Assembly (NCBI RefSeq): GCF_000828635.1
Contig: NZ_AP012547.1
Coordinates: 2,914,001 to 2,978,000 of the forward strand
Length of the DNA: 64,000 nt
From: Sulfuritalea hydrogenivorans sk43H
GTDB taxonomy: Bacteria > Pseudomonadota > Gammaproteobacteria > Burkholderiales > Rhodocyclaceae
Reading direction: 5' to 3'
The notes under the pieces are model-generated. The model made no database searches, was not told the DNA's origin, and was given only the letters and a program-made list of their open reading frames with translations. The translations under genes were made by a program, and so were the position numbers. Below, piece after piece: positions 1-64,000 of this stretch. Positions within the stretch are counted from its first letter, which is position 1. Each line of letters opens with the position of its first letter.

Positions 1-1
1 C

Positions 2-751
2 ATCGCACGCGTCACCTTCAACCGTCCCGACCGGCTCAACAGCTTCAACGCCGAAATGCATCTGGAACTGCGCGATGCGCTGGCCCGCACCCGCGACGGA
101 CATGCCCGCGTGCTGTTGCTGACCGGCGCCGGCCGCGGCTTCTGCGCCGGACAGGACCTCGCCGACCGCAACGTATCGGCAGGCAGCGAACCGGTCGATC
201 TCGGCTACACCATCGAGACCTACTACACACCCTTGATCCTCGGCCTGCGCGCCCTCGAAATGCCGGTGATCTGCGCCGTGAATGGCGTCGCCGCCGGGGC
301 CGGCGCCAGCATCGCGCTGGCTTGCGACATCGTGCTGGCGGCGCGCTCGGCCTCCTTCATCCAGGCTTTCTGCAAGCTCGGGCTGGTGCCCGATGCCGGC
401 GGCACCTGGGCCCTGCCGCGCCTGGTGGGAACGGCGCGCGCGATGGGGCTGGCCATGCTCGGCGACAAGCTTTCCGCCGAACAGGCCGAGTCCTGGGGGC
501 TGATCTGGAAATGCGTCGATGACGACAAACTGATGGCCGAGGCCGACAAGCTCGCCGTTCATTTCAGCACCGCGCCAACCCGGGGGCTGGCCCGCACCAA
601 GCAGGCGATTTACGCCAGCAGCGGCAACAGCCTCGAACAGCAGCTCGAACTGGAGCGTTCCCTGCAGCAACAATTGGGATTCGGCCACGACTACCGCGAG
701 GGCGTCGCCGCCTTCATGGAAAAACGCAGCCCCAACTTCAAGGGCGAATGA
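2..751 (+). CDS. paaG: 1,2-epoxyphenylacetyl-CoA isomerase (enoyl-CoA hydratase family), 5' end missing
   Basis: The frame is open from base 2, so the gene starts left of the window; 249 residues are present, close to the roughly 260 of the family. It is a crotonase-fold protein: N-terminal TFNRPDRLNSFN, the oxyanion-hole segment GRGFCAGQDL and the later LVPDAGGTW segment, whose Asp is typical of PaaG. PaaG converts the ring 1,2-epoxide of phenylacetyl-CoA to the seven-membered oxepin. Its stop overlaps the start of the PaaI thioesterase (ATGA), and a thiolase follows, so this is the tail of a paa operon whose oxygenase genes should lie upstream. Another enoyl-CoA hydratase is the alternative, made unlikely by the neighbours. 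Confidence 0.88.
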   Translation: MARVTFNRPDRLNSFNAEMHLELRDALARTRDGHARVLLLTGAGRGFCAGQDLADRNVSAGSEPVDLGYTIETYYTPLILGLRALEMPVICAVNGVAAGAGASIALACDIVLAARSASFIQAFCKLGLVPDAGGTWALPRLVGTARAMGLAMLGDKLSAEQAESWGLIWKCVDDDKLMAEADKLAVHFSTAPTRGLARTKQAIYASSGNSLEQQLELERSLQQQLGFGHDYREGVAAFMEKRSPNFKGE

Positions 752-1194
752 TGGCCATGACACCGCAGGAAATTGCCGACCGCTGCACCGCGGTCATGTG
801 GCCCGACGACCACGCCGCGCGCGGGCTTGGCATCACCGTCACCAGTACCACGCCCGGCGGCGCCACGGTAACCATGAAGGTGCGCCAGGACATGGTAAAC
901 GGGCACGGCATCTGCCACGGCGGCTTCATTTTCGCGCTGGCCGACACCAACTTCGCCTACGCCTGCAACAGCTTCAACCACCGCGCAGTGGCGGCGGGCG
1001 TCGACATCAACTTCATCGCTCCCGCCCATCTTGGCGATACACTGACGGCCACCGGCGGCGCCAGGCATCAAGGCGGCCGCAGCGGCATCTACGACATCGA
1101 GGTCACCAACCAGGACGGCAAGACCATCGCCCTGTTTCGTGGCCGCTCCACCCGCATCAAGGGACATTTCTTCGAAGAAGGCGAAACGGCATGA
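748..1194 (+). CDS. paaI: Hydroxyphenylacetyl-CoA thioesterase PaaI
   Basis: A 148-residue single hotdog-fold thioesterase. The segment NGHGICHGGFIFALADTNFAYACNS is the PaaI signature region with the HGG active-site turn. PaaI is thought to rescue CoA from dead-end hydroxylated phenylacetyl-CoA esters during phenylacetate catabolism in the cytosol. Both gene boundaries are 4-base ATGA overlaps, with paaG before and the thiolase after, which indicates translational coupling. The first ATG (MMAM) is taken as start; the second Met three codons on is equally possible. Confidence 0.88.
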   Translation: MMAMTPQEIADRCTAVMWPDDHAARGLGITVTSTTPGGATVTMKVRQDMVNGHGICHGGFIFALADTNFAYACNSFNHRAVAAGVDINFIAPAHLGDTLTATGGARHQGGRSGIYDIEVTNQDGKTIALFRGRSTRIKGHFFEEGETA

Positions 1195-2399
1195 CCGAAC
1201 AGGCATTCATCTGCGACGCAGTACGTACTCCCATTGGCCGCTACGGCGGCACGCTGTCGGGCATCCGCACCGACGATCTGGGCGCGCTGCCGATCAGGGC
1301 GCTGATGGCGCGCAACGGCAAGGTCGACTGGGAGCGCGTGGACGAGGTCATTTACGGCTGCGCCAATCAGGCGGGCGAAGACAACCGCAACGTGGCGCGC
1401 ATGGCCGGCCTGCTGGCCGGCCTGCCGGTCGCCGTCGCCGGGGCCACCATCAACCGCCTGTGCGGTTCCGGCATGGACGCCGTCGGCACGGCCGCACGTG
1501 CGATCAAGACCGGCGAGACCGCGCTGATGATCGCCGGCGGCGTCGAAAGCATGAGCCGCGCGCCCTTCGTCATGCCCAAGGCCGACAGCGCCTTTTCGCG
1601 CAGCAACGCCGTGTATGACACCACCATCGGCTGGCGTTTCGTGAACAAGCTGATGAAGCAGCAATACGGCGTCGACTCGATGCCGGAGACCGCCGACAAC
1701 GTCGCCGCCGATTTCTGTATCGGCCGCGCCGAGCAGGATGCGTTTGCCCTGCGTTCGCAACAGCGCTGGGCGGCGGCTCAGGCAAAGGGTTTATTCAAGG
1801 ATGAAATCGCTCCGGTCGAGATCGCGCAGAAAAAGGGCGAGTCGAAGATCTTCGACACCGACGAGCATCCGCGCCCTGACACCACGCTGGAGCAGCTGGC
1901 GAAACTGAAAGGCATCAACGGTCCCGATCTCACGGTCACGGCGGGCAACGCCTCCGGCGTCAACGACGGCGCCTGCGCCCTGCTCCTCGCTTCCGAAGCC
2001 GCCGCGAAGGCCCACGGCCTGACGCCGCGCGCCCGCGTTGTGGCGATGGCCACCGCCGGCGTGGCGCCGCGCATCATGGGCTTCGGCCCGGCGCCGGCGG
2101 TGAAGAAACTGCTGGCGCTGACCGGGCTGCGACTCGAGCAGATGGATGTCATCGAACTCAACGAGGCCTTCGCCGCGCAGGGCCTCGCGGTCACCCGCGA
2201 CCTCGGCCTGGCGGATGACGATGCGCGGGTGAATCCCTACGGCGGTGCGATTGCGATCGGCCATCCGCTGGGCATGAGCGGCGCGCGCCTGGTCACCACG
2301 GCGATGTACCAGCTGCATCGCACGGGTGGCCGCTACGCGCTGTGCACCATGTGCATCGGCGTCGGCCAGGGCATCGCCATGGTCATCGAGCGGGTCTGA
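1191..2399 (+). CDS. paaJ: 3-oxoadipyl-CoA / 3-oxo-5,6-dehydrosuberyl-CoA thiolase
   Basis: 402 residues beginning [20 protein letters not shown], full length for a degradative thiolase. The acyl-accepting Cys is in [15 protein letters not shown], the [10 protein letters not shown] histidine motif and the C-terminal [10 protein letters not shown] cysteine are all present. In the paa pathway this enzyme performs two CoA-dependent cleavages, releasing acetyl-CoA and finally succinyl-CoA. The start was chosen at the ATGA overlap with paaI; a longer frame open upstream is only the paaI region read out of frame. The same enzyme is named PcaF or PaaE in other organisms. It is the last gene of the operon. 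Confidence 0.9.
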
Positions 2400-2465
2400 G
2401 CTTTCGAATGTCCTGACCGGAAGTTTCGTCGCCTGCGATCCAAGCCTCTGTGGCCAGGGCCGCAA

Positions 2466-2508
2466 GCTCCGAGCAGGCGTGTTACGATGTAATACACCTG
2501 CTCGGAGC
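2466..2508. promoter_or_regulatory. 43-bp interrupted palindrome, probable autoregulatory operator of the toxin-antitoxin pair
   Basis: The arms GCTCCGAGCAGG (2466-2477) and CCTGCTCGGAGC (2497-2508) are exact reverse complements of 12 bp. They flank 19 bases that include TGTAATACA, itself a small inverted repeat (TGTA-A-TACA). The structure ends 10 bases before the antitoxin ATG, and GGAG inside the right arm is the likely ribosome-binding site. Binding of the ribbon-helix-helix antitoxin, or folding in the mRNA, could therefore block translation. The palindrome is seen directly; the operator role is inferred from its position. Confidence 0.6.
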
Positions 2509-2518
2509 GAAACCCATC

Positions 2519-2734
2519 ATGGCCACCCTGACAATGCGCATCGACCCACGGATGGAAGCGGAACTGGCTCGCCTGTCCGCCGCCACGCACCGCACAAAGA
2601 GCGAACTTGCCCGCGAAATGTTGCGCCGGCAACTCGCCATTCGCCGTTTTCATGCCTTGCGCGCCGAAGCGCTGCCCTACGCGGAATCAGCCGGCTATCT
2701 CACGGATGATGACGTCTTTCGGGACGTGTCTTGA
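2519..2734 (+). CDS. Ribbon-helix-helix (CopG/RHH type) antitoxin
   Basis: 71 residues starting MATLTMRIDPRMEAELARLSAATHRTKSELAREML: a short beta strand followed by two helices, the layout of an RHH DNA-binding domain. The C-terminal half (roughly residues 40-71, HALRAEALPYAESAGYLTDDDVFRDVS) would be the toxin-wrapping tail. The start at 2519 follows GGAG by 11 bases; an upstream in-frame ATG at 2450 would translate through the palindrome and is less likely. The stop overlaps the PIN toxin start by four bases. It probably neutralises the downstream nuclease and represses the pair. Confidence 0.78.
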   Translation: MATLTMRIDPRMEAELARLSAATHRTKSELAREMLRRQLAIRRFHALRAEALPYAESAGYLTDDDVFRDVS

Positions 2735-3135
2735 GGGTATTCCTCGATACCAATGTACTGGCAAGCGCCATCGCTACGCGCGGCCTTTGCGCAGAGCTGT
2801 TCGAAGCCGTCCTTGCGGAACACGAACTGATCATCAGCCAGAACCTGCTGACGGAACTCGACAGGATTCTTGCCCTCAAGTTCGGGATTCCCGAATCCGT
2901 CAGGACGGACTTTGCAAGCCTGATCGCCGAAATGGCGATCCAGATGGCGGCGCCAGGCAATGTGCCGGAAGGCATTCCGGATGCCGACGATGCACCGTTG
3001 ATTGCCGCCGCCCTCAGCGGCGGCGCGGCATGTTTCATCACCGGCGACAAAGCGCTGCTCGCCTTGGAGCAGATTGCTGGCATGGCAATGCTTTCTCCCA
3101 GGCAGTTCTGGGAAAGAACGCGCGTGCCGAGATAA
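2731..3135 (+). CDS. PIN-domain RNase toxin
   Basis: 134 residues with a TTG start overlapping the antitoxin stop (TTGA). The PIN-fold acidic residues are present: Asp in FLDTNVL, Glu in LTELDRI, the DADD group and Asp in ITGDKALL. They bind the metal for RNA cleavage. The protein resembles the PIN-family putative toxins often paired with RHH antitoxins rather than a classical VapC. Its target RNA cannot be read from the sequence. Confidence 0.78.
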   Translation: MRVFLDTNVLASAIATRGLCAELFEAVLAEHELIISQNLLTELDRILALKFGIPESVRTDFASLIAEMAIQMAAPGNVPEGIPDADDAPLIAAALSGGAACFITGDKALLALEQIAGMAMLSPRQFWERTRVPR

Positions 3136-3160
3136 TCGCGCTCTCGTCGCTCGACTCCCC

Positions 3161-3907
3161 ATGAACCCTGCCGATCATTTCTCCGGCCACGCCGCCAACT
3201 ACGCGAAAGCCCGGCCCGGCTATCCGCCCGAGCTGTTCGCCTGGCTGGCGCGGCAATGTCCGGCGCTCGACCTGGCCTGGGATTGCGGCACCGGCAACGG
3301 GCAGGCGGCGCAAGCCCTGGCCGAGCACTTCCGGCGCGTACATGCCACCGACCTCTCCGCCGAACAGGTGGCGCAAGCGAAGCCGCATCCGCGCATCGAC
3401 TACCGTGCCGCCCCGGCCGAAGCCAGCGGCCTGGCCGACCGCAGTTGCGATCTGGTCGCCGTCGCACAGGCCCTGCACTGGTTCTGTAACGAACGCTTCT
3501 ATGCCGAAGTCCGGCGCGTCCTCAAACCGGGCGGCCTGTTCGCCGCGTGGACTTACACGCTGCTGCGCGGCGAACCGGAACTCAACGCGATCGTCGGCGA
3601 TTTCTACACCAATGTCGTCGGGCCGTATTGGCCACCGGAACGCCGCTGGGTCGACCTCGGCTACCGCGACATGCCCTTTCCCTTTGCCGACATTGCCGCC
3701 CCTGCATTCGAAATACGGCTGGAATGGACCCTCGCCGACGTGCTCGCCTATCTGCGCACCTGGTCGGCGACCCAGCGCTGCATCAAGGAGACTGGAGCCG
3801 ACCCGTGCACGGCCCTGAACGAACGGCTGCGAGGCGTGTGGCCCGACCCGGAAGTCAGAAAGACCATCATCTGGCCCATTGCCCTGCGCTGCGGGAGGCT
3901 TGAATGA
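3161..3907 (+). CDS. Class I SAM-dependent methyltransferase, substrate unknown
   Basis: 248 residues from MNPADHFSGHAANYAKARPGYP. The SAM-binding motif I is DLAWDCGTGNGQAA (about residues 31-44), followed by HATDLSAEQV (acidic residue for the ribose) and a post-motif region VAVAQALHWF seen in Methyltransf_11 and yeast Tmt1/Crg1-like proteins. The C-terminal part is hydrophobic and aromatic, as in small-molecule methyltransferases. The stop overlaps the msrA start (ATGA), so the two are translated together. No substrate can be assigned. Confidence 0.75.
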   Translation: MNPADHFSGHAANYAKARPGYPPELFAWLARQCPALDLAWDCGTGNGQAAQALAEHFRRVHATDLSAEQVAQAKPHPRIDYRAAPAEASGLADRSCDLVAVAQALHWFCNERFYAEVRRVLKPGGLFAAWTYTLLRGEPELNAIVGDFYTNVVGPYWPPERRWVDLGYRDMPFPFADIAAPAFEIRLEWTLADVLAYLRTWSATQRCIKETGADPCTALNERLRGVWPDPEVRKTIIWPIALRCGRLE

Positions 3908-4464
3908 GCAAGGAACACGCAAGCGAAATCGCCACCGAAGTTGCAACACTGGGCGGCGGCTGTTTCTGGTGCCTCGAAGCCGCCTTCGTGCAGCTCGCCG
4001 GTGTCGAATCGGTGGTCTCCGGCTATGCCGGCGGCCGGATGCAGAATCCCGATTACCGCAGCGTGTGCGGCGGCAACACCGGACATGCCGAGGTGGTAGA
4101 AGTGCGCTTCGATCCCGCCGTGATCGACTACCGCACACTGCTGCAGGCCTTCTTCGCCATCCACGACCCGACCACGCCCGACCGGCAGGGCAACGATGTC
4201 GGCAGCCAGTACCGCTCGGTGATATTCACCCACGACGCCGGGCAGGAGAGGGTCGCCCGCAGCCTGATCGAAGAGCTTGCCGCGGCGAAGACATGGCCCG
4301 ACCCGATCGTCACCGCCGTGTCGCCAGCGCCGACTTTCTGGCCGGCCGAAGATCATCACCAGAACTACTTCGCCAACAATCCGTACCAGGGATATTGCCA
4401 GGCCATCGTGGCGCCGAAAGCCGCAAAGCTGCGCAAGCTGTTTGTCGGCAAGTTAAAAAACTGA
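3904..4464 (+). CDS. msrA: Peptide methionine sulfoxide reductase A
   Basis: 186 residues. GGGCFWCLEAAF carries the catalytic Cys (about residue 20) in the GCFW motif. SGYAGG, GGNTGHAEVVEV and the C-terminal AEDHHQNYF are family signatures. The enzyme reduces methionine-S-sulfoxide in proteins, with recycling by thioredoxin. It is coupled to the methyltransferase before it. The segment SPAPTF near residue 140 is written with the recurrent word CCAGCGCCGACT, although here a similar peptide is native to MsrA. Confidence 0.95.
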   Translation: MSKEHASEIATEVATLGGGCFWCLEAAFVQLAGVESVVSGYAGGRMQNPDYRSVCGGNTGHAEVVEVRFDPAVIDYRTLLQAFFAIHDPTTPDRQGNDVGSQYRSVIFTHDAGQERVARSLIEELAAAKTWPDPIVTAVSPAPTFWPAEDHHQNYFANNPYQGYCQAIVAPKAAKLRKLFVGKLKN

Positions 4465-4523
4465 TGAAGCCCCTGCGTAGCGAGCGGGCCAGCAAAAGAC
4501 GCTGACCTCGTCGCTACGGATGA

Positions 4524-5168
4524 CTATTCCGCATCCGGCTGCAGCGCCGGCACCGACCTGGCAAAGGCCGGCAGCGTCAGGCAATGTTCGTGGATGCGCA
4601 TCACCGTCGGCACGTGATCGAGCCTCGCATTGAAACGCTGTGCGTTGAATATCTGCGGCACCAGGCAGATGTCCGCCAGCGTCGGCATGTCGCCATGGCA
4701 GCAGCTACCGGTGCGCGGATCTCCCGCCAGCATGGCTTCCACCGTGGCCAACCCGGTTTCCACCCAGTGGCGATACCAGGCGCTTTTCTCTTCCTCGGAA
4801 ACGCCCAGCGTCTTGCTCAGATAGCCCAGCACGCGCAGGTTGTTGAGGGGGTGAATCTCGCAGGCAATGGCCAGCGCGATCGCTCTCGCCCGCGCCCGAC
4901 CGGCGGCATCGGCGGGCAGCAGCGGCGGCTGTGGCCGCGTCTCGTCGAGGTATTCGATGATCGCCAGGGATTGCGTCAGCACGGTGCCGTCGTCATCCAG
5001 CACCGGCACCAGTGCCGCCGGGTTCATCGCCTTGAATTCCGCCGCGAACTGCTGGCCGCCTCCCTTCACCAGATGCACCGACGCATAGTCGTAGTCGAGG
5101 CCCTTCAGCGCCAGCGCAATCCTTACGCGAAAGCTGGCGGAACTGCGAAAGTAGTTGTAGAGCTTCAT
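4524..5168 (-). CDS. maiA: Maleylacetoacetate isomerase / zeta-class glutathione S-transferase
   Basis: 214 residues from MKLYNYFRSSASFRVRIAL, the zeta-GST signature containing the glutathione-activating Ser and the SxxRVRIA pattern. An upstream ATG at 5174 is possible, but AGGA sits at good spacing for 5168. The family isomerises maleylacetoacetate, or maleylpyruvate, to the fumaryl form, using glutathione as cofactor. The product is the substrate type expected for the FAH-family hydrolase encoded at 6392-7414 on the same strand. The two are separated by a plus-strand gene, so this one probably has its own promoter. Confidence 0.85.
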   Translation of the reverse strand: MKLYNYFRSSASFRVRIALALKGLDYDYASVHLVKGGGQQFAAEFKAMNPAALVPVLDDDGTVLTQSLAIIEYLDETRPQPPLLPADAAGRARARAIALAIACEIHPLNNLRVLGYLSKTLGVSEEEKSAWYRHWVETGLATVEAMLAGDPRTGSCCHGDMPTLADICLVPQIFNAQRFNARLDHVPTVMRIHEHCLTLPAFARSVPALQPDAE

Positions 5169-5276
5169 GAGCATCCTGCGAAGTAAGCAATTGGAGGGAT
5201 TGCCGGCCCCTGCTCAAGCAAAGGAGACCGTCGCCGCCACGACTAGAATGACAGCACTATAGCGTTGTCCAATTCG

Positions 5277-6410
5277 ATGTCAAAACTCGCGGCCATCATC
5301 GTTTCGAGTCGCCGAATCAAGCGTGGCGCGGTATCCGCCGCCTTGTTGTGGCTGGCGCTGCTTGTCCCAGCCGGATCGCCTGCCGCTGCCGCCGATCCGG
5401 CATTGCGACCAAGCGAACAACTTGATATCCGCCGGCTTGGCAAGGTATCCGATGACGAGCGCTCGGTACTGCGTGTCGAGTGGCGCGCCGCCGTGACGGG
5501 CGCGGAAGAGGCACGCGCTGTCGAGGACATGCTGGACAGCCTGCGGCGGATGCAGGGCACCATGGGCGAGATCAGCCGATTGATCCGCACGATTCCGGCG
5601 CAGACACCCGCTGTCGAGCCGGCCGCCGTGGAGCCCCCCGAATCGGGTTTGAGCGACAAGACGCTGGCGCTGGCCGGCAGCGCGGTGGTTGGCTTGCTGG
5701 CCATCTGGCTGACGCGCCGCCGCGAGCCTGCCCCGGATGCGGCTGCAACGGCGGCCCCGGTCGCGGGCGTGGAGGCCGTGCCGGCCGCAGCAGCGCTCGC
5801 CGTGCCGTCCGTCCCGCCCCTCGCAACCGATGCTCCGCCCGTCGAGTTTTCGCTGGAAGAAGCCGATCCGGAAGCGATTGCGCGCGCCAACGCCAGATTG
5901 CAGAAATTGCAGGACAAACGCTCCGCCCGGACGTCGGGCAGCTCCCAGGAAAGCAATGTCGAGCCCGCCTTGCAGTTGGCCGAGATCATGCTGTCGCTGG
6001 GGCTTGAGGAAGGTGCCGCACAAACCCTGGTCGAATACACGGAAACCCACCCGCGCCAGGCCCTTCACCATTGGCTCAAGCTGCTCGACATCTATCACGA
6101 CAGCGGCCACCAGGAGGATTTCAGGGAGGCCGCCGAGAAACTGCGCCGGAACTTCAACATCCAGGCCGCGGACTGGGCGAAGGCAAGCGAGGAAGATGCG
6201 CCGACGCTGGAAAACTATTCGCGCCTGTCGGAACACGTCCAGCAAACCTGGATGCAGCCGGAGGTGTGCGTCGCCTACCTGCGCAATCTGCTGGAAGACA
6301 ACCGCGAAGGTGCGCGGGCCGGATTCCCGCGGCCGGTGGCCGAAGAAATCCTGCTGCTGATCGACGTCCTCAAGGAGACGTCAGGCGCCGGTCAAACGGC
6401 CGGAGTGTAG
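5277..6410 (+). CDS. FimV-like inner-membrane protein with C-terminal TPR-type region
   Basis: 377 residues. It has an N-terminal signal or anchor segment (AVSAALLWLALLVPAG), a short periplasmic region with a heptad-like stretch, and a transmembrane helix near residues 130-147 (LALAGSAVVGLLAIWL) followed by RRR. An Ala/Pro-rich linker precedes a cytoplasmic helical region (ALQLAEIMLSLGLEEGAAQTLVEY ... LLDIYHDSGHQEDF) that resembles FimV/HubP and TPR domains. Such proteins organise polar machinery and type IV pili. The ATG at 5277 was chosen over an upstream TTG at 5265. The 3' end overlaps the convergent FAH gene by 19 bases. It splits an otherwise minus-strand catabolic cluster; its role there is unknown. 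Confidence 0.55.
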   Translation: MSKLAAIIVSSRRIKRGAVSAALLWLALLVPAGSPAAAADPALRPSEQLDIRRLGKVSDDERSVLRVEWRAAVTGAEEARAVEDMLDSLRRMQGTMGEISRLIRTIPAQTPAVEPAAVEPPESGLSDKTLALAGSAVVGLLAIWLTRRREPAPDAAATAAPVAGVEAVPAAAALAVPSVPPLATDAPPVEFSLEEADPEAIARANARLQKLQDKRSARTSGSSQESNVEPALQLAEIMLSLGLEEGAAQTLVEYTETHPRQALHHWLKLLDIYHDSGHQEDFREAAEKLRRNFNIQAADWAKASEEDAPTLENYSRLSEHVQQTWMQPEVCVAYLRNLLEDNREGARAGFPRPVAEEILLLIDVLKETSGAGQTAGV

Positions 6411-7414
6411 CGCTCCACCATCTGATCGATGGCGCCGAAGATGCTGGCGCCGTTGCCGTCCCGCATCTCGATCCTGATGCGGTCGCCGAAGCGCATGAAG
6501 GGCGTCTTCGGCTTCCCCTCTTCGATGGCCTCGTACATGCGGACTTCGGCGATGCAGCAGTAACCCACGCCGCCGTTGGCCACCGAGGAGCCGAACAGGC
6601 CGCCCTGCTTGTTCGACACCGTGCCCGAGCCGACAATCGAGCCGGCTTCGAGTTCGCGCGTCTTCGCCACATGGGCAATCAGTTGGGCGAAATTGAAGGT
6701 CATGTCCACACCTGCATCAGGCTTGCCGAAAGGCGCGCCGTTCAACTCGACTTCAAGCGGCAAGTGTAATTTCTCGTCTCTCCATGCCGTACCGAGTTCG
6801 TCGGGCGTGACCGCCACCGGCGAAAAGGCCGAGGCCGGCTTGGACTGGAGAAAGCCAAAGCCCTTGGCCAGTTCGGCCGGGATCAGGTTGCGCAGGCTGA
6901 CGTCATTCACCAGCATCAGCAGGCGAATCTGCGGCGCACATTGTTCCGCCGTCGCGCCCATTGGCACATCGCCGGTAACCACCGCCACCTCGGCTTCGAA
7001 ATCGATGCCCCAAGCTTCGTCGCAGGCCAGCACCGGATCGCAGGGGCCGACAAAACTGTCGGAGCCGCCCTGGTACATCAGAGGATCGACATGGAATTCC
7101 GGAGGCAGCTCCGCGCCGCGCGCCTTGCGCACCAGCTCGACATGATTGATGTAGGCCGAACCGTCGGCCCACTGGTAGGCGCGCGGCAGGGGGCTGTGGC
7201 AGTGCTGCGGCTCGAAGGGAATGGCGTGGCGCGCATGGCCGTTGTTGAGCATGTTGTACACCAGTTCGAGCGCGGCGACTACTTCGTCCCAGTTGTCCAG
7301 CGCCTGCTGCAGCGTTGGCGCAATATCCGCCACCGTCTGGCAGCGCGTGAGGTCGCGGCTGACCACCACCAGCGTGCCGTCGCGGCCGCCATGCTTCAGC
7401 GTCGCGAGCTTCAC
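6392..7414 (-). CDS. Fumarylacetoacetate hydrolase family protein
   Basis: 340 residues with a GTG start overlapping the VOC gene stop (GTGA). An open frame continues upstream but duplicates VOC-gene DNA. The C-terminal half is the FAH fold: WGIDFEAEVAVV holds metal-binding acids, and GSGTVSN and RIRIEMRD are typical. Members cleave C-C bonds of fumarylacetoacetate, fumarylpyruvate or related 2-hydroxy-dienoates after ring opening. With a flavin hydroxylase, VOC protein and maleylacetoacetate isomerase nearby, it probably hydrolyses the last ring-derived diketo acid. The precise substrate is not determined. Confidence 0.8.
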   Translation of the reverse strand: MKLATLKHGGRDGTLVVVSRDLTRCQTVADIAPTLQQALDNWDEVVAALELVYNMLNNGHARHAIPFEPQHCHSPLPRAYQWADGSAYINHVELVRKARGAELPPEFHVDPLMYQGGSDSFVGPCDPVLACDEAWGIDFEAEVAVVTGDVPMGATAEQCAPQIRLLMLVNDVSLRNLIPAELAKGFGFLQSKPASAFSPVAVTPDELGTAWRDEKLHLPLEVELNGAPFGKPDAGVDMTFNFAQLIAHVAKTRELEAGSIVGSGTVSNKQGGLFGSSVANGGVGYCCIAEVRMYEAIEEGKPKTPFMRFGDRIRIEMRDGNGASIFGAIDQMVERYTPAV

Positions 7415-7968
7415 GACCGGCCCCAGTGCTTGTAGCTGCCGTCGTGCATCCAGCGCGCGTGCTGCGGCGCCTTGCGGGTGACGGCCCACTCGTTGATCAT
7501 GTCCCACTTCACTTCGTCGAGCCGCTTCAACATCTCCGGCGTGCCGGTATTGAACGCTAGTTCGAGGCGATGGCCGCTGGGATCGAAGAAGTAGATCGAC
7601 TGGAACAGCGCATGGTCGGTCGGCCCGACCACCTCGATGCCGTCGGCCTCCAGCCGGGCCTTGGTCGCCAGCATTTCCTCCATGCTGCCCACTTCCAGCG
7701 CGAGATGCTGGGTCCAGGCCGGGGTATTCGGATCGCGGCCCATTTCAGGCCGGGTCGGCAGTTCGAAGAAGGCGAGGATGTTGCCACCGCCGGCATCGAG
7801 GAAGACATGCATGTAGGGATCGGCCTCGCCGGTGGAAGGCACCGCGTCCTCGGCGATCGCCAGGATGAAATCCATCTTGAGGTACTTGCCATACCACTCG
7901 ACGGTCTGCTTCGCGTCCTTGCAACGGTAGGCGACGTGGTGCACTTTCCGGATCAGGTTTCCCGCCAT
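7411..7968 (-). CDS. VOC (glyoxalase/dioxygenase superfamily) metalloprotein
   Basis: 185 residues from MAGNLIRKVHHVAYRCKD, with AGGAG before the start. Two paired VOC modules are visible, with candidate metal ligands His11, Glu69 (AFFELP), His88 (WTQHLALEV) and Glu136 (HRLELAF). The His/Glu/His/Glu set and spacing resemble glyoxalase I more than the His-His-Glu triad of extradiol dioxygenases, so ring cleavage is only one possibility. It lies two bases after the DUF2783 gene and overlaps the FAH gene, so it acts in the same pathway. Confidence 0.72.
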   Translation of the reverse strand: MAGNLIRKVHHVAYRCKDAKQTVEWYGKYLKMDFILAIAEDAVPSTGEADPYMHVFLDAGGGNILAFFELPTRPEMGRDPNTPAWTQHLALEVGSMEEMLATKARLEADGIEVVGPTDHALFQSIYFFDPSGHRLELAFNTGTPEMLKRLDEVKWDMINEWAVTRKAPQHARWMHDGSYKHWGRS

Positions 7969-7970
7969 GT

Positions 7971-8195
7971 TCAGACTCCTTCGCGTGCGGCGTTGAGGGC
8001 TTCGCGCAGCGTGCCGATGTCGCCGATGTGATTGGCGAGCAGCAGGATCAGCCGCGCGTTGAGCAGTTCGGATTGCTCGTCGGACAAGTCGCGATGCGTG
8101 TTGATGAGCATTTCGTAGAAATCGTCGCCGGGCGAATAGGCGCTGAAGTAGCGCTTGCCGGTTTCGGAAAAATTCGGGTTCAGGTTGAGTGCCAT
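7971..8195 (-). CDS. DUF2783 family small protein
   Basis: 74 residues: MALNLNPNFSETGKRYFSAYSPGDDFYEMLINTHRDLSDEQSELLNARLILLLANHIGD. The DDFYE...LSDEQS...ARLILLLANHIGD pattern matches what I recall of DUF2783, small proteins typically encoded beside flavin monooxygenases of aromatic catabolism. It is acidic and helical, with no signal peptide and no catalytic motif. AGGA precedes the start. It lies between the monooxygenase and the VOC gene with gaps of 14 and 2 bases. A role as a monooxygenase partner is a guess from synteny. Confidence 0.72.
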   Translation of the reverse strand: MALNLNPNFSETGKRYFSAYSPGDDFYEMLINTHRDLSDEQSELLNARLILLLANHIGDIGTLREALNAAREGV

Positions 8196-8209
8196 GATCT
8201 CGGTTCCTT

Positions 8210-9883
8210 TCAGGCGTTGCAGGTGGCGCGGGCAACCGCCGCCTTGACCTTGCTTGCATCGAGCGTGCGCCAGCGCGCCGCGACATGCTGGTCGGGACGC
8301 AGCAGATAAACCGTGCCGGGCCTCGCGTCGTAGCGCTGGGCGGCGATGCCGCGCGGATCTTCGAGAACCGGAATGTCACCGGCACGACCCGGCCTGGCGG
8401 AAATCACCAGCGGCTGGACGGCGATTCCGTCGCGGGAGAGCCCTGCCAGCGCGGCAAGAGTCGGCGCCGGCAACACGGCGGCATCGTCGGTAAAGTAGAG
8501 CGCGAAGAACCGGTTGCCAACTTTTTCCAGCAGCCAGCCTTCATCGCCGTTGTCGCGCAGCGGCGCGTCGTCCATCGGCGCGCCGGGCAGCATGCGTCCG
8601 GCGAATGCGGAACCCGCCTCGTCCGGGGTGTTGAGGCTGGAGCCGGTGAGGAAAGCCGGCACCGAGAGCCGCCCCGAATTCACCAGGGCACGACCGAAGG
8701 CATGATCTTTTGCCAGGCCCAGCACGGCATTGCGGAAGGTCCGGCTGACCTTGCTCTTGGGCGTGATGAAATCGGTGGAGCGCGTCGAATTCATCAGGTT
8801 CTCGTCGGCGGCGAAGACGCGCTCCTCGGTGTAGCTGTCGAGCAGCTTCTCCGGCGCCTTGCCATCGATGACGAGTTTCAATTTCCAGCCCAGGTTGTCG
8901 GCGTCCTGCAGGCCCGAATTGGCGCCGCGTGCGCCGAAGGGCGAGACCTGATGCGCGGCGTCGCCGACGAACAGCACGCGGCCATGGTTGAAGCGGCTCA
9001 TGCGTCGACACTGGAAGGTGTAGACGCTGACCCATTCCAGCTCGAACTCTCTTTCATCGCCCAGCATCGCCTTGATGCGCGGCAGCACGTTCTCCGGCTT
9101 CTTTTCCTCCTCCGGATCGGCGTCCCAGCCCAACTGGAAATCGATGCGGAACACGCTGTCGGCCTGCTTGTGCAGCAGCACCGATTGCCCCGGATGGAAC
9201 GGCGGATCGAACCAGAACCAGCGTTCGGCCGGAAAATCGGCCTTCATCACCACGTCGGCAATGAGGAAGCGGTCCATAAAAATCTTGCCCTCGACTTCGA
9301 GGCCCAGCATGCGGCGAATCGGGCTGCGTGCGCCGTCGGCGGCGATCAACCAGTCGGTTTCGACGGTATAGAAACCATCGTCGGTCTCGACTTTCAACGT
9401 GACTGTCTTGCCGGTCTGGGTGACCGAGACCACCTTGTTCTTCCAGCGCAGTTCCACGTTCGGTCGCGAGGCGGCTCGCGTGGCCATGTATTCTTCGAGG
9501 TAGTACTGCTGCAGGTTCACCATGCCGGGGCGATGGTGATCCGGTTCCGGCACCAGGTTGAAGTTGTAGACTTCCTGGTCGCGAAAAAAGGTGCGCCCGA
9601 CGTTCCACGACACGCCCTTGTCGCAGACCGCCTCGCCGACGCCGTAGCGATCGAGGATTTCCAGCGCGCGCTTGGCGTAGCAGACGCCGCGCGATCCGAT
9701 CGAAACCGTGTCGTCTTCGTCCAGCAGCAGTACCGGAATGTCATGCAGTTGCAGGTCGAGCGCGGCGCCCAGACCGACGGGGCCGGCGCCAACCACCACC
9801 ACCGGCACTTTCAGCGTCTTGCCGGTGGCGATTTCCGGCGGTGTTCTGTACTCGAACCTGGGATAGTTGTAGGTCTTCAGCAT
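8210..9883 (-). CDS. FAD-dependent aromatic-ring monooxygenase (MhpA/PheA-like)
   Basis: 557 residues, the size of single-component flavin hydroxylases with a C-terminal thioredoxin-like domain. The FAD dinucleotide fold is VVVVGAGPVGLGAALDL (about residues 28-45), the DG motif is AADGARSPIRRML, and the GD motif is VLFVGDAAHQVSPFGARGANSG. Such enzymes hydroxylate phenols with NAD(P)H and O2, and paralogues act on 3-hydroxyphenylpropionate, 3-hydroxyphenylacetate or hydroxybenzoates. GGGAG lies 8 bases before the start. It is the second gene of the minus-strand cluster. The downstream hydrolase and isomerase suggest that the product is a para-diol, but the substrate is not identifiable. Confidence 0.82.
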   Translation of the reverse strand: MLKTYNYPRFEYRTPPEIATGKTLKVPVVVVGAGPVGLGAALDLQLHDIPVLLLDEDDTVSIGSRGVCYAKRALEILDRYGVGEAVCDKGVSWNVGRTFFRDQEVYNFNLVPEPDHHRPGMVNLQQYYLEEYMATRAASRPNVELRWKNKVVSVTQTGKTVTLKVETDDGFYTVETDWLIAADGARSPIRRMLGLEVEGKIFMDRFLIADVVMKADFPAERWFWFDPPFHPGQSVLLHKQADSVFRIDFQLGWDADPEEEKKPENVLPRIKAMLGDEREFELEWVSVYTFQCRRMSRFNHGRVLFVGDAAHQVSPFGARGANSGLQDADNLGWKLKLVIDGKAPEKLLDSYTEERVFAADENLMNSTRSTDFITPKSKVSRTFRNAVLGLAKDHAFGRALVNSGRLSVPAFLTGSSLNTPDEAGSAFAGRMLPGAPMDDAPLRDNGDEGWLLEKVGNRFFALYFTDDAAVLPAPTLAALAGLSRDGIAVQPLVISARPGRAGDIPVLEDPRGIAAQRYDARPGTVYLLRPDQHVAARWRTLDASKVKAAVARATCNA

Positions 9884-9911
9884 CGATCAGTCTCCCGCTA
9901 CGGTGCTGCCG

Positions 9912-10877
9912 TCACACGGCCTGCAGCGCATGCCACATTTCCTGGTCGCGCTGCGCGGTCCAGATGCGCGGATCGCGAATACCGGAAGCTTCGTCGTGCG
10001 CCCGCGTCACATCGAAGGGCAGGCAATGCTCGTAGATGAACACGCTGGCGAATTTCGGGTCCATGTTCTTGCGCGTGTGCGCCATGCAGGCGGCGAGGTT
10101 CATGCCCTGGGCCACGGCTTCCTGAGCGCTGCGATACAGCGTCGACACGAAGTCGCGGGTGTAGGCGAGGCCTTGCTGCACGCGCTGCGGATTCATCAAT
10201 GCGGGGCCGCGGCCCGGAATCATCTTCTCGGGCTTCAATGCGGCCAGCGCGTCCAGCGTCGCCGGCCAGTCGGCCAGGTAGGCGTCGCCCGTATAGCAGG
10301 CGGCATCGGCCTCGACCAAGTCGCCGGAGAACAGGATCTTCTGCTGCGGCAGCCAGACCACCGTGTCACCCTTGGTGTGGCCGCGACCGAGGTGCATGAT
10401 CTTCACTTCGAGATCGCCCATCCACAGCGTCAGTTCCTTGTCGAACACCACCGTCGGCCAGGTCAGGCCGGGCACGCTCTCGACGGCGTTGAACAGGCGC
10501 GGGAAGCGGCCGATCTCGGAATCCATGTCCTGCTGGCCGCGCTCGACGATCAGTTCGCGCGTCTGCTTCGACGCAATGATGTCCTGCAGGCCTTCCGCCT
10601 TGTAGCCGGAGGCACCGAGCACGCGCACCGCATGGTAATGGGTCAGGGTCACATACTTGATCGGCTTGTCGGTGATCTGGCGCACGTAGCGGATCACGTC
10701 CTGCGCCATGACCGGCGTCGCCGTGGCGTCGATGATCATCACCGCGTCGTCGCCGATGATCACGCCGGTGTTCGGATCGCCCTCGGCAGTGTAGGCATAG
10801 GCGTTGTCCGACAGTTTCTCGAAGCTGACCTTCTTTTCTTCGAGATCGGCATGGGACGCGAATTTTTTCTCACTCAT
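9912..10877 (-). CDS. MBL-fold protein with an altered metal-binding motif
   Basis: 321 residues, metallo-beta-lactamase fold. Normal later ligands are visible in GRGHTKGD and LFSGDLVEAD. The usual HxHxDH motif instead reads His80-Tyr-His82-Ala-Val-Arg85, so the Asp and third His expected at 84-85 are Val and Arg. That leaves at most one complete metal site, or a shifted one. The protein could be a hydrolase or lactonase that opens or removes a pathway intermediate, or a CoA-thioester or quinone-related enzyme. AAGGAG precedes the ATG. It is the promoter-proximal gene of the catabolic cluster. Confidence 0.7.
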   Translation of the reverse strand: MSEKKFASHADLEEKKVSFEKLSDNAYAYTAEGDPNTGVIIGDDAVMIIDATATPVMAQDVIRYVRQITDKPIKYVTLTHYHAVRVLGASGYKAEGLQDIIASKQTRELIVERGQQDMDSEIGRFPRLFNAVESVPGLTWPTVVFDKELTLWMGDLEVKIMHLGRGHTKGDTVVWLPQQKILFSGDLVEADAACYTGDAYLADWPATLDALAALKPEKMIPGRGPALMNPQRVQQGLAYTRDFVSTLYRSAQEAVAQGMNLAACMAHTRKNMDPKFASVFIYEHCLPFDVTRAHDEASGIRDPRIWTAQRDQEMWHALQAV

Positions 10878-10906
10878 GGGGCGGGCTCCTTGGCGGCAAT
10901 CGATGA

Positions 10907-10964
10907 TTTACTTATTCGTAACCTGTTTTTCCTTATCGTAATGCACAACAGCTTTAACTGTCAA
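10907..10964 (-). promoter_or_regulatory. Promoter and probable operator of the aromatic catabolic cluster
   Basis: On the minus strand, TTGACA (10964-10959) is followed after 18 bases by TACGAT (10940-10935), a good sigma70 arrangement about 60 bases before the MBL gene. The direct repeats TTACGATAAG (10941-10932) and TTACGAATAAG (10921-10911) start 20 bases apart; the first covers the -10 box and the second the start-site region. This spacing suits a repressor binding two DNA turns apart. The hexamers and repeats are seen directly; regulation is inferred. Confidence 0.5.
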
Positions 10965-10992
10965 TTGTTGGATGGCTGGCCATACCCCGAAC

Positions 10993-12186
10993 TCAGGGGT
11001 GTATCGGCGAATAGGAGGGCAACGGGGGAGACGCGGGGCGGGGCGTGGGGGTGGGAGCGGAGACCGGCGCACGCAGGGCGGCGGCGGCCTGGCGATAGGC
11101 TTGCAGCGCCTCCTTGCGGCGGCCCGCCGCCTCGAACTCGCGGGCGCGGCGCAACCAGTCGTCGGCGATGTCCGCCTGCGCGGCAGCGGCGCCAGCCGCC
11201 GTGTCGCCAGCGCCAGCGCGGTGCGTCCCTTCGGGAACTTTCGTGGAATCGATCCCGGCCGCCGGCGTGGCGTAGTTCAGCGCGGCGGTCTGCGCGCCGG
11301 GTTTGCCGCGCTGCGCGCTGATCACCATCCCGGTGGCGGCGCGAACCGGAGCGGACTTGTTCTGTGCTCCCGCATCGGCCTGGCGGATCGCTGCCAGCGC
11401 CGCGCGATAGAGCTTCAGTGCGTCGTTGCGCCGTCCCGCCGCTTCCATCTTTCGCGCCTGGGCCAGCAGCAGGTCGGCCCGATCGGGCACGGCTTGCGAG
11501 CGCACGGGCCGTCCCCAGAAGGCTCGCGGCTGTGTCGCGGCTTCGGCAAAGGTCTCGTTGCCGGCGATTTCGCGCGCGATCTGCAAGTGATTGTAGCGCA
11601 TCGCCCAGCGCATGGCGTCGTCGCCGCGCTCATTGACGATATCGCGCCGCGCGCCGGCCTTCAGCAGAACTTTCGCAATGCCTTCCTGTCCCTCGCGCGC
11701 GGCCATCATCAGCGGCGTCGAGCCGTTGGTGGAAAGTGCGTTGACGTCGGCGCCGCGCTCAAGCAGATAGTCCACGATCCCACCGTGGCCGGCGAACGTC
11801 GCGTAGTGCAAAGCCGCCCATTCCCTGCCCTCGCGGTTCAGGCGCGCGCCATGGTCCACCAGCCAGCGCACCGCCTCCAGCCGCCCCTTCCACGCTGCGT
11901 GCAGCAGGGCCTGCTCGCCGAAGGCATTGACCTTGTTGATGTCGGCGCCCCGCGATAGAAACAGTTCCATCATCGGAATGTTCCCTTCCCAGGCGCCGAT
12001 CATCAACCCGGTGCCGATCATCCTGCCCTCGAAATCCGCCGGAAGCCCCGTGTCGAGCCACTCGCGCGCCTGCTTCAGGTCGCCGCGTTCGATGGCGACC
12101 GAAAAGCTCACCGGATCCGGCAGGTCGGCGGCCCGCACGGGCGTTGCCGTGACCAGCACGAAAAAAATCACGAAAAGAATTCTCAT
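10993..12186 (-). CDS. Exported ankyrin-repeat protein with duplicated C-terminal helical repeat
   Basis: 397 residues with a clear signal peptide (MRILFVIFFVLVTATPVRA). About five ankyrin repeats span residues 25-205 (for example NAFGEQALLHAAWKGRLEAVRWLVDHGA and NGSTPLMMAAREGQEGIAKVLLKAGA). The C-terminal part holds two related units, AQARKMEAAGRRNDALKLYRAALAAIR and RAREFEAAGRRKEALQAYRQAAAALR, joined by a low-complexity linker. It ends in a Pro-rich tail. It is likely periplasmic and protein-binding. No partner is evident; the gene is divergent from the TonB-like gene. Confidence 0.75.
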   Translation of the reverse strand: MRILFVIFFVLVTATPVRAADLPDPVSFSVAIERGDLKQAREWLDTGLPADFEGRMIGTGLMIGAWEGNIPMMELFLSRGADINKVNAFGEQALLHAAWKGRLEAVRWLVDHGARLNREGREWAALHYATFAGHGGIVDYLLERGADVNALSTNGSTPLMMAAREGQEGIAKVLLKAGARRDIVNERGDDAMRWAMRYNHLQIAREIAGNETFAEAATQPRAFWGRPVRSQAVPDRADLLLAQARKMEAAGRRNDALKLYRAALAAIRQADAGAQNKSAPVRAATGMVISAQRGKPGAQTAALNYATPAAGIDSTKVPEGTHRAGAGDTAAGAAAAQADIADDWLRRAREFEAAGRRKEALQAYRQAAAALRAPVSAPTPTPRPASPPLPSYSPIHP

Positions 12187-12238
12187 GGCGCGCAGTATAG
12201 AGAATCGGAATGACGGCCAAACCCCTAGAATTCCCCGG

Positions 12239-12727
12239 ATGCGGCTTTACCTCGCCCTGCTGTCAAGCCTCGCCCTGCACACCGCCCTGATCGTCGCCCC
12301 GACCTGGCTGGCGGCAAAGCAGCGACCACCCGCCACGACCAGCATCGAAGCGCGGCTGCTTCCTCCCGAGAAACCGGTGGCAATGGCGGAAGCGGTCAGC
12401 ACGGAGGCAGCCAGCATCGATCCGGCCGAAATTCGCCCACGCCTCGCCGCCCCGTCCGCCTTGCAGGGCAGTTCCCTGCGCCGCGCGCAAAGCGCCTTGT
12501 CGGAACACCTGTTCTATCCGCCCGACGCCGTGGCGCGCGGGCTGGAAGGCGAAGTCGTCCTGCTGCTGGTGCTCGCCGACAACGGCCGCCTGATTTCCGC
12601 CGACATCGCCCGCAGCTCGGGCCATGCCCTGCTCGACCAGGCCGCCCTCGACGCCGCCCGGCGCATCGGCGCCCTGCCCGGCAACCCGCGCCAGACGCTG
12701 TTCCCGGTGAGCTTCCGTTTGCGGTAG
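12239..12727 (+). CDS. Small TonB-family protein
   Basis: 162 residues: an N-terminal membrane anchor (YLALLSSLALHTALIVAPTWLA), a linker, and a TonB C-terminal-like domain (about residues 80-162: LSEHLFYPPDAVARGLEGEVVLLLVLADNGRLISADIARSSGHALLDQAALDAARRIG). The YPxxAxxxGxEGxV core is the family hallmark. The linker is much shorter than in a TonB that must span the periplasm, and no exbBD lies beside it. It may serve an envelope function other than siderophore uptake. The ATG at 12239 places the anchor at the N terminus. Confidence 0.75.
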   Translation: MRLYLALLSSLALHTALIVAPTWLAAKQRPPATTSIEARLLPPEKPVAMAEAVSTEAASIDPAEIRPRLAAPSALQGSSLRRAQSALSEHLFYPPDAVARGLEGEVVLLLVLADNGRLISADIARSSGHALLDQAALDAARRIGALPGNPRQTLFPVSFRLR

Positions 12728-13000
12728 GTCGAGCATACGTCGAGCGACCCGAATCAACACCCGCCGCAACTCATATTTCTTTCCCTGTTGAACGGTTTTT
12801 TTTCGGATAATCGGCCGATGCGGCCGCCTTTGTCTTCCACGAATTCCGATTCATCGATCCGCCTTGAACGGGTCAGCACTTTGTTGACCCATCGCGGGGA
12901 AACGCAGCGCAAGTTCTTGCTGGCGAGGCCCGCGTCGTCGAAGCGTGCGTGCCACTTTGCCGGCTGGCCGCGGCAGACTCGCGGCCAAGATTGATACCGG

Positions 13001-15001
13001 ATGAACAAAGCATCAGGTCCCCGCCGGCACGATACGCCTCCGTCGACGGAAAGCCCATTGCCCGAGGGGCGGCGTGGAATCGACTATCTGGAAGGATCAC
13101 CGGCCCAGAGTCGCTTCATAAGGCGTCTGCAATGGGCGATGTTGCTTGTTTGCGCCCTCGCTGCCTTGGGAGTTCTGCTGAAACCCCAGACCGAGTTGCT
13201 CAGACTATCGGGGGTGGCAGGCTTCGTCGCCGTCATTCTTGCAACCCGCTGGGCGTTGCGCTACGGAGCGGAGCCGGCCATCAAGTTTCTTTCGCTGGGG
13301 CTGTGGTCCCTCAATTCCTTGTTCATATACATGTATGCGGGAATTCATAGCGCCAACGTGACCATCTATCCGTTTCTGGTCGCGCTTGCCGGGTGGGCGC
13401 TCGGAATACGCTGGCTGCTCGGAATGACCGCCGCCACAGTCGGTTTCCTGATGGGTCTCGGCCTGGCGGAGTTCTCAGGCATGTACCAACCGACACCGCG
13501 CGCCGGACCGATACTTGTCGCCCTGGTCCCCACCGGCGTACTTATTGCCGGCGCCTATCTCGTCTATACGATCTTCATCAACTTTGCCAATGGCAGGGAC
13601 CGCCTCATCGCGACGGGCAGACAACTAGAGGAACGCAACGCGGAGTTGCTCGAAAATAACGCGGCCCTTACCGAAAGCAGAACGCTGATCGAACACGTCG
13701 CCAACCACGACGCGCTGACGAACCTGCCGAACCGCCGCCTTCTGACGAATCAATTGCAGCAGGTACTGGCCTCGGGCGCGGGTCGTCGTGGAGGAGCGCT
13801 TCTTTTCATCGATCTGGATGACTTCAAGACGCTCAACGATACCCTCGGCCACGATATTGGCGACCGGCTCTTGAAAGAAGTGGCGGCGCGGCTCGGTTCA
13901 TGCGTCAGCGAGCGCGATATCGTGGCTCGTTTTGGCGGCGACGAGTTTGTTGTAATGCTCACCAAGCTCGGCGAAAACGGCATTGAATCTGCCGCACAAG
14001 CGGAAGCCATCGGCCGCAGCATCCTCGCCAGACTCAATCAGCCCTATCAACTCTCCTATCACGATCATTACAGCACGCCCAGCATTGGTATTGTCCTTTT
14101 TGGCAATAGCGGAGACACCATCGAATCGATCGATGAATTGTTCAAGCAAGGTGACTTGGCCATGTATCAGGCCAAGGCCGCTGGTCGCAATACCCTGCGC
14201 TTCTTTGAACCGAATATGCAGGCGCTGGTCATGGCGCGCGCTGAGCTGGAGGCCGGTTTGCGAGAAGCCGTCACCAAGGAGCAATTTTGTCTCTACTATC
14301 AGGCTCAGGTCGATGGCGAGGGCCGACTGACAGGTGCTGAGGCGTTGATACGCTGGCAGCACCCCGAGCGTGGCGTCGTTTCTCCGGCCGAGTTCATCCC
14401 GCTGGCGGAAGAAACCGGCGTGATCCTTCCCTTGGGACACTGGGTGCTGCAAACCGCCTGCCGCCAATTGGCAAAATGGGCTGCCAAGCCTGACATGGCC
14501 CATCTGACTATTGCGGTGAATATCAGCGCCCGACAATTCAGGCTGCCAAACTTCGTTGAAGAGGCGCTGGCCATACTTGACCACCATGGAGCCAATCCTC
14601 AACGCCTCAAGATGGAACTCACTGAGAGCGTGATGGTGGAGGATGTGGAGGATATTGTTGCCAAGATGACTGCGCTGAAAGCTCGGGGCGTCGGTTTCTC
14701 ACTGGATGATTTCGGCACCGGATACTCGTCGCTCTCTTACCTCAAGCGACTGCCTCTGCATCAACTGAAGATCGATCAAAGCTTTGTCAGAGACATACTA
14801 TCGGACCCCAACGACGCGGCCATTGCGAAGATGGTGGTCGTTCTGGCAGCGAGTCTGGGGCTGGCCGTTATCGCCGAGGGGGTGGAAACCGAAGCGCAGC
14901 GGGACTTTCTCGCGCGCCAGGGCTGCCATGCCTGCCAGGGCTATCTGTTTAGCCGCCCGTTACCGCTGGAAGAGTTCGAGGCACTCCGGCTGCCGAGATG
15001 A
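13001..15001 (+). CDS. Membrane-bound GGDEF-EAL cyclic di-GMP enzyme
   Basis: 666 residues. An N-terminal membrane domain of about six helices (residues 40-200) is followed by a GGDEF domain with intact RFGGDEFVVML and an EAL domain with intact EALIRWQHP, ELTESVM, DDFGTGYSSLSYL, KIDQSFV and AEGVET. Both diguanylate cyclase and phosphodiesterase activities are chemically possible. The membrane part is probably the sensor. An in-frame stop lies just upstream of 13001, so this ATG is the first possible, although no good ribosome-binding site precedes it. The 273 bases between the TonB-like gene and this start show no convincing gene. Confidence 0.88.
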   Translation: MNKASGPRRHDTPPSTESPLPEGRRGIDYLEGSPAQSRFIRRLQWAMLLVCALAALGVLLKPQTELLRLSGVAGFVAVILATRWALRYGAEPAIKFLSLGLWSLNSLFIYMYAGIHSANVTIYPFLVALAGWALGIRWLLGMTAATVGFLMGLGLAEFSGMYQPTPRAGPILVALVPTGVLIAGAYLVYTIFINFANGRDRLIATGRQLEERNAELLENNAALTESRTLIEHVANHDALTNLPNRRLLTNQLQQVLASGAGRRGGALLFIDLDDFKTLNDTLGHDIGDRLLKEVAARLGSCVSERDIVARFGGDEFVVMLTKLGENGIESAAQAEAIGRSILARLNQPYQLSYHDHYSTPSIGIVLFGNSGDTIESIDELFKQGDLAMYQAKAAGRNTLRFFEPNMQALVMARAELEAGLREAVTKEQFCLYYQAQVDGEGRLTGAEALIRWQHPERGVVSPAEFIPLAEETGVILPLGHWVLQTACRQLAKWAAKPDMAHLTIAVNISARQFRLPNFVEEALAILDHHGANPQRLKMELTESVMVEDVEDIVAKMTALKARGVGFSLDDFGTGYSSLSYLKRLPLHQLKIDQSFVRDILSDPNDAAIAKMVVVLAASLGLAVIAEGVETEAQRDFLARQGCHACQGYLFSRPLPLEEFEALRLPR

Positions 15002-15763
15002 TCAGACCGGGTTGTCGATATCGACGAACTCGCACTCGATGCCGAACTTCTCCGCCAGGTGCGCACCCAGCGCCTGCACGCCATAGCGCTCGGTGGCGTG
15101 ATGGCCCGCGGCGATGAAGGCCATGCCGGTTTCGCGCGCGAGATGCACGGTCTGCTCGGATATCTCGCCCGAGACGAAGACGTCGGCGCCGATTGCCAGC
15201 GCGGCTTCGAAGTAATCCTGGGCGCCGCCGCTGCACCAGGCGATGCGCGCCACCTTGCGCGCCGGATCACCGATCAGCAGCGGCGCGCGGCCGAGGACCC
15301 GCTCCATGTGCGTTGCCAACTCACCCGCAAGAGTCGGCGCTGGCGGCACGCCGACGAAGCCGATGTCCTGTTCGGCGAAGCGCCCGTTGACCGTCCAGCC
15401 GAGGCGCTGTGCCAGTTGCGCGTTGTTACCCAGGACGGGATGGGCATCCAGCGGCAGGTGGTAGGCGAACAGGTTGATGTCATGCGCCAGCAGGCGCGCC
15501 ATGCGCTGCCTGCGAAAGCCCGTGACGCGGCCGTCTTCGGACTTCCAGAACCAGCCGTGATGCACCAGCAGCGCATCGGCCCCGCGCTGGATGGCGGCCT
15601 CGATCAGGGCATGGCTGGCGGTCACGCCGCAGACGATGCGCCCGATCCGTTCGCGTCCTTCCACTTGCAGGCCGTTTGGGCAATAATCGCGGAAACGTGC
15701 GGCTTCCAGCAGAGCGTCCAGATAGGCGCGAAGGTCTTCACGTAACAGTGCATCGCTTGGCAT
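15002..15763 (-). CDS. Nif3-like dinuclear metal-centre protein (YbgI family)
   Basis: 253 residues. [32 protein letters not shown] and [16 protein letters not shown] carry the paired His/Asp/Glu residues that bind two metals in YbgI. The molecular function of the family is unsettled; GTP cyclohydrolase type or metallochaperone roles have been proposed. An ATG at 15763 was preferred to the GTG one codon earlier. The gene is divergent from the HtrA protease. The segment [12 protein letters not shown] contains the recurrent DNA word CCAGCGCCGACT in coding orientation. Confidence 0.85.
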
Positions 15764-15790
15764 CACTTACGCCCCGGAAAAATTCAAATT

Positions 15791-16954
<1,164 letters not shown>

Positions 16955-16987
16955 CGGCAGCTCCGTTTCGAAGCGCCCGCCTGCCGA

Positions 16988-18043
16988 TTACCTCAACGAA
17001 GCGTTGAGCGCCTCCAGCGCCTTGCTGCCGGGGCACAGATAGGCATCGCGGAGCTGGTTCAGCGGCTTCTCCACGGTATTCAGATAGCGATGCAGTTCCT
17101 CGGCGCTGCTATCGACATACAGCAGACCGGTGACGATCTCGCCGAGGGCATGCCTTTCCTGCAGATGGTTCATGGCGCCGACGCGATCCGACGGATCGTA
17201 GTCCGTCGCCAGCTTGCGCAGATGCAGGATCGAGCCGTCGTGCTGCACGACGCGGCGCAGCGAGCCGGGCGGATAGGCGGTGTTGATCTGGTCGCGCGGC
17301 AGGATGAAATCGAGGCGATTGACCGCCTCGTTGTGTTCGCGCACATAGTCGTAGCTCTTGGTCGAGCCGGCATGGTTGTTGAACGTCACGCAGGGACTGA
17401 TGACATCGATGAAGGCCGGACCGCGATGGCGCAGGGCGCCCTTGATCAGCGGAATCAGCTGCTCCTTGTCTCCGGAAAAACTGCGCGCAACGTAGCTGGC
17501 GCCCAGTTGCAGGGCGAGGGCGACCAGATCGATCGGCGTGTCGTTGTTCACCACGCCGCGCTTGTTCTTCGAGCCCTTGTCGGCGGTGGCCGAGAACTGT
17601 CCCTTGGTGAGGCCATAGACGCCGTTGTTTTCGACGATGTAGGTCATGTTCACGCCGCGCCGCATGGCGTGGGCAAACTGGCCGATGCCGATCGAAGCCG
17701 AATCGCCGTCGCCGGAAACCCCAAGGTAGGTCAGGTCGCGGTTGGCCAGCGCGGCGCCGGTCAGCACCGAGGGCATGCGGCCATGCGTAGTGTTGAAGCC
17801 GTGCGAGGCGCCGAGGAAGTAATCCGGCGTCTTCGACGAACAACCGATGCCGGAGAGCTTGGCCACCTTGTGCGGCTCGATGTCGAGATCGAAACAGGCC
17901 TGCACCACGGCGGCGCTGATCGAATCGTGGCCGCATCCGGCGCACAGCGTCGAGATGGCGCCCTCATAGTCGCGCCGGGTGTAGCCGAGGGTATTCCGCG
18001 GCGCATCGGCGCGCAGCAGCTTGGGTTTGGCGAGATAGGTCAT
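16988..18043 (-). CDS. korB: 2-oxoacid:ferredoxin oxidoreductase beta subunit (2-oxoglutarate type)
   Basis: 351 residues. TLCAGCGHDSISAAV and the later GDGDSASIGIGQFAHAMRRGVNMTYIVENNGVYG form the thiamine-diphosphate binding site with its GDGDS...NN motif. With KorA it oxidatively decarboxylates a 2-oxoacid to acyl-CoA, passing electrons to ferredoxin or, through KorC, to or from NADP. The start overlaps the korA stop (ATGA), so this is the last gene of a korC-korA-korB operon. Confidence 0.87.
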   Translation of the reverse strand: MTYLAKPKLLRADAPRNTLGYTRRDYEGAISTLCAGCGHDSISAAVVQACFDLDIEPHKVAKLSGIGCSSKTPDYFLGASHGFNTTHGRMPSVLTGAALANRDLTYLGVSGDGDSASIGIGQFAHAMRRGVNMTYIVENNGVYGLTKGQFSATADKGSKNKRGVVNNDTPIDLVALALQLGASYVARSFSGDKEQLIPLIKGALRHRGPAFIDVISPCVTFNNHAGSTKSYDYVREHNEAVNRLDFILPRDQINTAYPPGSLRRVVQHDGSILHLRKLATDYDPSDRVGAMNHLQERHALGEIVTGLLYVDSSAEELHRYLNTVEKPLNQLRDAYLCPGSKALEALNASLR

Positions 18044-19890
18044 GAGGCCACCTGTTTGCGAATGGGAGTCACCTTGTGGTCCGAAAGTGCGGCGGCGATC
18101 CTGCCGGAAATGAAGCGAGCCGTGATCGGCGTGCCATCGTAGTGCAGCACGCGGATCAGGCGCTTCGGATCGACTTCGCCTTCGTTCATCAGCAGCATGC
18201 GCAACTGCCCGCTCTCGTTCTGCTCGACGACGAAAACATGGTCATGCTCATTGATGAACTCGATCACTTCGTCGGCAAACGGGAAACCGCGCACCCGCAT
18301 GATATCGACATGGATTCCCTGGGCTTCGAGCAGCGCGTAAGCCTCGGCCATGGCCGGGCTGGTCGAGCCGTAGTAGATCGCGCCAAAGCGGGTGGCTTGC
18401 GATGCGCGCTGTACCATGGGCGCCGGCACCAGCTTCTTCGCGGTTTCGAACTTGCGCCGCAGGCGTTCCATGTTGTAGACGTAATCGGTGCCCGCTTCGC
18501 TGTACTTGGCATAGGCGTTGCGCGTGGTGCCGCGACTGAAAAAGGCGCCCTTGCTCGGGTGCGTGCCGGGAATCGTCCGCCAGGGAATGCCGTCGCCGTC
18601 CACATCGAGGTAGCGTCCGAAGTTCTTGCCGGCTTCGAGCTCTTCGGCGGTCATCACCTTGCCGCGATCGTAGCGGCGCTGGTCGTCCCAGTCGAAAGGC
18701 TGGCACAGCCGGTCGTTCATGCCGATGTCCAGATCGAGCATGACGAATACCGGTGTCTGCAGCCGCTCCGCAAGATCAAATGCCTGGGCCCCGAGCGTGA
18801 AGCATTCGTAAGGGTCTTCCGGAAACAGCAGCACGTGCTTGGTGTCGCCGTGCGAGGCATAGGCGCAGGCGATCAGGTCGGATTGCTGGGTGCGGGTCGG
18901 CATGCCGGTGGACGGGCCGCCGCGCTGCACATTGAAAACCACGACCGGCACTTCGGCAAAATAGGCCAGCCCGAAGAATTCCTGCATCAGGGAAATGCCG
19001 GGGCCGGAAGTGGCGGTAAAGGCCCGCGCGCCATTCCACGCCGCGCCAATCACCATGCCGATCGAAGCCAGCTCATCCTCGGCCTGGACGATCGCATAGC
19101 GCGCCATGCCGTTGTCGGGATCGGTACGGTACTTGCGGCAATAACTGCCGAAGGCTTCGATCACCGAAGTGGACGGGGTGATCGGATACCAGCCGGCGAC
19201 CGTGGCTCCGCCGTAAACCGCGCCCAGCCCGCAGGCGTCGTTGCCGTTGATGAAGATCTTTTCGCCGACGCCATCGGAGCGTTCGACGCGCAGGCCGATC
19301 GGGCAGGAAACGTTCTCCCTGGCGTAGTCATATCCCAGCTTGAGGGCATTGACGTTGGCGCCGATCAGCTTGTCCTTGCCGCGGTACTGGTCGGCAATCA
19401 GCTTCTCGACGACGGTGAAATCCATGCCCAGCAGCGCCGTGAGCGCGCCGACATACATGATGTTCTTGAACAGCTGCCGCTGCCGCGGATCGGTGTATTC
19501 GCGATTGCAGATTTCGGTGAGCGGAATGCCGAGCACCGTGATGTCGTCGCGGAACCTCGAACGGGGCAAGGCCTTGGTCGAGTCGTAGACCAGATAGCCG
19601 CCGGCTTCGATCTCGGCAATATCGCGATCCCAGGTCTGCGGATTCATCGCCACCATCAGATCGCAACCGCCGCGCCGGCCAAGCCAGCCCGCCGCCGAAA
19701 CGCGCATTTCATACCAGGTGGGCATGCCCTGGATGTTCGACGGGAAGATATTGCGCGGAGCAACCGGAACGCCCATGCGCATGATCGAGCGCGCAAACAG
19801 TTCGTTGGCCGACGCGGAGCCGGAGCCGTTAACGTTGGCGAACTTGATAACGAAGTCGTTGCAACTCTGGATTGGCTTCGTGGCACTCAT
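18040..19890 (-). CDS. korA: 2-oxoacid:ferredoxin oxidoreductase alpha subunit with fused gamma domain
   Basis: 616 residues. The N-terminal gamma domain (about residues 15-190: NGSGSASANELFARSIMRMG) is fused to the pyrimidine-binding alpha domain carrying GWYPITPSTSVIEAF, the TSGPGISLMQEF segment and RGGPSTGMPTRTQQSDL. The fusion is usual in 2-oxoglutarate and 2-oxoisovalerate enzymes. The start at 19890 overlaps the korC stop; an upstream in-frame extension runs through korC DNA in another frame and was dropped. Order and overlaps show one operon with korC and korB. Confidence 0.87.
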   Translation of the reverse strand: MSATKPIQSCNDFVIKFANVNGSGSASANELFARSIMRMGVPVAPRNIFPSNIQGMPTWYEMRVSAAGWLGRRGGCDLMVAMNPQTWDRDIAEIEAGGYLVYDSTKALPRSRFRDDITVLGIPLTEICNREYTDPRQRQLFKNIMYVGALTALLGMDFTVVEKLIADQYRGKDKLIGANVNALKLGYDYARENVSCPIGLRVERSDGVGEKIFINGNDACGLGAVYGGATVAGWYPITPSTSVIEAFGSYCRKYRTDPDNGMARYAIVQAEDELASIGMVIGAAWNGARAFTATSGPGISLMQEFFGLAYFAEVPVVVFNVQRGGPSTGMPTRTQQSDLIACAYASHGDTKHVLLFPEDPYECFTLGAQAFDLAERLQTPVFVMLDLDIGMNDRLCQPFDWDDQRRYDRGKVMTAEELEAGKNFGRYLDVDGDGIPWRTIPGTHPSKGAFFSRGTTRNAYAKYSEAGTDYVYNMERLRRKFETAKKLVPAPMVQRASQATRFGAIYYGSTSPAMAEAYALLEAQGIHVDIMRVRGFPFADEVIEFINEHDHVFVVEQNESGQLRMLLMNEGEVDPKRLIRVLHYDGTPITARFISGRIAAALSDHKVTPIRKQVAS

Positions 19891-21737
19891 GTCTTTCTCA
19901 CCTCCGTTCCGGCTTCGGCGCATTGCAGGAAGAACTTTTGCATGTCCCAGGCGCCGGTCGGACACCGCTCGGCGCACATGCCGCAATGCAGGCAGATGTT
20001 TTCATCCTTGACCATGACGCGCCCCGTCTTCAGCACGTCGGAAACGTAGAGCGCCTGGTCGCGGTTCTTCGCCGGTGCTTTCAGGCGGCCGCGCAAGTCG
20101 TCCTCTTCGCCGTTGCCGGTGAAGGTGATGCACTCCGTCGGGCAGATATCGACGCAGGCATCGCACTCGATGCAGGTCTTGACGGTGAACACCGTCTCGA
20201 TGTCGCAGTTGAGGCAGCGCTCGGCCTCGGCGCAGGCCATGAAAGGATCGAAACCCAGTTCGAGTTCGAGCTTGATGTCCTTGAGGGTCTTTTCCAGCGC
20301 CTTCACCGGCACCTTCTTGCGCTCTTCCTCGGAGACCTGGTTGTCGTAGCTCCACTCGTGGATGCCCATCTTCTGGCTCACCAGATTGACCATGGGCGGC
20401 GGACGCTCCAGCAGGTTCTTGCCGCGACAGAACAGGTCGATGGAGATCGCCGCCTCATGGCCCTGGGCAGCGGCGGTGATGATGTTCTTCGGTCCGAGCG
20501 CCGCATCGCCGCCGAAGAATACCTTCGGCAAGGTCGATTGCAGCGTGGCCTGGTTCAACACCGGCATGTCCCATTTGTCGAATTCGAGGCCGATGTCCTT
20601 TTCGATCCAGGGGAAGGCATTTTCCTGCCCGATGGCCACCAGCACCTCGTCGCATTCCATGAGCACGTCCGGCTCGCCGGTCGGGATCAGGCTGCGTCGA
20701 CCCTTGGCATCGTATTCGGCGCGGACTTTCTCGAACAGCACGCCCCTTAGCTTGCCATTGTCATGAACAAACTCTTTCGGCACCAGCATGTTGAGGATCG
20801 GAATGCCCTCGTGAATCGCCTCCTCCTTCTCCCAGGGTGAAGCCTTCATTTCCTCGAAGCCGCTGCGTACCACGACCTTGACGTCCTCGCCGCCCAGTCG
20901 GCGCGCCGAACGGCAGCAGTCCATGGCGGTATTGCCGCCGCCGAGCACGATGACGCGCTTCGAAATTTTCGTCGTGTGGCCGAAGGCGACATTGGCCAGC
21001 CAGTCGATGCCGATCTGGATGTGCGCCGCCGCTTCCTTGCGGCCGGGAATGTCGGCATCGCGTCCGCGCGGTGCGCCGGTGCCGACGAATACGGCGTCCC
21101 AGCCGTCGTCCAGCACCTCGCGCAGGCTTTTGACCCAGTGGTTGAAATGCGCCTCGACACCCAGGTCGAGGATGTAGCCGCACTCCTCGTCGATCACGCT
21201 GTCGGGCAGGCGAAACTTCGGAATCTGGCTGCGCACCATGCCGCCCGGGGTTGCCCCGCTGTCGAACACGGTGACCTGGTAACCGATGACCGCCAGATCG
21301 CGGGCCACCGTCAGCGAAGCCGGGCCGGCGCCGATGCAGGCGATGCGCTTGCCGTTCTTAGTGGCCGGCGCCTGCGGCAGGCGGCCGTGGATGTCATCCT
21401 TGAGATCGGCGGCGACGCGCTTCAGGCGACAGATCGCCACGGGTTCCTTCTCCACCCGGCCGCGCCGGCAGGCGGGTTCACAGGGGCGGTCGCAGACCCG
21501 TCCCAAAATTCCCGGGAAGACATTCGAACGCCAGTTGATCATGTAGGCATCCGAGTAGCGTCCGGCGGCAATCAGGCGGATGTACTCGGGAACGGGGGTA
21601 TGGGCCGGACAGGCCCACTGACAATCCACGACCTTGTGAAAATAGTCGTGAGATCCGATATTCGTCGGTTTCACGTGCGCGGAATCTCCAGTCAACGTGT
21701 GCTGCGCCAGGGGCATTAGCGAAACGCCTACGCCCAT
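19887..21737 (-). CDS. korC: FAD/NADPH-binding iron-sulfur subunit of 2-oxoglutarate:NADP oxidoreductase
   Basis: 616 residues in GltD-like order. An N-terminal Cys-rich [4Fe-4S] region (CQWACPAHTPVPEYIRLI ... CDRPCEPACRRG) is followed by an FAD fold (GAGPASLTVARDLAVIGY) and an NADPH fold (GGGNTAMDCCRSARRLG). The C terminus is a ferredoxin domain with two clusters (CIECDACVDICP and CLHCGMCAERCP). Such a third subunit couples 2-oxoglutarate oxidation to NADP and ferredoxin in Azoarcus evansii, where it supports benzoyl-CoA reduction. The start could also be the Met at 21716. It is the first gene of the operon. Confidence 0.82.
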   Translation of the reverse strand: MGVGVSLMPLAQHTLTGDSAHVKPTNIGSHDYFHKVVDCQWACPAHTPVPEYIRLIAAGRYSDAYMINWRSNVFPGILGRVCDRPCEPACRRGRVEKEPVAICRLKRVAADLKDDIHGRLPQAPATKNGKRIACIGAGPASLTVARDLAVIGYQVTVFDSGATPGGMVRSQIPKFRLPDSVIDEECGYILDLGVEAHFNHWVKSLREVLDDGWDAVFVGTGAPRGRDADIPGRKEAAAHIQIGIDWLANVAFGHTTKISKRVIVLGGGNTAMDCCRSARRLGGEDVKVVVRSGFEEMKASPWEKEEAIHEGIPILNMLVPKEFVHDNGKLRGVLFEKVRAEYDAKGRRSLIPTGEPDVLMECDEVLVAIGQENAFPWIEKDIGLEFDKWDMPVLNQATLQSTLPKVFFGGDAALGPKNIITAAAQGHEAAISIDLFCRGKNLLERPPPMVNLVSQKMGIHEWSYDNQVSEEERKKVPVKALEKTLKDIKLELELGFDPFMACAEAERCLNCDIETVFTVKTCIECDACVDICPTECITFTGNGEEDDLRGRLKAPAKNRDQALYVSDVLKTGRVMVKDENICLHCGMCAERCPTGAWDMQKFFLQCAEAGTEVRKT

Positions 21738-21876
21738 TCGTGCACTTTATCATCGCTGCGGCCCGGAAAAACCGGGACGGCGCATTGCTGTGAAAAATTT
21801 GGGGGTGCGGGTTTTCCCGCAAGCCCGAAAATCGGCTAGTCTTTGTACTTCATTTCCTGTCCGACGGTGACTCATC

Positions 21877-22596
21877 ATGGCCCTGCGCGCGCTCATTTTC
21901 GACGTCGACGGCACCCTTGCCAACACGGAGCGGGACGGCCATCGCCCCGCGTTCAATGCGGCCTTTGCGGAAGTAGGGCTACCCTGGCACTGGGACGAAG
22001 CCTATTACGGTACCTTGCTGGATGTCGCGGGAGGCCTGGAAAGGATTCGCTACTACGCCGAAAACTTCGATCAGGCAACGCGCGCGCGACCCGATTTCGA
22101 CGATCTGCTGCACCGCATCCACGACATCAAGACGCGCAACTACCAGCGCCTGCTCGCCGCCGGGGCGATTCCCCTGCGCGCCGACATTGGCCAGTTGATC
22201 TGCGACGCGCGCACCGACGGCGTGCGCCTGGCAATCGCATCGAGCTCCAAGCTGGAAAACGTCGTCGGACTGCTGCGCGCGAACCTGGGTCCGAATGCCG
22301 ATACCTGGTTTGATGCGATCGCATCCGGCAGCGTTGCGGCGGCGAAGAAACCGTCGCCCGAAATCTACCTGTGGACCCTGAAGCAGCTCAATCTCCCGCC
22401 GCGCGATTGCCTGGCGGTCGAGGATTCGTCGCACGGGCTGGCAGCCAGCCTGGCGGCAGGCATACCAACCGTGATCACGGTCAGCGACTACACCATCAAC
22501 GAAAATTTCGATGGCGCACGCATGGTCCTGCCCGAGACTGAACGTGTTTCCCTGGAGAAGTTGCGGCTATGGCATGCCACGGCAAGCACCTCCTGA
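21877..22596 (+). CDS. HAD-superfamily phosphatase of the CbbY/phosphoglucomutase-like group
   Basis: 239 residues. Motif I is IFDVDGTLANTERDGHR, with the nucleophile and acid Asp residues; motif II is AIASSSKLENV, motif III is the KKPSPEIY lysine and motif IV is AVEDSSHGLAA. The helical cap after motif I fits the CbbY/PGMB subgroup (subfamily IA). It dephosphorylates or isomerises a sugar phosphate; CbbY removes xylulose-1,5-bisphosphate, but no Calvin-cycle genes are adjacent. It is divergent from korC and stands alone. Confidence 0.82.
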   Translation: MALRALIFDVDGTLANTERDGHRPAFNAAFAEVGLPWHWDEAYYGTLLDVAGGLERIRYYAENFDQATRARPDFDDLLHRIHDIKTRNYQRLLAAGAIPLRADIGQLICDARTDGVRLAIASSSKLENVVGLLRANLGPNADTWFDAIASGSVAAAKKPSPEIYLWTLKQLNLPPRDCLAVEDSSHGLAASLAAGIPTVITVSDYTINENFDGARMVLPETERVSLEKLRLWHATASTS

Positions 22597-22778
22597 TCGC
22601 TGCAACGCGATCCGGGGCACGACACAAAACGGGCCTGAATCCAAACCGAATTCGGAGTAAGCTTCGGGCTCGCGATTCCGGGGAGCGGGTGCTTGTTTGC
22701 CTGCCATCAGGTCGTGTTTGCTGATTGATCCTGTAGACGCGAAAATTCCATTTTTTGCCCAGACAATAGCGCATCCGT

Positions 22779-23978
22779 ATGGAACTCCGGGAAATCCCTG
22801 TCGAAGAACTGTCCTTCGGGACCTTCATCTCCAAGCTCGACAGACCATGGACGGAAACACCTTTCATGTTTCAGGGCTTCGTCCTGAAGACCGACCGGCA
22901 ACTTGAGGTCCTGAAGAAATACTGCAAGCACGTCTTCGTCGATCCTGAAAAGGAGGAGCGGCAGGAGGTTGTCCGCAAAGTCACCGCCGAAGAAGTGGCG
23001 AAGGTGCGCGGCACCACGGTTTACAAGGATGTCGCGAGCGTCGAAGTCGAATTGCCGAAAGCCCAGAATGCCTTTACGCAAACCAGAACGGTCGTAAAGG
23101 AGCTTTCACGGGCACTGGAGATCGGGAACGCGATCGACAGTTCCCGCTCGCATGAAGCGGCCGTCCAGATTACCGAAAGCGTCGTCCGCAATCCGGATGC
23201 GATGGCCCTGCTGACGAAGTTGCAGGAAAAGAGTGGCGAAACGCTCAGCCGGGCAGTGGGAATTTCCGTCCTGATGACCATCTTCGGGCGCTTCCTGCAG
23301 CTGCCGCAAGACCGCATCATGATCCTCGGCATGCTCGGACTGCTGCAGGACGTGGGCAAGCTCAAGCTGCCGACCGAACTCGCCGCGCGCGGACCGACCA
23401 ACGAAGCCGAAACCGAGCTCTACCGGACGCATGTCAGTCACTCGGTCCGGATTCTCAGCGAAACGCCGGGCCTTCCTCCGGAACTGCCCGGGCTTGCCTC
23501 GCTGCACCATGAGCGCTTCGACGGCAGCGGCTACCCGCGCGGACTGCGCGGCGACGCCATCGCCATTGCCGGCCTGATCGCCGGCATCGTGGATACCTTC
23601 GACACGCTCACGGCGCCTAAGCCCTGGGGCGAAAACATGTCTCCTTCGAATGCACTGAGCGTCATCTACAAGGGACGGGGGAAGCAGTTCCATCCGGCGC
23701 TGGTCGAACAGTTCATCCAGTGCATGGGCGTGTACCCCGTGGGCAGCGTGGTCGAACTGAACAGCGGCGAGGTGGCGATCGTGATCGCCCAGAACATGGT
23801 GCGCCGCATGGCGCCGCGCATCATGGTCGTCAAGGACGCCAAGGGAATCAAGATGATTCCCTACAAGATGCTTGACCTGTTGAAGGAGCCCAAGGTCAGG
23901 CCGGACGAGCCCTATCGGATCCTGCGCTCCCTCGAATACGACGCCGTGGAAATCGATCCGCGAGAACTCTTCCTGTGA
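22779..23978 (+). CDS. DUF3391/HD-GYP protein with a substituted HD motif
   Basis: 399 residues: an N-terminal DUF3391 domain (residues 1-60, MELREIPVEELSFGTFISKLDRPW) and a C-terminal HD-GYP region. HHERFDGSGYPRGLRG is intact, but the signature HD reads Gln190-Asp191 (GLLQDVGKLKLP), so the first metal-binding His is missing. Cyclic di-GMP hydrolysis is therefore doubtful, and it may act as a binding or scaffold protein. Its stop overlaps the GTG start of the degenerate GGDEF/EAL gene, so the two are coexpressed. Confidence 0.82.
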   Translation: MELREIPVEELSFGTFISKLDRPWTETPFMFQGFVLKTDRQLEVLKKYCKHVFVDPEKEERQEVVRKVTAEEVAKVRGTTVYKDVASVEVELPKAQNAFTQTRTVVKELSRALEIGNAIDSSRSHEAAVQITESVVRNPDAMALLTKLQEKSGETLSRAVGISVLMTIFGRFLQLPQDRIMILGMLGLLQDVGKLKLPTELAARGPTNEAETELYRTHVSHSVRILSETPGLPPELPGLASLHHERFDGSGYPRGLRGDAIAIAGLIAGIVDTFDTLTAPKPWGENMSPSNALSVIYKGRGKQFHPALVEQFIQCMGVYPVGSVVELNSGEVAIVIAQNMVRRMAPRIMVVKDAKGIKMIPYKMLDLLKEPKVRPDEPYRILRSLEYDAVEIDPRELFL

Positions 23979-25273
23979 GTGATCCGGCGGCCGAGTCGGG
24001 CGCTGCCTCTGCCGCGGACGCCACTTCACTGCGGGAAGCGCTGGACCGGGCGATCGAGGCTAGGCGCGCAGACGGCGGAAATTTGGCCGTGCTGCTCATC
24101 GAATGCGGAGTCATCAGCCGCATCGATGCCGTGTGGGGCTACCAGGTCGGCAATGCGGTGCGCGACCGCGTGACGGCAATGCTGCGCGCCGACGTGCTGC
24201 GCGAGGGCGATGTTGTAAACGAGATGGGGCGGGATGATTTCGCCTGCCTGCTGTCGACCGTCGACGGTCCGGCCGTGACGCTGCTGGCGGCGCAGAAATC
24301 GCTGCGCGTGCTGAGTACGCCGTTCTGGATCGGCGAAGAGGAAATCTACGCCAATCCGGCGATCGGCATCGCGATGTACCCGGCACACGGGGATCAGGCG
24401 GAAACCCTGCTGCAGCGGGCCAAGAGCGCCTGCACCCGCGCCCACGACCTGACCGGCCGCATTGCCGACTATGCGGAGGAACGGGACAACTCGGGAGCAG
24501 CGAAGCTCCTGTATGAGAACCGACTGCGGACCGCTGTTTCCGAGGACGCACTGGAACTGGTGTTCCAGCCGCAGTACGATCTGCGCCGGGGCCAGGTCAT
24601 GGGCGCCGAAGGCTTGCTGCGCTGGCCCGACCCCGCATTGGGCATGGTTCGCGCCGAAGATGCATTCGCCGCCGCGGAGCTGGCGGACCGGGTTCCCGAT
24701 CTGGTGTCGTCAATCCTGAATCGCGCGCTGCGCAACGTCTCGGAATTCCGCTACAGCGCGGGACTGGACTTGCGCATTGGCATCAAGCTTCCGGCACGCG
24801 CGCTGCGGCATGCCGATCTGGTCGATGTCGTCCAGCGCGCGCTGGGCACCTGGAGCCGACGGCCGGGGACGCTCATCATGGAGATCGGGGAGACTTCGGT
24901 GCTGGGCGCGGAGCCCGTGACCAGGGAAACTCTGGGCAAGCTGAAGGAGGCCGGCATCAAACTGTCGATCGACGATCCGGATCTGGCCGTTTCATCGCTG
25001 TTCTGGCTGGCGACCATGCCGTTCCAGGAAATCAAGATCGATGTGTCGGCCATGGGCGACCTGGCCGGCACGCCGAAGCCCGCGCGCATCCTCCAGTCGT
25101 TCATCGAACTCGCCCACCACCTGAAACTCGACGTCGTCGCCACGGGTGCGGCCGACGAAGCCACCGAGGCCAAGCTCAAGGAACTCGGCTGCGACTACAT
25201 GCAGGCCGATTTCAAGGGCCCGGCGCTGGACCCGCTTAATTTTGTCGAACGGTACGGGTTCAACGAAGACTGA
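23975..25273 (+). CDS. Degenerate GGDEF-EAL protein, probably catalytically inactive
   Basis: 432 residues with a GTG start overlapping the HD-GYP stop (GTGA). The GGDEF position reads MGRDDFACLL. In the EAL domain the signature is EGLLRWPDP. The metal-binding Asn is replaced (RIGIKLPARAL), DDFGTG reads DDPDLA, and the AEGVE glutamate region reads ATGAADE. MEIGETS and KIDVS remain. Loss of several ligands argues against synthesis or hydrolysis of cyclic di-GMP. It may bind the nucleotide or the partner HD-GYP protein. Unlike the 13 kb protein it has no membrane segments. Confidence 0.78.
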   Translation: MSDPAAESGAASAADATSLREALDRAIEARRADGGNLAVLLIECGVISRIDAVWGYQVGNAVRDRVTAMLRADVLREGDVVNEMGRDDFACLLSTVDGPAVTLLAAQKSLRVLSTPFWIGEEEIYANPAIGIAMYPAHGDQAETLLQRAKSACTRAHDLTGRIADYAEERDNSGAAKLLYENRLRTAVSEDALELVFQPQYDLRRGQVMGAEGLLRWPDPALGMVRAEDAFAAAELADRVPDLVSSILNRALRNVSEFRYSAGLDLRIGIKLPARALRHADLVDVVQRALGTWSRRPGTLIMEIGETSVLGAEPVTRETLGKLKEAGIKLSIDDPDLAVSSLFWLATMPFQEIKIDVSAMGDLAGTPKPARILQSFIELAHHLKLDVVATGAADEATEAKLKELGCDYMQADFKGPALDPLNFVERYGFNED

Positions 25274-25306
25274 AATCAGGCGGCCCAACCCGCCTGCGGA
25301 TCGGGC

Positions 25307-26125
25307 TCAGCTTTTCTGGTCTTGCGATGCCTGCTCGGCGCGATCGAGTTCCCGGTTCATTTCCTCGTCGGACGGCGGCCGGTAGTCGGACACGCCGACG
25401 GCCTCGGGCGTCGGTCGCACGATGACGCTTGCCAGCACGATGCCAAGTTCATAGAGCAGCCACAGCGGCACCGCCATCATGAACTGCGAGATCACGTCGG
25501 GCGGGGTGAACACCGCGCCCACCACAAAGGCACCGACGATCACGTAAGGCCGCCACTCGCGCAGCTTGACCACATCGACCACGCCGATCTTGACCAGCAC
25601 GATGACGATCACCGGCACCTCGAAAGTGACGCCGAAGGCCAGGAACATGGTGAGCACGAAGGAGAAATACTTTTCGATATCGGTCATCCACGCCACGCCC
25701 TCGGGCGCGAACTGGGACATGAAGCCGAACACCATCGGGAAGAAGGCGAAATAGGCGAATGCCATGCCGATGAAAAACAGGATCACCGATGCGGCCAGCA
25801 ACGGCATCGCGAGCTTCTTTTCATGGGCATACAGCCCCGGCGCGACAAAGGCCCAGACCTGATACAGCACATAGGGCAGGACGATCAAAAACGCGACTGT
25901 CAGCGCCACTTTCATCGGCACCAGGAATACGCCGACCACATCCGTGGCGATCATCTGGCCGCCGGCGGGCAGGGTCGCCAGCAAGGGAGCGGCAAGCAGC
26001 GAATACAACTCGCGGGCATAAAAGGCCAGCGGCACGAAAGCAATGCCGATGGCAATCAGCACCCGGATCAGGCGATCGCGCAGCTCGACCAGGTGGGAGA
26101 GGAATGTTTCCTGTTCGTCGGCCAT
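25307..26125 (-). CDS. tatC: Twin-arginine translocase subunit TatC
   Basis: 272 residues. It begins [30 protein letters not shown], with the conserved SHLxELRxRL cytoplasmic N terminus, then six transmembrane helices including FVAPGLYAHEKKLAMPLLAASVILFFIGMAFAYFAFFP. The C-terminal tail is acidic (DEEMNRELDRAEQ). TatC recognises twin-arginine signal peptides. The start overlaps the tatB stop by one base. Confidence 0.95.
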   Translation of the reverse strand: MADEQETFLSHLVELRDRLIRVLIAIGIAFVPLAFYARELYSLLAAPLLATLPAGGQMIATDVVGVFLVPMKVALTVAFLIVLPYVLYQVWAFVAPGLYAHEKKLAMPLLAASVILFFIGMAFAYFAFFPMVFGFMSQFAPEGVAWMTDIEKYFSFVLTMFLAFGVTFEVPVIVIVLVKIGVVDVVKLREWRPYVIVGAFVVGAVFTPPDVISQFMMAVPLWLLYELGIVLASVIVRPTPEAVGVSDYRPPSDEEMNRELDRAEQASQDQKS

Positions 26126-26520
26126 CAGGACTTCTGCACTTCGACGGCGGCAGGGGAATCGACCGTCGGGGCCGCCACAAGCTCCGTCGCCGATGCAGCC
26201 TCGGGAGTCGGCGCTGGCGAGACGGCGAGTTCCGTCAGCGGGGCGACGGCGGTGTTGACGGAAGATTCCACTTCGCGCATTTCGTGTGTCACCGAGGCTT
26301 CGAGGCCTTTCACCTGATCGGTTACCTGCTGCTGCATCTTCTTCAGTTCATCGAGCTGAATCTCGCGATTGATGTCGGACTTGACGTCGCTGACATAGCG
26401 CTGCAAACGGCCGAGCAGGAGACCCGCCGTGCGTGCCACCTTGGGCAGGCGCTCGGGGCCGATGACGACCAGCGCCACGACGGCGATCACCATCAACTCG
26501 GAAAGGCCGACGTCGAACAT
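26125..26520 (-). CDS. tatB: Twin-arginine translocase subunit TatB
   Basis: 131 residues: [31 protein letters not shown] is the TatB transmembrane helix and GPxRLP hinge, followed by the amphipathic helix. The C-terminal tail from about residue 95 is low-complexity Ala/Pro/Thr. It includes SPAPTPE, encoded by the recurrent word CCAGCGCCGACT in coding orientation. TatB partners TatC in signal-peptide binding. Confidence 0.93.
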
Positions 26521-26607
26521 GGGTTCGTTGGGGAAATCAGGAAAAAGTTGGCGGCGGAGTGGCTGGCGACTGCTGAAGAAACCGGCAGCCCGCCCTTCCG
26601 CCAGGAT

Positions 26608-26841
26608 TCAGGATTTGGTCTGTTCGCGACGCGCTTCGACGTCGATGGTCTGTCCCGTGACCTGCTGCGGATCCACCGGCTTGTCGGCGGGTTTGTCAGC
26701 GCTGGCCTCCTTCATGCCGTCCTTGAAGCCCTTGACCGCGCCGCCGAGGTCGGACCCCATGTTGCGCAGCTTCTTGGTGCCGAATACCAGCATGACAATC
26801 ACCAGCACAATCAGCCAGTGCCAGATACTGAAAGATCCCAT
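26608..26841 (-). CDS. tatA: Twin-arginine translocase pore subunit TatA
   Basis: 77 residues: [46 protein letters not shown] is the canonical TatA helix, FGTKKLR hinge and amphipathic helix. It forms the translocation pore. It is the first of the three tat genes and follows the HIT gene closely. The 87 bases between tatA and tatB are the largest gap in the group and contain nothing recognisable. Confidence 0.95.
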
Positions 26842-26872
26842 TGTATTTTCTCCTCGCGCTCAGTGAGAGTTC

Positions 26873-27229
26873 TCAAGGCGCCTTGCGCTTAAGCATTGAC
26901 CCCAGGGGCTCGGGGCCGCCCAGAATATGAACGTGGAGATGATACACCTCCTGATGACCGATCCGCCCGGTGTTGATGATGGTGCGGAAGCCCTCGGTGA
27001 GTCCCTGGCTGCGGGCCAGTTCGTTGGCCTTGGCCAGAATCCGCCCGAGCACCATCTGGTGGCTCATGTCGGCGTCCATCAGCGACGCGATGTGCTGTTT
27101 CGGCACGATCATGAAATGCACCGGCGCGATCGGGTTGATGTCGTTGAAGGCGAAGATTTCTTCGTCTTCGTAAACCTTCTTCGACGGAATTTCGCCGCGC
27201 GCGATCTTGCAGAAGATGCAGTCGCTCAT
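26873..27229 (-). CDS. Histidine-triad (HIT) nucleotide-binding protein, HinT type
   Basis: 118 residues: [27 protein letters not shown] at the N terminus with the zinc-type CxxC, and the catalytic triad in VYHLHVHILGG. HinT proteins hydrolyse adenosine phosphoramidates. The gene overlaps hisE (ATGA), and the hisE-HIT-tatA order is conserved in betaproteobacteria. Confidence 0.92.
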   Translation of the reverse strand: MSDCIFCKIARGEIPSKKVYEDEEIFAFNDINPIAPVHFMIVPKQHIASLMDADMSHQMVLGRILAKANELARSQGLTEGFRTIINTGRIGHQEVYHLHVHILGGPEPLGSMLKRKAP

Positions 27230-27555
27230 GGTTGGGGATTCCGGCTGTTCTTCTCGTCGATGCCGGAAATGCCTTCCCGGCGGCGGAACTCGACCATCAC
27301 ATCATCGACGCCGATGCCGAACTGGGTTAGCAGGATCATGCTGTGAAACCACAGATCGGTCACTTCGCGCACCAGATGCAGGCGATCACCGTCCTTGGCC
27401 GCCATGATGGTTTCGGCGGCTTCCTCCGCCACCTTCTTGCAGATCGCGTCGGTGCCCTTGGCATACAGGCTGGCGACGTAGGATGAATCGGGGGCCGCGC
27501 CCTTGCGTTCGAGCAGCGTCGCCTGGACACGATGAATAACTTCGAGATCAATCAC
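27226..27555 (-). CDS. hisE: Phosphoribosyl-ATP pyrophosphohydrolase
   Basis: 109 residues of the all-helical MazG-like PRA-PH family: [35 protein letters not shown] carries the KxxEEAxE metal-binding acids. It performs the second step of histidine synthesis (PR-ATP to PR-AMP). It overlaps hisI and hinT by four bases each. Confidence 0.93.
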
Positions 27556-27950
27556 TTGTATATCTCCTTCGGATCCTTGAGGACCGGCTCGACATCCTGC
27601 CAGCCCGAGGTTTCGAGCCGGTTAAAGAAGCAACTGCGGCGCCCGGTGTGGCAGGCGATGCCGCCCACCTGCTCGATCTTCAGCAGCACTACGTCCTGGT
27701 CGCAATCGACGCGCAGTTCAAGTACCCGCTGCGTGTGGCCGGATTCTTCTCCCTTGTGCCACAGGCGGCCGCGCGAACGCGACCAATACACGGCGTGACC
27801 CGTTTCGGCGGTCAGCGCCAGCGCCTCGCGATTCATCCAGGCGAACATCAGCACTTCGCCCGTCTTCGCGTCCTGCGCGATGGCGGGAATGAGGCCCTGC
27901 TCGTCCCAAAGCACTTCGTCCAGCCATTGACTGTTTGCCGGTGCGCTCAC
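27552..27950 (-). CDS. hisI: Phosphoribosyl-AMP cyclohydrolase
   Basis: 132 residues using the GTG at 27950 ([20 protein letters not shown]). An in-frame extension upstream would translate the hairpin repeat between hisF and hisI, so it is rejected. [22 protein letters not shown], the CDQD cluster and HTGRRSCFF supply the Zn/Mg ligands. It opens the adenine ring of PR-AMP in the third step of histidine synthesis. Confidence 0.92.
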
Positions 27951-28062
27951 AGGACCGCCCTCCCCCCAGCCCCCTGCCCAAGGCAGGGGGTGACAGAGGT
28001 TCGCCGCTGCGCGACTCCATCGCCTGGCTGCGCGCCCCTTGGGACGGCCCGGCGGGGCGCGC
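27951..28062. repeat. Composite hairpin repeat between hisF and hisI (copy 1)
   Basis: Two strong hairpins fill the hisF-hisI gap. CCCCCTGCC/GGCAGGGGG (27970-27978 with 27982-27990) has a 3-base loop. GCGCGCCCC/GGGGCGCGC (28030-28038 with 28054-28062) directly follows the hisF stop. On the minus strand the element reads GCCGGGCCGTCCCAAGG, then GGAGTC, GCGAACC, TCACCCC, hairpin, GGGG.TGGGGG. The same succession occurs at 40709-40811. It is probably an extragenic palindromic element that could stabilise mRNA ends or attenuate transcription within the his operon. Confidence 0.65.
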
Positions 28063-28821
28063 TCACAGCCGCACCTCGATGCCGCGACTGCGCATGAATT
28101 CCTTGGCCTGGCGCACCGTGTATTCGCCATAGTGGAAAATGCTCGCCGCCAGTACGGCATCGGCGCGACCTTCCGTCACGCCATCGGCCAGATGCTGCAA
28201 GGTGCCCACGCCGCCGCTGGCTATCACCGGAATGCCCACTGCATCGGCGACCGCGCGCGTGAGTGGCAGGTCGAAACCGGCCTTGGTGCCGTCGCGATCC
28301 ATGCTGGTCAGCAGAATCTCTCCCGCACCCAGGCTCTCGACCTTGCGCGCCCATTCGATGGCATCGAGTCCCGTGTTCTTGCGCCCGCCGTGAGTGAAGA
28401 CCTCCCATTTTCCCGGTGACGTCTGCTTGGCGTCGATGGCGACGACGATGCACTGGCTGCCGACCTTGCCGGAAGCGTCGGCCACCAGTTGCGGATTATT
28501 CACCGCCGCCGTGTTCATGCTGACCTTGTCGGCGCCGGCATTCAGCAGGCGCCGCACGTCCTCGACCTGGCGCACGCCGCCGCCCACGGTCAGGGGAATG
28601 AACACTTGCGAAGCAACCGCCTCGACGATGTGCAGGATGATGTCACGGTCGTCGGAACTGGCCGTAATGTCGAGAAAGGTGATCTCGTCGGCGCCCTGCT
28701 CGTCGTAGCGCCGCGCGATCTCGACCGGATCGCCGGCATCGCGCAGTTCGACGAAGTTCACGCCCTTGACCACGCGGCCGGCGCTGACGTCGAGGCAGGG
28801 AATGATGCGCTTGGCGAGCAT
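28063..28821 (-). CDS. hisF: Imidazole glycerol phosphate synthase cyclase subunit
   Basis: 252 residues of the HisA/HisF TIM barrel: [46 protein letters not shown] and [14 protein letters not shown], with the catalytic Asp residues in CLDV and TSMDRDGTK. It uses ammonia from HisH to form IGP and AICAR. Confidence 0.95.
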
Positions 28822-28832
28822 GGGCCGGCCGC

Positions 28833-29585
28833 TCAGGCCGCTGGCGCCTTGCTGAGCTTGTCGGCCTCGGCCTGGGCCTTCTTGAAGTCGAGCTTGCCCT
28901 CGTAAATCGCGCGGCCGGTGATGGCGCCCGAAATGCCCTCGCCCTGCACCGCGCAGAGTGCCTTGACATCCTTCACGCTGGCGATGCCGCCGCTGGCGAT
29001 CACCGGGATGCGCAAGGCCTGGGCCAGCTTCACCGTGGCCTCGATGTTCACCCCGGAAAGCATGCCGTCGCGCCCGATGTCGGTATAGATGACGGCTTCG
29101 ACGCCGTAGTCCTCGAACTTCTTCGCCAGATCGACGACATCGTGCCCGGTCATCTTGGACCAGCCATCGACCGCCACCTTGCCGTCCTTGGCATCCAGCC
29201 CGACGATGATGTGTCCGGGAAAGGCCCCGCAGGCATCGTGCAGGAAGCCGGGGTTCTTCACCGCCGCAGTGCCGATGATGACGTAGGTAATGCCGTCATC
29301 GAGGCAGCGCTCGATGGTGTCCAGGTCACGAATGCCGCCGCCCAGTTGCACCGGAATCTCGTCGCCGACTTCCTTGAGGATGGCCTTGATCGCGGCTTCG
29401 TTCTTCGGCTTGCCGGCAAAGGCGCCATTGAGGTCGACCAGATGCAGACGGCGCGCGCCCTGGTCTATCCAGTGCCGGGCCATCGCCGCCGGATCTTCGG
29501 AAAACACCGTGGCGTCTTCCATGGCGCCCTGCTTCAGACGGACACAGTGACCGTCCTTGAGATCAATCGCGGGTATCAGCAGCAT
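28833..29585 (-). CDS. hisA: ProFAR isomerase
   Basis: 250 residues: [20 protein letters not shown] with the catalytic Asp8, [32 protein letters not shown] with the second Asp, and [14 protein letters not shown]. It isomerises the ribosyl moiety of ProFAR in the fourth step of histidine synthesis. It is a TIM barrel homologous to HisF next door. Confidence 0.95.
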
Positions 29586-29627
29586 AGTGAAATGTGGAGA
29601 TAAAGAAATGCCTGGCAGGCGTTTTGA

Positions 29628-30266
29628 TCAGGGGTTCCAGCGCATGAAATTGCCGAGCAGACGCAAACCGGCCTGGGCGCTTTTTTCGGGATGGAATTGC
29701 ACGGCGAAGATGTTAGCGCGGGCAACCGCACTGGTAAAGGGGATGCCATAGTGGGTTGAACCGGCAATCACCTCGGGACTCTGCGGCTCGACGTAATAAC
29801 TATGCACGAAATAGAAGCGCGCACCATCCTCGATGCCATCCCACAGCGGATGGGCTTCAACCTGCTGCACCTGGTTCCAGCCCATGTGCGGCACCTTCAG
29901 ACGCGAGCCGTCGGGCGCCGCCATGGCCTCGCCGGGAAAGCGCGGCACGCGGCCCGGCAGGATTTCGAGGCCCATGACATCGCCCTCCTCGGCATGTCCG
30001 AAGAGCATCTGCAAGCCGACGCATATTCCGAGAAAGGGCTTTTCAGCGGCGGCGCGAACGACCGCCTCGCGCAAGCCGCGCGCCGACAGCTCGCGCATGC
30101 AATCCGGCATCGCGCCCTGGCCGGGTACGACGACGCGGTCGGCAGCTGCAATCTCGGCGGCATCCGAACTGACGCGAACCTCGGCCTCGGGGGCAACGTG
30201 CTCTATGGCCTTGGCCACCGAGCGCAAATTGCCCATGCCGTAATCGACGACGACAACCGTGCTCAT
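29628..30266 (-). CDS. hisH: Imidazole glycerol phosphate synthase glutaminase subunit
   Basis: 212 residues from [24 protein letters not shown]. The nucleophile Cys is in [12 protein letters not shown], and the His and Glu of the class I amidotransferase triad are in [10 protein letters not shown]. The start was set at 30266; the open frame above it is hisB read in another frame. It supplies ammonia to HisF. Confidence 0.95.
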
Positions 30267-30273
30267 GGAAGGA

Positions 30274-30861
30274 TCAGAGCGAACCCTTCGTTGACGGCAC
30301 GGCGCCCGCCGCACGCGGATCGGCTTCCACCGCCATGCGCAGCGCCCGGGCAAAGGCCTTGAACACCGTCTCGGCCTGATGGTGGGAGTTGTCGCCACGC
30401 AAGGCGTCGATGTGCAGCGTGATGCCGGCGTGATTGACCAGGCCCTGGAAAAACTCGCGCACCAGGTCGACATCGAACTCGCCGATGGTGGCGCGGGTGA
30501 AGGGCACGTTGAACACCAGGCCGGGTCGACCGGACAAATCCACCACCACGCGCGACAGCGCCTCGTCGAGCGGCACGTAGGCATGGCCGTAACGGCGCAG
30601 GCCCTTCTTGTCGCCCAAGGCCTTGGCCAGCGCCTGGCCGAGGGTGATGCCGACATCCTCGATGGTGTGATGCGCGTCGATGTGCAGGTCGCCCTTGGCC
30701 TCGACGCTCAGGTCGATCAAGCCGTGGCGCGCGATCTGGTCCAGCATGTGGTCGAAGAAACCCACGCCGGTGTCGAGTTTGGAAACTCCCGTGCCGTCGA
30801 GATCGAGGGCGACGCGAATTTTTGTTTCCAGCGTGTTGCGTGTGATTTCGGCTTGCCGCAT
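30274..30861 (-). CDS. hisB: Imidazoleglycerol-phosphate dehydratase
   Basis: 195 residues from [25 protein letters not shown], the usual length of a monofunctional HisB. An upstream ATG at 30897 is possible but adds residues not typical of the family. [32 protein letters not shown] and GDNSHHQAE carry the Mn-binding His/Glu residues. It is the first gene of the hisBHAFIE block because hisC is inverted. Confidence 0.95.
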
Positions 30862-30962
30862 GGCAGTGGTGATCAAGCGAAGGGTCGAGGCCTGCATGAT
30901 ACCATCGGCCTAGTCCGCTGCACGCCCGCCACCCACCACCCAACCTGCCATTCCACCCAGCC

Positions 30963-32024
30963 ATGAGCCGCTTCTGGAGCGATGTCGTCAAGGGCCTTAC
31001 GCCCTACGTGCCGGGCGAGCAACCCAAGCTCGCCAACCTGGTGAAACTCAACACCAACGAGAACCCCTACGGGCCGTCGCCGCGTGCGCTGGAAGCGATT
31101 CGCGCCGCCACCGGGGAATCGCTCAAGCTATACCCCGATCCGAACGCCGAGCAGCTCAAGGCTGCCATTGGCAAGTACCACGGCATCGGCGCGCAAAATG
31201 TCTTCGTCGGCAACGGCTCGGATGAAGTCCTGGCGCACATCTTCCTCGGCTTGCTGAAGCAGTCGCGACCGATCCTGTTCCCCGACATCAGCTACAGCTT
31301 CTATCCGGTGTATTGCGGGCTGTACCAGGTGGACTTCGAAACCATTCCGCTCGCGAACGATTTTTCGATTCGGCTGGGCGACTACGCCAAGCCGAACGGC
31401 GGCATCATTTTCCCCAACCCCAACGCGCCGACCGGTTGCCTGGTGCCGCTGGTCGAGATCGAACGCCTGTTGCAGTCGAACCCCGATTCGGTCGTGGTAA
31501 TCGACGAGGCCTATGTCGATTTCGGCGGCGAGAGCGCGATTTCGCTGACCGCTCGCTACCCCAACCTGCTGGTGGTGCAGACACTCTCCAAGTCGCGCTC
31601 GCTGGCCGGGCTGCGCGTCGGCTTCGCGGTCGGCCATGTCGATCTGATCGAGGCGCTGGAACGGGTCAAGAACAGCTTCAATTCCTATCCGCTGGACCGG
31701 CTGGCGATAGCGGGTGCGGTCGCCGCCATCGAAGACCGCGAGTATTTCGACAAGACCTGCAAAGCGGTGATCGCCACGCGCGAAAAACTGGTCGGCGACT
31801 TGAAGGCGCTGGGTTTCGAGGTGCTGCCGTCGGCGGCCAACTTCATCTTCGCCCGCCATCCACAACACGACGCGCAAGAGTCGGCGCTGGCGCTACGGCG
31901 ACGCAGCATCATCGTGCGCCATTTCAAGCTGCCGCGCATCGAGCAGTTCCTGCGGATTACGGTCGGTACGGACGAACAATGCGACGCGCTGGTAGCGGCG
32001 CTGAAGGAAATCCTCGGCGCTTGA
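30963..32024 (+). CDS. hisC: Histidinol-phosphate aminotransferase
   Basis: 353 residues of a fold-type I PLP enzyme: [43 protein letters not shown] and the PLP lysine in [17 protein letters not shown]. It transaminates imidazole-acetol phosphate. The gene is on the plus strand, divergent from hisB, whereas in related betaproteobacteria hisD-hisC-hisB run one way. It therefore needs its own promoter in the 101 bases before it. Confidence 0.95.
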
Positions 32025-32228
32025 ATCAGCCGAGCCCAGTTCTGTCGCGACCTTTCGGGTCGGGAATGCGCCCGGTGCCGTCATTGGGATTGACGGGGTG
32101 ACCGTCAGCTATCCAGCGGGAACGGTCATTGCCGATGCCGTGAGTATGAGCCTTGAGCGGCCGCTGACAGGGTATTGCCGGTATCTGCGCATTTTCGTAA
32201 CGTAGGTTCGCAGGTGTATCCTTTGCCC

Positions 32229-34307
32229 ATGAAGTTATTGATTTTTTTCTTGGCAGTTTGGCTGGGTAACGTTACGGCGGCGGAACCACAACGCAACCTT
32301 GGTATTGCACCCGCGAGTGCCGAAAAGCGTGTCGCCCTCGTCATTGGCAACGCCACCTACAAAAGCGGCCCATTGGTCAATCCGGTCAACGACGCACGTG
32401 CCATCGCCAACCGCTTGCGCTCCCTTGGCTTCGATATCGTCCTTCGAGAGAATCTCAAGCAACGCGAGATCGGTGGCGTCTATCGGGAGTTTCGCAGCAA
32501 GATAACCCCTGGTGGCGTGGCGCTGTTCTTCTATGCCGGTCACGGAGTTCAGTTCAAGGGCCAGAATTATTTTCCGGCGACCGACGCCGACATTTCCAGC
32601 GAAGAAGACGTGCCGCTGCAAAGCCTGAATCTGGGCAACCTGCTCGACAACATGGATGAAGCCAAGGCCGGTGTCAGCCTGGTGTTCCTCGATGCCTGTC
32701 GCGACAACCCGTTCGCCCGCCGCTTTCGCAGCACCTCACGCGGACTGGCGAAAGTCGAGGCCGCCTCCGGCACCCTGATCCACTACGCCACCCGCCCCGG
32801 CAGCGTCGCCTCCGACGGCGAGGGCAAGAATGGCACATACACCGAGGCACTTCTCGGACAGATCAGCGAACCCGGTGTGCCAGTCGAGTTGATGCTGAAG
32901 CGCGTTGCCAACACCGTGGTGGCGAAGACAAAAGGAAAACAGGAGCCTTGGGTAGAGGGCAGTCTGCGTGGGGATTTCTATTTTCGCTCGGTAGCAGGTG
33001 CAGCGTCCGGCACTGAGCCCCCACTGTCTGTACCGGTTGATATGACCGCTGTGGAAATCTCGTTCTGGGAAAGCATCAAAAATAGCAGCGACGTAGAGGA
33101 TTTTCAGGCCTATCTCGACAAGTATCCGAATGGGCAATTTGTTGCCCTGGCGGAGCGACGGGTAAAAAGGAAGCCTGCCAGGGTGGATGAATCAACGACA
33201 ACCCGGTTGGCTCCGGCGGTAGCGGGAATGACTTTCTTGGACTGTATCGAGTGTCCGGAGATGGTTGTCATTCCGAGCGGGAGCTTCGAGATGGGTTCAA
33301 ATGACTATGGAAATGAAAAGCCCATCCACAGAGTCCAAATCGGCAAACCATTCGCGCTAGGAAAGACTGAAGTAACCCAAGGTCAATGGCGGTCGCTCAT
33401 GGGTAGCCATTCCAGCCAATTCTCAAGTTGCGGCGATAAGTGTCCGGTGGAGAACGTAAGCTGGGACGATGCGCAGGAGTACCTGCGCAAGTTGAGCCAG
33501 AAAACCGGAAAGACTTACCGGCTGCCGTCAGAAGCGGAGTGGGAATTCGCCTGTCGAGCTGGCGGGACAGCAACCTACTGTGGCAGCGACGCTCTGGATA
33601 GCGCAGTCTGGTACGTCTTCAACAGTAACGACACGACACGACAAGTCGCCAGCAAGCAGGCCAATGCCTGGGGGCTTTATGACATGAGCGGCAACGTCTC
33701 CGAGTGGACGCAGGATTGCTGGAACGTGAACTACAACGGAGCGCCGAGCGATGGCAGTCCCTGGATGACAGGTAATTGCGCGATGCGCGTGGTGCGCGGG
33801 GGGGCCTGGGCACTGCTTGCACTTTATGCACGTCCCACGAATCGCATGAATCTCTATACGACAAGCCGGGGGGGCCATTTCGGTTTCCGTCCTGCCAGGA
33901 TGCTTCCCGATGCTGGCGTCGATGCGGCGATGACTCAACCTCTCCTTGCGCAAAGCACTTCTCCTCCCATTGCGCCCCAAGTGTTCAAGGAATGGGCAGA
34001 TTCGGACAACGGCGCGGACATTAACTGGAGCGAAGCCACCCACTATTGCGCGAGCCAAGGCAGTGGCTGGGGTTTGCCGACCGTGGCCGAACTTGAGAAT
34101 AGCTACAAGACTGGGCAGCCAACGCCGTGTCATAAATCGACGTGCAAAGTCTCCTCAAAGTCCCGCCTGACTGGGCTGTTGTTCTGGAGCAATGAGTCCA
34201 ACGGTTCCTCCGAGGTCGAGGGTGTCTCCCTAATGACTGGCGAAAGAAGTGCTGTCAATGTGAAATACAGAATTAATGCTCGGGCTCTCTGTGTTCGGCG
34301 GCCCTGA
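32229..34307 (+). CDS. Exported caspase-like / formylglycine-generating-enzyme-like / DUF1566 fusion protein
   Basis: 692 residues from MKLLIFFLAVWLGNVTAAEP, a signal peptide; an earlier ATG at 32175 is less likely. Domains in order: a metacaspase-like C14 domain (about 35-255) with His105 (YAGHGVQ) and Cys157 (DACRDNPF); a short helical spacer; a SUMF1/FGE C-type-lectin-like domain (about 350-560: VIPSGSFEMGS, LPSEAEWEFACRAGG, GNVSEWTQD, RVVRGGAW, FGFRPAR); and an Lcl/DUF1566-like C terminus (575-692) ending RALCVRRP. Caspase-FGE proteins are linked to signalling, conflict or regulated proteolysis, and some FGE folds are diversified by retroelements. It is located in the segment that splits the his operon. 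Confidence 0.8.
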   Translation: MKLLIFFLAVWLGNVTAAEPQRNLGIAPASAEKRVALVIGNATYKSGPLVNPVNDARAIANRLRSLGFDIVLRENLKQREIGGVYREFRSKITPGGVALFFYAGHGVQFKGQNYFPATDADISSEEDVPLQSLNLGNLLDNMDEAKAGVSLVFLDACRDNPFARRFRSTSRGLAKVEAASGTLIHYATRPGSVASDGEGKNGTYTEALLGQISEPGVPVELMLKRVANTVVAKTKGKQEPWVEGSLRGDFYFRSVAGAASGTEPPLSVPVDMTAVEISFWESIKNSSDVEDFQAYLDKYPNGQFVALAERRVKRKPARVDESTTTRLAPAVAGMTFLDCIECPEMVVIPSGSFEMGSNDYGNEKPIHRVQIGKPFALGKTEVTQGQWRSLMGSHSSQFSSCGDKCPVENVSWDDAQEYLRKLSQKTGKTYRLPSEAEWEFACRAGGTATYCGSDALDSAVWYVFNSNDTTRQVASKQANAWGLYDMSGNVSEWTQDCWNVNYNGAPSDGSPWMTGNCAMRVVRGGAWALLALYARPTNRMNLYTTSRGGHFGFRPARMLPDAGVDAAMTQPLLAQSTSPPIAPQVFKEWADSDNGADINWSEATHYCASQGSGWGLPTVAELENSYKTGQPTPCHKSTCKVSSKSRLTGLLFWSNESNGSSEVEGVSLMTGERSAVNVKYRINARALCVRRP

Positions 34308-34527
34308 GAATGATGCTGAGTCATATGGTGATTCGCAGTGAAGGTGAAGGGCAGCAACCCGCAGGGCGGAAGCGCATGAGGCGGCGGCCTGTCCCCGACC
34401 TGCGGGGCGCGCAAATCAAAACCTGAAAGTCGGCGCCGGCGGTACGGCGGTTAACCGTGCCGCAATCCTTCCGCCCAAAGCGTACCAGTGGAAAGCGGGT
34501 GGCATGCGCGATGCGCAGTCCTGTTTC

Positions 34528-34938
34528 TCAGCCCTCGCGCCGCTCCAGCCAATTCTCGACGGCCAAGCCCGGAACCCGCGAAAACTCCCGGATGTTGTCG
34601 GTCACCAGTGTGGCGTCGAGGGCCAAGGCATGGGCCGCGATCCAGATATCGTTGGCGCCGATTGGCGTGCCGTGTTGTTCGAGTTCCGCGCGGACTCGAC
34701 CATAGCAACCGCTCGTTTCCGCATCGACCGCCGCCAGCGGCAAGCGCTCCGCCAGTTCGGCGAGGCGCGCTCGATTGCGCTCGGAATGGGCACTTTTTTC
34801 GGCGCCGAATTCCAGTTCTCCCAACACCAGAGGAGACAGAACCAGGTTTGCCAGCGGCGTGCTTTCAAGCCGGCCAACCACGGCGGGATGACCCTTCATG
34901 GCCGCAATCACGATGTTGGTATCCAGAAGGTAACGCAT
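34528..34938 (-). CDS. vapC: VapC-type PIN-domain toxin
   Basis: 136 residues: MRYLLDTNIVIAAMKGHP, LSPLVLGELEFGAEKS, GANDIWIAAHALALDATLVTDNIREF. All four PIN acidic positions (Asp6, Glu in GELEFG, Asp in ANDIWIA, Asp in TDNIREF) are present, so RNase activity is expected. It lies three bases after the Phd-type antitoxin. A target such as tRNA cannot be predicted from the sequence alone. Confidence 0.88.
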   Translation of the reverse strand: MRYLLDTNIVIAAMKGHPAVVGRLESTPLANLVLSPLVLGELEFGAEKSAHSERNRARLAELAERLPLAAVDAETSGCYGRVRAELEQHGTPIGANDIWIAAHALALDATLVTDNIREFSRVPGLAVENWLERREG

Positions 34939-34941
34939 CGT

Positions 34942-35172
34942 TCAGTCGAGCGGAGCAACAGGTTCGGGCATGCGGTCGGAGGGCGCTTCGAGATCGATCT
35001 CACCGTCACTCCAAAACGCCCGGAAGGCGTCTGCGGCCATGCGCGGACTATCCGGTACCAGGCGAGCGACGACTTGCCCGTGACGGGTAATGGCAATCTC
35101 CTCGCCCCGCTCGACCTCGGCAAGCAGGGCGGAGAGATTGGCTTTCATTTGTACGACAGGAACAGTTCTCAT
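34942..35172 (-). CDS. Phd/YefM-type antitoxin
   Basis: 76 residues: MRTVPVVQMKANLSALLAEVERGEEIAITRHGQVVARLVP is the Phd/YefM DNA-binding fold, and the acidic tail (DGEIDLEAPSDRMPEPVAPLD) would bind the toxin. It is paired with VapC immediately downstream. The perfect palindrome 15 bases upstream of its start is the expected operator. Confidence 0.87.
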   Translation of the reverse strand: MRTVPVVQMKANLSALLAEVERGEEIAITRHGQVVARLVPDSPRMAADAFRAFWSDGEIDLEAPSDRMPEPVAPLD

Positions 35173-35186
35173 GGCATCCCCACATC

Positions 35187-35208
35187 ATTCTGACCATATA
35201 GTCAGAAT
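35187..35208 (-). promoter_or_regulatory. Operator palindrome of the Phd/VapC module
   Basis: The arms ATTCTGAC (35187-35194) and GTCAGAAT (35201-35208) are perfect 8-bp reverse complements around the AT-rich spacer CATATA. On the minus strand the spacer reads TATATG and could form part of the -10 region. A Phd-type repressor bound here would cover the promoter and give the usual autoregulation. The role is inferred from position and symmetry. Confidence 0.6.
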
Positions 35209-35279
35209 AGCAGGAAATGACGTCTGCGGGGAAGCTGCCTGTGCTGCGGGAACCCGTTCTTGCGGAGCTGATCTGCCGA

Positions 35280-36575
35280 CTAAGGCTTGATGCGCAGCTC
35301 CGCCGCGCGGGCGTGGGCCGTGAGCCCTTCGCCATGCGCCAGTGTCGCGGCGATCGGCCCCAGGGTTTGCGCGCCGGCCTGTGACACCTCGATCAGGCTG
35401 GAACGCTTCTGGAAGTCATAGACGCCCAACGGCGATGAAAAGCGTGCACTGCGCGAGGTCGGCAGCACGTGGTTGGGGCCGGCGCAGTAGTCGCCGAGCG
35501 ATTCCGACGCATAGTGGCCGACGAAAATCGCGCCGGCATGGCGAATCTTTTCCGCCAGCGGCGCCGGATCGGCCACCGCCAGTTCCAGGTGTTCCGGCGC
35601 AATGCGGTTGGCCAGGGCGCAGGCTTCGTCGAAATCGGCCACATGTATCAGTGCGCCGCGTCCCTTGAGCGAGGCGGCAATCACTTCACGGCGCGGCATG
35701 GTCGGCAGCAGCTTCTCGATGCTTGCCGCGACCCGCGCGATGAAATCGGCATCCGGACTCAGCAGGATCGACTGCGCCAGTTCGTCGTGCTCGGCCTGGG
35801 CGAACAGATCGATCGCCACCCAGTCGGGATTGGCCGAGGCGTCGGCGATGATCAGCACTTCGGACGGACCCGCCACCATGTCGATGCCGACCGTGCCGAA
35901 GACGCGGCGCTTGGCTGCCGCGACATAGGCGTTGCCGGGACCGACGATCTTGTCCACCTGCGGGATGGTTTGCGTACCATAGGCCAGCGCCGCAACGGCC
36001 TGCGCACCGCCGATGGTGAAGACGCGATCGACGCCGGCGAGGCACGCGGCCGCCAGCACCAGCGCGTTCTTTTCGCCACGCGGAGTGGGCACCACCATGA
36101 TCAGCTCATTGACGCCCGCCACCTTGGCCGGCAGGGCGTTCATCAATACCGAACTGGGATAGGCCGCCTTGCCGCCCGGCACGTAAAGGCCGACGCGATC
36201 CAGCGCCGTAACCTTCTGCCCGAGTCGAGTGCCGTCGGCCTCGGTGAAGCTCCACGACTCGAGCTTCTGCCGCTCGTGGTAGTCGCTGACCCGCTTCGCC
36301 GCGGCTTCAAGCGCGGAGCGCTGGGCCGCCGGCAGGCCATCCAGCGCCCGTCGCAATTCGCTTCTCGGCAGTTCGAGTTCGGCCATGGTGCCGGCATCGA
36401 GCTGGTCGAAGCGGCGCGTGAATTCGAGCACCGCCGCATCGCCTTCCGTGCGCACGCGCTTGAGAATTTCGGCCACCGTCTGTTCGATGGCGTCGTCGGT
36501 CGAATGATCGAAATGCAGCAGGGCATCGAGTGTCGCGGCAAAACCGGAGTCGGCGCTGGAGAGACGGCGAATCAT
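35280..36575 (-). CDS. hisD: Histidinol dehydrogenase
   Basis: 431 residues from [22 protein letters not shown]. The NAD-binding and zinc-site signatures are present: [56 protein letters not shown] and GPNHVLPT. It oxidises histidinol to histidine. The start overlaps the hisG stop (ATGA). A CCAGCGCCGACT word lies in the fourth to ninth codons, but in a different frame (SADS) from most copies. Confidence 0.95.
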
Positions 36576-37213
36576 CGAATGGCGCCTTCGATCGCGGCGA
36601 TGACGGGCTGCAGCAGTTCGCGCTTCATCTTCAGCGCGGCCTGATTCACCACCAGACGCGAGGAAATGTTCATGATCTCCTCGACCTCGACCAGTTTGTT
36701 GGCCTTCAGCGTCGCGCCGCTTGACACCAGATCGACGATGGCCTCGGCCAAACCGGCCAGCGGGGCCAGTTCCATCGAGCCATACAGCTTGATCAGGTCG
36801 ACATGCACGCCCTTGGCGGCAAAGTGTTCGCGCGCCACGGCGATGTACTTGGTGGCAATGCGCAGGCGCGCGCCGCTGCGCACCGCGGCGGCGTAGTCGA
36901 AACCGACCGGGGCCGCGACACACATGCGACATTTGGCAATGTTCAGATCCAGCGGCTGGTAGAGCCCGACGCCGCCGTGTTCCAGCAACACATCCTTGCC
37001 GGCGATGCCCAGATCGGCCGCGCCGTATTGCACATAGGTTGGCACATCCGAGGCACGCACAATCACTACGCGGACATCGGCGCGATTGGTGCCGATGATC
37101 AGCTTGCGCGACTTTTCGGGATCTTCGGCCGGCACGATGCCCGCCGCCGCCAGCAGCGGCAGGGTTTCCTCGAAGATGCGGCCCTTGGAGAGGGCGATGG
37201 TGATTCCGCTCAT
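36572..37213 (-). CDS. hisG: ATP phosphoribosyltransferase, short form catalytic subunit
   Basis: 213 residues: [38 protein letters not shown] and [21 protein letters not shown]. It lacks the C-terminal regulatory domain of the long form, so activity and feedback control should require HisZ, which is not in this window. It catalyses the first committed step of histidine synthesis. It is four bases downstream of murA and overlaps hisD. Confidence 0.95.
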
Positions 37214-37217
37214 GAAT

Positions 37218-38721
<1,504 letters not shown>

Positions 38722-38732
38722 GGTGTGACTCC

Positions 38733-39488
38733 TCAGGCGCGCAGCTTGTAGCCACGCTTCAGCAGATTCAGGGTGAATGTGGCCAGCAGCGCCAGGCACG
38801 CGCTGACCACGGCAAGGCTGAGCCACGGCGACGCATCGGAAACACCGAAAAAGCCATGGCGAAAGCCGTCGATCATGTAGAAAACCGGGTTCCAGTGCGA
38901 CACCTGCTGCCAGAAAGTCGGCAATGAATTGACAGAGTAGAACACGCCGGAAAGAAACGTGAGCGGCATGATCAGGAAGTTCTGGAAGGCGGCGAGCTGG
39001 TCGAATTTGTCGGCCCAGATGCCGGCGATCACGCCGAGGCTGCCGAGAATGGCGCCGCCCATAAGCGCGAAGACCAGAATCCACCAGGGCTCGGCAAACG
39101 TCAGTGGCGCGAACCAGAAAGTGGCCAGCAGGACGCCCGCGCCGACGACCAGGCCCCGTACCACCGACGCCAGCACATAGGCGGCGAAGAACTCCAGGTA
39201 GGAAATCGGCGGCAGCAGGACAAAAACGATGTTGCCCGTCACCTTGGACTGGATCAGCGAGGACGAGGAATTGGCAAAGGCGTTCTGTAAAACCGACATC
39301 ATCACCAGCCCCGGGATCAGGAATGCGGTGTAGGCGACGCCATGCACCTTTACGTGCCCCTCCAGCACATGGGAAAAGATCAGCAGGTAGAGCAGTGCCG
39401 TCAGCACCGGCGCGGCGACCGTCTGCGAGGCCACTTTCCAGAAGCGCAGTACTTCCTTGTACAGAAGGGTTGAAAAGCCGCCGCTCAT
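38733..39488 (-). CDS. ABC-2 type transporter permease (YadH-like)
   Basis: 251 residues from MSGGFSTLLYKEVLRFWKVASQTVAAPVLTALLYLLIFSHVL: six predicted membrane helices and the ABC-2 motif FLSGVFYSVNSLPTFWQQVSHWNPVFYMIDGFRHGFFG. It pairs with the ATPase gene one base upstream. The YadGH group's substrate is unknown; its place next to the mla genes suggests an envelope lipid or polymer. Confidence 0.85.
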   Translation of the reverse strand: MSGGFSTLLYKEVLRFWKVASQTVAAPVLTALLYLLIFSHVLEGHVKVHGVAYTAFLIPGLVMMSVLQNAFANSSSSLIQSKVTGNIVFVLLPPISYLEFFAAYVLASVVRGLVVGAGVLLATFWFAPLTFAEPWWILVFALMGGAILGSLGVIAGIWADKFDQLAAFQNFLIMPLTFLSGVFYSVNSLPTFWQQVSHWNPVFYMIDGFRHGFFGVSDASPWLSLAVVSACLALLATFTLNLLKRGYKLRA

Positions 39489-39489
39489 C

Positions 39490-40401
39490 TCAGCTCTGTT
39501 GCCCTTGTTGCGACCCTTGCATGACCCGGACAAAAACCTCCTCCAGATCGGGCTTGCCGATTTCAAGATCGTCGATCCGGCAGCCTGCGGCGCGAATTTT
39601 CGTCAGCATCGGCTCGACTTCTTCAAAGCCGTCAAAGGGCAAGGACCACCATCCGCCATTCTGGGCGGCATCGCGAACGAGTTCGGGCGGCATCGCGCCG
39701 TCGGTGCGCAAGCGCAGGCTGTGGGCAGAGAAGCGGCGCAGCAGATTCACCGTGGTATCGAGGGCAACCACGCGGCCGGCCTTGAGCATCGCAATGCGTG
39801 TGCACAGATTCTCGGCTTCCTCAAGATAGTGCGTGGTCAGCACGATGGTGTGTCCCGCTTCGTTGAGCTGCCGGATGAAAGCCCACAAGGTCTGCCGCAA
39901 CTCGACATCGACGCCGGCGGTCGGTTCGTCGAGCACGATCACCGGCGGACGATGCACCAGCGCCTGCGCCACCAGCACCCGGCGCTTCATGCCGCCGGAC
40001 AGCATGCGCATGTTGGCGTTGGCCTTGGACGTAAGACCCAGTTTCTCCAGTATCTCGTCGATCCAGGCGTCGTTGTCGCCGATGCCGAAATAGCCGGACT
40101 GGATTTTCAGCGACTCGCGCACCGTGAAAAAAGGATCGAATACCAGTTCCTGCGGCACGACCCCAAGATGACGCCGCGCCACGCGATAGTCCGACTGCAC
40201 GTCGTGCCCCATCACCGAAAGGCTGCCGGAATCGGCCCGAACCAGGCCGGCAAGCGCCGAGATCAGGGTGGTCTTGCCGGCGCCATTGGGGCCCAGCAGC
40301 CCGAAAAACTCGCCCTGCCGGACCTCAAGATCGACCCGGTCGAGTGCCTGGGTACTGCCAAAACACTTTGAGACCTGCTGAATGCGGATCGCAGCGGACA
40401 T
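39490..40401 (-). CDS. ABC transporter ATP-binding protein (YadG-like)
   Basis: 303 residues from MSAAIRIQQVSKCFGSTQALDRVDLEV. Walker A is GPNGAGKTT, the signature is MLSGGMKRRVLVAQAL, and Walker B is VIVLDEPTAGVD followed by the H-loop LTTHYLEEAE. The long C-terminal extension is usual for ABC-2 exporters of this group. The start was set at 40401; a longer frame overlaps the mlaB end. Confidence 0.88.
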   Translation of the reverse strand: MSAAIRIQQVSKCFGSTQALDRVDLEVRQGEFFGLLGPNGAGKTTLISALAGLVRADSGSLSVMGHDVQSDYRVARRHLGVVPQELVFDPFFTVRESLKIQSGYFGIGDNDAWIDEILEKLGLTSKANANMRMLSGGMKRRVLVAQALVHRPPVIVLDEPTAGVDVELRQTLWAFIRQLNEAGHTIVLTTHYLEEAENLCTRIAMLKAGRVVALDTTVNLLRRFSAHSLRLRTDGAMPPELVRDAAQNGGWWSLPFDGFEEVEPMLTKIRAAGCRIDDLEIGKPDLEEVFVRVMQGSQQGQQS

Positions 40402-40426
40402 GAACGTGACCAACCCGAAGGCTGCG

Positions 40427-40708
40427 TCAGGGCTGCGGAAGGAGGTCGGCAACGCCGTAGACGGCGGCGAGGCTCAGCAGATTCTGCGGCGGGTTCAGAA
40501 GGCGCAAGGTTTTGCCGCCGGCCTTCGCTGCGCGCATCCAGCCGAAGACCACGGCAAGGCAGGAGGAGTCCATCTCGGTGACGGCGGCGAGATCGAATGC
40601 GGCGGCATTCGACGCGATCGCTGCTTCACCTTCGGCAAGCAGTGCGGCAGCGCCCGACATGGTCATCGGGCCTGACACTTCGACGTGATCACCCGTGATG
40701 CGGATCAT
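40427..40708 (-). CDS. mlaB: STAS-domain protein MlaB
   Basis: 93 residues: MIRITGDHVEVSGPMTMSGAAALLAEGEAAI and DLAAVTEMDSSCLAVVFGWMRAAKAGGKTLRLLNPPQNLLSLAAVYGV, the STAS fold with the DSS loop used by MlaB to stabilise the MlaF ATPase. It is the last gene of the mla operon, separated from mlaC by a hairpin repeat. Confidence 0.87.
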   Translation of the reverse strand: MIRITGDHVEVSGPMTMSGAAALLAEGEAAIASNAAAFDLAAVTEMDSSCLAVVFGWMRAAKAGGKTLRLLNPPQNLLSLAAVYGVADLLPQP

Positions 40709-40811
40709 GGTCTGCCGCCGGGCCGCCCCAAGGCGGACCTTTCAGGAGTCTGCGAGCAACGCGAGCCGAAATCACCCCTTTTCCCGGAAAAGGGGATGGG
40801 GGAAAAGTCGT
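40709..40811. repeat. Composite hairpin repeat between mlaC and mlaB (copy 2)
   Basis: The gap holds GCCGGGCCGCCCCAAGG (40717-40733), GGAGTC, GCGAGCC, TCACCCC and a perfect 10-bp hairpin CCCCTTTTCC/GGAAAAGGGG (40775-40784 with 40786-40795), then ATGGGGG. The order of these blocks matches the hisF-hisI element at 27951-28062 read on the minus strand. The hairpin arms differ in sequence but keep pairing. It is probably the same extragenic repeat family. Confidence 0.62.
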
Positions 40812-41432
40812 TCATTTCTTTACCGAGGTCGCCTCGCCGGACTTGTTCTTTGCCTGGAGGGACTTGATCAGGCCGTCAATACCGTTGTTGCGTACTTCGG
40901 AAGCGAAGGACTCGCGGTAATTGGTGACCAGGCTGATGCCGCCAACCTCGATGTCATAGACCTTCCAGGCGGTCCCGGACTTTTCCAGGAAGTAGTCCAG
41001 TTCGATGTTCTTGCCGGCACCCGCCTGCTTGATCTCGGTGCGGACACGGACGTCGGTCTCGCCAGCCTTGAGCGTGAAGGGTTTGAAATTGACGGTCTGG
41101 TTCTTGTACTCGGTCAGCGCCTTGGAATAGGTGCGCACCAGCAGGAGGCGAAACTCGTCGGTCAGCACCTTCTGCTGCGCCGGAGTGGTCTGGCGCCAGT
41201 CCCGCGCCATCGCCAGTTGCGTCATGCGCGTGAAGTTGAAGTGCGGCAGCACCTTGGCATCAACCAGGTCGATGGCCTTTTTGGTGTTGCCGGACTGGAT
41301 GTCCTTGTCCTTGCGGACAATGTCCAGCACCTCGTTGGTAACGTTCTTGACGAGCACGTCGGGGGCGACTTCCTGCGCCATCGCCGTCGTGGCGATGAGC
41401 AGGCCGCTGAAGAATGCAAACAGGGATTTCAT
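40812..41432 (-). CDS. mlaC: Periplasmic phospholipid-binding protein MlaC
   Basis: 206 residues from MKSLFAFFSGLLIATTAMAQEVAPDVLVKNVTNEVLD, with a signal peptide ending AMA. VLPHFNFTRMTQLAMARDWR and WKVYDIEVGGISLVTNYRESFASEV are MlaC signatures. It shuttles phospholipid between MlaA at the outer membrane and MlaFEDB. The start at 41432 places the signal peptide at the N terminus. Confidence 0.93.
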   Translation of the reverse strand: MKSLFAFFSGLLIATTAMAQEVAPDVLVKNVTNEVLDIVRKDKDIQSGNTKKAIDLVDAKVLPHFNFTRMTQLAMARDWRQTTPAQQKVLTDEFRLLLVRTYSKALTEYKNQTVNFKPFTLKAGETDVRVRTEIKQAGAGKNIELDYFLEKSGTAWKVYDIEVGGISLVTNYRESFASEVRNNGIDGLIKSLQAKNKSGEATSVKK

Positions 41433-41483
41433 TCTGGATTTCCTGAGATTACTGGTATTGGGCCACATGCGCCCGCGGGGATA

Positions 41484-42311
41484 CTAATTCGCTACGGCCG
41501 GTTCCGTGCTGGCCACCAGGACGGATGCGGGCGTTGCTTCGGCCCGCGGCTCGCCGGCTTGCGCTTCGGCGCTGGCCGCCGGATCCGCCGACTCAGCATT
41601 CGCCTCCACTTCCCGCGGCGGATTGCCGTCGTGAATCAGGTTGCGGCGGCGCTGCAGATAGGCGTCGCGCATGTACGAATACTTGTCCAGCGCGGCTTCC
41701 TCGATGACCTTGTCGGCCGGCAGCAGATTGGCCCGGTCGTTCACCAGGCGCAGAGCCAGTGCGATATCGCGGGTCCGCTCCGGATTGTGGTTCGCCACCG
41801 GATCGGTCGCAACATCGAGCACCAGGCCGACGGTGTCGCGGACGGTGCGCGAGCCGAATACCGGAATCACCACATAGGCGCCATTGCCGACACCCCAGCG
41901 ACCAAAGGTCTGGCCGAAATCCTCTTCATGCTTTTCGAGGCCGGCATCCGATGCGAAATCGATCACGCCCAGCAGGCCGACAGTACTGTTGATCACCACC
42001 CGGCCCAGATCGCTGAATGCCTCCGGCACCTTGCCCTGCAACAGGTTATTCACGCCGATGAAGAGGTCTTCGATGTTGCTGAAGAAATTGGTGACGCCCG
42101 TCTTGATCGGTGAAGGCAGCACGTGGTCGTAGCCCTTGGCGACCGGCTTGATGATCGCCGAATCGAGCCCTTCGTTGAAAGCGAACATGGCGCGATTGAA
42201 GCCCTCGATCGGATCCTTGGGATTTCCCGAGGTGGCGCACCCGGTCAACAAGCCAACGGCTGCAATGGCCATGGCGACGGATTTGATGCGGGCAGGGAAG
42301 GTGGTCTTCAT
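41484..42311 (-). CDS. mlaA: Outer-membrane lipoprotein MlaA (VacJ)
   Basis: 275 residues: a lipoprotein signal with lipobox LLTGC, then DPIEGFNRAMFAFNEGLDSAIIKPVAKGYDHVLPSPIKTGVTNFFSNIEDLFIGVNNLLQGK, the MlaA core, and FGRWGVGNGAYVVIPVFGSRTVRD. It removes phospholipid from the outer leaflet. The C-terminal tail (about 235-275) is Ala/Pro/Glu-rich and variable. Confidence 0.93.
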   Translation of the reverse strand: MKTTFPARIKSVAMAIAAVGLLTGCATSGNPKDPIEGFNRAMFAFNEGLDSAIIKPVAKGYDHVLPSPIKTGVTNFFSNIEDLFIGVNNLLQGKVPEAFSDLGRVVINSTVGLLGVIDFASDAGLEKHEEDFGQTFGRWGVGNGAYVVIPVFGSRTVRDTVGLVLDVATDPVANHNPERTRDIALALRLVNDRANLLPADKVIEEAALDKYSYMRDAYLQRRRNLIHDGNPPREVEANAESADPAASAEAQAGEPRAEATPASVLVASTEPAVAN

Positions 42312-42331
42312 TCTTCTCGGGTACCTGTTAA

Positions 42332-42808
42332 CTACTTTTTGCTCTTGTCGCCATCCTCGGCGGCCTTGTTGAACATGAACTGGCTGATCAGCTTTTCCAG
42401 AACCACCGCCGACTGGGTCTTCTTGATCGTATCCCCCGGTTTCAGCATTTCCGTGTCGCCGCCCACTTCGAATCCTATGTACTGCTCGCCCAGCAAACCC
42501 GACGTGTTGATCGTCGCGAAGGTATCGCGCGGGAACTTGTAACGCGCATCGAGCTGGATGGTGACCACGCCGAGATAGGCCTCGGGATCGAAGCGAATCT
42601 CCGTCACGCGTCCCACCACGACGCCGGCGCTCTTGACCGCGCCGCGCACCTTCAGGCCGCCGATGTTATCAAATTTGGCGTGGATTGCATAAGTCTCCCC
42701 GCTGCTGGACGATGCCAGGTTGCCCACTTTGAGGGCAAGAAACAACAGTGCGCCCAATCCGACGGCGACGAAAAATCCGACCCAGAGGTCAAGTGTAGTA
42801 CGGCTCAT
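42332..42808 (-). CDS. mlaD: MCE-domain protein MlaD
   Basis: 158 residues: one N-terminal transmembrane helix (WVGFFVAVGLGALLFLALKVGNL) and an MCE domain (AKFDNIGGLKVRGAVKSAGVVVGRVTEIRFD ... GLLGEQYIGFEVGG). It forms the hexameric periplasmic ring on MlaE that receives lipid from MlaC. Confidence 0.93.
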   Translation of the reverse strand: MSRTTLDLWVGFFVAVGLGALLFLALKVGNLASSSSGETYAIHAKFDNIGGLKVRGAVKSAGVVVGRVTEIRFDPEAYLGVVTIQLDARYKFPRDTFATINTSGLLGEQYIGFEVGGDTEMLKPGDTIKKTQSAVVLEKLISQFMFNKAAEDGDKSKK

Positions 42809-42809
42809 G

Positions 42810-43604
42810 TCATGTCCCTGTAAACATGAAGGCGGTGAGAATGAAGTCGGCGGCCAGAATGGCCAGCGACGATGTTACAACGGTACGCGTGGTCGCCCCG
42901 GAAACGCCCTCGGCGGTCGGCTCGGCATCGTAGCCTTCGAATACGGCGACCCAGCTGACGATGACACCGAAGACACAGCTTTTGATGACGCCGTTGAGGA
43001 TGTCCTCGCGAAAATCGACGGATGCCTGCATCTGCGACCAGAACGAGCCCTCGTCGACGCCGATCAGTTGCACGCCGACCAGATAGCCGCCAAAGATGCC
43101 CATCGCGGAAAACAGCGCGGCCAGCAGGGGCATTGAAATCACCCCGCCCCAGAAACGCGGCGCCACGACACGGGCAATCGGATCGACGGCCATCATTTCC
43201 ATGGCGGAAAGCTGCTCGGTCGCCTTCATCATGCCGATTTCGGCGGTCATTGCCGAACCGGCGCGACTGGCAAACAGCAGGGCCGCAACCACCGGACCCA
43301 GTTCACGGACCAGAGACAATGAGACCAGAACGCCCAGCGCCTCGGTAGAACCGTAGCGCGCCAGGGTGTCATAGCCCTGCAAGCCGAGCACCATGCCGAC
43401 AAACAGGCCCGAGACCAGAATGATGATCAGGCTCAGGACGCCGGTGAAGTAGATTTCCCGAATGGTCAGATGGATGCGCCGCAACGACGTACCCGAATAC
43501 ATCAGGATGGCCAGAAAGAAGCGGCTGGCATAACCGAGCCGCCAGATGCGCCCGGTAAACTGCTGCCCCAGCCTGCGCAGGCCCCGCGCCAGACCGTTAT
43601 CCAC
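42810..43604 (-). CDS. mlaE: Phospholipid ABC transporter permease MlaE
   Basis: 264 residues with a GTG start. [27 protein letters not shown] and [46 protein letters not shown] are MlaE signatures, with five to six membrane helices. It overlaps mlaF by eight bases and lies one base before mlaD. Confidence 0.94.
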
Positions 43605-44412
43605 GACGCACCGCGCCTTCCATCAATTCTTCGCCATAGGGGCGGGAAGGATACTGGAAAGGCACCGGACCATCGGCCTCGCCCCAGATGAACTGATGCA
43701 CATAGGGCACCGTGGAATGCTTCATCTCCTCGGCCGTGCCTTCCGCGACAATCTTTCCTTCGGAGACGAAATAGACATAATCGACGATTTTCAATGACTC
43801 CTGTACATCATGGGTGACGACGATCGAACTGGCGCCCAGCGCGTCGGTCAGCTTGCGGATCAATTCGCCGACGATGGACAGCGAAATCGGATCGAGGCCG
43901 GCAAAAGGCTCGTCGTACATGATCAGCATCGGATCCAGCGCTATCGCACGCGCCAGGGCAACCCGACGGGCCATGCCGCCGGAAAGTTCCGCCGGCATCA
44001 GGTCATGTGCGCCGCGCAAGCCCACCGCATGCAGTTTCATCATGACCAGATCGCGAATCAGGGCTTCCGGCAGGTTGGTGTGCTCACGCATCTGAAAGGC
44101 AATGTTGTCATACACCGACATGTCGGTAAACAGGGCGCCAAACTGGAACAGCATGCCCATGCGCCGACGCAGGCCGTACAAACCATCGGAACCCAGCTCG
44201 TGCACCACCTGTCCGCCGACCCTCACCTCGCCTGAAGTCGGCTTCAGCTGGCCGCCGATCAGGCGCAGGGTTGTGGTCTTGCCGCAGCCCGAACTCCCCA
44301 TCACGGCCACAACCTTGCCGCGTGGAATCGTCATGTTGATTCCGGTAAGTATCGGCCGGCTGTCGTACGTGAAGTTCAGATCGCGGATTTCGACAAGAGA
44401 TTCCTGAGACAT
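43597..44412 (-). CDS. mlaF: Phospholipid ABC transporter ATPase MlaF
   Basis: 271 residues from [33 protein letters not shown]. Walker A is GSSGCGKTT, the signature is [19 protein letters not shown], and Walker B is [12 protein letters not shown]. The start at 44412 was preferred to an open extension toward 44520 that overlaps the divergent regulator region. It is the first gene of mlaFEDACB and likely powers retrograde phospholipid transport. Confidence 0.94.
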
Positions 44413-44592
44413 GTCCACACCGGGAACCCCGGTCAAATTCACAGCGGATAATTTTAGCAGAATCGGATGGTCCGACGCTTGGCCGCAGCGGGTGAAGAAC
44501 GGGGTAAACGCCATCCACAACTGAAATTGGGCGCTCCCACTTTCCGCTATGATGCCCGAATTGACTCAACCAACCCCCGCCTCGCCCCATCC

Positions 44593-46074
44593 TTGACCTC
44601 ATCCGACAGCAAAATCGAGTTGCTGATCGTCGACGATGACCCGCTGATCGCCGACGCACTGGGCTATTTTCTCGGCCGTGACTACGCCGTAAGCACCGCA
44701 TCGACGCGCAGCGAGGCGATCGAATTGCTGCGCGGCGGGAAAGCCGCCCCTGCCCTGGCATTGATCGACCTCGGCCTGCCGCCCACGCCCCATCGTCCGG
44801 ATGAAGGTTTCGCCCTGATCGCCGACATCCTCGCCCATGCGCCGGAAACCCGGATCGTGGTGCTGTCCGGCCAGAGCGACGAGCTTAATGCGCGTCATGC
44901 GCGAGCGCTCGGCGCAACCGAGTTCGTGGCGAAGCCGGCGGATCCGGAATACCTGCGCAAGCTGATCCGCCGCGTGTTGTCTTTTAGAGACACGTCGCCG
45001 GAGATGGATGACGGCCTCATCGGCGACAGCGCCCCACTGCAAAAACTGCGGGCCCAGCTCAGGCAGTTCGCACGTTCGCCCTTCCCGGTGCTGATCGAAG
45101 GCGAGTCGGGCAGCGGCAAGGAACTTGCCGCCGCAGCCCTGCACCGGCTCTCCGAGCGCGCCGCGAAGCCGTATCTGGCGCTCAACTGCGCCGCGATCTC
45201 GCCCAGCCTGGTGGAAGCCACGCTGTTCGGCCACAGCAAGGGGGCATTCACCGGTGCCAGCGGCCCGCGAACGGGTTATTTCGAGGACGCGTCGGATGGA
45301 ACGCTGTTTCTCGATGAAATCGGCGAACTTCCCCTCGATCTGCAGCCAAAACTCCTGCGCGTGCTTGAAAACGGCGAATTCCAGCGCATCGGCGAGACCC
45401 AGGCGCGCCACTCGGCCGCGCGCATCGTCACGGCAACCAACCGCGACCTGAAGAAAGAAGTTCGCGAAGGGCGCTTCCGCGCCGACCTGTACCACCGGCT
45501 GTCGGTATTCACGATCGCCATACCGCCGCTGCGGGATCTCGGCGACGATCGCATCCGCCTGCTCGAACACTTTCGTTCGGTCTACGCGGCACAGGCCAAC
45601 CTGCCGCGTTTCTGGCTCACCACGGAAGCGACGGAACGCCTGCTGGCCTACCGGTTCCCGGGAAATGTCCGTGAATTGCGCAATATCGCGATTCGCCTGA
45701 CGACCAAGTTTGCCGGCGAGGAGGTCGGCATCAAGGAGCTCGAAGCCGAACTGGATCCCGGCAATGAGACCCATGCAATCGGCGTCCCGCCAGCGCCGAC
45801 TCTGATGGCCGGCGATGAACTCGTATCGATTGCCCTGAACGATATCCAGGACCACCGCGACTTCAACCTCGACGCCACCCTGCGACGCTGGGAAGAAGCC
45901 TACATCGAAGCCGCGCAGCAGGTCGCCCATGGCAATATGAGCCAGGCAGCGCGACTGCTCGGCATAAACCGCACCACGCTTTACAATCGCATCGACACGC
46001 TGGCCCGGGAAAGCGCGGCTTCTGTGAAGGCCAACGCCGGCTTGAGTGGCGTCAAGCAAAGCGGCCGCAACTGA
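44593..46074 (+). CDS. NtrC-type sigma54-dependent response regulator
   Basis: 493 residues from a TTG just before DSKIELLIVDDDPLIADALGYFLG; an ATG-less extension to 44467 is open, so the start is uncertain. Receiver phosphorylation site: LALIDLGLP. The AAA+ domain has Walker A GESGSGKE, an intact GAFTGA loop (HSKGAFTGASG) and LFLDEIGELP. The C-terminal Fis-type HTH is MSQAARLLGINRTTLYNRI. It should activate sigma54 promoters in response to an unlinked sensor kinase. The linker at about residue 400 contains [13 protein letters not shown], encoded with the recurrent word and nearly identical over 23 bases to the Nif3-like gene. Confidence 0.85.
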   Translation: MTSSDSKIELLIVDDDPLIADALGYFLGRDYAVSTASTRSEAIELLRGGKAAPALALIDLGLPPTPHRPDEGFALIADILAHAPETRIVVLSGQSDELNARHARALGATEFVAKPADPEYLRKLIRRVLSFRDTSPEMDDGLIGDSAPLQKLRAQLRQFARSPFPVLIEGESGSGKELAAAALHRLSERAAKPYLALNCAAISPSLVEATLFGHSKGAFTGASGPRTGYFEDASDGTLFLDEIGELPLDLQPKLLRVLENGEFQRIGETQARHSAARIVTATNRDLKKEVREGRFRADLYHRLSVFTIAIPPLRDLGDDRIRLLEHFRSVYAAQANLPRFWLTTEATERLLAYRFPGNVRELRNIAIRLTTKFAGEEVGIKELEAELDPGNETHAIGVPPAPTLMAGDELVSIALNDIQDHRDFNLDATLRRWEEAYIEAAQQVAHGNMSQAARLLGINRTTLYNRIDTLARESAASVKANAGLSGVKQSGRN

Positions 46075-46123
46075 AAGCGCGCCAACCCGCAGCAATGAGA
46101 GACCGGACTGCCTGACCGACACC

Positions 46124-47575
46124 ATGTACCTGGACCACTTCGGACTTAGCGAGGCACCTTTCCGCATCACGCCCCATACCGACTTTTTCTTTGACGGGGC
46201 CAATCGCGGCGCGACGCTTGACGCACTGATCTATGCCGTTACCCACGACGAAGGCATCGTCAAGGTCAGCGGCGAAGTCGGCAGCGGCAAGACCATGCTC
46301 TGCCGCGTGCTGATGGAACGCCTGCCGGAAAACGTCACCATCATCTATCTGGCCAATCCGTCGCTGTCGCGTGATGACATCCTCTATGCGATTGCCGACG
46401 AACTGCGCCTCAACGTTCCCGACAACGCACGCTCTTCCGTGGTGTTGCGCGCCTTGCAGGACCACCTGATCAAGTCCTTCGGCGAAGGCCGGCAGGTCGT
46501 GGTGCTGATCGACGAAGCGCATGCCATGCCGGCGGAAACCCTGGAAGAAATCCGTCTGCTGTCGAACCTCGAGGCCAACCGCAACAAGCTGCTGCAACTG
46601 GTGCTGTTCGGCCAGCCGGAACTGAACGACATTCTTGCCCGCCCGGACATGCGGCAACTGAAGGAACGCATCACCCACAACTTCGGCCTGGAGCCGCTGG
46701 TGCGCGACGACATCGCCCACTACCTCGACTTCCGCATGCGCGCCGCGGGCTACAAGGGCCCCAGCGTGTTCTCGCCGCCGGCCTTGAAGATGATCGCGCA
46801 AAGCTCGCTCGGTCTTACCCGCCGGATCAACATCCTCGCCGACAAGAGCCTGCTTGCGGCCTTTTCCGCGGGCAGCCACCAGATTGGCACCAAGGAGATA
46901 CAAGCTGCCATTCGGGACTGCGAATTCAGCGAAGCAACCTACGGCGGCAGGGGAACGAAAAAGCCGCGGACACTCTGGCTTGCCGCCCTGCTCGGCCTGG
47001 CCGCCCTGGCGGGAATCGCCTGGCTGCTGACCGCATCGCACAACGATCCAGCCATTCCCGCAACGTCCGCGATCACACCGATAGCACCGGCTGCGCCTGC
47101 GGCCGCAGTGGTCGCCTCTGCCGCGCCAGTCCCGCCACCCGCCACGATCCCGCCACCCGCACCGTCGCCCGCACCGGGCGCAACGCCTCCACCCGAGACC
47201 AAGGCAGAGCCCGCCGACGTCACGCCACCATCGCCACCATCGCCACCCCGTGCCGGACCGCTAACCCAGGCAAGGCTTGAAGCGGGACGCGCCTGGCTGG
47301 AACAACAGCCAAACGACCGCTGGTTCATTCAAGTGTTCGCCACGGACGCAAGCCGGCATGGTGAAATCGAATCCATGTTGCGAAGGCTGCCGCCCAGCAA
47401 GCCGGAAATGGACAATGTCCGTGTGTATTACTCCGAACTCAGCGGCAAGCCACGCTATGGAGTCATGTATGGAGAATATGCAACGCGGGCAGCAGCGGTC
47501 GCTGCGATAGGTGATCTGCCAAAGTCGCTGCGGGTGATAAAACCCTATCCGCGACAGGTCGTACGTCTTCGCTGA
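46124..47575 (+). CDS. mshM: MshM/ExeA-like AAA ATPase with C-terminal SPOR-like domain
   Basis: 483 residues from MYLDHFGLSEAPFRITPHTDFFF, the ExeA/MshM start. Walker A is GEVGSGKT, Walker B is VVVLIDEAH, and sensor residues lie in LVLFGQPELNDIL. After about residue 285 come a membrane helix (LWLAALLGLAALAGIAWLL), a long Ala/Pro linker, and a SPOR-type domain (DRWFIQVFATDASRHGEIESML ... YYSELSGKPRYGVMYGEY). It may link pilus secretin assembly to septal or denuded peptidoglycan. It precedes the MshL secretin by 115 bases. Confidence 0.8.
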   Translation: MYLDHFGLSEAPFRITPHTDFFFDGANRGATLDALIYAVTHDEGIVKVSGEVGSGKTMLCRVLMERLPENVTIIYLANPSLSRDDILYAIADELRLNVPDNARSSVVLRALQDHLIKSFGEGRQVVVLIDEAHAMPAETLEEIRLLSNLEANRNKLLQLVLFGQPELNDILARPDMRQLKERITHNFGLEPLVRDDIAHYLDFRMRAAGYKGPSVFSPPALKMIAQSSLGLTRRINILADKSLLAAFSAGSHQIGTKEIQAAIRDCEFSEATYGGRGTKKPRTLWLAALLGLAALAGIAWLLTASHNDPAIPATSAITPIAPAAPAAAVVASAAPVPPPATIPPPAPSPAPGATPPPETKAEPADVTPPSPPSPPRAGPLTQARLEAGRAWLEQQPNDRWFIQVFATDASRHGEIESMLRRLPPSKPEMDNVRVYYSELSGKPRYGVMYGEYATRAAAVAAIGDLPKSLRVIKPYPRQVVRLR

Positions 47576-47626
47576 AGCATTCCGGAACGTCGAAACTGAG
47601 CCGTATCAGCCTATTAAATCATTGAG

Positions 47627-47654
47627 TTGCATCGTAAACATAATGTGTTATGCT
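47627..47654 (+). promoter_or_regulatory. Sigma70-type promoter of the mshL-led pilus operon
   Basis: TTGCAT (47627-47632) is followed after 16 bases by TATGCT (47649-47654), preceded by TG at 47646-47647, which is an extended -10. The region is strikingly AT-rich compared with its surroundings. A GGGGG ribosome-binding site and the TTG start of mshL follow. No sigma54 site (GG-N10-GC) is apparent here, so the neighbouring sigma54 regulator probably acts elsewhere. Confidence 0.5.
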
Positions 47655-47690
47655 AATTTCAGTTGTCAAATTACCTAATCGGGGGTTCGT

Positions 47691-49571
47691 TTGCGCCCAC
47701 TAGTAACTCCGCCGGTCCCGGTTGCGCTGCTTGCCAGCCTAGTTTTGGCAGCGTGCGGCAGCAATCCACCGCAGCCTCCGTCTGCCGGGCACATACGTGC
47801 CGAAGCTGAAGTACCGGCGGTCAAGGACATCCCGGTACCAGTAGCCACGACAGTCACTCTTTCGCGTCCCAGGGCAGCAGCCAAGACCGAGTCCTATTCG
47901 GTTTCCGTGCGCAACATTCCGGTACAGGAACTGCTGTTCGCGCTGGCTCGCGACGCCAAGCTGAATGTCGATATCCATCCGGGCATCAGCGGCATCGTCA
48001 CCGTCAACGCCATAGATCAAACCCTGCAGCAAATCCTGACGCGCATCTCGAAGCAGGTCGATATGCGCTGGGAACTGGATGGCCCCAATCTGGTCGTGAT
48101 GCCGGATACGCCCTTCCTGCGCAACTACAAGGTCGACTACGTCAACATGTCGCGCGACGTGAGCGGCACCGTCTCGATCAACACCCAGATCGCATCGACC
48201 AGCACCAGTGCCACCGGTGGGACGGCAACGGGCGGCGGCGGAAACAACTCGAATACCTCGGTCAAGAGTTCGGCACAGAACAATTTCTGGCAATCGCTGG
48301 ACAAGAACCTGAAGGACATCCTGCGCGAGACCGACAAGATCCTGCCCGAGGGATCGAGCGAAACAGTCATCGAACGCGCGGATCAGCAAACTACAACCGG
48401 TACCGGTGCCCAGGGCGCGCCATCGGCCTCGAACCGGTCAGGCGGTGCAACCACCAGCCTCGCGGGCAGCCCGAATCCGGCAAACTTGCAGCAGCAGGGT
48501 ACCACCGTCGTCAAACGCACCACGTTCCGCGAAGCCGCCTCGATCATCATCAACCCGGAAGCCGGTGTCGTGGTTGTTCGCGCTACATCCAGGCAACATG
48601 AAAAAGTTCAGGAATATCTCGATCTGGTGCTGACCAATGCGCGGCGTCAGGTCATCATCGAAGCCACGATCGCCGAGGTCAGCCTGAGCGACAACTACCA
48701 GCAGGGCATCAACTGGCAGAGCCTGCGCACCTTGCGTCCGGGCTCGCCGGGCGCGGGATTTTCGGCGGCCCAGAATCCGACCGGAGTTCCGGTACCGAAT
48801 CCGTTCACCGCCTCCTCGGGGTCATTCGCGACGGTCAGTGGCACGACCCCGGGTGCGTTTGCCTTCCTGCTCAACTACGTCGCCCCCGGGCTGGGTCTTT
48901 CCTCCACGCTCAGCCTCCTGGAAACCTTCGGCAAGGTCAAAGTCCTCTCCAGCCCGAAAATCAGCGTACTCAACAACCAGACCGCGATGCTCAAGGTCGT
49001 GGATAACGTGGTCTACTTCCTGATCAAGAACGACTCGACAACCACCACGACGGGCACCACCAACAACTTCACCTCGACACCCCAATCGGTATCGGTCGGA
49101 CTGGTGATGAGCGTCACGCCGCAAATCAGCGAGAACGGCAGCATCCTGCTGAACGTGCGGCCCACCATCTCCAGCCTCAAGGGCGCCGGAAAAACCGATC
49201 CGACCCCAGGCTTGGCGGTCGCCAATGTCGTTCCCGAAATCCAGACGCGAGAAATGGAGTCCATGCTTCGCCTCTCGGACGGCGAAGTAGCCGTGATGGG
49301 CGGGCTGATGGAAGACAGGGTCAACTACAACACCAACGAAATCCCCGGCCTTGGCGGCGTTCCCGTCATCGGCAATTTCTTCCGCAACCGCAACGACACC
49401 ACCACCAAGACCGAACTGGTGATCTTTCTCAAGCCCACCATCATTCGCGATCCGAGCATCAACGGCGACTATCGCAGCTTCCGCGACCAATTGCCCAGTC
49501 GGGAATTCTTCTCCGGCAAGGCGGGTTCCAATCAGAAACAAGCCGACACGCTTGGAGCAGGCGCTCGATGA
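47691..49571 (+). CDS. mshL: MSHA-type pilus outer-membrane secretin
   Basis: 626 residues with a TTG start after GGGGG. A lipoprotein signal is visible (VALLASLVLAACG). The N-terminal secretin/STN region (SVSVRNIPVQELLFALARDAKLNVDIHPGISGIVTVN) is followed by a low-complexity Thr/Gly/Ser insert (about residues 160-270), a secretin N1-type domain (IINPEAGVVVVRATSRQHEKVQEYLD), and the C-terminal secretin core (VLSSPKISVLNNQTAMLKVVDNVVYF ... PGLGGVPVIGNFFRNRNDTTTKTELVIFLKPTIIRD). It forms the pilus exit pore. It overlaps the next gene (ATGA). Confidence 0.9.
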   Translation: MRPLVTPPVPVALLASLVLAACGSNPPQPPSAGHIRAEAEVPAVKDIPVPVATTVTLSRPRAAAKTESYSVSVRNIPVQELLFALARDAKLNVDIHPGISGIVTVNAIDQTLQQILTRISKQVDMRWELDGPNLVVMPDTPFLRNYKVDYVNMSRDVSGTVSINTQIASTSTSATGGTATGGGGNNSNTSVKSSAQNNFWQSLDKNLKDILRETDKILPEGSSETVIERADQQTTTGTGAQGAPSASNRSGGATTSLAGSPNPANLQQQGTTVVKRTTFREAASIIINPEAGVVVVRATSRQHEKVQEYLDLVLTNARRQVIIEATIAEVSLSDNYQQGINWQSLRTLRPGSPGAGFSAAQNPTGVPVPNPFTASSGSFATVSGTTPGAFAFLLNYVAPGLGLSSTLSLLETFGKVKVLSSPKISVLNNQTAMLKVVDNVVYFLIKNDSTTTTTGTTNNFTSTPQSVSVGLVMSVTPQISENGSILLNVRPTISSLKGAGKTDPTPGLAVANVVPEIQTREMESMLRLSDGEVAVMGGLMEDRVNYNTNEIPGLGGVPVIGNFFRNRNDTTTKTELVIFLKPTIIRDPSINGDYRSFRDQLPSREFFSGKAGSNQKQADTLGAGAR

Positions 49572-50965
49572 GCCTGCTCATGGACGCCCTCAAGAAAGCC
49601 GAACTGGCGAAACGCCAGGGGCAAGGCGAGAATGCGGGCAGCCCGCCGGAAGCGCCGGCCCAGGGCGGATTTACGCTTGAACCCCTGCATGACTCGGGAA
49701 CACGCGGGGCCGCGATACCCGAGCCGGTCGCCGAGAGTGGCTCGGGTTCCGGAAATCTGCCGCACCTGCCTTCGCATCTTGAAGAACTCGACGCCCAGTT
49801 TCTTGCCGAAGCCAAGCAGGCTGCGTCGGCACGCTTGAAGGCGCCACCACCGCCGGCACCGCCGCGCGAACCGGCCGCCGAGCCAGCGGCCGCTGTTGCC
49901 GACACCCCCGCCTTGACGGCGGCGGCGGTCAAGCCCCGGCCCGCTGCAACCAGGCAAAGTGCGCCGCAGAATCAATCGGCAGCCCAGAACCTGTTTGCCG
50001 CCAAGCAAGCCGACAAGCCGCCGGCACGGAAAAACTTTGCCATTGCCATTGGCGTGCTGACCGTGCTTTCCGTATGCGGCATCGGTGGATATTTCTGGTG
50101 GCAATTGCAGCCAAAGACACCCCTCCTCGCCAACCGGATGGCGCTGCCGCCTCCGTCCGCCACCCCGACTGCCGCTTCGAGGCCTGCCGCCGTAGCGCCA
50201 GCGCCGACTGTTGCCACGCCACCCGCTGCTGCTCCGGGTTCCGCGCCAACAGGGGCACGTCCGGCCGCGCAGCCAGCGGACGAGGAAGACGATGATACTG
50301 CCCCGGTTGCCGCCAGGGCGGCGGCCCAGCCCCGTCGCACAGCCCCCCCCGCACCGGCCGAAGCCGATGGTCCGATACGCGTCACCAGGGCGCCGCTGAA
50401 GGTCAATCCCGCCTTGATCGGCGGCTTCGATGCCTTCAATCGGGGAGACCTCGCTTTGGCGCAACGCGAATACGAACGCGCCCAGCGGGCCGACCCGCGC
50501 AACACCGATGCGCTGCACGGTCTGGCTGCCATCGCCGTACGGCAGGGCCACCTCGACCAGGCCGAGTTGCTGTATCGGCGAATCACGGAGGCCGATCCGC
50601 ATGATACGGTGGCCATGTCCGCCCTGATCAACATGCGCGGGCAGATCGATCCCGGTACCGCGGAAAGCCGGCTGAAGACCCTCTCGGCCGACCAGCCCGA
50701 CCTCGCCGCACCCCAGTTTTCCCTGGGCAACCTCTATGCGCGACACGGCCGCTGGAACGAGGCTCAACAGGCTTATTTCCGGGCCCACAACGCCGAGCCG
50801 GATAATCCCGACATCATTTACAACCTCGCGATCAGCCTCGAACACTTGCGCCAGAACAAGCTCGCCGCGCAGTACTACAGCCAGGCCATCGCCGCCGCGC
50901 AAACCCGGACAGCCGGTTTCGACAAGGCCCAGGCTGCTGCAAGACTGCGCTCCCTGCAGCCCTGA
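49568..50965 (+). CDS. mshN: MshN-like TPR protein
   Basis: 465 residues: MSLLMDALKKAELAKRQGQ is the typical MshN/GspB N terminus. There is a membrane helix near residues 158-176 (FAIAIGVLTVLSVCGIGGYFWW), long Ala/Pro-rich linkers, and TPR repeats from about residue 280 (GDLALAQREYERAQRADPRNTDALHGLAAIAVRQGHLDQAELLYRRI). It is likely periplasmic, aiding secretin or pilus assembly. One linker carries APAPTVA encoded by the recurrent DNA word. Confidence 0.83.
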   Translation: MSLLMDALKKAELAKRQGQGENAGSPPEAPAQGGFTLEPLHDSGTRGAAIPEPVAESGSGSGNLPHLPSHLEELDAQFLAEAKQAASARLKAPPPPAPPREPAAEPAAAVADTPALTAAAVKPRPAATRQSAPQNQSAAQNLFAAKQADKPPARKNFAIAIGVLTVLSVCGIGGYFWWQLQPKTPLLANRMALPPPSATPTAASRPAAVAPAPTVATPPAAAPGSAPTGARPAAQPADEEDDDTAPVAARAAAQPRRTAPPAPAEADGPIRVTRAPLKVNPALIGGFDAFNRGDLALAQREYERAQRADPRNTDALHGLAAIAVRQGHLDQAELLYRRITEADPHDTVAMSALINMRGQIDPGTAESRLKTLSADQPDLAAPQFSLGNLYARHGRWNEAQQAYFRAHNAEPDNPDIIYNLAISLEHLRQNKLAAQYYSQAIAAAQTRTAGFDKAQAAARLRSLQP

Positions 50966-51040
50966 CGCCGCCCCGCAAAGCGCCGTAATGCATGACACAG
51001 AGCTTGCCCCGGGCAGCAGATGCGGGATAATGATGCTCGT

Positions 51041-52744
51041 ATGAATTCACCGACCAGCCGCCGCCCCATAGGCCAGATTCTCATCACGCAAGGCGTGATC
51101 AGCGAGGATCAGCTGCGCATTGCGCTGCTGGAGCAGATGAAATCCAACCAGCCGGTTGGCAAGCTGCTGGTTTCCCTGGGTTTCGTCTCCGAGGCCACGC
51201 TGCGCGACGCGCTCGGCGAATCGCTCGGGCAGAAAGCCGTCGACCTGGCCAATTCGATCATCGACGGCGATGCCTTGCGTCTGGTGCCGCGAGATCTCGC
51301 CAGGCGCCACATGCTGCTGGCGCTGAGCTACTCGCAGCCCGAGCAGAAGCTCAGGATCGCCATCGCCGATCCGAACGACATCGTCGCCCTGGACAAGCTG
51401 CGCACGCTGATCCATCCCGAACTGGTGATCGAAACGCTGCTCGCCGGCGAATCGGAAATCGCCCATGCCATCGACCAGTACTACGGTCACGAACTTTCGA
51501 TCGACGGCATCCTGCACGAAATCGAAACCGGCGAGATCGACTATCGCAGCCTGTCCGCCTCGCTCGACGAATACAGCCAGCCGGTGGTTCGACTGGTGGA
51601 CGCACTGCTCACCGACGCGGTAAAGCGTGACGCCTCCGACGTCCACTTCGAGCCGGAAGCCAGCTTCCTGCGCATCCGCTATCGGATCGACGGCATCCTG
51701 CGCCAGATCCGCGCCCTGCACAAATCCTACTGGGCCGCCATGGCGGTGCGCATCAAGGTCATCAGCGGCATGAACATCGCCGAGACCCGCGCCCCGCAGG
51801 ACGGTCGCATATCGCTCAACATCAGCGGCCATGCCGTCGATTTCCGCGTCGCCTCGCAACCGACCATCCACGGCGAAAACATCGTCCTGCGCATCCTCGA
51901 CCGGCAGAAGGGCATCGTGCCGCTCGACCGGCTGGGCCTCGACGACCACCAGATGGGGCTGATGAAGCTGATGGTGGCGCGCCCGGAAGGCATCATCCTG
52001 GTCACCGGCCCGACAGGCAGCGGCAAGACCACCACGCTCTACTCGGTGCTCAACCACATCAACGAAGAGGGCGTGAACATCATGACCCTCGAAGACCCGG
52101 TCGAGTACCCGATGGCGATGATCCGCCAGACCTCGGTGGCGGAATCCGCCAAGCTGGATTTCGCCAACGGCATCCGTTCCATGATGCGCCAGGACCCGGA
52201 CATCATCCTGGTCGGCGAAATCCGCGACGCGGACACCGCCGAGATGGCCTTCCGCGCCGCCATGACCGGCCACCAGGTGTATTCGACCCTGCACACCAAC
52301 TCGGCGCTGGGCGCCATCCCGCGCCTGCTCGACATCGGCGTGCTGCCCGACATCATGGCCGGCAACATCATCGGCATTCTCGCCCAGCGTCTGGTGCGCC
52401 GCCTGTGCACCCATTGCCGCAAGCCCTATCCCGCCGAGGCCCACGAGTGCAAGCTGATGGGTGTCGTCAGCGGCCAGCCCGCCCCCATTCTTTATCGTGC
52501 CGCCGGCTGCGACCATTGCGAATACCAGGGCTATCGGGGCCGCATTGCCATCATGGAAATGCTGCGCCTCGACAACGACCTCGACGACCTCATCAGTCGC
52601 CGTGCTCCGCAGCGCGAGATACGCACCCTCGCCATGGAAAAGGGCTTCCGCCCGCTGTCGGAAGATGGCTTGCGGCGCGTGCTCGACGGTTCGACCTCCA
52701 TCGAAGAAGTGGGTCGCGTCATCGACCTGACGGAGCGGATGTAG
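51041..52744 (+). CDS. mshE: Type IV pilus/type II secretion assembly ATPase MshE
   Basis: 567 residues from MNSPTSRRPIGQILITQGVISEDQLRIALLEQ. The N-terminal MshEN domain, which in Vibrio MshE binds cyclic di-GMP, is followed by the GspE ATPase with Walker A GPTGSGKTTTLYSVL, the Asp box, Walker B ILVGEIRDADTAEMA and the zinc CTHC...CDHC module. It powers pilus extension. The many cyclic di-GMP genes in the window make nucleotide control plausible, though unproven. Confidence 0.92.
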   Translation: MNSPTSRRPIGQILITQGVISEDQLRIALLEQMKSNQPVGKLLVSLGFVSEATLRDALGESLGQKAVDLANSIIDGDALRLVPRDLARRHMLLALSYSQPEQKLRIAIADPNDIVALDKLRTLIHPELVIETLLAGESEIAHAIDQYYGHELSIDGILHEIETGEIDYRSLSASLDEYSQPVVRLVDALLTDAVKRDASDVHFEPEASFLRIRYRIDGILRQIRALHKSYWAAMAVRIKVISGMNIAETRAPQDGRISLNISGHAVDFRVASQPTIHGENIVLRILDRQKGIVPLDRLGLDDHQMGLMKLMVARPEGIILVTGPTGSGKTTTLYSVLNHINEEGVNIMTLEDPVEYPMAMIRQTSVAESAKLDFANGIRSMMRQDPDIILVGEIRDADTAEMAFRAAMTGHQVYSTLHTNSALGAIPRLLDIGVLPDIMAGNIIGILAQRLVRRLCTHCRKPYPAEAHECKLMGVVSGQPAPILYRAAGCDHCEYQGYRGRIAIMEMLRLDNDLDDLISRRAPQREIRTLAMEKGFRPLSEDGLRRVLDGSTSIEEVGRVIDLTERM

Positions 52745-52796
52745 CCGCCCGGCGGCACCGCGCACCCCCGCACGCAATTTCGCCCGCATCCCGATC

Positions 52797-53999
52797 ATGG
52801 CCCTCTATGCCTACAAGGCGATGAACAGCAGCGGCAGGACCGTGACAGGCCGACTGGAAGCCATCAATCCGATCGACCTCGAAATGCGCCTGAAGCGCAT
52901 GGAGCTCGACTTCATCACCGGCGACACCATCAAGCAGGGCGGCCTGATGAACCGCGCCACGATCACCCGCCAGGAACTGATCAACTTCTGCTTTCACCTG
53001 GAGCAACTCGCGCGCGCGGGCGTGTCGCTGATCGAAAGCCTCACCGACTTGCGCGACAGCCTCGAAAATCCGCGCTTTCGCGAAGTCATCGCCAGCATGG
53101 TGGAAAGCATCGAGGGCGGCAAGACGCTCTCGCAGGCGCTGGCCGAGCACCCGCACACTTTCGACGAAGTGATGGTCAGCCTGATCCGTGCCGGCGAAGA
53201 CACCGGAGCCCTGCCGCAAGTACTCAACAACCTGCTTGAATCGCTCAAGTGGCAGGACGAACTCGCCGCCCACACCAAAAAGCTGATCATGTATCCGGCC
53301 TTTCTCGGCACGGTGGTGGTTGCCATCACCTTGTTCATGATGATCTACCTGGTGCCGAAGATGGCCGGCTTCATTCGCAACATGGGACAGGAACTGCCGA
53401 CACAGACCAAGATCCTGATCGCCACGTCGGAGTTCTTCGTCGGCTACTGGTATGTCGTGCTTGGCCTGCCGGTCATCCTGGCCGCCATCGTCGCCTTTCT
53501 GGTCAGCACCAGCAAGGCGGCGCGTTATCGCTTTGACGACGCCAAGCTGCGCCTGCCCTATATCGGCGATATCCTGCGCAAGATCATCCTGTCCCGTTTC
53601 GCGTCGGTATTTGCCATGATGTACAGTTCCGGCATCACCATTCTCGACTCGATCAAGGCCACCGAGGACGTGGTCGGCAACCTCGTCATCAAGGAAGGCC
53701 TGGAAAAGGTCGGGAGCCTGATCGCCGAAGGCCAGAACGTTACCGCCGCCTTCCAGACCGCCGGAATGTTTCCGCCCCTGGTACTGCGCATGTTGCGCGT
53801 GGGCGAAAGTACCGGCGCACTGGATGCCGCACTGGCCAATGTCAGCTACTTCTATAATCGCGACGTGCGCGAATCCATCGAAAAAGTCCAGGCCATGATC
53901 GAACCGGTAATGACCGTGACCATCGGCCTGTTGCTGGGCTGGATCATGATGGCCGTGCTCGGTCCGATCTACGACATCATCACCAAGATGAAAACCTGA
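52797..53999 (+). CDS. mshG: Pilus inner-membrane platform protein MshG (GspF/PilC family)
   Basis: 400 residues with the duplicated GspF domain: QELINFCFHLEQLARAGVSLIESL and ILSRFASVFAMMYSSGITILDSIKATEDVVGN, and three membrane segments including TVVVAITLFMMIYLVPKMAGF. It anchors the assembly ATPase and pilin platform. The last base is shared with the mshI start. Confidence 0.92.
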   Translation: MALYAYKAMNSSGRTVTGRLEAINPIDLEMRLKRMELDFITGDTIKQGGLMNRATITRQELINFCFHLEQLARAGVSLIESLTDLRDSLENPRFREVIASMVESIEGGKTLSQALAEHPHTFDEVMVSLIRAGEDTGALPQVLNNLLESLKWQDELAAHTKKLIMYPAFLGTVVVAITLFMMIYLVPKMAGFIRNMGQELPTQTKILIATSEFFVGYWYVVLGLPVILAAIVAFLVSTSKAARYRFDDAKLRLPYIGDILRKIILSRFASVFAMMYSSGITILDSIKATEDVVGNLVIKEGLEKVGSLIAEGQNVTAAFQTAGMFPPLVLRMLRVGESTGALDAALANVSYFYNRDVRESIEKVQAMIEPVMTVTIGLLLGWIMMAVLGPIYDIITKMKT

Positions 54000-55558
54000 T
54001 GGCCGCCAAGCGCATTCTTCTTCTCGACGGGCCCTTCCTCACCGCACACCACTGGAGTGCGGGCCGCATCAAGGTCGAGGGCGAATTCAGCCATGAACCG
54101 GCCGGCCTGGAAGCGCTTGCGGCCTATGTAAAGAAACATCAGTCCAGCCTGTTCTACGTGCTGGCGGACACTGCCGAAGAAGGTTTCCAGCTGGAAGACC
54201 TTCCCTATGTCCAGGGTGCGGACCGCGCTGCCCTCCTGCAGCGCCGCCTCAGCCAGTACTACTACAACACCCCGCTCTCGGCCGCGATCTCGCTGGGCCG
54301 CGCGAAGGACGGCCGGCGCGACGAAAAGCTGCTGTTCGCCGCGCTCACCCGCGTTGAAACCTTCGCACCCTGGCTGGAAACGCTGCGCGAAGCCGAAGCC
54401 ATACTTGCCGGCGTCTACTCGGTACCGCTGATACTAGCCGGATGCGCCCCCCAACTGCTGGGTGAAAGCGGTCCGGTCCTGTTCGTCAGCCTGACCCGCG
54501 GCGGAGTGCGGCAGACCTTCTTCGACCAGGGCAAGCTGCACTTCTCCAGACTGTCGCAGCTTGCCACCCAGAGCCTGGATGAAATCGGACGCACCAGCGC
54601 CAACGACGCGGCCAAGATATTCCAGTACCTCGTCGCACAGCGACAGATACCGCGCGGCGTTGCCCTGCGCACCGTGGTCCTGGCCCACCCCGGGCAGATG
54701 CCGACATTGCAGGACTACTGCCTCAACACCAACGAGCTTCAGTTCGAATTCATTGACCTTGCGGCCAATGCACGGCAGCAAGGGCTGAAGGACATTCCTG
54801 TCGACAGCAACGCCGACAGCCTGCTCATCCATTGCCTGGCAACCAAGACACCAGCGCATCAGTTCGCCCCTGCAACCGAAAGGCGCTTCCACAAGCTCTG
54901 GCAGATCCGCTTTGCCCTCACCAGCGCAGCGTGGATCGTACTCGCCGCCTGTCTGCTGTTTGCCGGCAAGACCAGCCTCAATCTCTACGAACTCGGCGAC
55001 AGCATCCAGGCCACCAAAGCGCTTACCGAGACCGACACTCAGCGCTACAACAGCATTCTCGAGGGCCTGCCCAAGATCAGCATCACCCCTGACAATCTGC
55101 GCGCGGTAATGGGTCGCCTGGAGGCCCTGCAGAGGCGCGCGCCTGCGATGGAACCCCTGCTGCTGCACCTCAGCATGGCGCTTAACGATACCCCACGGGT
55201 CGAGCTGACCCGCCTGACCTGGAAGATCAGCGACCGTCTCGAAGGCGGCCAGAAACCCGCGGAGCGGGCAAAACCGGGAGCCGGCGCGGCTCCGCCGGGA
55301 AACGCCCCCGCGGGAAACTGGGCCGTCGTTGAAATACAGGCGCAACTGCCCCTCGGCCTGGTCACCGATCAACGGGCCCAGATCGAACTGATCGAAAGTT
55401 TCGCCACGCGGCTCCGCGACCCCCAGACAGACGTCAAGGTGCTCAGCCGGCCCTTCGACATCGAGTCCGACAAGCCGCTCAAGAGTGCCGCCGGAAGAAG
55501 CGACGCGCAGCTTGCGGATGTGCCGAAGTTCTCCTTGCGCCTGGCGCGCCAAATGTGA
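53999..55558 (+). CDS. mshI: MshI-like pilus biogenesis protein (PilM/PilN-like)
   Basis: 519 residues. The N-terminal cytoplasmic part (1-290, VLFVSLTRGGVRQTFFDQGKLHFSRLSQ) resembles the actin-like PilM fold. A single transmembrane helix near residue 310 (SAAWIVLAACLLFAGKTSL) and a coiled periplasmic PilN-like C terminus follow. The combination matches GspL/MshI-type platform proteins. It starts on the last base of mshG and precedes the PilO-like gene, the usual M-N-O order. Confidence 0.75.
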   Translation: MAAKRILLLDGPFLTAHHWSAGRIKVEGEFSHEPAGLEALAAYVKKHQSSLFYVLADTAEEGFQLEDLPYVQGADRAALLQRRLSQYYYNTPLSAAISLGRAKDGRRDEKLLFAALTRVETFAPWLETLREAEAILAGVYSVPLILAGCAPQLLGESGPVLFVSLTRGGVRQTFFDQGKLHFSRLSQLATQSLDEIGRTSANDAAKIFQYLVAQRQIPRGVALRTVVLAHPGQMPTLQDYCLNTNELQFEFIDLAANARQQGLKDIPVDSNADSLLIHCLATKTPAHQFAPATERRFHKLWQIRFALTSAAWIVLAACLLFAGKTSLNLYELGDSIQATKALTETDTQRYNSILEGLPKISITPDNLRAVMGRLEALQRRAPAMEPLLLHLSMALNDTPRVELTRLTWKISDRLEGGQKPAERAKPGAGAAPPGNAPAGNWAVVEIQAQLPLGLVTDQRAQIELIESFATRLRDPQTDVKVLSRPFDIESDKPLKSAAGRSDAQLADVPKFSLRLARQM

Positions 55559-55589
55559 GGGATGCGGTGAGAAACAGGGTGGGAGACGC

Positions 55590-56204
55590 ATGAAGCTCGA
55601 CGCAAAGGACTTTAAACGCCTGCAATGGGCCATTGCCTTCCTGGTCATCATGGCCCTGATTGGCGGGGGGGCCTTGTGGACGACCCATCAACTGAAAAAG
55701 AACAGCGAAAAGACGTTCAAGGAAGTCACCGCCGCACGCAGGGACATGCAGGCCAAGCTTGCCCGGGCGAGCGAGGAGCAGCAGGAACTGCGCGACAAGA
55801 TTGCCCGCTTCCAGGAGCTCAAGGCCAGGGGTTATATCGGTGCGGAGCATCGCCTGGACTGGATCGAGGCCATTGCCCGCATCAAGACCGCACGCCGCAT
55901 CCTCAAACTGGATTACGAGTTCTCACCACAGCGGCAAGTGGATTCCACCCTGCTGCCGGGAGGCGCACTGGCCGGCGGCTTCGAGCTCATGTCGAGCCAG
56001 ATGCGACTGCAACTCGAATTGCTGCACGAAGCCGAACTTCTGGCGTTTCTTGCCGAGCTGCGCGACACCGTGCAGGCGCTGGTCAAGGTTCGTTCCTGCA
56101 CCATCGAACGCATTGCAACGGGCAACACCATTCGCAGCGGCAACCTCGCCCAGCTGAAGGCCGACTGCACCCTCGAATGGATTACCCTGAAGGACGACAA
56201 ATGA
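55590..56204 (+). CDS. mshJ: PilO/MshJ-like pilus assembly protein
   Basis: 204 residues from MKLDAKDFKRLQWAIAFLVIMALIGGGALW, with GGGAGA six bases before the ATG. One transmembrane helix (about 14-32) is followed by a coiled coil (KNSEKTFKEVTAARRDMQAKLARASEEQQELRDKIARFQEL) and a ferredoxin-like periplasmic domain. It should pair with the MshI periplasmic domain. It overlaps the next gene (ATGA). Confidence 0.75.
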   Translation: MKLDAKDFKRLQWAIAFLVIMALIGGGALWTTHQLKKNSEKTFKEVTAARRDMQAKLARASEEQQELRDKIARFQELKARGYIGAEHRLDWIEAIARIKTARRILKLDYEFSPQRQVDSTLLPGGALAGGFELMSSQMRLQLELLHEAELLAFLAELRDTVQALVKVRSCTIERIATGNTIRSGNLAQLKADCTLEWITLKDDK

Positions 56205-56653
56205 CACGTCTCGCCAGGATAGCGTCGGCCGGTTTGGCCAATCTGGTCGGCATGGTCCTGCTCGTTCCGGCCCATGCCGCCGATGCCCCGGAACTCGGCC
56301 GCCTGTTCTTCACGCCGGAGCGGCGCGCATCGCTGGAACACCAGCGCACCTTCAACGTCCAGGAAACCCAGTCCCTGCAGGGCACCAGCATGAGCCTCGA
56401 CGGCGTCGTTTATCGGTCCAGCGGCAAGGCGACCGTATGGGTCAACCGCCAGGCGCAAACCGAGAGCGAAGCGTCGCGCACCGGCGTCAATGCGGTGATC
56501 TCGCCCAAGTCGCCGGGCAGCGCGACCCTCGCCCCCGGTGAAGAAGCCCCGGCGCAGCTCAAGGTCGGCGAAGCCATGAACCGGGCCACCGGCGAGCGCA
56601 ACACGCGACTGGGCAGCGGCAGCGTCATAACACCGGCCAAGAACGGTCGCTGA
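56201..56653 (+). CDS. MshK-like periplasmic protein
   Basis: 150 residues with a signal peptide (SAGLANLVGMVLLVPAHAADA). LDGVVYRSSGKATVWVNRQAQTESEASRTGVNAV resembles the GVVxRSxGKxxVWING core of MshK/PilP-type proteins. A basic, disordered C terminus follows. It overlaps mshJ by four bases and lies eight bases before the large prepilin-like gene. Confidence 0.65.
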   Translation: MTRLARIASAGLANLVGMVLLVPAHAADAPELGRLFFTPERRASLEHQRTFNVQETQSLQGTSMSLDGVVYRSSGKATVWVNRQAQTESEASRTGVNAVISPKSPGSATLAPGEEAPAQLKVGEAMNRATGERNTRLGSGSVITPAKNGR

Positions 56654-56661
56654 ACGAGATC

Positions 56662-59151
56662 ATGAGCGGGTCGCGCCGGAGCCCCTTGCCGCGCCGCGCC
56701 GGCGAAAGCGGTTTCGTGCTGATCGCGCTGATTGCGCTGCTCGCAATGGGCGGGCTGTATTTCTTCATCAGCAATCTCTCGCCGGAGCTAATGCGCGCGC
56801 GCCACCAGCAGACCACCAACGAGGCTTTGACGCAGGCGCGCGAGGCATTGATCGGCTATGCAGTGAGGTTTCGCGAAGATCAGTTGAAGACCGGCACCGC
56901 GGGTCAGGTCTATGGTTATTTGCCGCTACCCGATCTCGGCAGTTCCCGCAATCAGAATGCAACGGATGTTGATTGCTACTTGAAGGAGGGCTGCGAGGCC
57001 TACAACTTCGCCGGCAATGGGTCCAATGTCACGGTGATCGGCCGCTTCCCCTGGCGCACCCTGGGTACCGGGCCGCTCAGGGACAGTCACGGCGAATGCC
57101 TCTGGTATGCGGTATCCGGCAGCCACCAGCGCATCCAGCAGGCCAGCCCGATGAACTGGGATACCCTGAGCCAGATGGATGTCGTCGTCGCCAACGGCAC
57201 CGCAGCAATGATCAGCGCCGTCGCTTCGGCCCACGATCGCCCCATTGCCGTCATCTTCTCGCCAGGACCGCCGCTGACGGGCCAGGATCGCAGCGCCTCG
57301 ACGACCGACAGCGTGACCGAATGCGGAGGCAACTATGTCGTCGGCAACTACCTGGATCCTGTCGTTGCGACAAATCTGGGGGGCATCACCAACTATCTGG
57401 CCGGCTCGACCAACAATGCAAGCGGCGACACATCGGCCGCGAACAAGTCCTTGTCGGCGGGCGGCATAATCAACCGCCGCAGCGACGGGGCGCTCTGGGC
57501 CGGGAACTGCGCGTCGAACGACCCCTTGCCTTGCACACTGGTCGCCAACGATGCCGGGGCCACAGTCACCAGCGAACTGCTGTTCCGCACCCTGCGCGGA
57601 TCGAGCTATTTCCGCACCGACATCAACGCCATGCTCGACCGCATGGCCACCTGCCTGCGCGACCAGGTTGCGGCAGGCACCGGTTTCACGCCCGATGCGC
57701 TGAGCGGTTTCACTGCCCCTGCCGACAAAACCGTCGGCCGCATCCCGAGCAGCACCTGCTATGACGATGCACAGAATCCGCTTGGTTACTTCAGCCACTA
57801 CCGCGACCAGGTCTTCGTCGCTTCGAAGATTGCCAGCGATTTCACGGCGACTGTTGATGGAGTTGCCCAGACCTGTCCGGCGGTAGTCATGTTCGCCGGC
57901 CAGCGCGGCAGCGGCCAAGCGCGGGGAACAAGCGCCGAGCGCAATGCTCCAGCCAATTATCTCGAAGGCACCAACCTGACCGGCTTCATCACCACAGGCG
58001 CACTGAACTTCAGCGGGCCCAGCCTGCTCGCCCAGGTATCGAGCAGCCAGTCCGCAAGTCAGGACATCGTGCGTTGCATTCCAAGCGGAGCCAACCTGAC
58101 CACGGTCGAGTCGCCGAACCTGAGCGCGGCACAACAACTGGTGGCTTACGACGCGGCAACCGGCACGCTGACGCTGGGCAAGGAAAATGTCACGAACTTC
58201 ACCGCGGATTCGGCCGCCCTGTTCGGTTGTGCCTGGATCGCAGATGAGAAGACGCTCGGCTCGGGATTGCGCAGCTACTTCCAGTTTTCATTTGCGACAC
58301 TCGGAACCAGCGTCGGCAATACCGGCTTCGTCTTTGCGTTGATAGATACGGAAAGCAACACCTCCCTGCCCTGTGGCTCTGCCGGAAGCCATCTCGGCTA
58401 TTCGGGTAACAACAGTTTTACTCCCAAGCTGCGCTCCCCCAAGGTCGGTATCGAGTTCGACCAGTCACGCAATTCCGGCTTCCCAGGCTTTAGTGGCGAG
58501 ACGTCGACAGCGGTCGGGCGCAATGATCCCTGCTACCTCTCCAGCTGCGGCGCCATCCCGGCGCAAACCGCCAGCTCTCACTCTGCGATTGTCTATTGGG
58601 GTCATGAAGCCGCCAATGCCACCGACGTGGTCACGCTCCCCGATGGCGATGACAACGTGCATGGCTTTCCAACTGCCGGCAGCATCGCCACGGTACGCCG
58701 CCCGCCACGCAACCCGGACACGCCGCCGGGTATCGAGTTCGTAAATTTGCGTACCGGCGGCCAGTTGTTCCACGTCCGGGTCGAGATAACACCGACGCGT
58801 GCCATCGACCCGGCGGCGGAGTTGAGCAAGACCACCCTGCAAACCAAGGTCTGGATTCTTCCCGACAGCGTCACCGTGGCGAACCAGATCACCGCCATGA
58901 AGGACACCACGCGCCCCATGAGCCTGCTCTACCCGACATTCACTGAAACGCTCGGTGATACCGCACGTGTGTTCGATGTCGGCGGATCTGCCTGCAGTTC
59001 CGGAAGCTGTCCGACCAACCAGACCTGCGGCACGGACAACATTTGCTATCGTCAAGGGCTGCGCAAGACCAGGCTTGGTTTTACAGGCTCGCAGCGCACG
59101 CAGGATCAGGAAGTACGAATCAGCAACATGTTCACTACGTGGCTGCCATGA
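56662..59151 (+). CDS. Large type IV prepilin-like protein with lectin-like C-terminal domain
   Basis: 829 residues. The leader ends at Gly17 (RRAGESG|FVLIALIALLAMGGLYFF), a prepilin peptidase site and hydrophobic helix, but position 5 of the mature chain is Ala instead of Glu, as in tip-type minor pilins. The middle (about 60-500) is Cys-containing and unassigned. Residues about 530-820 look like an L-type lectin/concanavalin fold (FQFSFATLGTSVGNTGFVFALIDTESN, LRSPKVGIEFDQSRNSG, IEFVNLRTGGQLFHVRVEITP). It is probably a tip adhesin of the MSHA-like pilus. The stop overlaps a 45-codon frame. Confidence 0.7.
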   Translation: MSGSRRSPLPRRAGESGFVLIALIALLAMGGLYFFISNLSPELMRARHQQTTNEALTQAREALIGYAVRFREDQLKTGTAGQVYGYLPLPDLGSSRNQNATDVDCYLKEGCEAYNFAGNGSNVTVIGRFPWRTLGTGPLRDSHGECLWYAVSGSHQRIQQASPMNWDTLSQMDVVVANGTAAMISAVASAHDRPIAVIFSPGPPLTGQDRSASTTDSVTECGGNYVVGNYLDPVVATNLGGITNYLAGSTNNASGDTSAANKSLSAGGIINRRSDGALWAGNCASNDPLPCTLVANDAGATVTSELLFRTLRGSSYFRTDINAMLDRMATCLRDQVAAGTGFTPDALSGFTAPADKTVGRIPSSTCYDDAQNPLGYFSHYRDQVFVASKIASDFTATVDGVAQTCPAVVMFAGQRGSGQARGTSAERNAPANYLEGTNLTGFITTGALNFSGPSLLAQVSSSQSASQDIVRCIPSGANLTTVESPNLSAAQQLVAYDAATGTLTLGKENVTNFTADSAALFGCAWIADEKTLGSGLRSYFQFSFATLGTSVGNTGFVFALIDTESNTSLPCGSAGSHLGYSGNNSFTPKLRSPKVGIEFDQSRNSGFPGFSGETSTAVGRNDPCYLSSCGAIPAQTASSHSAIVYWGHEAANATDVVTLPDGDDNVHGFPTAGSIATVRRPPRNPDTPPGIEFVNLRTGGQLFHVRVEITPTRAIDPAAELSKTTLQTKVWILPDSVTVANQITAMKDTTRPMSLLYPTFTETLGDTARVFDVGGSACSSGSCPTNQTCGTDNICYRQGLRKTRLGFTGSQRTQDQEVRISNMFTTWLP

Positions 59152-59285
59152 TATTCGCCGTCCCGCCACGGCTGACTTTCGAGCACAATGCCGATCTGCA
59201 GTTGAAGTGGGTCGTCGGCCCCGATCCCTCCGCGGACGCGCAAGCAATAATCGTGGAAGGCCCCTTGCCAGGCTCCCAGACTTGA
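59148..59285 (+). CDS. 45-residue hypothetical protein between two prepilin genes
   Basis: The ATG overlaps the stop of the large prepilin (ATGA). The product, MIFAVPPRLTFEHNADLQLKW followed by VVGPDPSADAQAIIVEGPLPGSQT, has no signal peptide, membrane helix or known motif. The stop lies 13 bases before the next gene, whose AGGAGG ribosome-binding site follows. Tight coupling and lack of any other gene in the gap favour a real short gene, but it could be a spacer or a remnant of a longer domain. Confidence 0.4.
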   Translation: MIFAVPPRLTFEHNADLQLKWVVGPDPSADAQAIIVEGPLPGSQT

Positions 59286-59298
59286 TTTAGGAGGAAAG

Positions 59299-60102
59299 TT
59301 GAAGCTGATCCATTCCCAACGTGCAGGCTCTCTACACAGAGGGGTCGTCCGACCGAAGCCGGTCTCCTCCCAGCGCGGCTTCACGCTGATCGAGCTCGCC
59401 GTCGTGATGTTCATCGTCACGCTTCTGTTGGGCGGCATGTTGCTGCCGTTGTCCGGACAGCAAGATATCCGCAACCATGGCGATACGCAGAAGACCCTCG
59501 CGGAAGCACGTGACGCCCTTCTCGGATTTGCCATGGCCAATGATCGCCTGCCCTGTCCGGCCACCGCGGCCAGCAACGGAGTGGAAAGCCCCGTCGGCGG
59601 CGGTGTATGCACCAATCCCTACGACGGCTTCTTTCCCGCGGCCACGGTGGGACTGTCACCGGTCGACGCGCAAGGCTATCTTCTCGATGGCTGGGGCGGC
59701 GAAACCATTCGACGCGTACGCTATGCGATCAGTACGGCAAACACCAGCGCTTTCACCACCCAGAACGGGATGAAAACCACCGGAATCACGGTATTGGCGC
59801 CAGACCTGAAGGTCTGCAGTACGGGCGTCGGCATGGCCACTCCGGGAACCGCGACAGCGGCCTGTGCGGCAAATACCGCGCTTTCCACCGACGCCGTTGC
59901 CGTCATCTATTCGATCGGCAAGAACGCAGGCACGGGCGGCGCCGGCACCGAGGAAAACCACAACCCCAATCCACAATCGACCCTCGCCGCCGACCCTGCC
60001 TTTGTCAACGCACCGCAAGGCACCGCGTTCGACGACCAGATGCTGTGGCTGTCCAAGAGCACGCTGTTCAACCGCATGGTCGCTGCCGGAAAATTGCCCT
60101 GA
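59299..60102 (+). CDS. Type IV prepilin-like protein
   Basis: 267 residues with a TTG start behind AGGAGGAAAG. The leader is unusually long (27 residues) and ends in QRG|FTLIELAVVMFIVTLLLGGMLLPL, with Glu5 of the mature pilin present. The mature protein (about 240 residues) has Cys pairs (LPCPATAA...GGVCTNPYDG, KVCSTGV...AACAANT). GWGGETIRRVRYAIS is reminiscent of pseudopilin C-terminal regions. It is the last gene of the pilus cluster; no prepilin peptidase gene was seen in the window. Confidence 0.78.
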   Translation: MKLIHSQRAGSLHRGVVRPKPVSSQRGFTLIELAVVMFIVTLLLGGMLLPLSGQQDIRNHGDTQKTLAEARDALLGFAMANDRLPCPATAASNGVESPVGGGVCTNPYDGFFPAATVGLSPVDAQGYLLDGWGGETIRRVRYAISTANTSAFTTQNGMKTTGITVLAPDLKVCSTGVGMATPGTATAACAANTALSTDAVAVIYSIGKNAGTGGAGTEENHNPNPQSTLAADPAFVNAPQGTAFDDQMLWLSKSTLFNRMVAAGKLP

Positions 60103-60103
60103 T

Positions 60104-60149
60104 CCGGCAAAAGTCGGCGCTTGCCGGCCCGCGAAGCGGAATTCCCGGC
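60104..60149. repeat. Stem-loop repeat, copy C (extragenic, after the prepilin gene)
   Basis: Immediately after the prepilin stop, CCGGCAA (60104-60110) pairs with TTGCCGG (60121-60127) across a loop containing AGTCGGCGC. The same GCCGG (60123-60127) can instead pair with CCGGC (60145-60149), enclosing the conserved 17-mer CCCGCGAAGCGGAATTC (60128-60144), itself a CCGC-GAA-GCGG hairpin. The two pairings exclude each other. The 17-mer is shared with copies at 61342-61398 and 63271-63327. Confidence 0.7.
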
Positions 60150-60255
60150 AGACAAGGTCCGACACGGCGATCTGCTTATACCCGTCATCACATTTCCTGA
60201 ATCCACCGCGCCGCGCCGCCGGTAGAATCGGCGCATCCACTTTCGGGAGTTCGCC

Positions 60256-60945
60256 GTGTCCAAGACCTTCAGGATCGCCCCCAGCATTCTTTCCGCCAAC
60301 TTCGCCCGGCTCGGCGAGGAAGTCGACAACGTACTCGCCGCCGGCGCCGACATCGTGCACTTCGATGTCATGGACAACCACTACGTGCCCAACCTGACCA
60401 TCGGCCCGCTGGTCTGCGAGGCGCTGAAGAAGCACGGCGTCACGGCGCCGATCGACGTGCACCTGATGGTCAAGCCGGTCGACCGTATCATCCCCGACTT
60501 CGCCAAGGCCGGCGCCACCTACATCACCTTCCATCCGGAAGCCTCGGAACACGTCGACCGCACCATCGCCCTGATCCGCGAATGCGGCTGCAAGCCGGGC
60601 CTGGTGTTCAACCCGGCCACCCCGCTCGACGTGCTGGAATACACGCTGGACAAGCTCGACATGGTGCTGCTGATGTCGGTCAACCCCGGCTTCGGCGGGC
60701 AGAAGTTCATCCCCTACGTGCTCGACAAGGCACGCAAGGTGCGCCAGATGATCGATGCACGCGGCCTGAACGTCAGCCTCGAAATCGACGGTGGCGTCGG
60801 CCCGGCGAACATCCTGGAAGTGGCGCAGGCCGGGGTCGATACCTTCGTCGCCGGCTCGGCCGTATTCGGCGCCGCGAAGGACAGCGACCCGCACCGCTAC
60901 GACACGGTGATCGGCGCGCTGCGCGCCGAACTCGCAAAAGCCTGA
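60256..60945 (+). CDS. rpe: Ribulose-phosphate 3-epimerase
   Basis: 229 residues with a GTG start after [55 protein letters not shown] carries the metal His/Asp ligands. [26 protein letters not shown] and [12 protein letters not shown] complete the TIM-barrel active site. It interconverts ribulose-5- and xylulose-5-phosphate. It stands alone here and converges on the MerR gene with no gap. Confidence 0.95.
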
Positions 60946-61422
60946 TCAGGCCTTGCGCGCGCGGCGTTTCGCCGCCAGGGACTTCTTGAGCTGGGTGCGA
61001 ACCTCACCCAGTTCAGCGAGCATGGCCGCGATGTTGCCGAGCCGCGTCTCGAGCTCTGTCATCGTCGTATCAATGCGGCCGACCAGGTACTCGAGCTGCT
61101 TTGCGTGCCCCTCGCCATGGTCGCCATACAGCGACAGGATGTGCTCGATCTCGGCCAGTGACATGCCCACCGCCTTGCCGCGCAGGATCAGGCCCAGCCG
61201 CACCCGGTCGCGCCGCGTATAGGCCCGGCCGCCGTTGATGCGGCACGGCGCCAGCAGCCCCTTGTCCTCGTAGAAACGGATCGCGCGCAGCGAGATGCCG
61301 AATTCCCGCGCCAGTTCGGTGATGCCATGGAGTTCGCTGTCAGTCGGCGCTGGCTCGCTTTGCGTGCCCGGGATTCCGCTTCGCGGGCGGGCAACGGCGG
61401 CGCGTTGTGTCTTCGCTTTCAT
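60946..61422 (-). CDS. MerR-family regulator (LiuR-like) with a repeat-encoded N-terminal extension
   Basis: 158 residues. The MerR winged helix begins only near residue 33 (HGITELAREFGISLRAIRFYEDKGLLAPCRINGGRAYTRRDRVRLGLILRGKAVGMSLAEIEHIL), then a coiled dimerisation helix and a basic tail. Residues about 9-28 (ARPRSGIPGTQSEPAPTD) come from a DNA repeat also present in the downstream carboxylase gene. No in-frame start lies between the repeat and the HTH. The neighbours and divergent promoter suggest control of the reductase/carboxylase operon, as LiuR controls branched-chain acyl-CoA catabolism. Confidence 0.8.
   Translation of the reverse strand: MKAKTQRAAVARPRSGIPGTQSEPAPTDSELHGITELAREFGISLRAIRFYEDKGLLAPCRINGGRAYTRRDRVRLGLILRGKAVGMSLAEIEHILSLYGDHGEGHAKQLEYLVGRIDTTMTELETRLGNIAAMLAELGEVRTQLKKSLAAKRRARKA
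61342..61398 (-). repeat. Stem-loop repeat, copy A (inside the MerR gene)
   Basis: 57 bases on the minus strand matching copy B at 63271-63327 at 50 of 57 positions. It contains the outer stem GCCCG/CGGGC enclosing CCCGCGAAGCGGAATCC, then a spacer and CAGCGCCGACT. It is translated in frame near the MerR N terminus. The outer stem's fourth base pair is C-G here, T-A in copy B and G-C in copy C, so pairing is conserved while sequence varies. Confidence 0.85.
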
Positions 61423-61484
61423 TGCCCCATCCTAACAAGCCGCGCTCTCGCTTTCAAGATAAATATTCCTTTATAGAGATGATG

Positions 61485-61513
61485 TTGACGTTAACGTAAG
61501 CACTCGGTAGCAT
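61485..61513 (+). promoter_or_regulatory. Divergent promoter with MerR-type palindrome
   Basis: TTGACG (61485-61490), a 17-base spacer and TAGCAT (61508-61513) form a sigma70-like promoter for the reductase/carboxylase genes. The perfect palindrome ACGTTAACGT (61488-61497) overlaps the -35 box. Its place between the MerR gene and its likely target, and its resemblance to LiuR-type sites, suggest the operator. The operator role is inferred. Confidence 0.5.
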
Positions 61514-61561
61514 GTACCGAAACAAGCCGGCGCATGACTGGCCACGCAAGGAGAACGACGC

Positions 61562-62464
61562 ATGAGCAGCGCCGAAACCAAGGACGGAGAACCCTTTTCC
61601 CGCTACGCCAGCGTGCTGCGCCCCCGCCTCTTCGCCGGCGAAGTGCATTGGGTCACCGGCGGCGGCAGCGGCATCGGCCGCTGCGTCGCGCATGAGCTCG
61701 CCGCGCTCGGCGCCACGGTGATCCTCACCGGGCGCAGCGCCGACAAGCTGCAACAGGTGGCCGCGGAAATCACCGAGGACGGCGGCCGCGCCGAATTCGC
61801 CGCCTTCGACATCCGCGACGAAGACGCGGTCCGGGCATCGGTACAGGAGGCGGTGGGCCGCCATGGCCGCATCCACGGCCTGGTCAACAACGCCGGCGGG
61901 CAGTTCCCCTCGCCGCTGATGGCCATTGGCAAGAAGGGCTTCGAGACAGTGCTGGCCAACAACCTGACCGGCGGCTTCCTGATGATGCGCGAGCTCTACC
62001 TGCAATCCATGCAGACCCACGGCGGCGCCATCGTGAACATGACCGCCGACATGTGGAACGGCATGCCGGGCATGGGCCACTCGGGCGCCGCGCGCGCCGG
62101 CATGGCCAACCTGACCAAGACCGCCGCCGTCGAATGGGCCGCCAGCGGCGTGCGCGTCAATGCCGTGGCGCCCGGCTGGATCGCCTCCGCCGGGCTCGAT
62201 ACCTACAAGGGCCCGGTGCGCGAAATGATTCCGAAGCTGAAGAAGCACGTGCCCTTGCGTCGCCTCGGCACCGAATCCGAAGTCAGCGCCACGATCTGCT
62301 TCCTGCTGTCGCCGGGCGCGGCCTTCATCACCGGCGTCACGCTGGCCATCGACGGCGGCGCACCGCTCGACACGCCGCTGTTTCCGATCCCGGACCACAA
62401 GCGCTCGGTACCCTTCGATGGCTTCCATCGCGCCGTGATGCCGGACGTGCTGAAGGAACCCTGA
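61562..62464 (+). CDS. PECR-like short-chain dehydrogenase/reductase (trans-2-enoyl-CoA reductase type)
   Basis: 300 residues. The nucleotide fold is VTGGGSGIGRCVAHELAALGATVILTGR, and NNAGG is present. The usual YxxxK catalytic pair is absent: the segment reads HSGAARAGMANLTKTAAVEW, a pattern seen in peroxisomal trans-2-enoyl-CoA and dienoyl-CoA reductases. FLLSPGAAFITGVTLAIDGG is also like those enzymes. It probably reduces an unsaturated acyl-CoA. A similar SDR accompanies geranyl-CoA carboxylase in terpene-degrading pseudomonads. Its stop overlaps the carboxylase start by one base. Confidence 0.75.
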   Translation: MSSAETKDGEPFSRYASVLRPRLFAGEVHWVTGGGSGIGRCVAHELAALGATVILTGRSADKLQQVAAEITEDGGRAEFAAFDIRDEDAVRASVQEAVGRHGRIHGLVNNAGGQFPSPLMAIGKKGFETVLANNLTGGFLMMRELYLQSMQTHGGAIVNMTADMWNGMPGMGHSGAARAGMANLTKTAAVEWAASGVRVNAVAPGWIASAGLDTYKGPVREMIPKLKKHVPLRRLGTESEVSATICFLLSPGAAFITGVTLAIDGGAPLDTPLFPIPDHKRSVPFDGFHRAVMPDVLKEP

Positions 62465-64000
62465 TGCCGCGGCTGACCTCCCTGCTCGACACGGGTTCGG
62501 CAGCCTTCGCCGCCAATGTCGCGCGCATGAGCGAGCGGCTCGCCGAGGTGCGCACACTGGAACAGAAGGTGCGCGAGGAGTCGGCATCGAAGCGCGACAA
62601 GTTCGAAAAGCGCGGCCAGTTGCTGCCGCGTGAGCGCGTCGCGCGCCTGCTCGATCGCGGCAGCGACTTCATCGAATTCGCCACGCTGGCCGGCCTCGGC
62701 ATGCACGACGACGACGGCAGTACGTCGGTGCTCGGCGGCGGTTCCATCATCGGCATCGGCACCGTCAGCGGCAAGCGCTGCGTGGTGATGGCCAGCGACA
62801 GCGCGATCAAGGGCGGCACCATCCCGCCGATGGGTTTGAAGAAGAGCCTGCGCGCGCAGGAGATCGCCCGCGACAACCGCCTGCCGCTGCTCTACCTGGT
62901 CGAAAGCGGCGGCGCCAACCTGATCTACCAGTCGGAAATCTTCATCGAGGGCGGTCGCAGCTTTGCCAACCAGGCGCGGCTTTCCGCCGCCGGCATTCCG
63001 CAGATCGCCGTGGTGCACGGCGCCTCCACCGCCGGCGGCGCCTATCTGCCGGGGCTATCCGACTACGTGATCCTGGTGCGCGGGCGCTCCAGCATCTATC
63101 TGGCCGGGCCGCCGCTGGTCAAGGCAGCCATCGGTGAAGACGTGGACGAGGAGTCGTTGGGCGGCGCCGAGACCCACGCCGGCGTCACCGGCCTGGGCGA
63201 GTACCTTTGCGAGGACGATGCCCATGCGCTTGCCATGGCACGCGAAGTCATGGATAAACTCAACTGGAACGCCGTTGCCTGCCCGCGAAGCGGAATTCCA
63301 GGCACGCAGAGCGCAGCAGCGCCGACTTTTTCATCCCCGCACTTCCCTGCCGGGGAGTTGATGGGACTGGTCCCCGCCGACGAGCGCGAGCCCTACGACG
63401 TGCGCGAAGTCATCGCGCGCCTGGTCGACGCCTCCGACTTTCTCGAATTCAAGGCCACCTACGGCAGCGACACGATCTGCGGCCACGCCCGCCTGCACGG
63501 CCACACGGTCGGCATCCTCGGCAACAACGGCCCGATCCAGCCCAACGGCTCGACCAAGGCCGCGCAATTCATCCAGCTTTGTGACCAGAGCAATACGCCA
63601 TTGATCTTCCTGCAGAACACCACCGGCTACATGGTCGGCTCCGTAGCCGAGCGGGCCGGGGCGATCAAGCATGGCTCGAAGATGATCCAGGCCGTGGCCA
63701 ACGCCCGCGTGCCCAAGCTCACCGTCGTGCTCGGCGGCTCTTACGGCGCCGGCAACTACGGCATGTGCGGCCGCGGCTTCGATCCGCGTTTCATTTTCTC
63801 GTGGCCCTCGGCGCGCACCGCCGTCATGGGCGCGGCGCAGGCGGCAAAGGTGATGGAAATCGTCGGCCGCGCCAAGCTCGAACGCGCCGGACAACCCGCC
63901 AACGAAGCGGCGCTGGCCGCCATGAGCGAAGGCCTGCGGCTGCGGCTGGAGAAGGAATCCTCGGTGCTGTTCGGTACCGCGCGCATGTGGGACGACGGCA
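62464..64000 (+). CDS. Acyl-CoA carboxylase carboxyltransferase (beta) subunit, 3' end missing
   Basis: About 512 residues are present and the frame is open to the window end. N-terminal carboxyltransferase domain: KFEKRGQLLPRERVARLLDRGS, AIKGGTIPPMGLKKSLRAQEIA, LVESGGANL, GASTAGGAYLPGLSDY. C-terminal domain: ILGNNGPIQPNGSTKAAQFIQLCDQ, FLQNTTGYMVG, GSYGAGNYGMCGRGFDPRF. The substrate could be methylcrotonyl-, geranyl- or a related branched acyl-CoA; the SDR partner favours an Atu-type terpenoid path. Between the domains, residues about 270-289 are encoded by stem-loop repeat copy B. Confidence 0.87.
   Translation, partial: MPRLTSLLDTGSAAFAANVARMSERLAEVRTLEQKVREESASKRDKFEKRGQLLPRERVARLLDRGSDFIEFATLAGLGMHDDDGSTSVLGGGSIIGIGTVSGKRCVVMASDSAIKGGTIPPMGLKKSLRAQEIARDNRLPLLYLVESGGANLIYQSEIFIEGGRSFANQARLSAAGIPQIAVVHGASTAGGAYLPGLSDYVILVRGRSSIYLAGPPLVKAAIGEDVDEESLGGAETHAGVTGLGEYLCEDDAHALAMAREVMDKLNWNAVACPRSGIPGTQSAAAPTFSSPHFPAGELMGLVPADEREPYDVREVIARLVDASDFLEFKATYGSDTICGHARLHGHTVGILGNNGPIQPNGSTKAAQFIQLCDQSNTPLIFLQNTTGYMVGSVAERAGAIKHGSKMIQAVANARVPKLTVVLGGSYGAGNYGMCGRGFDPRFIFSWPSARTAVMGAAQAAKVMEIVGRAKLERAGQPANEAALAAMSEGLRLRLEKESSVLFGTARMWDDG
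63271..63327 (+). repeat. Stem-loop repeat, copy B (inside the carboxylase gene)
   Basis: 57 bases matching copy A at 50 of 57 positions. The outer stem GCCTG/CAGGC encloses CCCGCGAAGCGGAATTC, followed by a spacer and CAGCGCCGACT. It is read in frame as AVACPRSGIPGTQSAAAPT at the linker between the two carboxyltransferase domains, a site likely to tolerate extra residues. Confidence 0.85.

Follow-up and report, generated by a model that had tools for sequence, protein, structure and literature searches.

Comparison of a 64,000-nucleotide stretch of the Sulfuritalea hydrogenivorans sk43H chromosome (the window) with the rest of its genome and with related genomes distinguished two elements, a 26-bp motif (U; RRAAGTCGGCGCYGGCGRYACGGCGA, about 32 bits) and a 36-bp hairpin module (H) mostly inserted into it. 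As judged from these sequences, U probably constitutes a DUS-like signal system in Rhodocyclaceae and H a mobile hairpin with a preference for U, a probability that we attach to both parts jointly. More tentatively, and with somewhat less than even confidence, Rhodocyclaceae may be a third lineage, besides Neisseriaceae and Pasteurellaceae, to carry dialect-bearing 26-bp putative uptake signals, spread over several genera, with a mobile 36-bp double hairpin that has specialized on them as a landing site and parasitizes or modulates DNA self-recognition.

Distribution and dialects of U

The copy number of U is approximately 770 per 3.80-Mb genome (94 sites scoring 18 bits or more across 464 kb; none in the reversed control). 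The S. hydrogenivorans genome contains 386 exact units (control, 0) and 707 units with two mismatches or fewer (control, 3), and a seed-free count in 400 kb placed AGTCGGCGCTG first among all 11-mers, with 58 occurrences against 0.68 expected. The information profile ends sharply at both edges of the motif. Over-representation is genome-wide and applies to both strands, with 274 forward and 283 reverse sites and hence no strand preference. The 100 forward sites listed, 36% of the 274, extend over the opening 36% of the chromosome, and no replichore bias is seen there.

The 94 sites comprise 65 in coding sequence, 25 that are intergenic, and 4 partial overlaps. Set against a background coding share of 85.6%, which derives from our own crude gene calls, U is mostly genic yet enriched in non-coding DNA. 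Two peptide frames are favored within genes, KVGAG.TA (25 sites) and AV.PAPT (17 sites). The scores of U are bimodal with few intermediates, a distribution that would also fit young copied elements.

All 25 genomes of the genus that were tested carry U, with 4 to 386 exact copies, while most sister genera have it at chance level. The genome with 4 exact copies (G016) has almost no U, and de novo motif recovery in it found none. It may have lost U, use another dialect, or be misplaced in the genus.

At least four sequence variants of U were observed. Three genomes of the genus have switched genome-wide to AGTTGG, with 194 (G001), 225 (G044), and 217 (G015) copies, compared with 0 to 4 in the other 28. 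In all 24 orthologous comparisons in which the partner has AGTCG, G044 has AGTTG. Among other genera, G321 has AGTCGACG, and the motif of G050 and G180 has ACGGCA as its end. Such switches imply a trans-acting recognizer. ComEC was present in 26 of 26 genomes tested, U bearing and U lacking alike, and is therefore not discriminating. A search of open-licence literature found no paper on DNA uptake sequences in Rhodocyclaceae or Rhodocyclales and none with the core 13-mer of U.

Positions of U and H in the window are given in Table 1. The longer unit AGTCGGCGC...ACGGCG, which encloses each of the three hairpin copies and had been overlooked in the initial annotation, also occurs 10 times in the window in hairpin-free form, exact or near exact.

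Table 1. Hairpin-free U units, U units split by H, and the H module of copy 1 in the window
Feature	Positions	Strand	Remarks
U in msrA gene	4314..4335	-	
U	8459..8480	+	
U	15332..15353	+	
U	26206..26227	+	
U in aminotransferase gene	31879..31900	+	Length unchanged in 10/10 outgroup alignments (9 genomes)
U	34428..34449	+	
U	36548..36569	+	Equal length in genus members without U
U in murA gene	38256..38277	-	Further hairpin inserts within it in some relatives
U	45780..45801	-	Equal length in genus members without U
U	50188..50209	-	
Copy 1, U interrupted by H, form A (hairpin and U on same strand), intergenic	60112..60169	+	Removal of 36 bp gives a 36-bit U
H module of copy 1	60122..60157	+	Net length 36 bp; boundaries uncertain by a few bases
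Copy 2, U interrupted by H, form B (hairpin and U on opposite strands), in frame in MerR gene	61342..61399	-	
Copy 3, form B, in frame in carboxyltransferase gene	63270..63327	+	H on +, U on -

Origin of the U copies

U does not look inserted, and length comparisons between orthologs with and without it point to an origin by point mutation. Length was identical in 58 of the 92 orthologous comparisons with U scored as absent, although these 58 represent only 4 distinct genus sites; 31 were longer and 3 were shorter. The comparison that was 25 bp shorter reflects a U that was cut off by mapping and hence no absence, and a further one with a 47-bp difference is uninformative. No U-less ortholog shorter by one unit was found in the genus comparisons. 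Against solved homologs of 10 proteins, which had been chosen for their conserved look, the U-coded residues were free of gaps at 9 of 11 sites, including motif A of DNA polymerase I, and the homolog was longer at the remaining 2.

Outgroup genera gave a mixed picture for U sites in the window, with length unchanged at one site and changes that are not of unit size at two. At the site at 36548 the outgroups were 9 to 12 nt longer in 3 of 3 cases, and at the murA site they were 15 to 18 nt shorter in 8 of 8, a gap that fits an old small insertion.

The hairpin module and its insertion into U

H is made up of two hairpins side by side, the first with six-pair arms enclosing CCGC-GAA-GCGG and the second a mini-hairpin of three pairs whose loop is ARA. 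The three copies reported in the initial annotation contain CCCGCGAAGCGGAAT without mismatch at 60128-60142 (+), 61373-61387 (-), and 63282-63296 (+), and their enclosing arms, with G-C, C-G, and T-A at the fourth pair, are exactly as it had described. The window has 3 matches to CCCGCGAAGCGGAAT with two mismatches or fewer against 0.53 expected, and 2 of 100 shuffles reached 3 or more. The mini-hairpin, which reads CGC-AGA-GCG, follows the first hairpin and covaries as well, had escaped that annotation. Two copies were correctly placed in genes. Copies 2 and 3 lie in open frames, which Pfam identified as a MerR regulator (60946-61422, -) and a carboxyltransferase frame starting at 62464 (+). 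Copy 1 is intergenic: on one side lies a gene that carries a prepilin methylation motif and ends at 60102, and on the other a gene for ribulose-phosphate epimerase that starts at 60256. An Rfam search of positions 56000 to 64000 returned no family above the gathering score, three weak matches with E values from 0.077 to 2.8 falling far short of it, and no tRNA or tmRNA was found in the window.

Further copies with covarying arms, which the annotation had predicted, occur genome-wide and across the genus: 20 exact hairpin copies in the S. hydrogenivorans genome and 321 spread over 28 of the 31 genus genomes, with none in either reversed control. The two outcomes that it had named as contrary, that only three copies exist or that they are ordinary conserved coding DNA, were examined and not borne out.

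Its proposal that the fold is maintained agrees with the covariation. In an alignment of 88 of 97 copies, comprising 71 distinct rows, pairing was kept in 97% of cells and 98 two-sided changes were counted, compared with 28.4 in shuffles, none of 500 reaching the observed number. Nine copies had been excluded by eye before counting: four lacked AAT behind the core, and in the other five an arm was displaced, the tail was disrupted, or another module followed; with all 97 copies, 1,210 of 1,261 cells (96.0%) were paired, against 97.0% in the distinct aligned rows. Sliding the pairing partner destroyed the signal. Folding energies of three single copies were no better than those of shuffles (z = -0.74 to 1.05), so it is the covariation that carries the structural claim. 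A structural scan of 464 kb for the tail mini-hairpin gave 15 matches, 4 of which were H, against 7 in reversed sequence, and thus no clear excess of other modules with this tail in the S. hydrogenivorans genome. Relatives do have other hairpins inserted in U.

H is dispersed, as had been proposed, and its 36 bp are missing from orthologous sites in relatives. Plain U was found at the copy 1 site in 3 of 4 alignable relatives, at the copy 2 site in 1 of 11 (G022), and at the copy 3 site in 9 of 13, with 8 of these 9 exactly 36 bp shorter. Removal of exactly 36 bp restored U, in either orientation, for 13 of the 21 H copies tested in the S. hydrogenivorans genome. For copies from other genomes, 35 of 75 restored U, 29 of them at 36 bp, whereas only 1 of 60 random controls did so. 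The other 8 of the 21 copies were below the threshold as U inserts, one of them only just (17.1 bits), and U is therefore not an obligatory target. No enzyme for H was found.

From these patterns we infer an uptake function for U, a receptor, and a way of moving for H. A putative receptor, presumably at the cell surface, would prefer U-bearing DNA, and biased uptake with recombination would push point mutations toward U at sites numbering in the hundreds, on either strand and in and outside genes. A shift in the preference of the receptor would let the entire U set drift to a new dialect. H enters mostly mid-U in either orientation, and the 36 bp that it adds keep reading frames. Its compensated arms imply that the folded strand, be it RNA or single-stranded DNA, plays a part in its spread.

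Alternative explanations and known systems

Rather than an uptake signal, U could be the site to which a DNA-binding protein of the chromosome attaches, acting in organization, segregation, methylation, or similar, which we consider unlikely though not negligible. A strong genome-wide motif would be expected of such a site, and the recognizer implied by the dialect switches is compatible with it; the absence of strand preference and, in the first 36% of the chromosome, of replichore bias is not what this explanation favors. We know of no set of binding sites that resembles some 770 mostly genic copies of a motif that carries about 32 bits. This abundance, extending even into a catalytic motif, is closer to USS and DUS (PMC1626085).

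The initial annotation had likened the hairpin to REP elements and named a linked RAYT-type transposase as a finding that would support a mobile palindromic element. As a REP/BIME or REPIN, the hairpin would be the mobile unit and a RAYT transposase would act in trans. A covarying, dispersed hairpin whose palindromic fold is maintained in many copies, at times in tandem or inverted arrangement, is in keeping with this, as is a Y1 transposase gene, of which the genome yielded one. The repeats at the flanks of this single Y1 gene are of the GGGGACAG type and not H, with one U and no H in the surrounding 3.3 kb. Since H also lies mostly within another motif, in both orientations and with a 36-bp step, and U is not insertion-like, we regard membership in these families as improbable. 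It is still less probable, to the point of being largely refuted by U-less orthologs of equal length, that U and H form a 58-bp mobile composite of which short U units are remnants after loss of H. H is flanked by U halves and both occur within the same genus, but U outnumbers H (about 770 against at least 26), plain U occupies the copy 3 site in relatives, and no unit-shorter ortholog without U was seen among those compared. In addition, a search with the H model (E up to 1e-4, strict filters) gave no match in the U-rich genera G050, G180, and G278. Finally, the GC-rich words and the genic position of two of three copies might suggest chance matches in a genome of high GC content or ordinary conservation of coding DNA. 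We give this virtually no weight, given reversed-pattern controls of 0 for H and 0 to 3 for U in the S. hydrogenivorans genome and the occurrence of U on both strands, in several frames, and between genes.

To our knowledge, and as published abstracts state, two bacterial families have been described with DNA uptake signals. If the preferred reading of U as a DUS-like signal with H as a mobile hairpin is true, the U set of Rhodocyclaceae would be an independent replicate for asking why and how such signals evolve, and a dialect matched to variation in minor pilins would make discovery of the receptor testable. H poses a second question, namely, how a covarying 36-bp double hairpin gains entry to one particular 26-bp site, and does so in both orientations.

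U differs from DUS in its host family, Rhodocyclaceae, in carrying hairpin inserts, in its copy number (about 770 against thousands), and in its length, 26 bp against 10 to 12. DUS are also known with their ComP receptor; the receptor for U is putative. Both are short, genome-wide over-represented words, restricted to a lineage, genic and non-genic, with single-base dialects between related taxa, as Frye 2013 (PMC3630211) describes for Neisseriaceae. In the work of Redfield and colleagues (2006; PMC1626085), the USS of Pasteurellaceae have the same bimodality of scores, about two-thirds of copies in genes with non-coding enrichment, and a substitution origin supported by a gap test; U resembles them in its very strong consensus, its gap-test-backed substitution origin, and a similar genic share. 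It differs in sequence and in being a much longer motif, and its role in uptake is putative.

H shares with REP/REPIN elements and their RAYT (for these elements, see PMC3116915) a short dispersed hairpin with compensated arms. It departs from them in lacking a matching RAYT, in entering U as a 36-bp insert that can face either way, in lying in frame at both genic copies in the window, and in its restriction to a lineage. Rickettsia palindromic elements are hairpin-forming inserts that lie in frame within protein genes, like H. H is shorter, at 36 bp, forms a double hairpin, and prefers a specific pre-existing target.

A hairpin module inside a dispersed motif

The 15-mer CCCGCGAAGCGGAAT is present in all three window copies of the stem-loop described by the initial annotation, and on re-reading of the sequence their arms were as it had reported. 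Copies 2 and 3 are located in open frames and copy 1 is intergenic, in agreement with its placement of two copies inside genes. Its expectation of many further copies was borne out. The own genome (G000; 3,802,648 bases, one contig) contains 20 exact copies of CCCGCGAAGCGGAAT and the genus 321, spread over 28 of 31 genomes, with no match to the reversed control in either case; the proposed covariance-model search found at least 26 copies in the own genome. Around each of the three window copies the ends are constant, AGTCGGCGC...ACGGCG, and the hairpin lies between them in either orientation. Ten units in the window have these ends, identical or nearly so, but enclose only 7 bp, without a hairpin. 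We refer to the 26-bp dispersed motif as U and to the 36-bp double-hairpin module as H.

Features in the window and in L291
Feature	Position	Strand	Remark
Copy 1	60112-60169		H-bearing unit
Copy 2	61342-61399		H-bearing unit
Copy 3	63270-63327		H-bearing unit
Site 31879	31879		U without H; aminotransferase gene
Site 36548	36548		U without H
murA site	38256-38277		U without H
Pilus/type II secretion-like genes	47691-60102		Pfam
Secretin	47691-49571		Pfam
T2SSE/MshEN ATPase	51020-52744		Pfam
Stretch without Pfam match	56662-59151		
Protein with prepilin methylation motif	59299-60102		Pfam; directly before copy 1
DNA polymerase I gene (L291)	16728-19697	+	two U sites, one over catalytic motif A

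In G000 the pattern of U ends was matched 274 times on the forward and 283 times on the reverse strand (reversed pattern, 5 and 12), with a spacing of 22 bp in nearly all of 100 matches listed. A weight matrix applied to 464 kb, comprising the window and 20 stretches at roughly even steps, yielded 94 sites of 18 bits or more and none in the reversed control, corresponding to approximately 770 when scaled to the whole genome. The consensus of these sites is RRAAGTCGGCGCYGGCGRYACGGCGA, and conservation is confined to positions -3 to +23, with almost none beyond. A seedless k-mer count over 400 kb ranked AGTCGGCGCTG first (58 occurrences versus 0.68 expected). One exact U copy apiece was also carried by 40 stretches of viral contigs (L172 to L211), possibly prophages of U-bearing hosts.

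Fold, insertion and range of H

We collected 97 copies of H (80 distinct 41-mers), 88 of which were aligned. The fold consists of six-pair arms around the inner CCGC-GAA-GCGG, followed by a three-pair mini-hairpin with an ARA loop; the inner stem is invariant in the aligned set because it was fixed by the search. Paired cells amounted to 97.0% (86.5% in shuffles), cells with both sides changed to 98 (28.4) and the covariation score to 0.315 (0.124), and none of 500 shuffles matched any of the three measures. The shuffles are optimistic since the sequences are related; sliding the partner by one to three columns, which keeps relatedness, reduced paired cells to 38% or less. The claim that the fold is maintained is thus upheld by covariation. 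GCGAAGC is an unusually stable single-stranded DNA mini-hairpin. Energy folding of single H copies was no better than that of shuffled sequence. Stop codons are absent from the consensus in all six frames, and variants with GTTACC have one TAA on the other strand.

As an insert, H is 36 bp long and lies mostly within U. Excision of 27 to 48 bp around the core, followed by scoring of the best U over the resulting junction, brought 13 of the 21 exact-core copies of the own genome to the threshold of 18 bits, every one at exactly 36 bp, with the restored U on the other strand from H in eight and on the same strand in five. Among other genus copies, 35 of 75 reached the threshold (29 at 36 bp), compared to 1 of 60 random positions. 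At copy 3, the 13 alignable relatives (27 loci tried) comprised nine with plain U, one with H and three with neither by threshold; eight of the nine plain-U relatives span 28, versus 64 in the window. Plain U was found in three of four alignable relatives at copy 1, and U in 1 of 11 at copy 2. H is also present at copy 2 in L216 (genome G024) and at copy 3 in L225 (G015), both outside the alignment of relatives.

Across 249 other genomes of the order, the H covariance model (E up to 1e-4, strict filters) gave one lower match of 43.8 bits, and none in the U-bearing G050, G180 and G278. This narrow range suggests that H is younger than U, or more restricted. Dispersed, structured, polymorphic and found in either orientation, H behaves as a small mobile hairpin would. 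The linked RAYT-type transposase that had been suggested was not recovered: repeats of the AAACCGGGGACAG type flank the sole Y1 transposase gene found, and the surrounding 3.3 kb contain one U but no H.

Relatives carry other hairpin-like inserts in U or U halves, of 21 bp (for example TTCCCGCGGGGACGCAGAGCG), of 27 bp and longer, at the murA site in L259, L260, L261 and L265 and also in L223, L297, L230 and L319; U may therefore be a hotspot for small hairpins in general. A longer repeat around AAAGCCCCTGCG...AGCAAAAGACGCT...CGCCG...GGATGACG follows a U left half in L291 (minus strand) and occurs in L378, and similar letters were seen in L051. C/G-rich repeats of approximately 110 bp (CCCC...TTC...GGGAAGGGGG) lie just past U position 36548 in three relatives (L264, L265 and L266).

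Placement, origin and dialects of U

By our own crude gene calls, which make 85.6% of the sample coding and err at least once (over the carboxyltransferase), 65 of the 94 sites fall within genes, 25 lie in intergenic DNA and 4 are partial. Within genes, 36 are oriented along and 29 against the gene, and two frames dominate, encoding KVGAG.TA (25) and AV.PAPT (17).

U does not appear to have been inserted. Eleven U sites in ten proteins, picked for looking conserved, were compared with solved homologues using the best alignment, and U-coded residues were gapless at nine: DNA polymerase I, where U covers the start of IVSADYSQIELR (catalytic motif A), RecG, MsrA, MurA, 2-hydroxyacid dehydrogenase, an ABC exporter, quinone oxidoreductase (a one-residue gap just outside), the E2 acyltransferase lipoyl domain and RsmI. 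At the two gapped sites, the E2 linker and the NAD(P)H-hydrate repair enzyme, the homologue is longer (in the latter by one residue), the reverse of what insertion of U would produce.

Orthologous DNA around the window was compared in 11 genus genomes. The 78 U copies gave 394 comparisons, 279 with U, 23 intermediate and 92 scored without U. Length was equal in 58 of these 92, which represent no more than 4 of the 36 distinct sites, greater in 31 and smaller in 3. Of the 31, eight were longer by 21 bp and four by 111 bp, owing to other inserts, and six by more than 1,000 bp, probably through mapping. The shorter ones differed by 6, 25 and 47 bp; U is in fact present in the second, cut off by mapping, and the third, with just 9 bases left, is uninformative. 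Against outgroup genera without U, length was unchanged at site 31879 (10 of 10 alignments, 9 genomes), the outgroup was 9 to 12 nt longer at site 36548 (3 of 3) and 15 to 18 nt shorter at the murA site (8 of 8). The last speaks against a pure substitution origin there, although the gap is not of unit length.

Copies of the variant AGTTGGCGCYGGCGNNACGGCG number 194 in G001, 225 in G044 and 217 in G015, against 0 to 4 in the other 28 of the 31 genus genomes; the usual form has 26 copies in G001 and 35 in G015. Orthologous scoring U of equal length read AGTTG in G044 versus AGTCG in another genome in 24 of 24 comparisons, stemming from few distinct sites. U halves beside H in AGTT-dialect genomes read AGTT in 9 of 10 (12 loci examined). 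In a scan of 121 family genomes allowing two mismatches, 13 had more than 50 copies, G321 (dialect AGTCGACGCTGG) had 35 and the others 0 to 20 (controls, 0 to 6). U ends in ACGGCA in G050 and G180, and its form is looser in G278. G016, of the same genus, has 4 exact copies only, and neither matrix nor k-mer counts recovered U from it; the signal may have been lost, its dialect may have gone unrecognised, or the genome may be misplaced.

U and known uptake signals

A one-base coordinated change at orthologous sites requires a trans factor that reads U. The main rival reading takes U as the target of some other DNA-binding protein that acts genome-wide. In its sequence, U shows those features of a DNA uptake signal that were tested, with a mixed outcome only in the outgroup lengths, and we call it DUS-like rather than a DUS, the uptake signal of Neisseriaceae. 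ComEC was found in 26 of 26 genomes, U-bearing and U-less; its presence allows competence and does not discriminate between the two. For the predicted DNA binding, the pilus/type II secretion-like genes of the window are candidates. We speculate that H inserts during uptake, since single-stranded DNA perhaps enters at U and H seems to need its folded strand.

In the open-licence literature, no paper combined DNA uptake sequences with Rhodocyclaceae or uptake sequences with Rhodocyclales, and none contained the core 13-mer. The part of the study by Frye and colleagues drawn on here deals with DUS of Neisseriaceae (PMC3630211). In the part used of the work of Redfield and colleagues, a gap test of the kind applied here showed that USS, the signals of Pasteurellaceae, are not insertions, and the consensus of USS, like that of DUS, is described as very strong and as resembling that of young transposons (PMC1626085). 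Both are reported there to be enriched in non-coding DNA with many copies in genes (PMC1626085), and U is like them in both respects.
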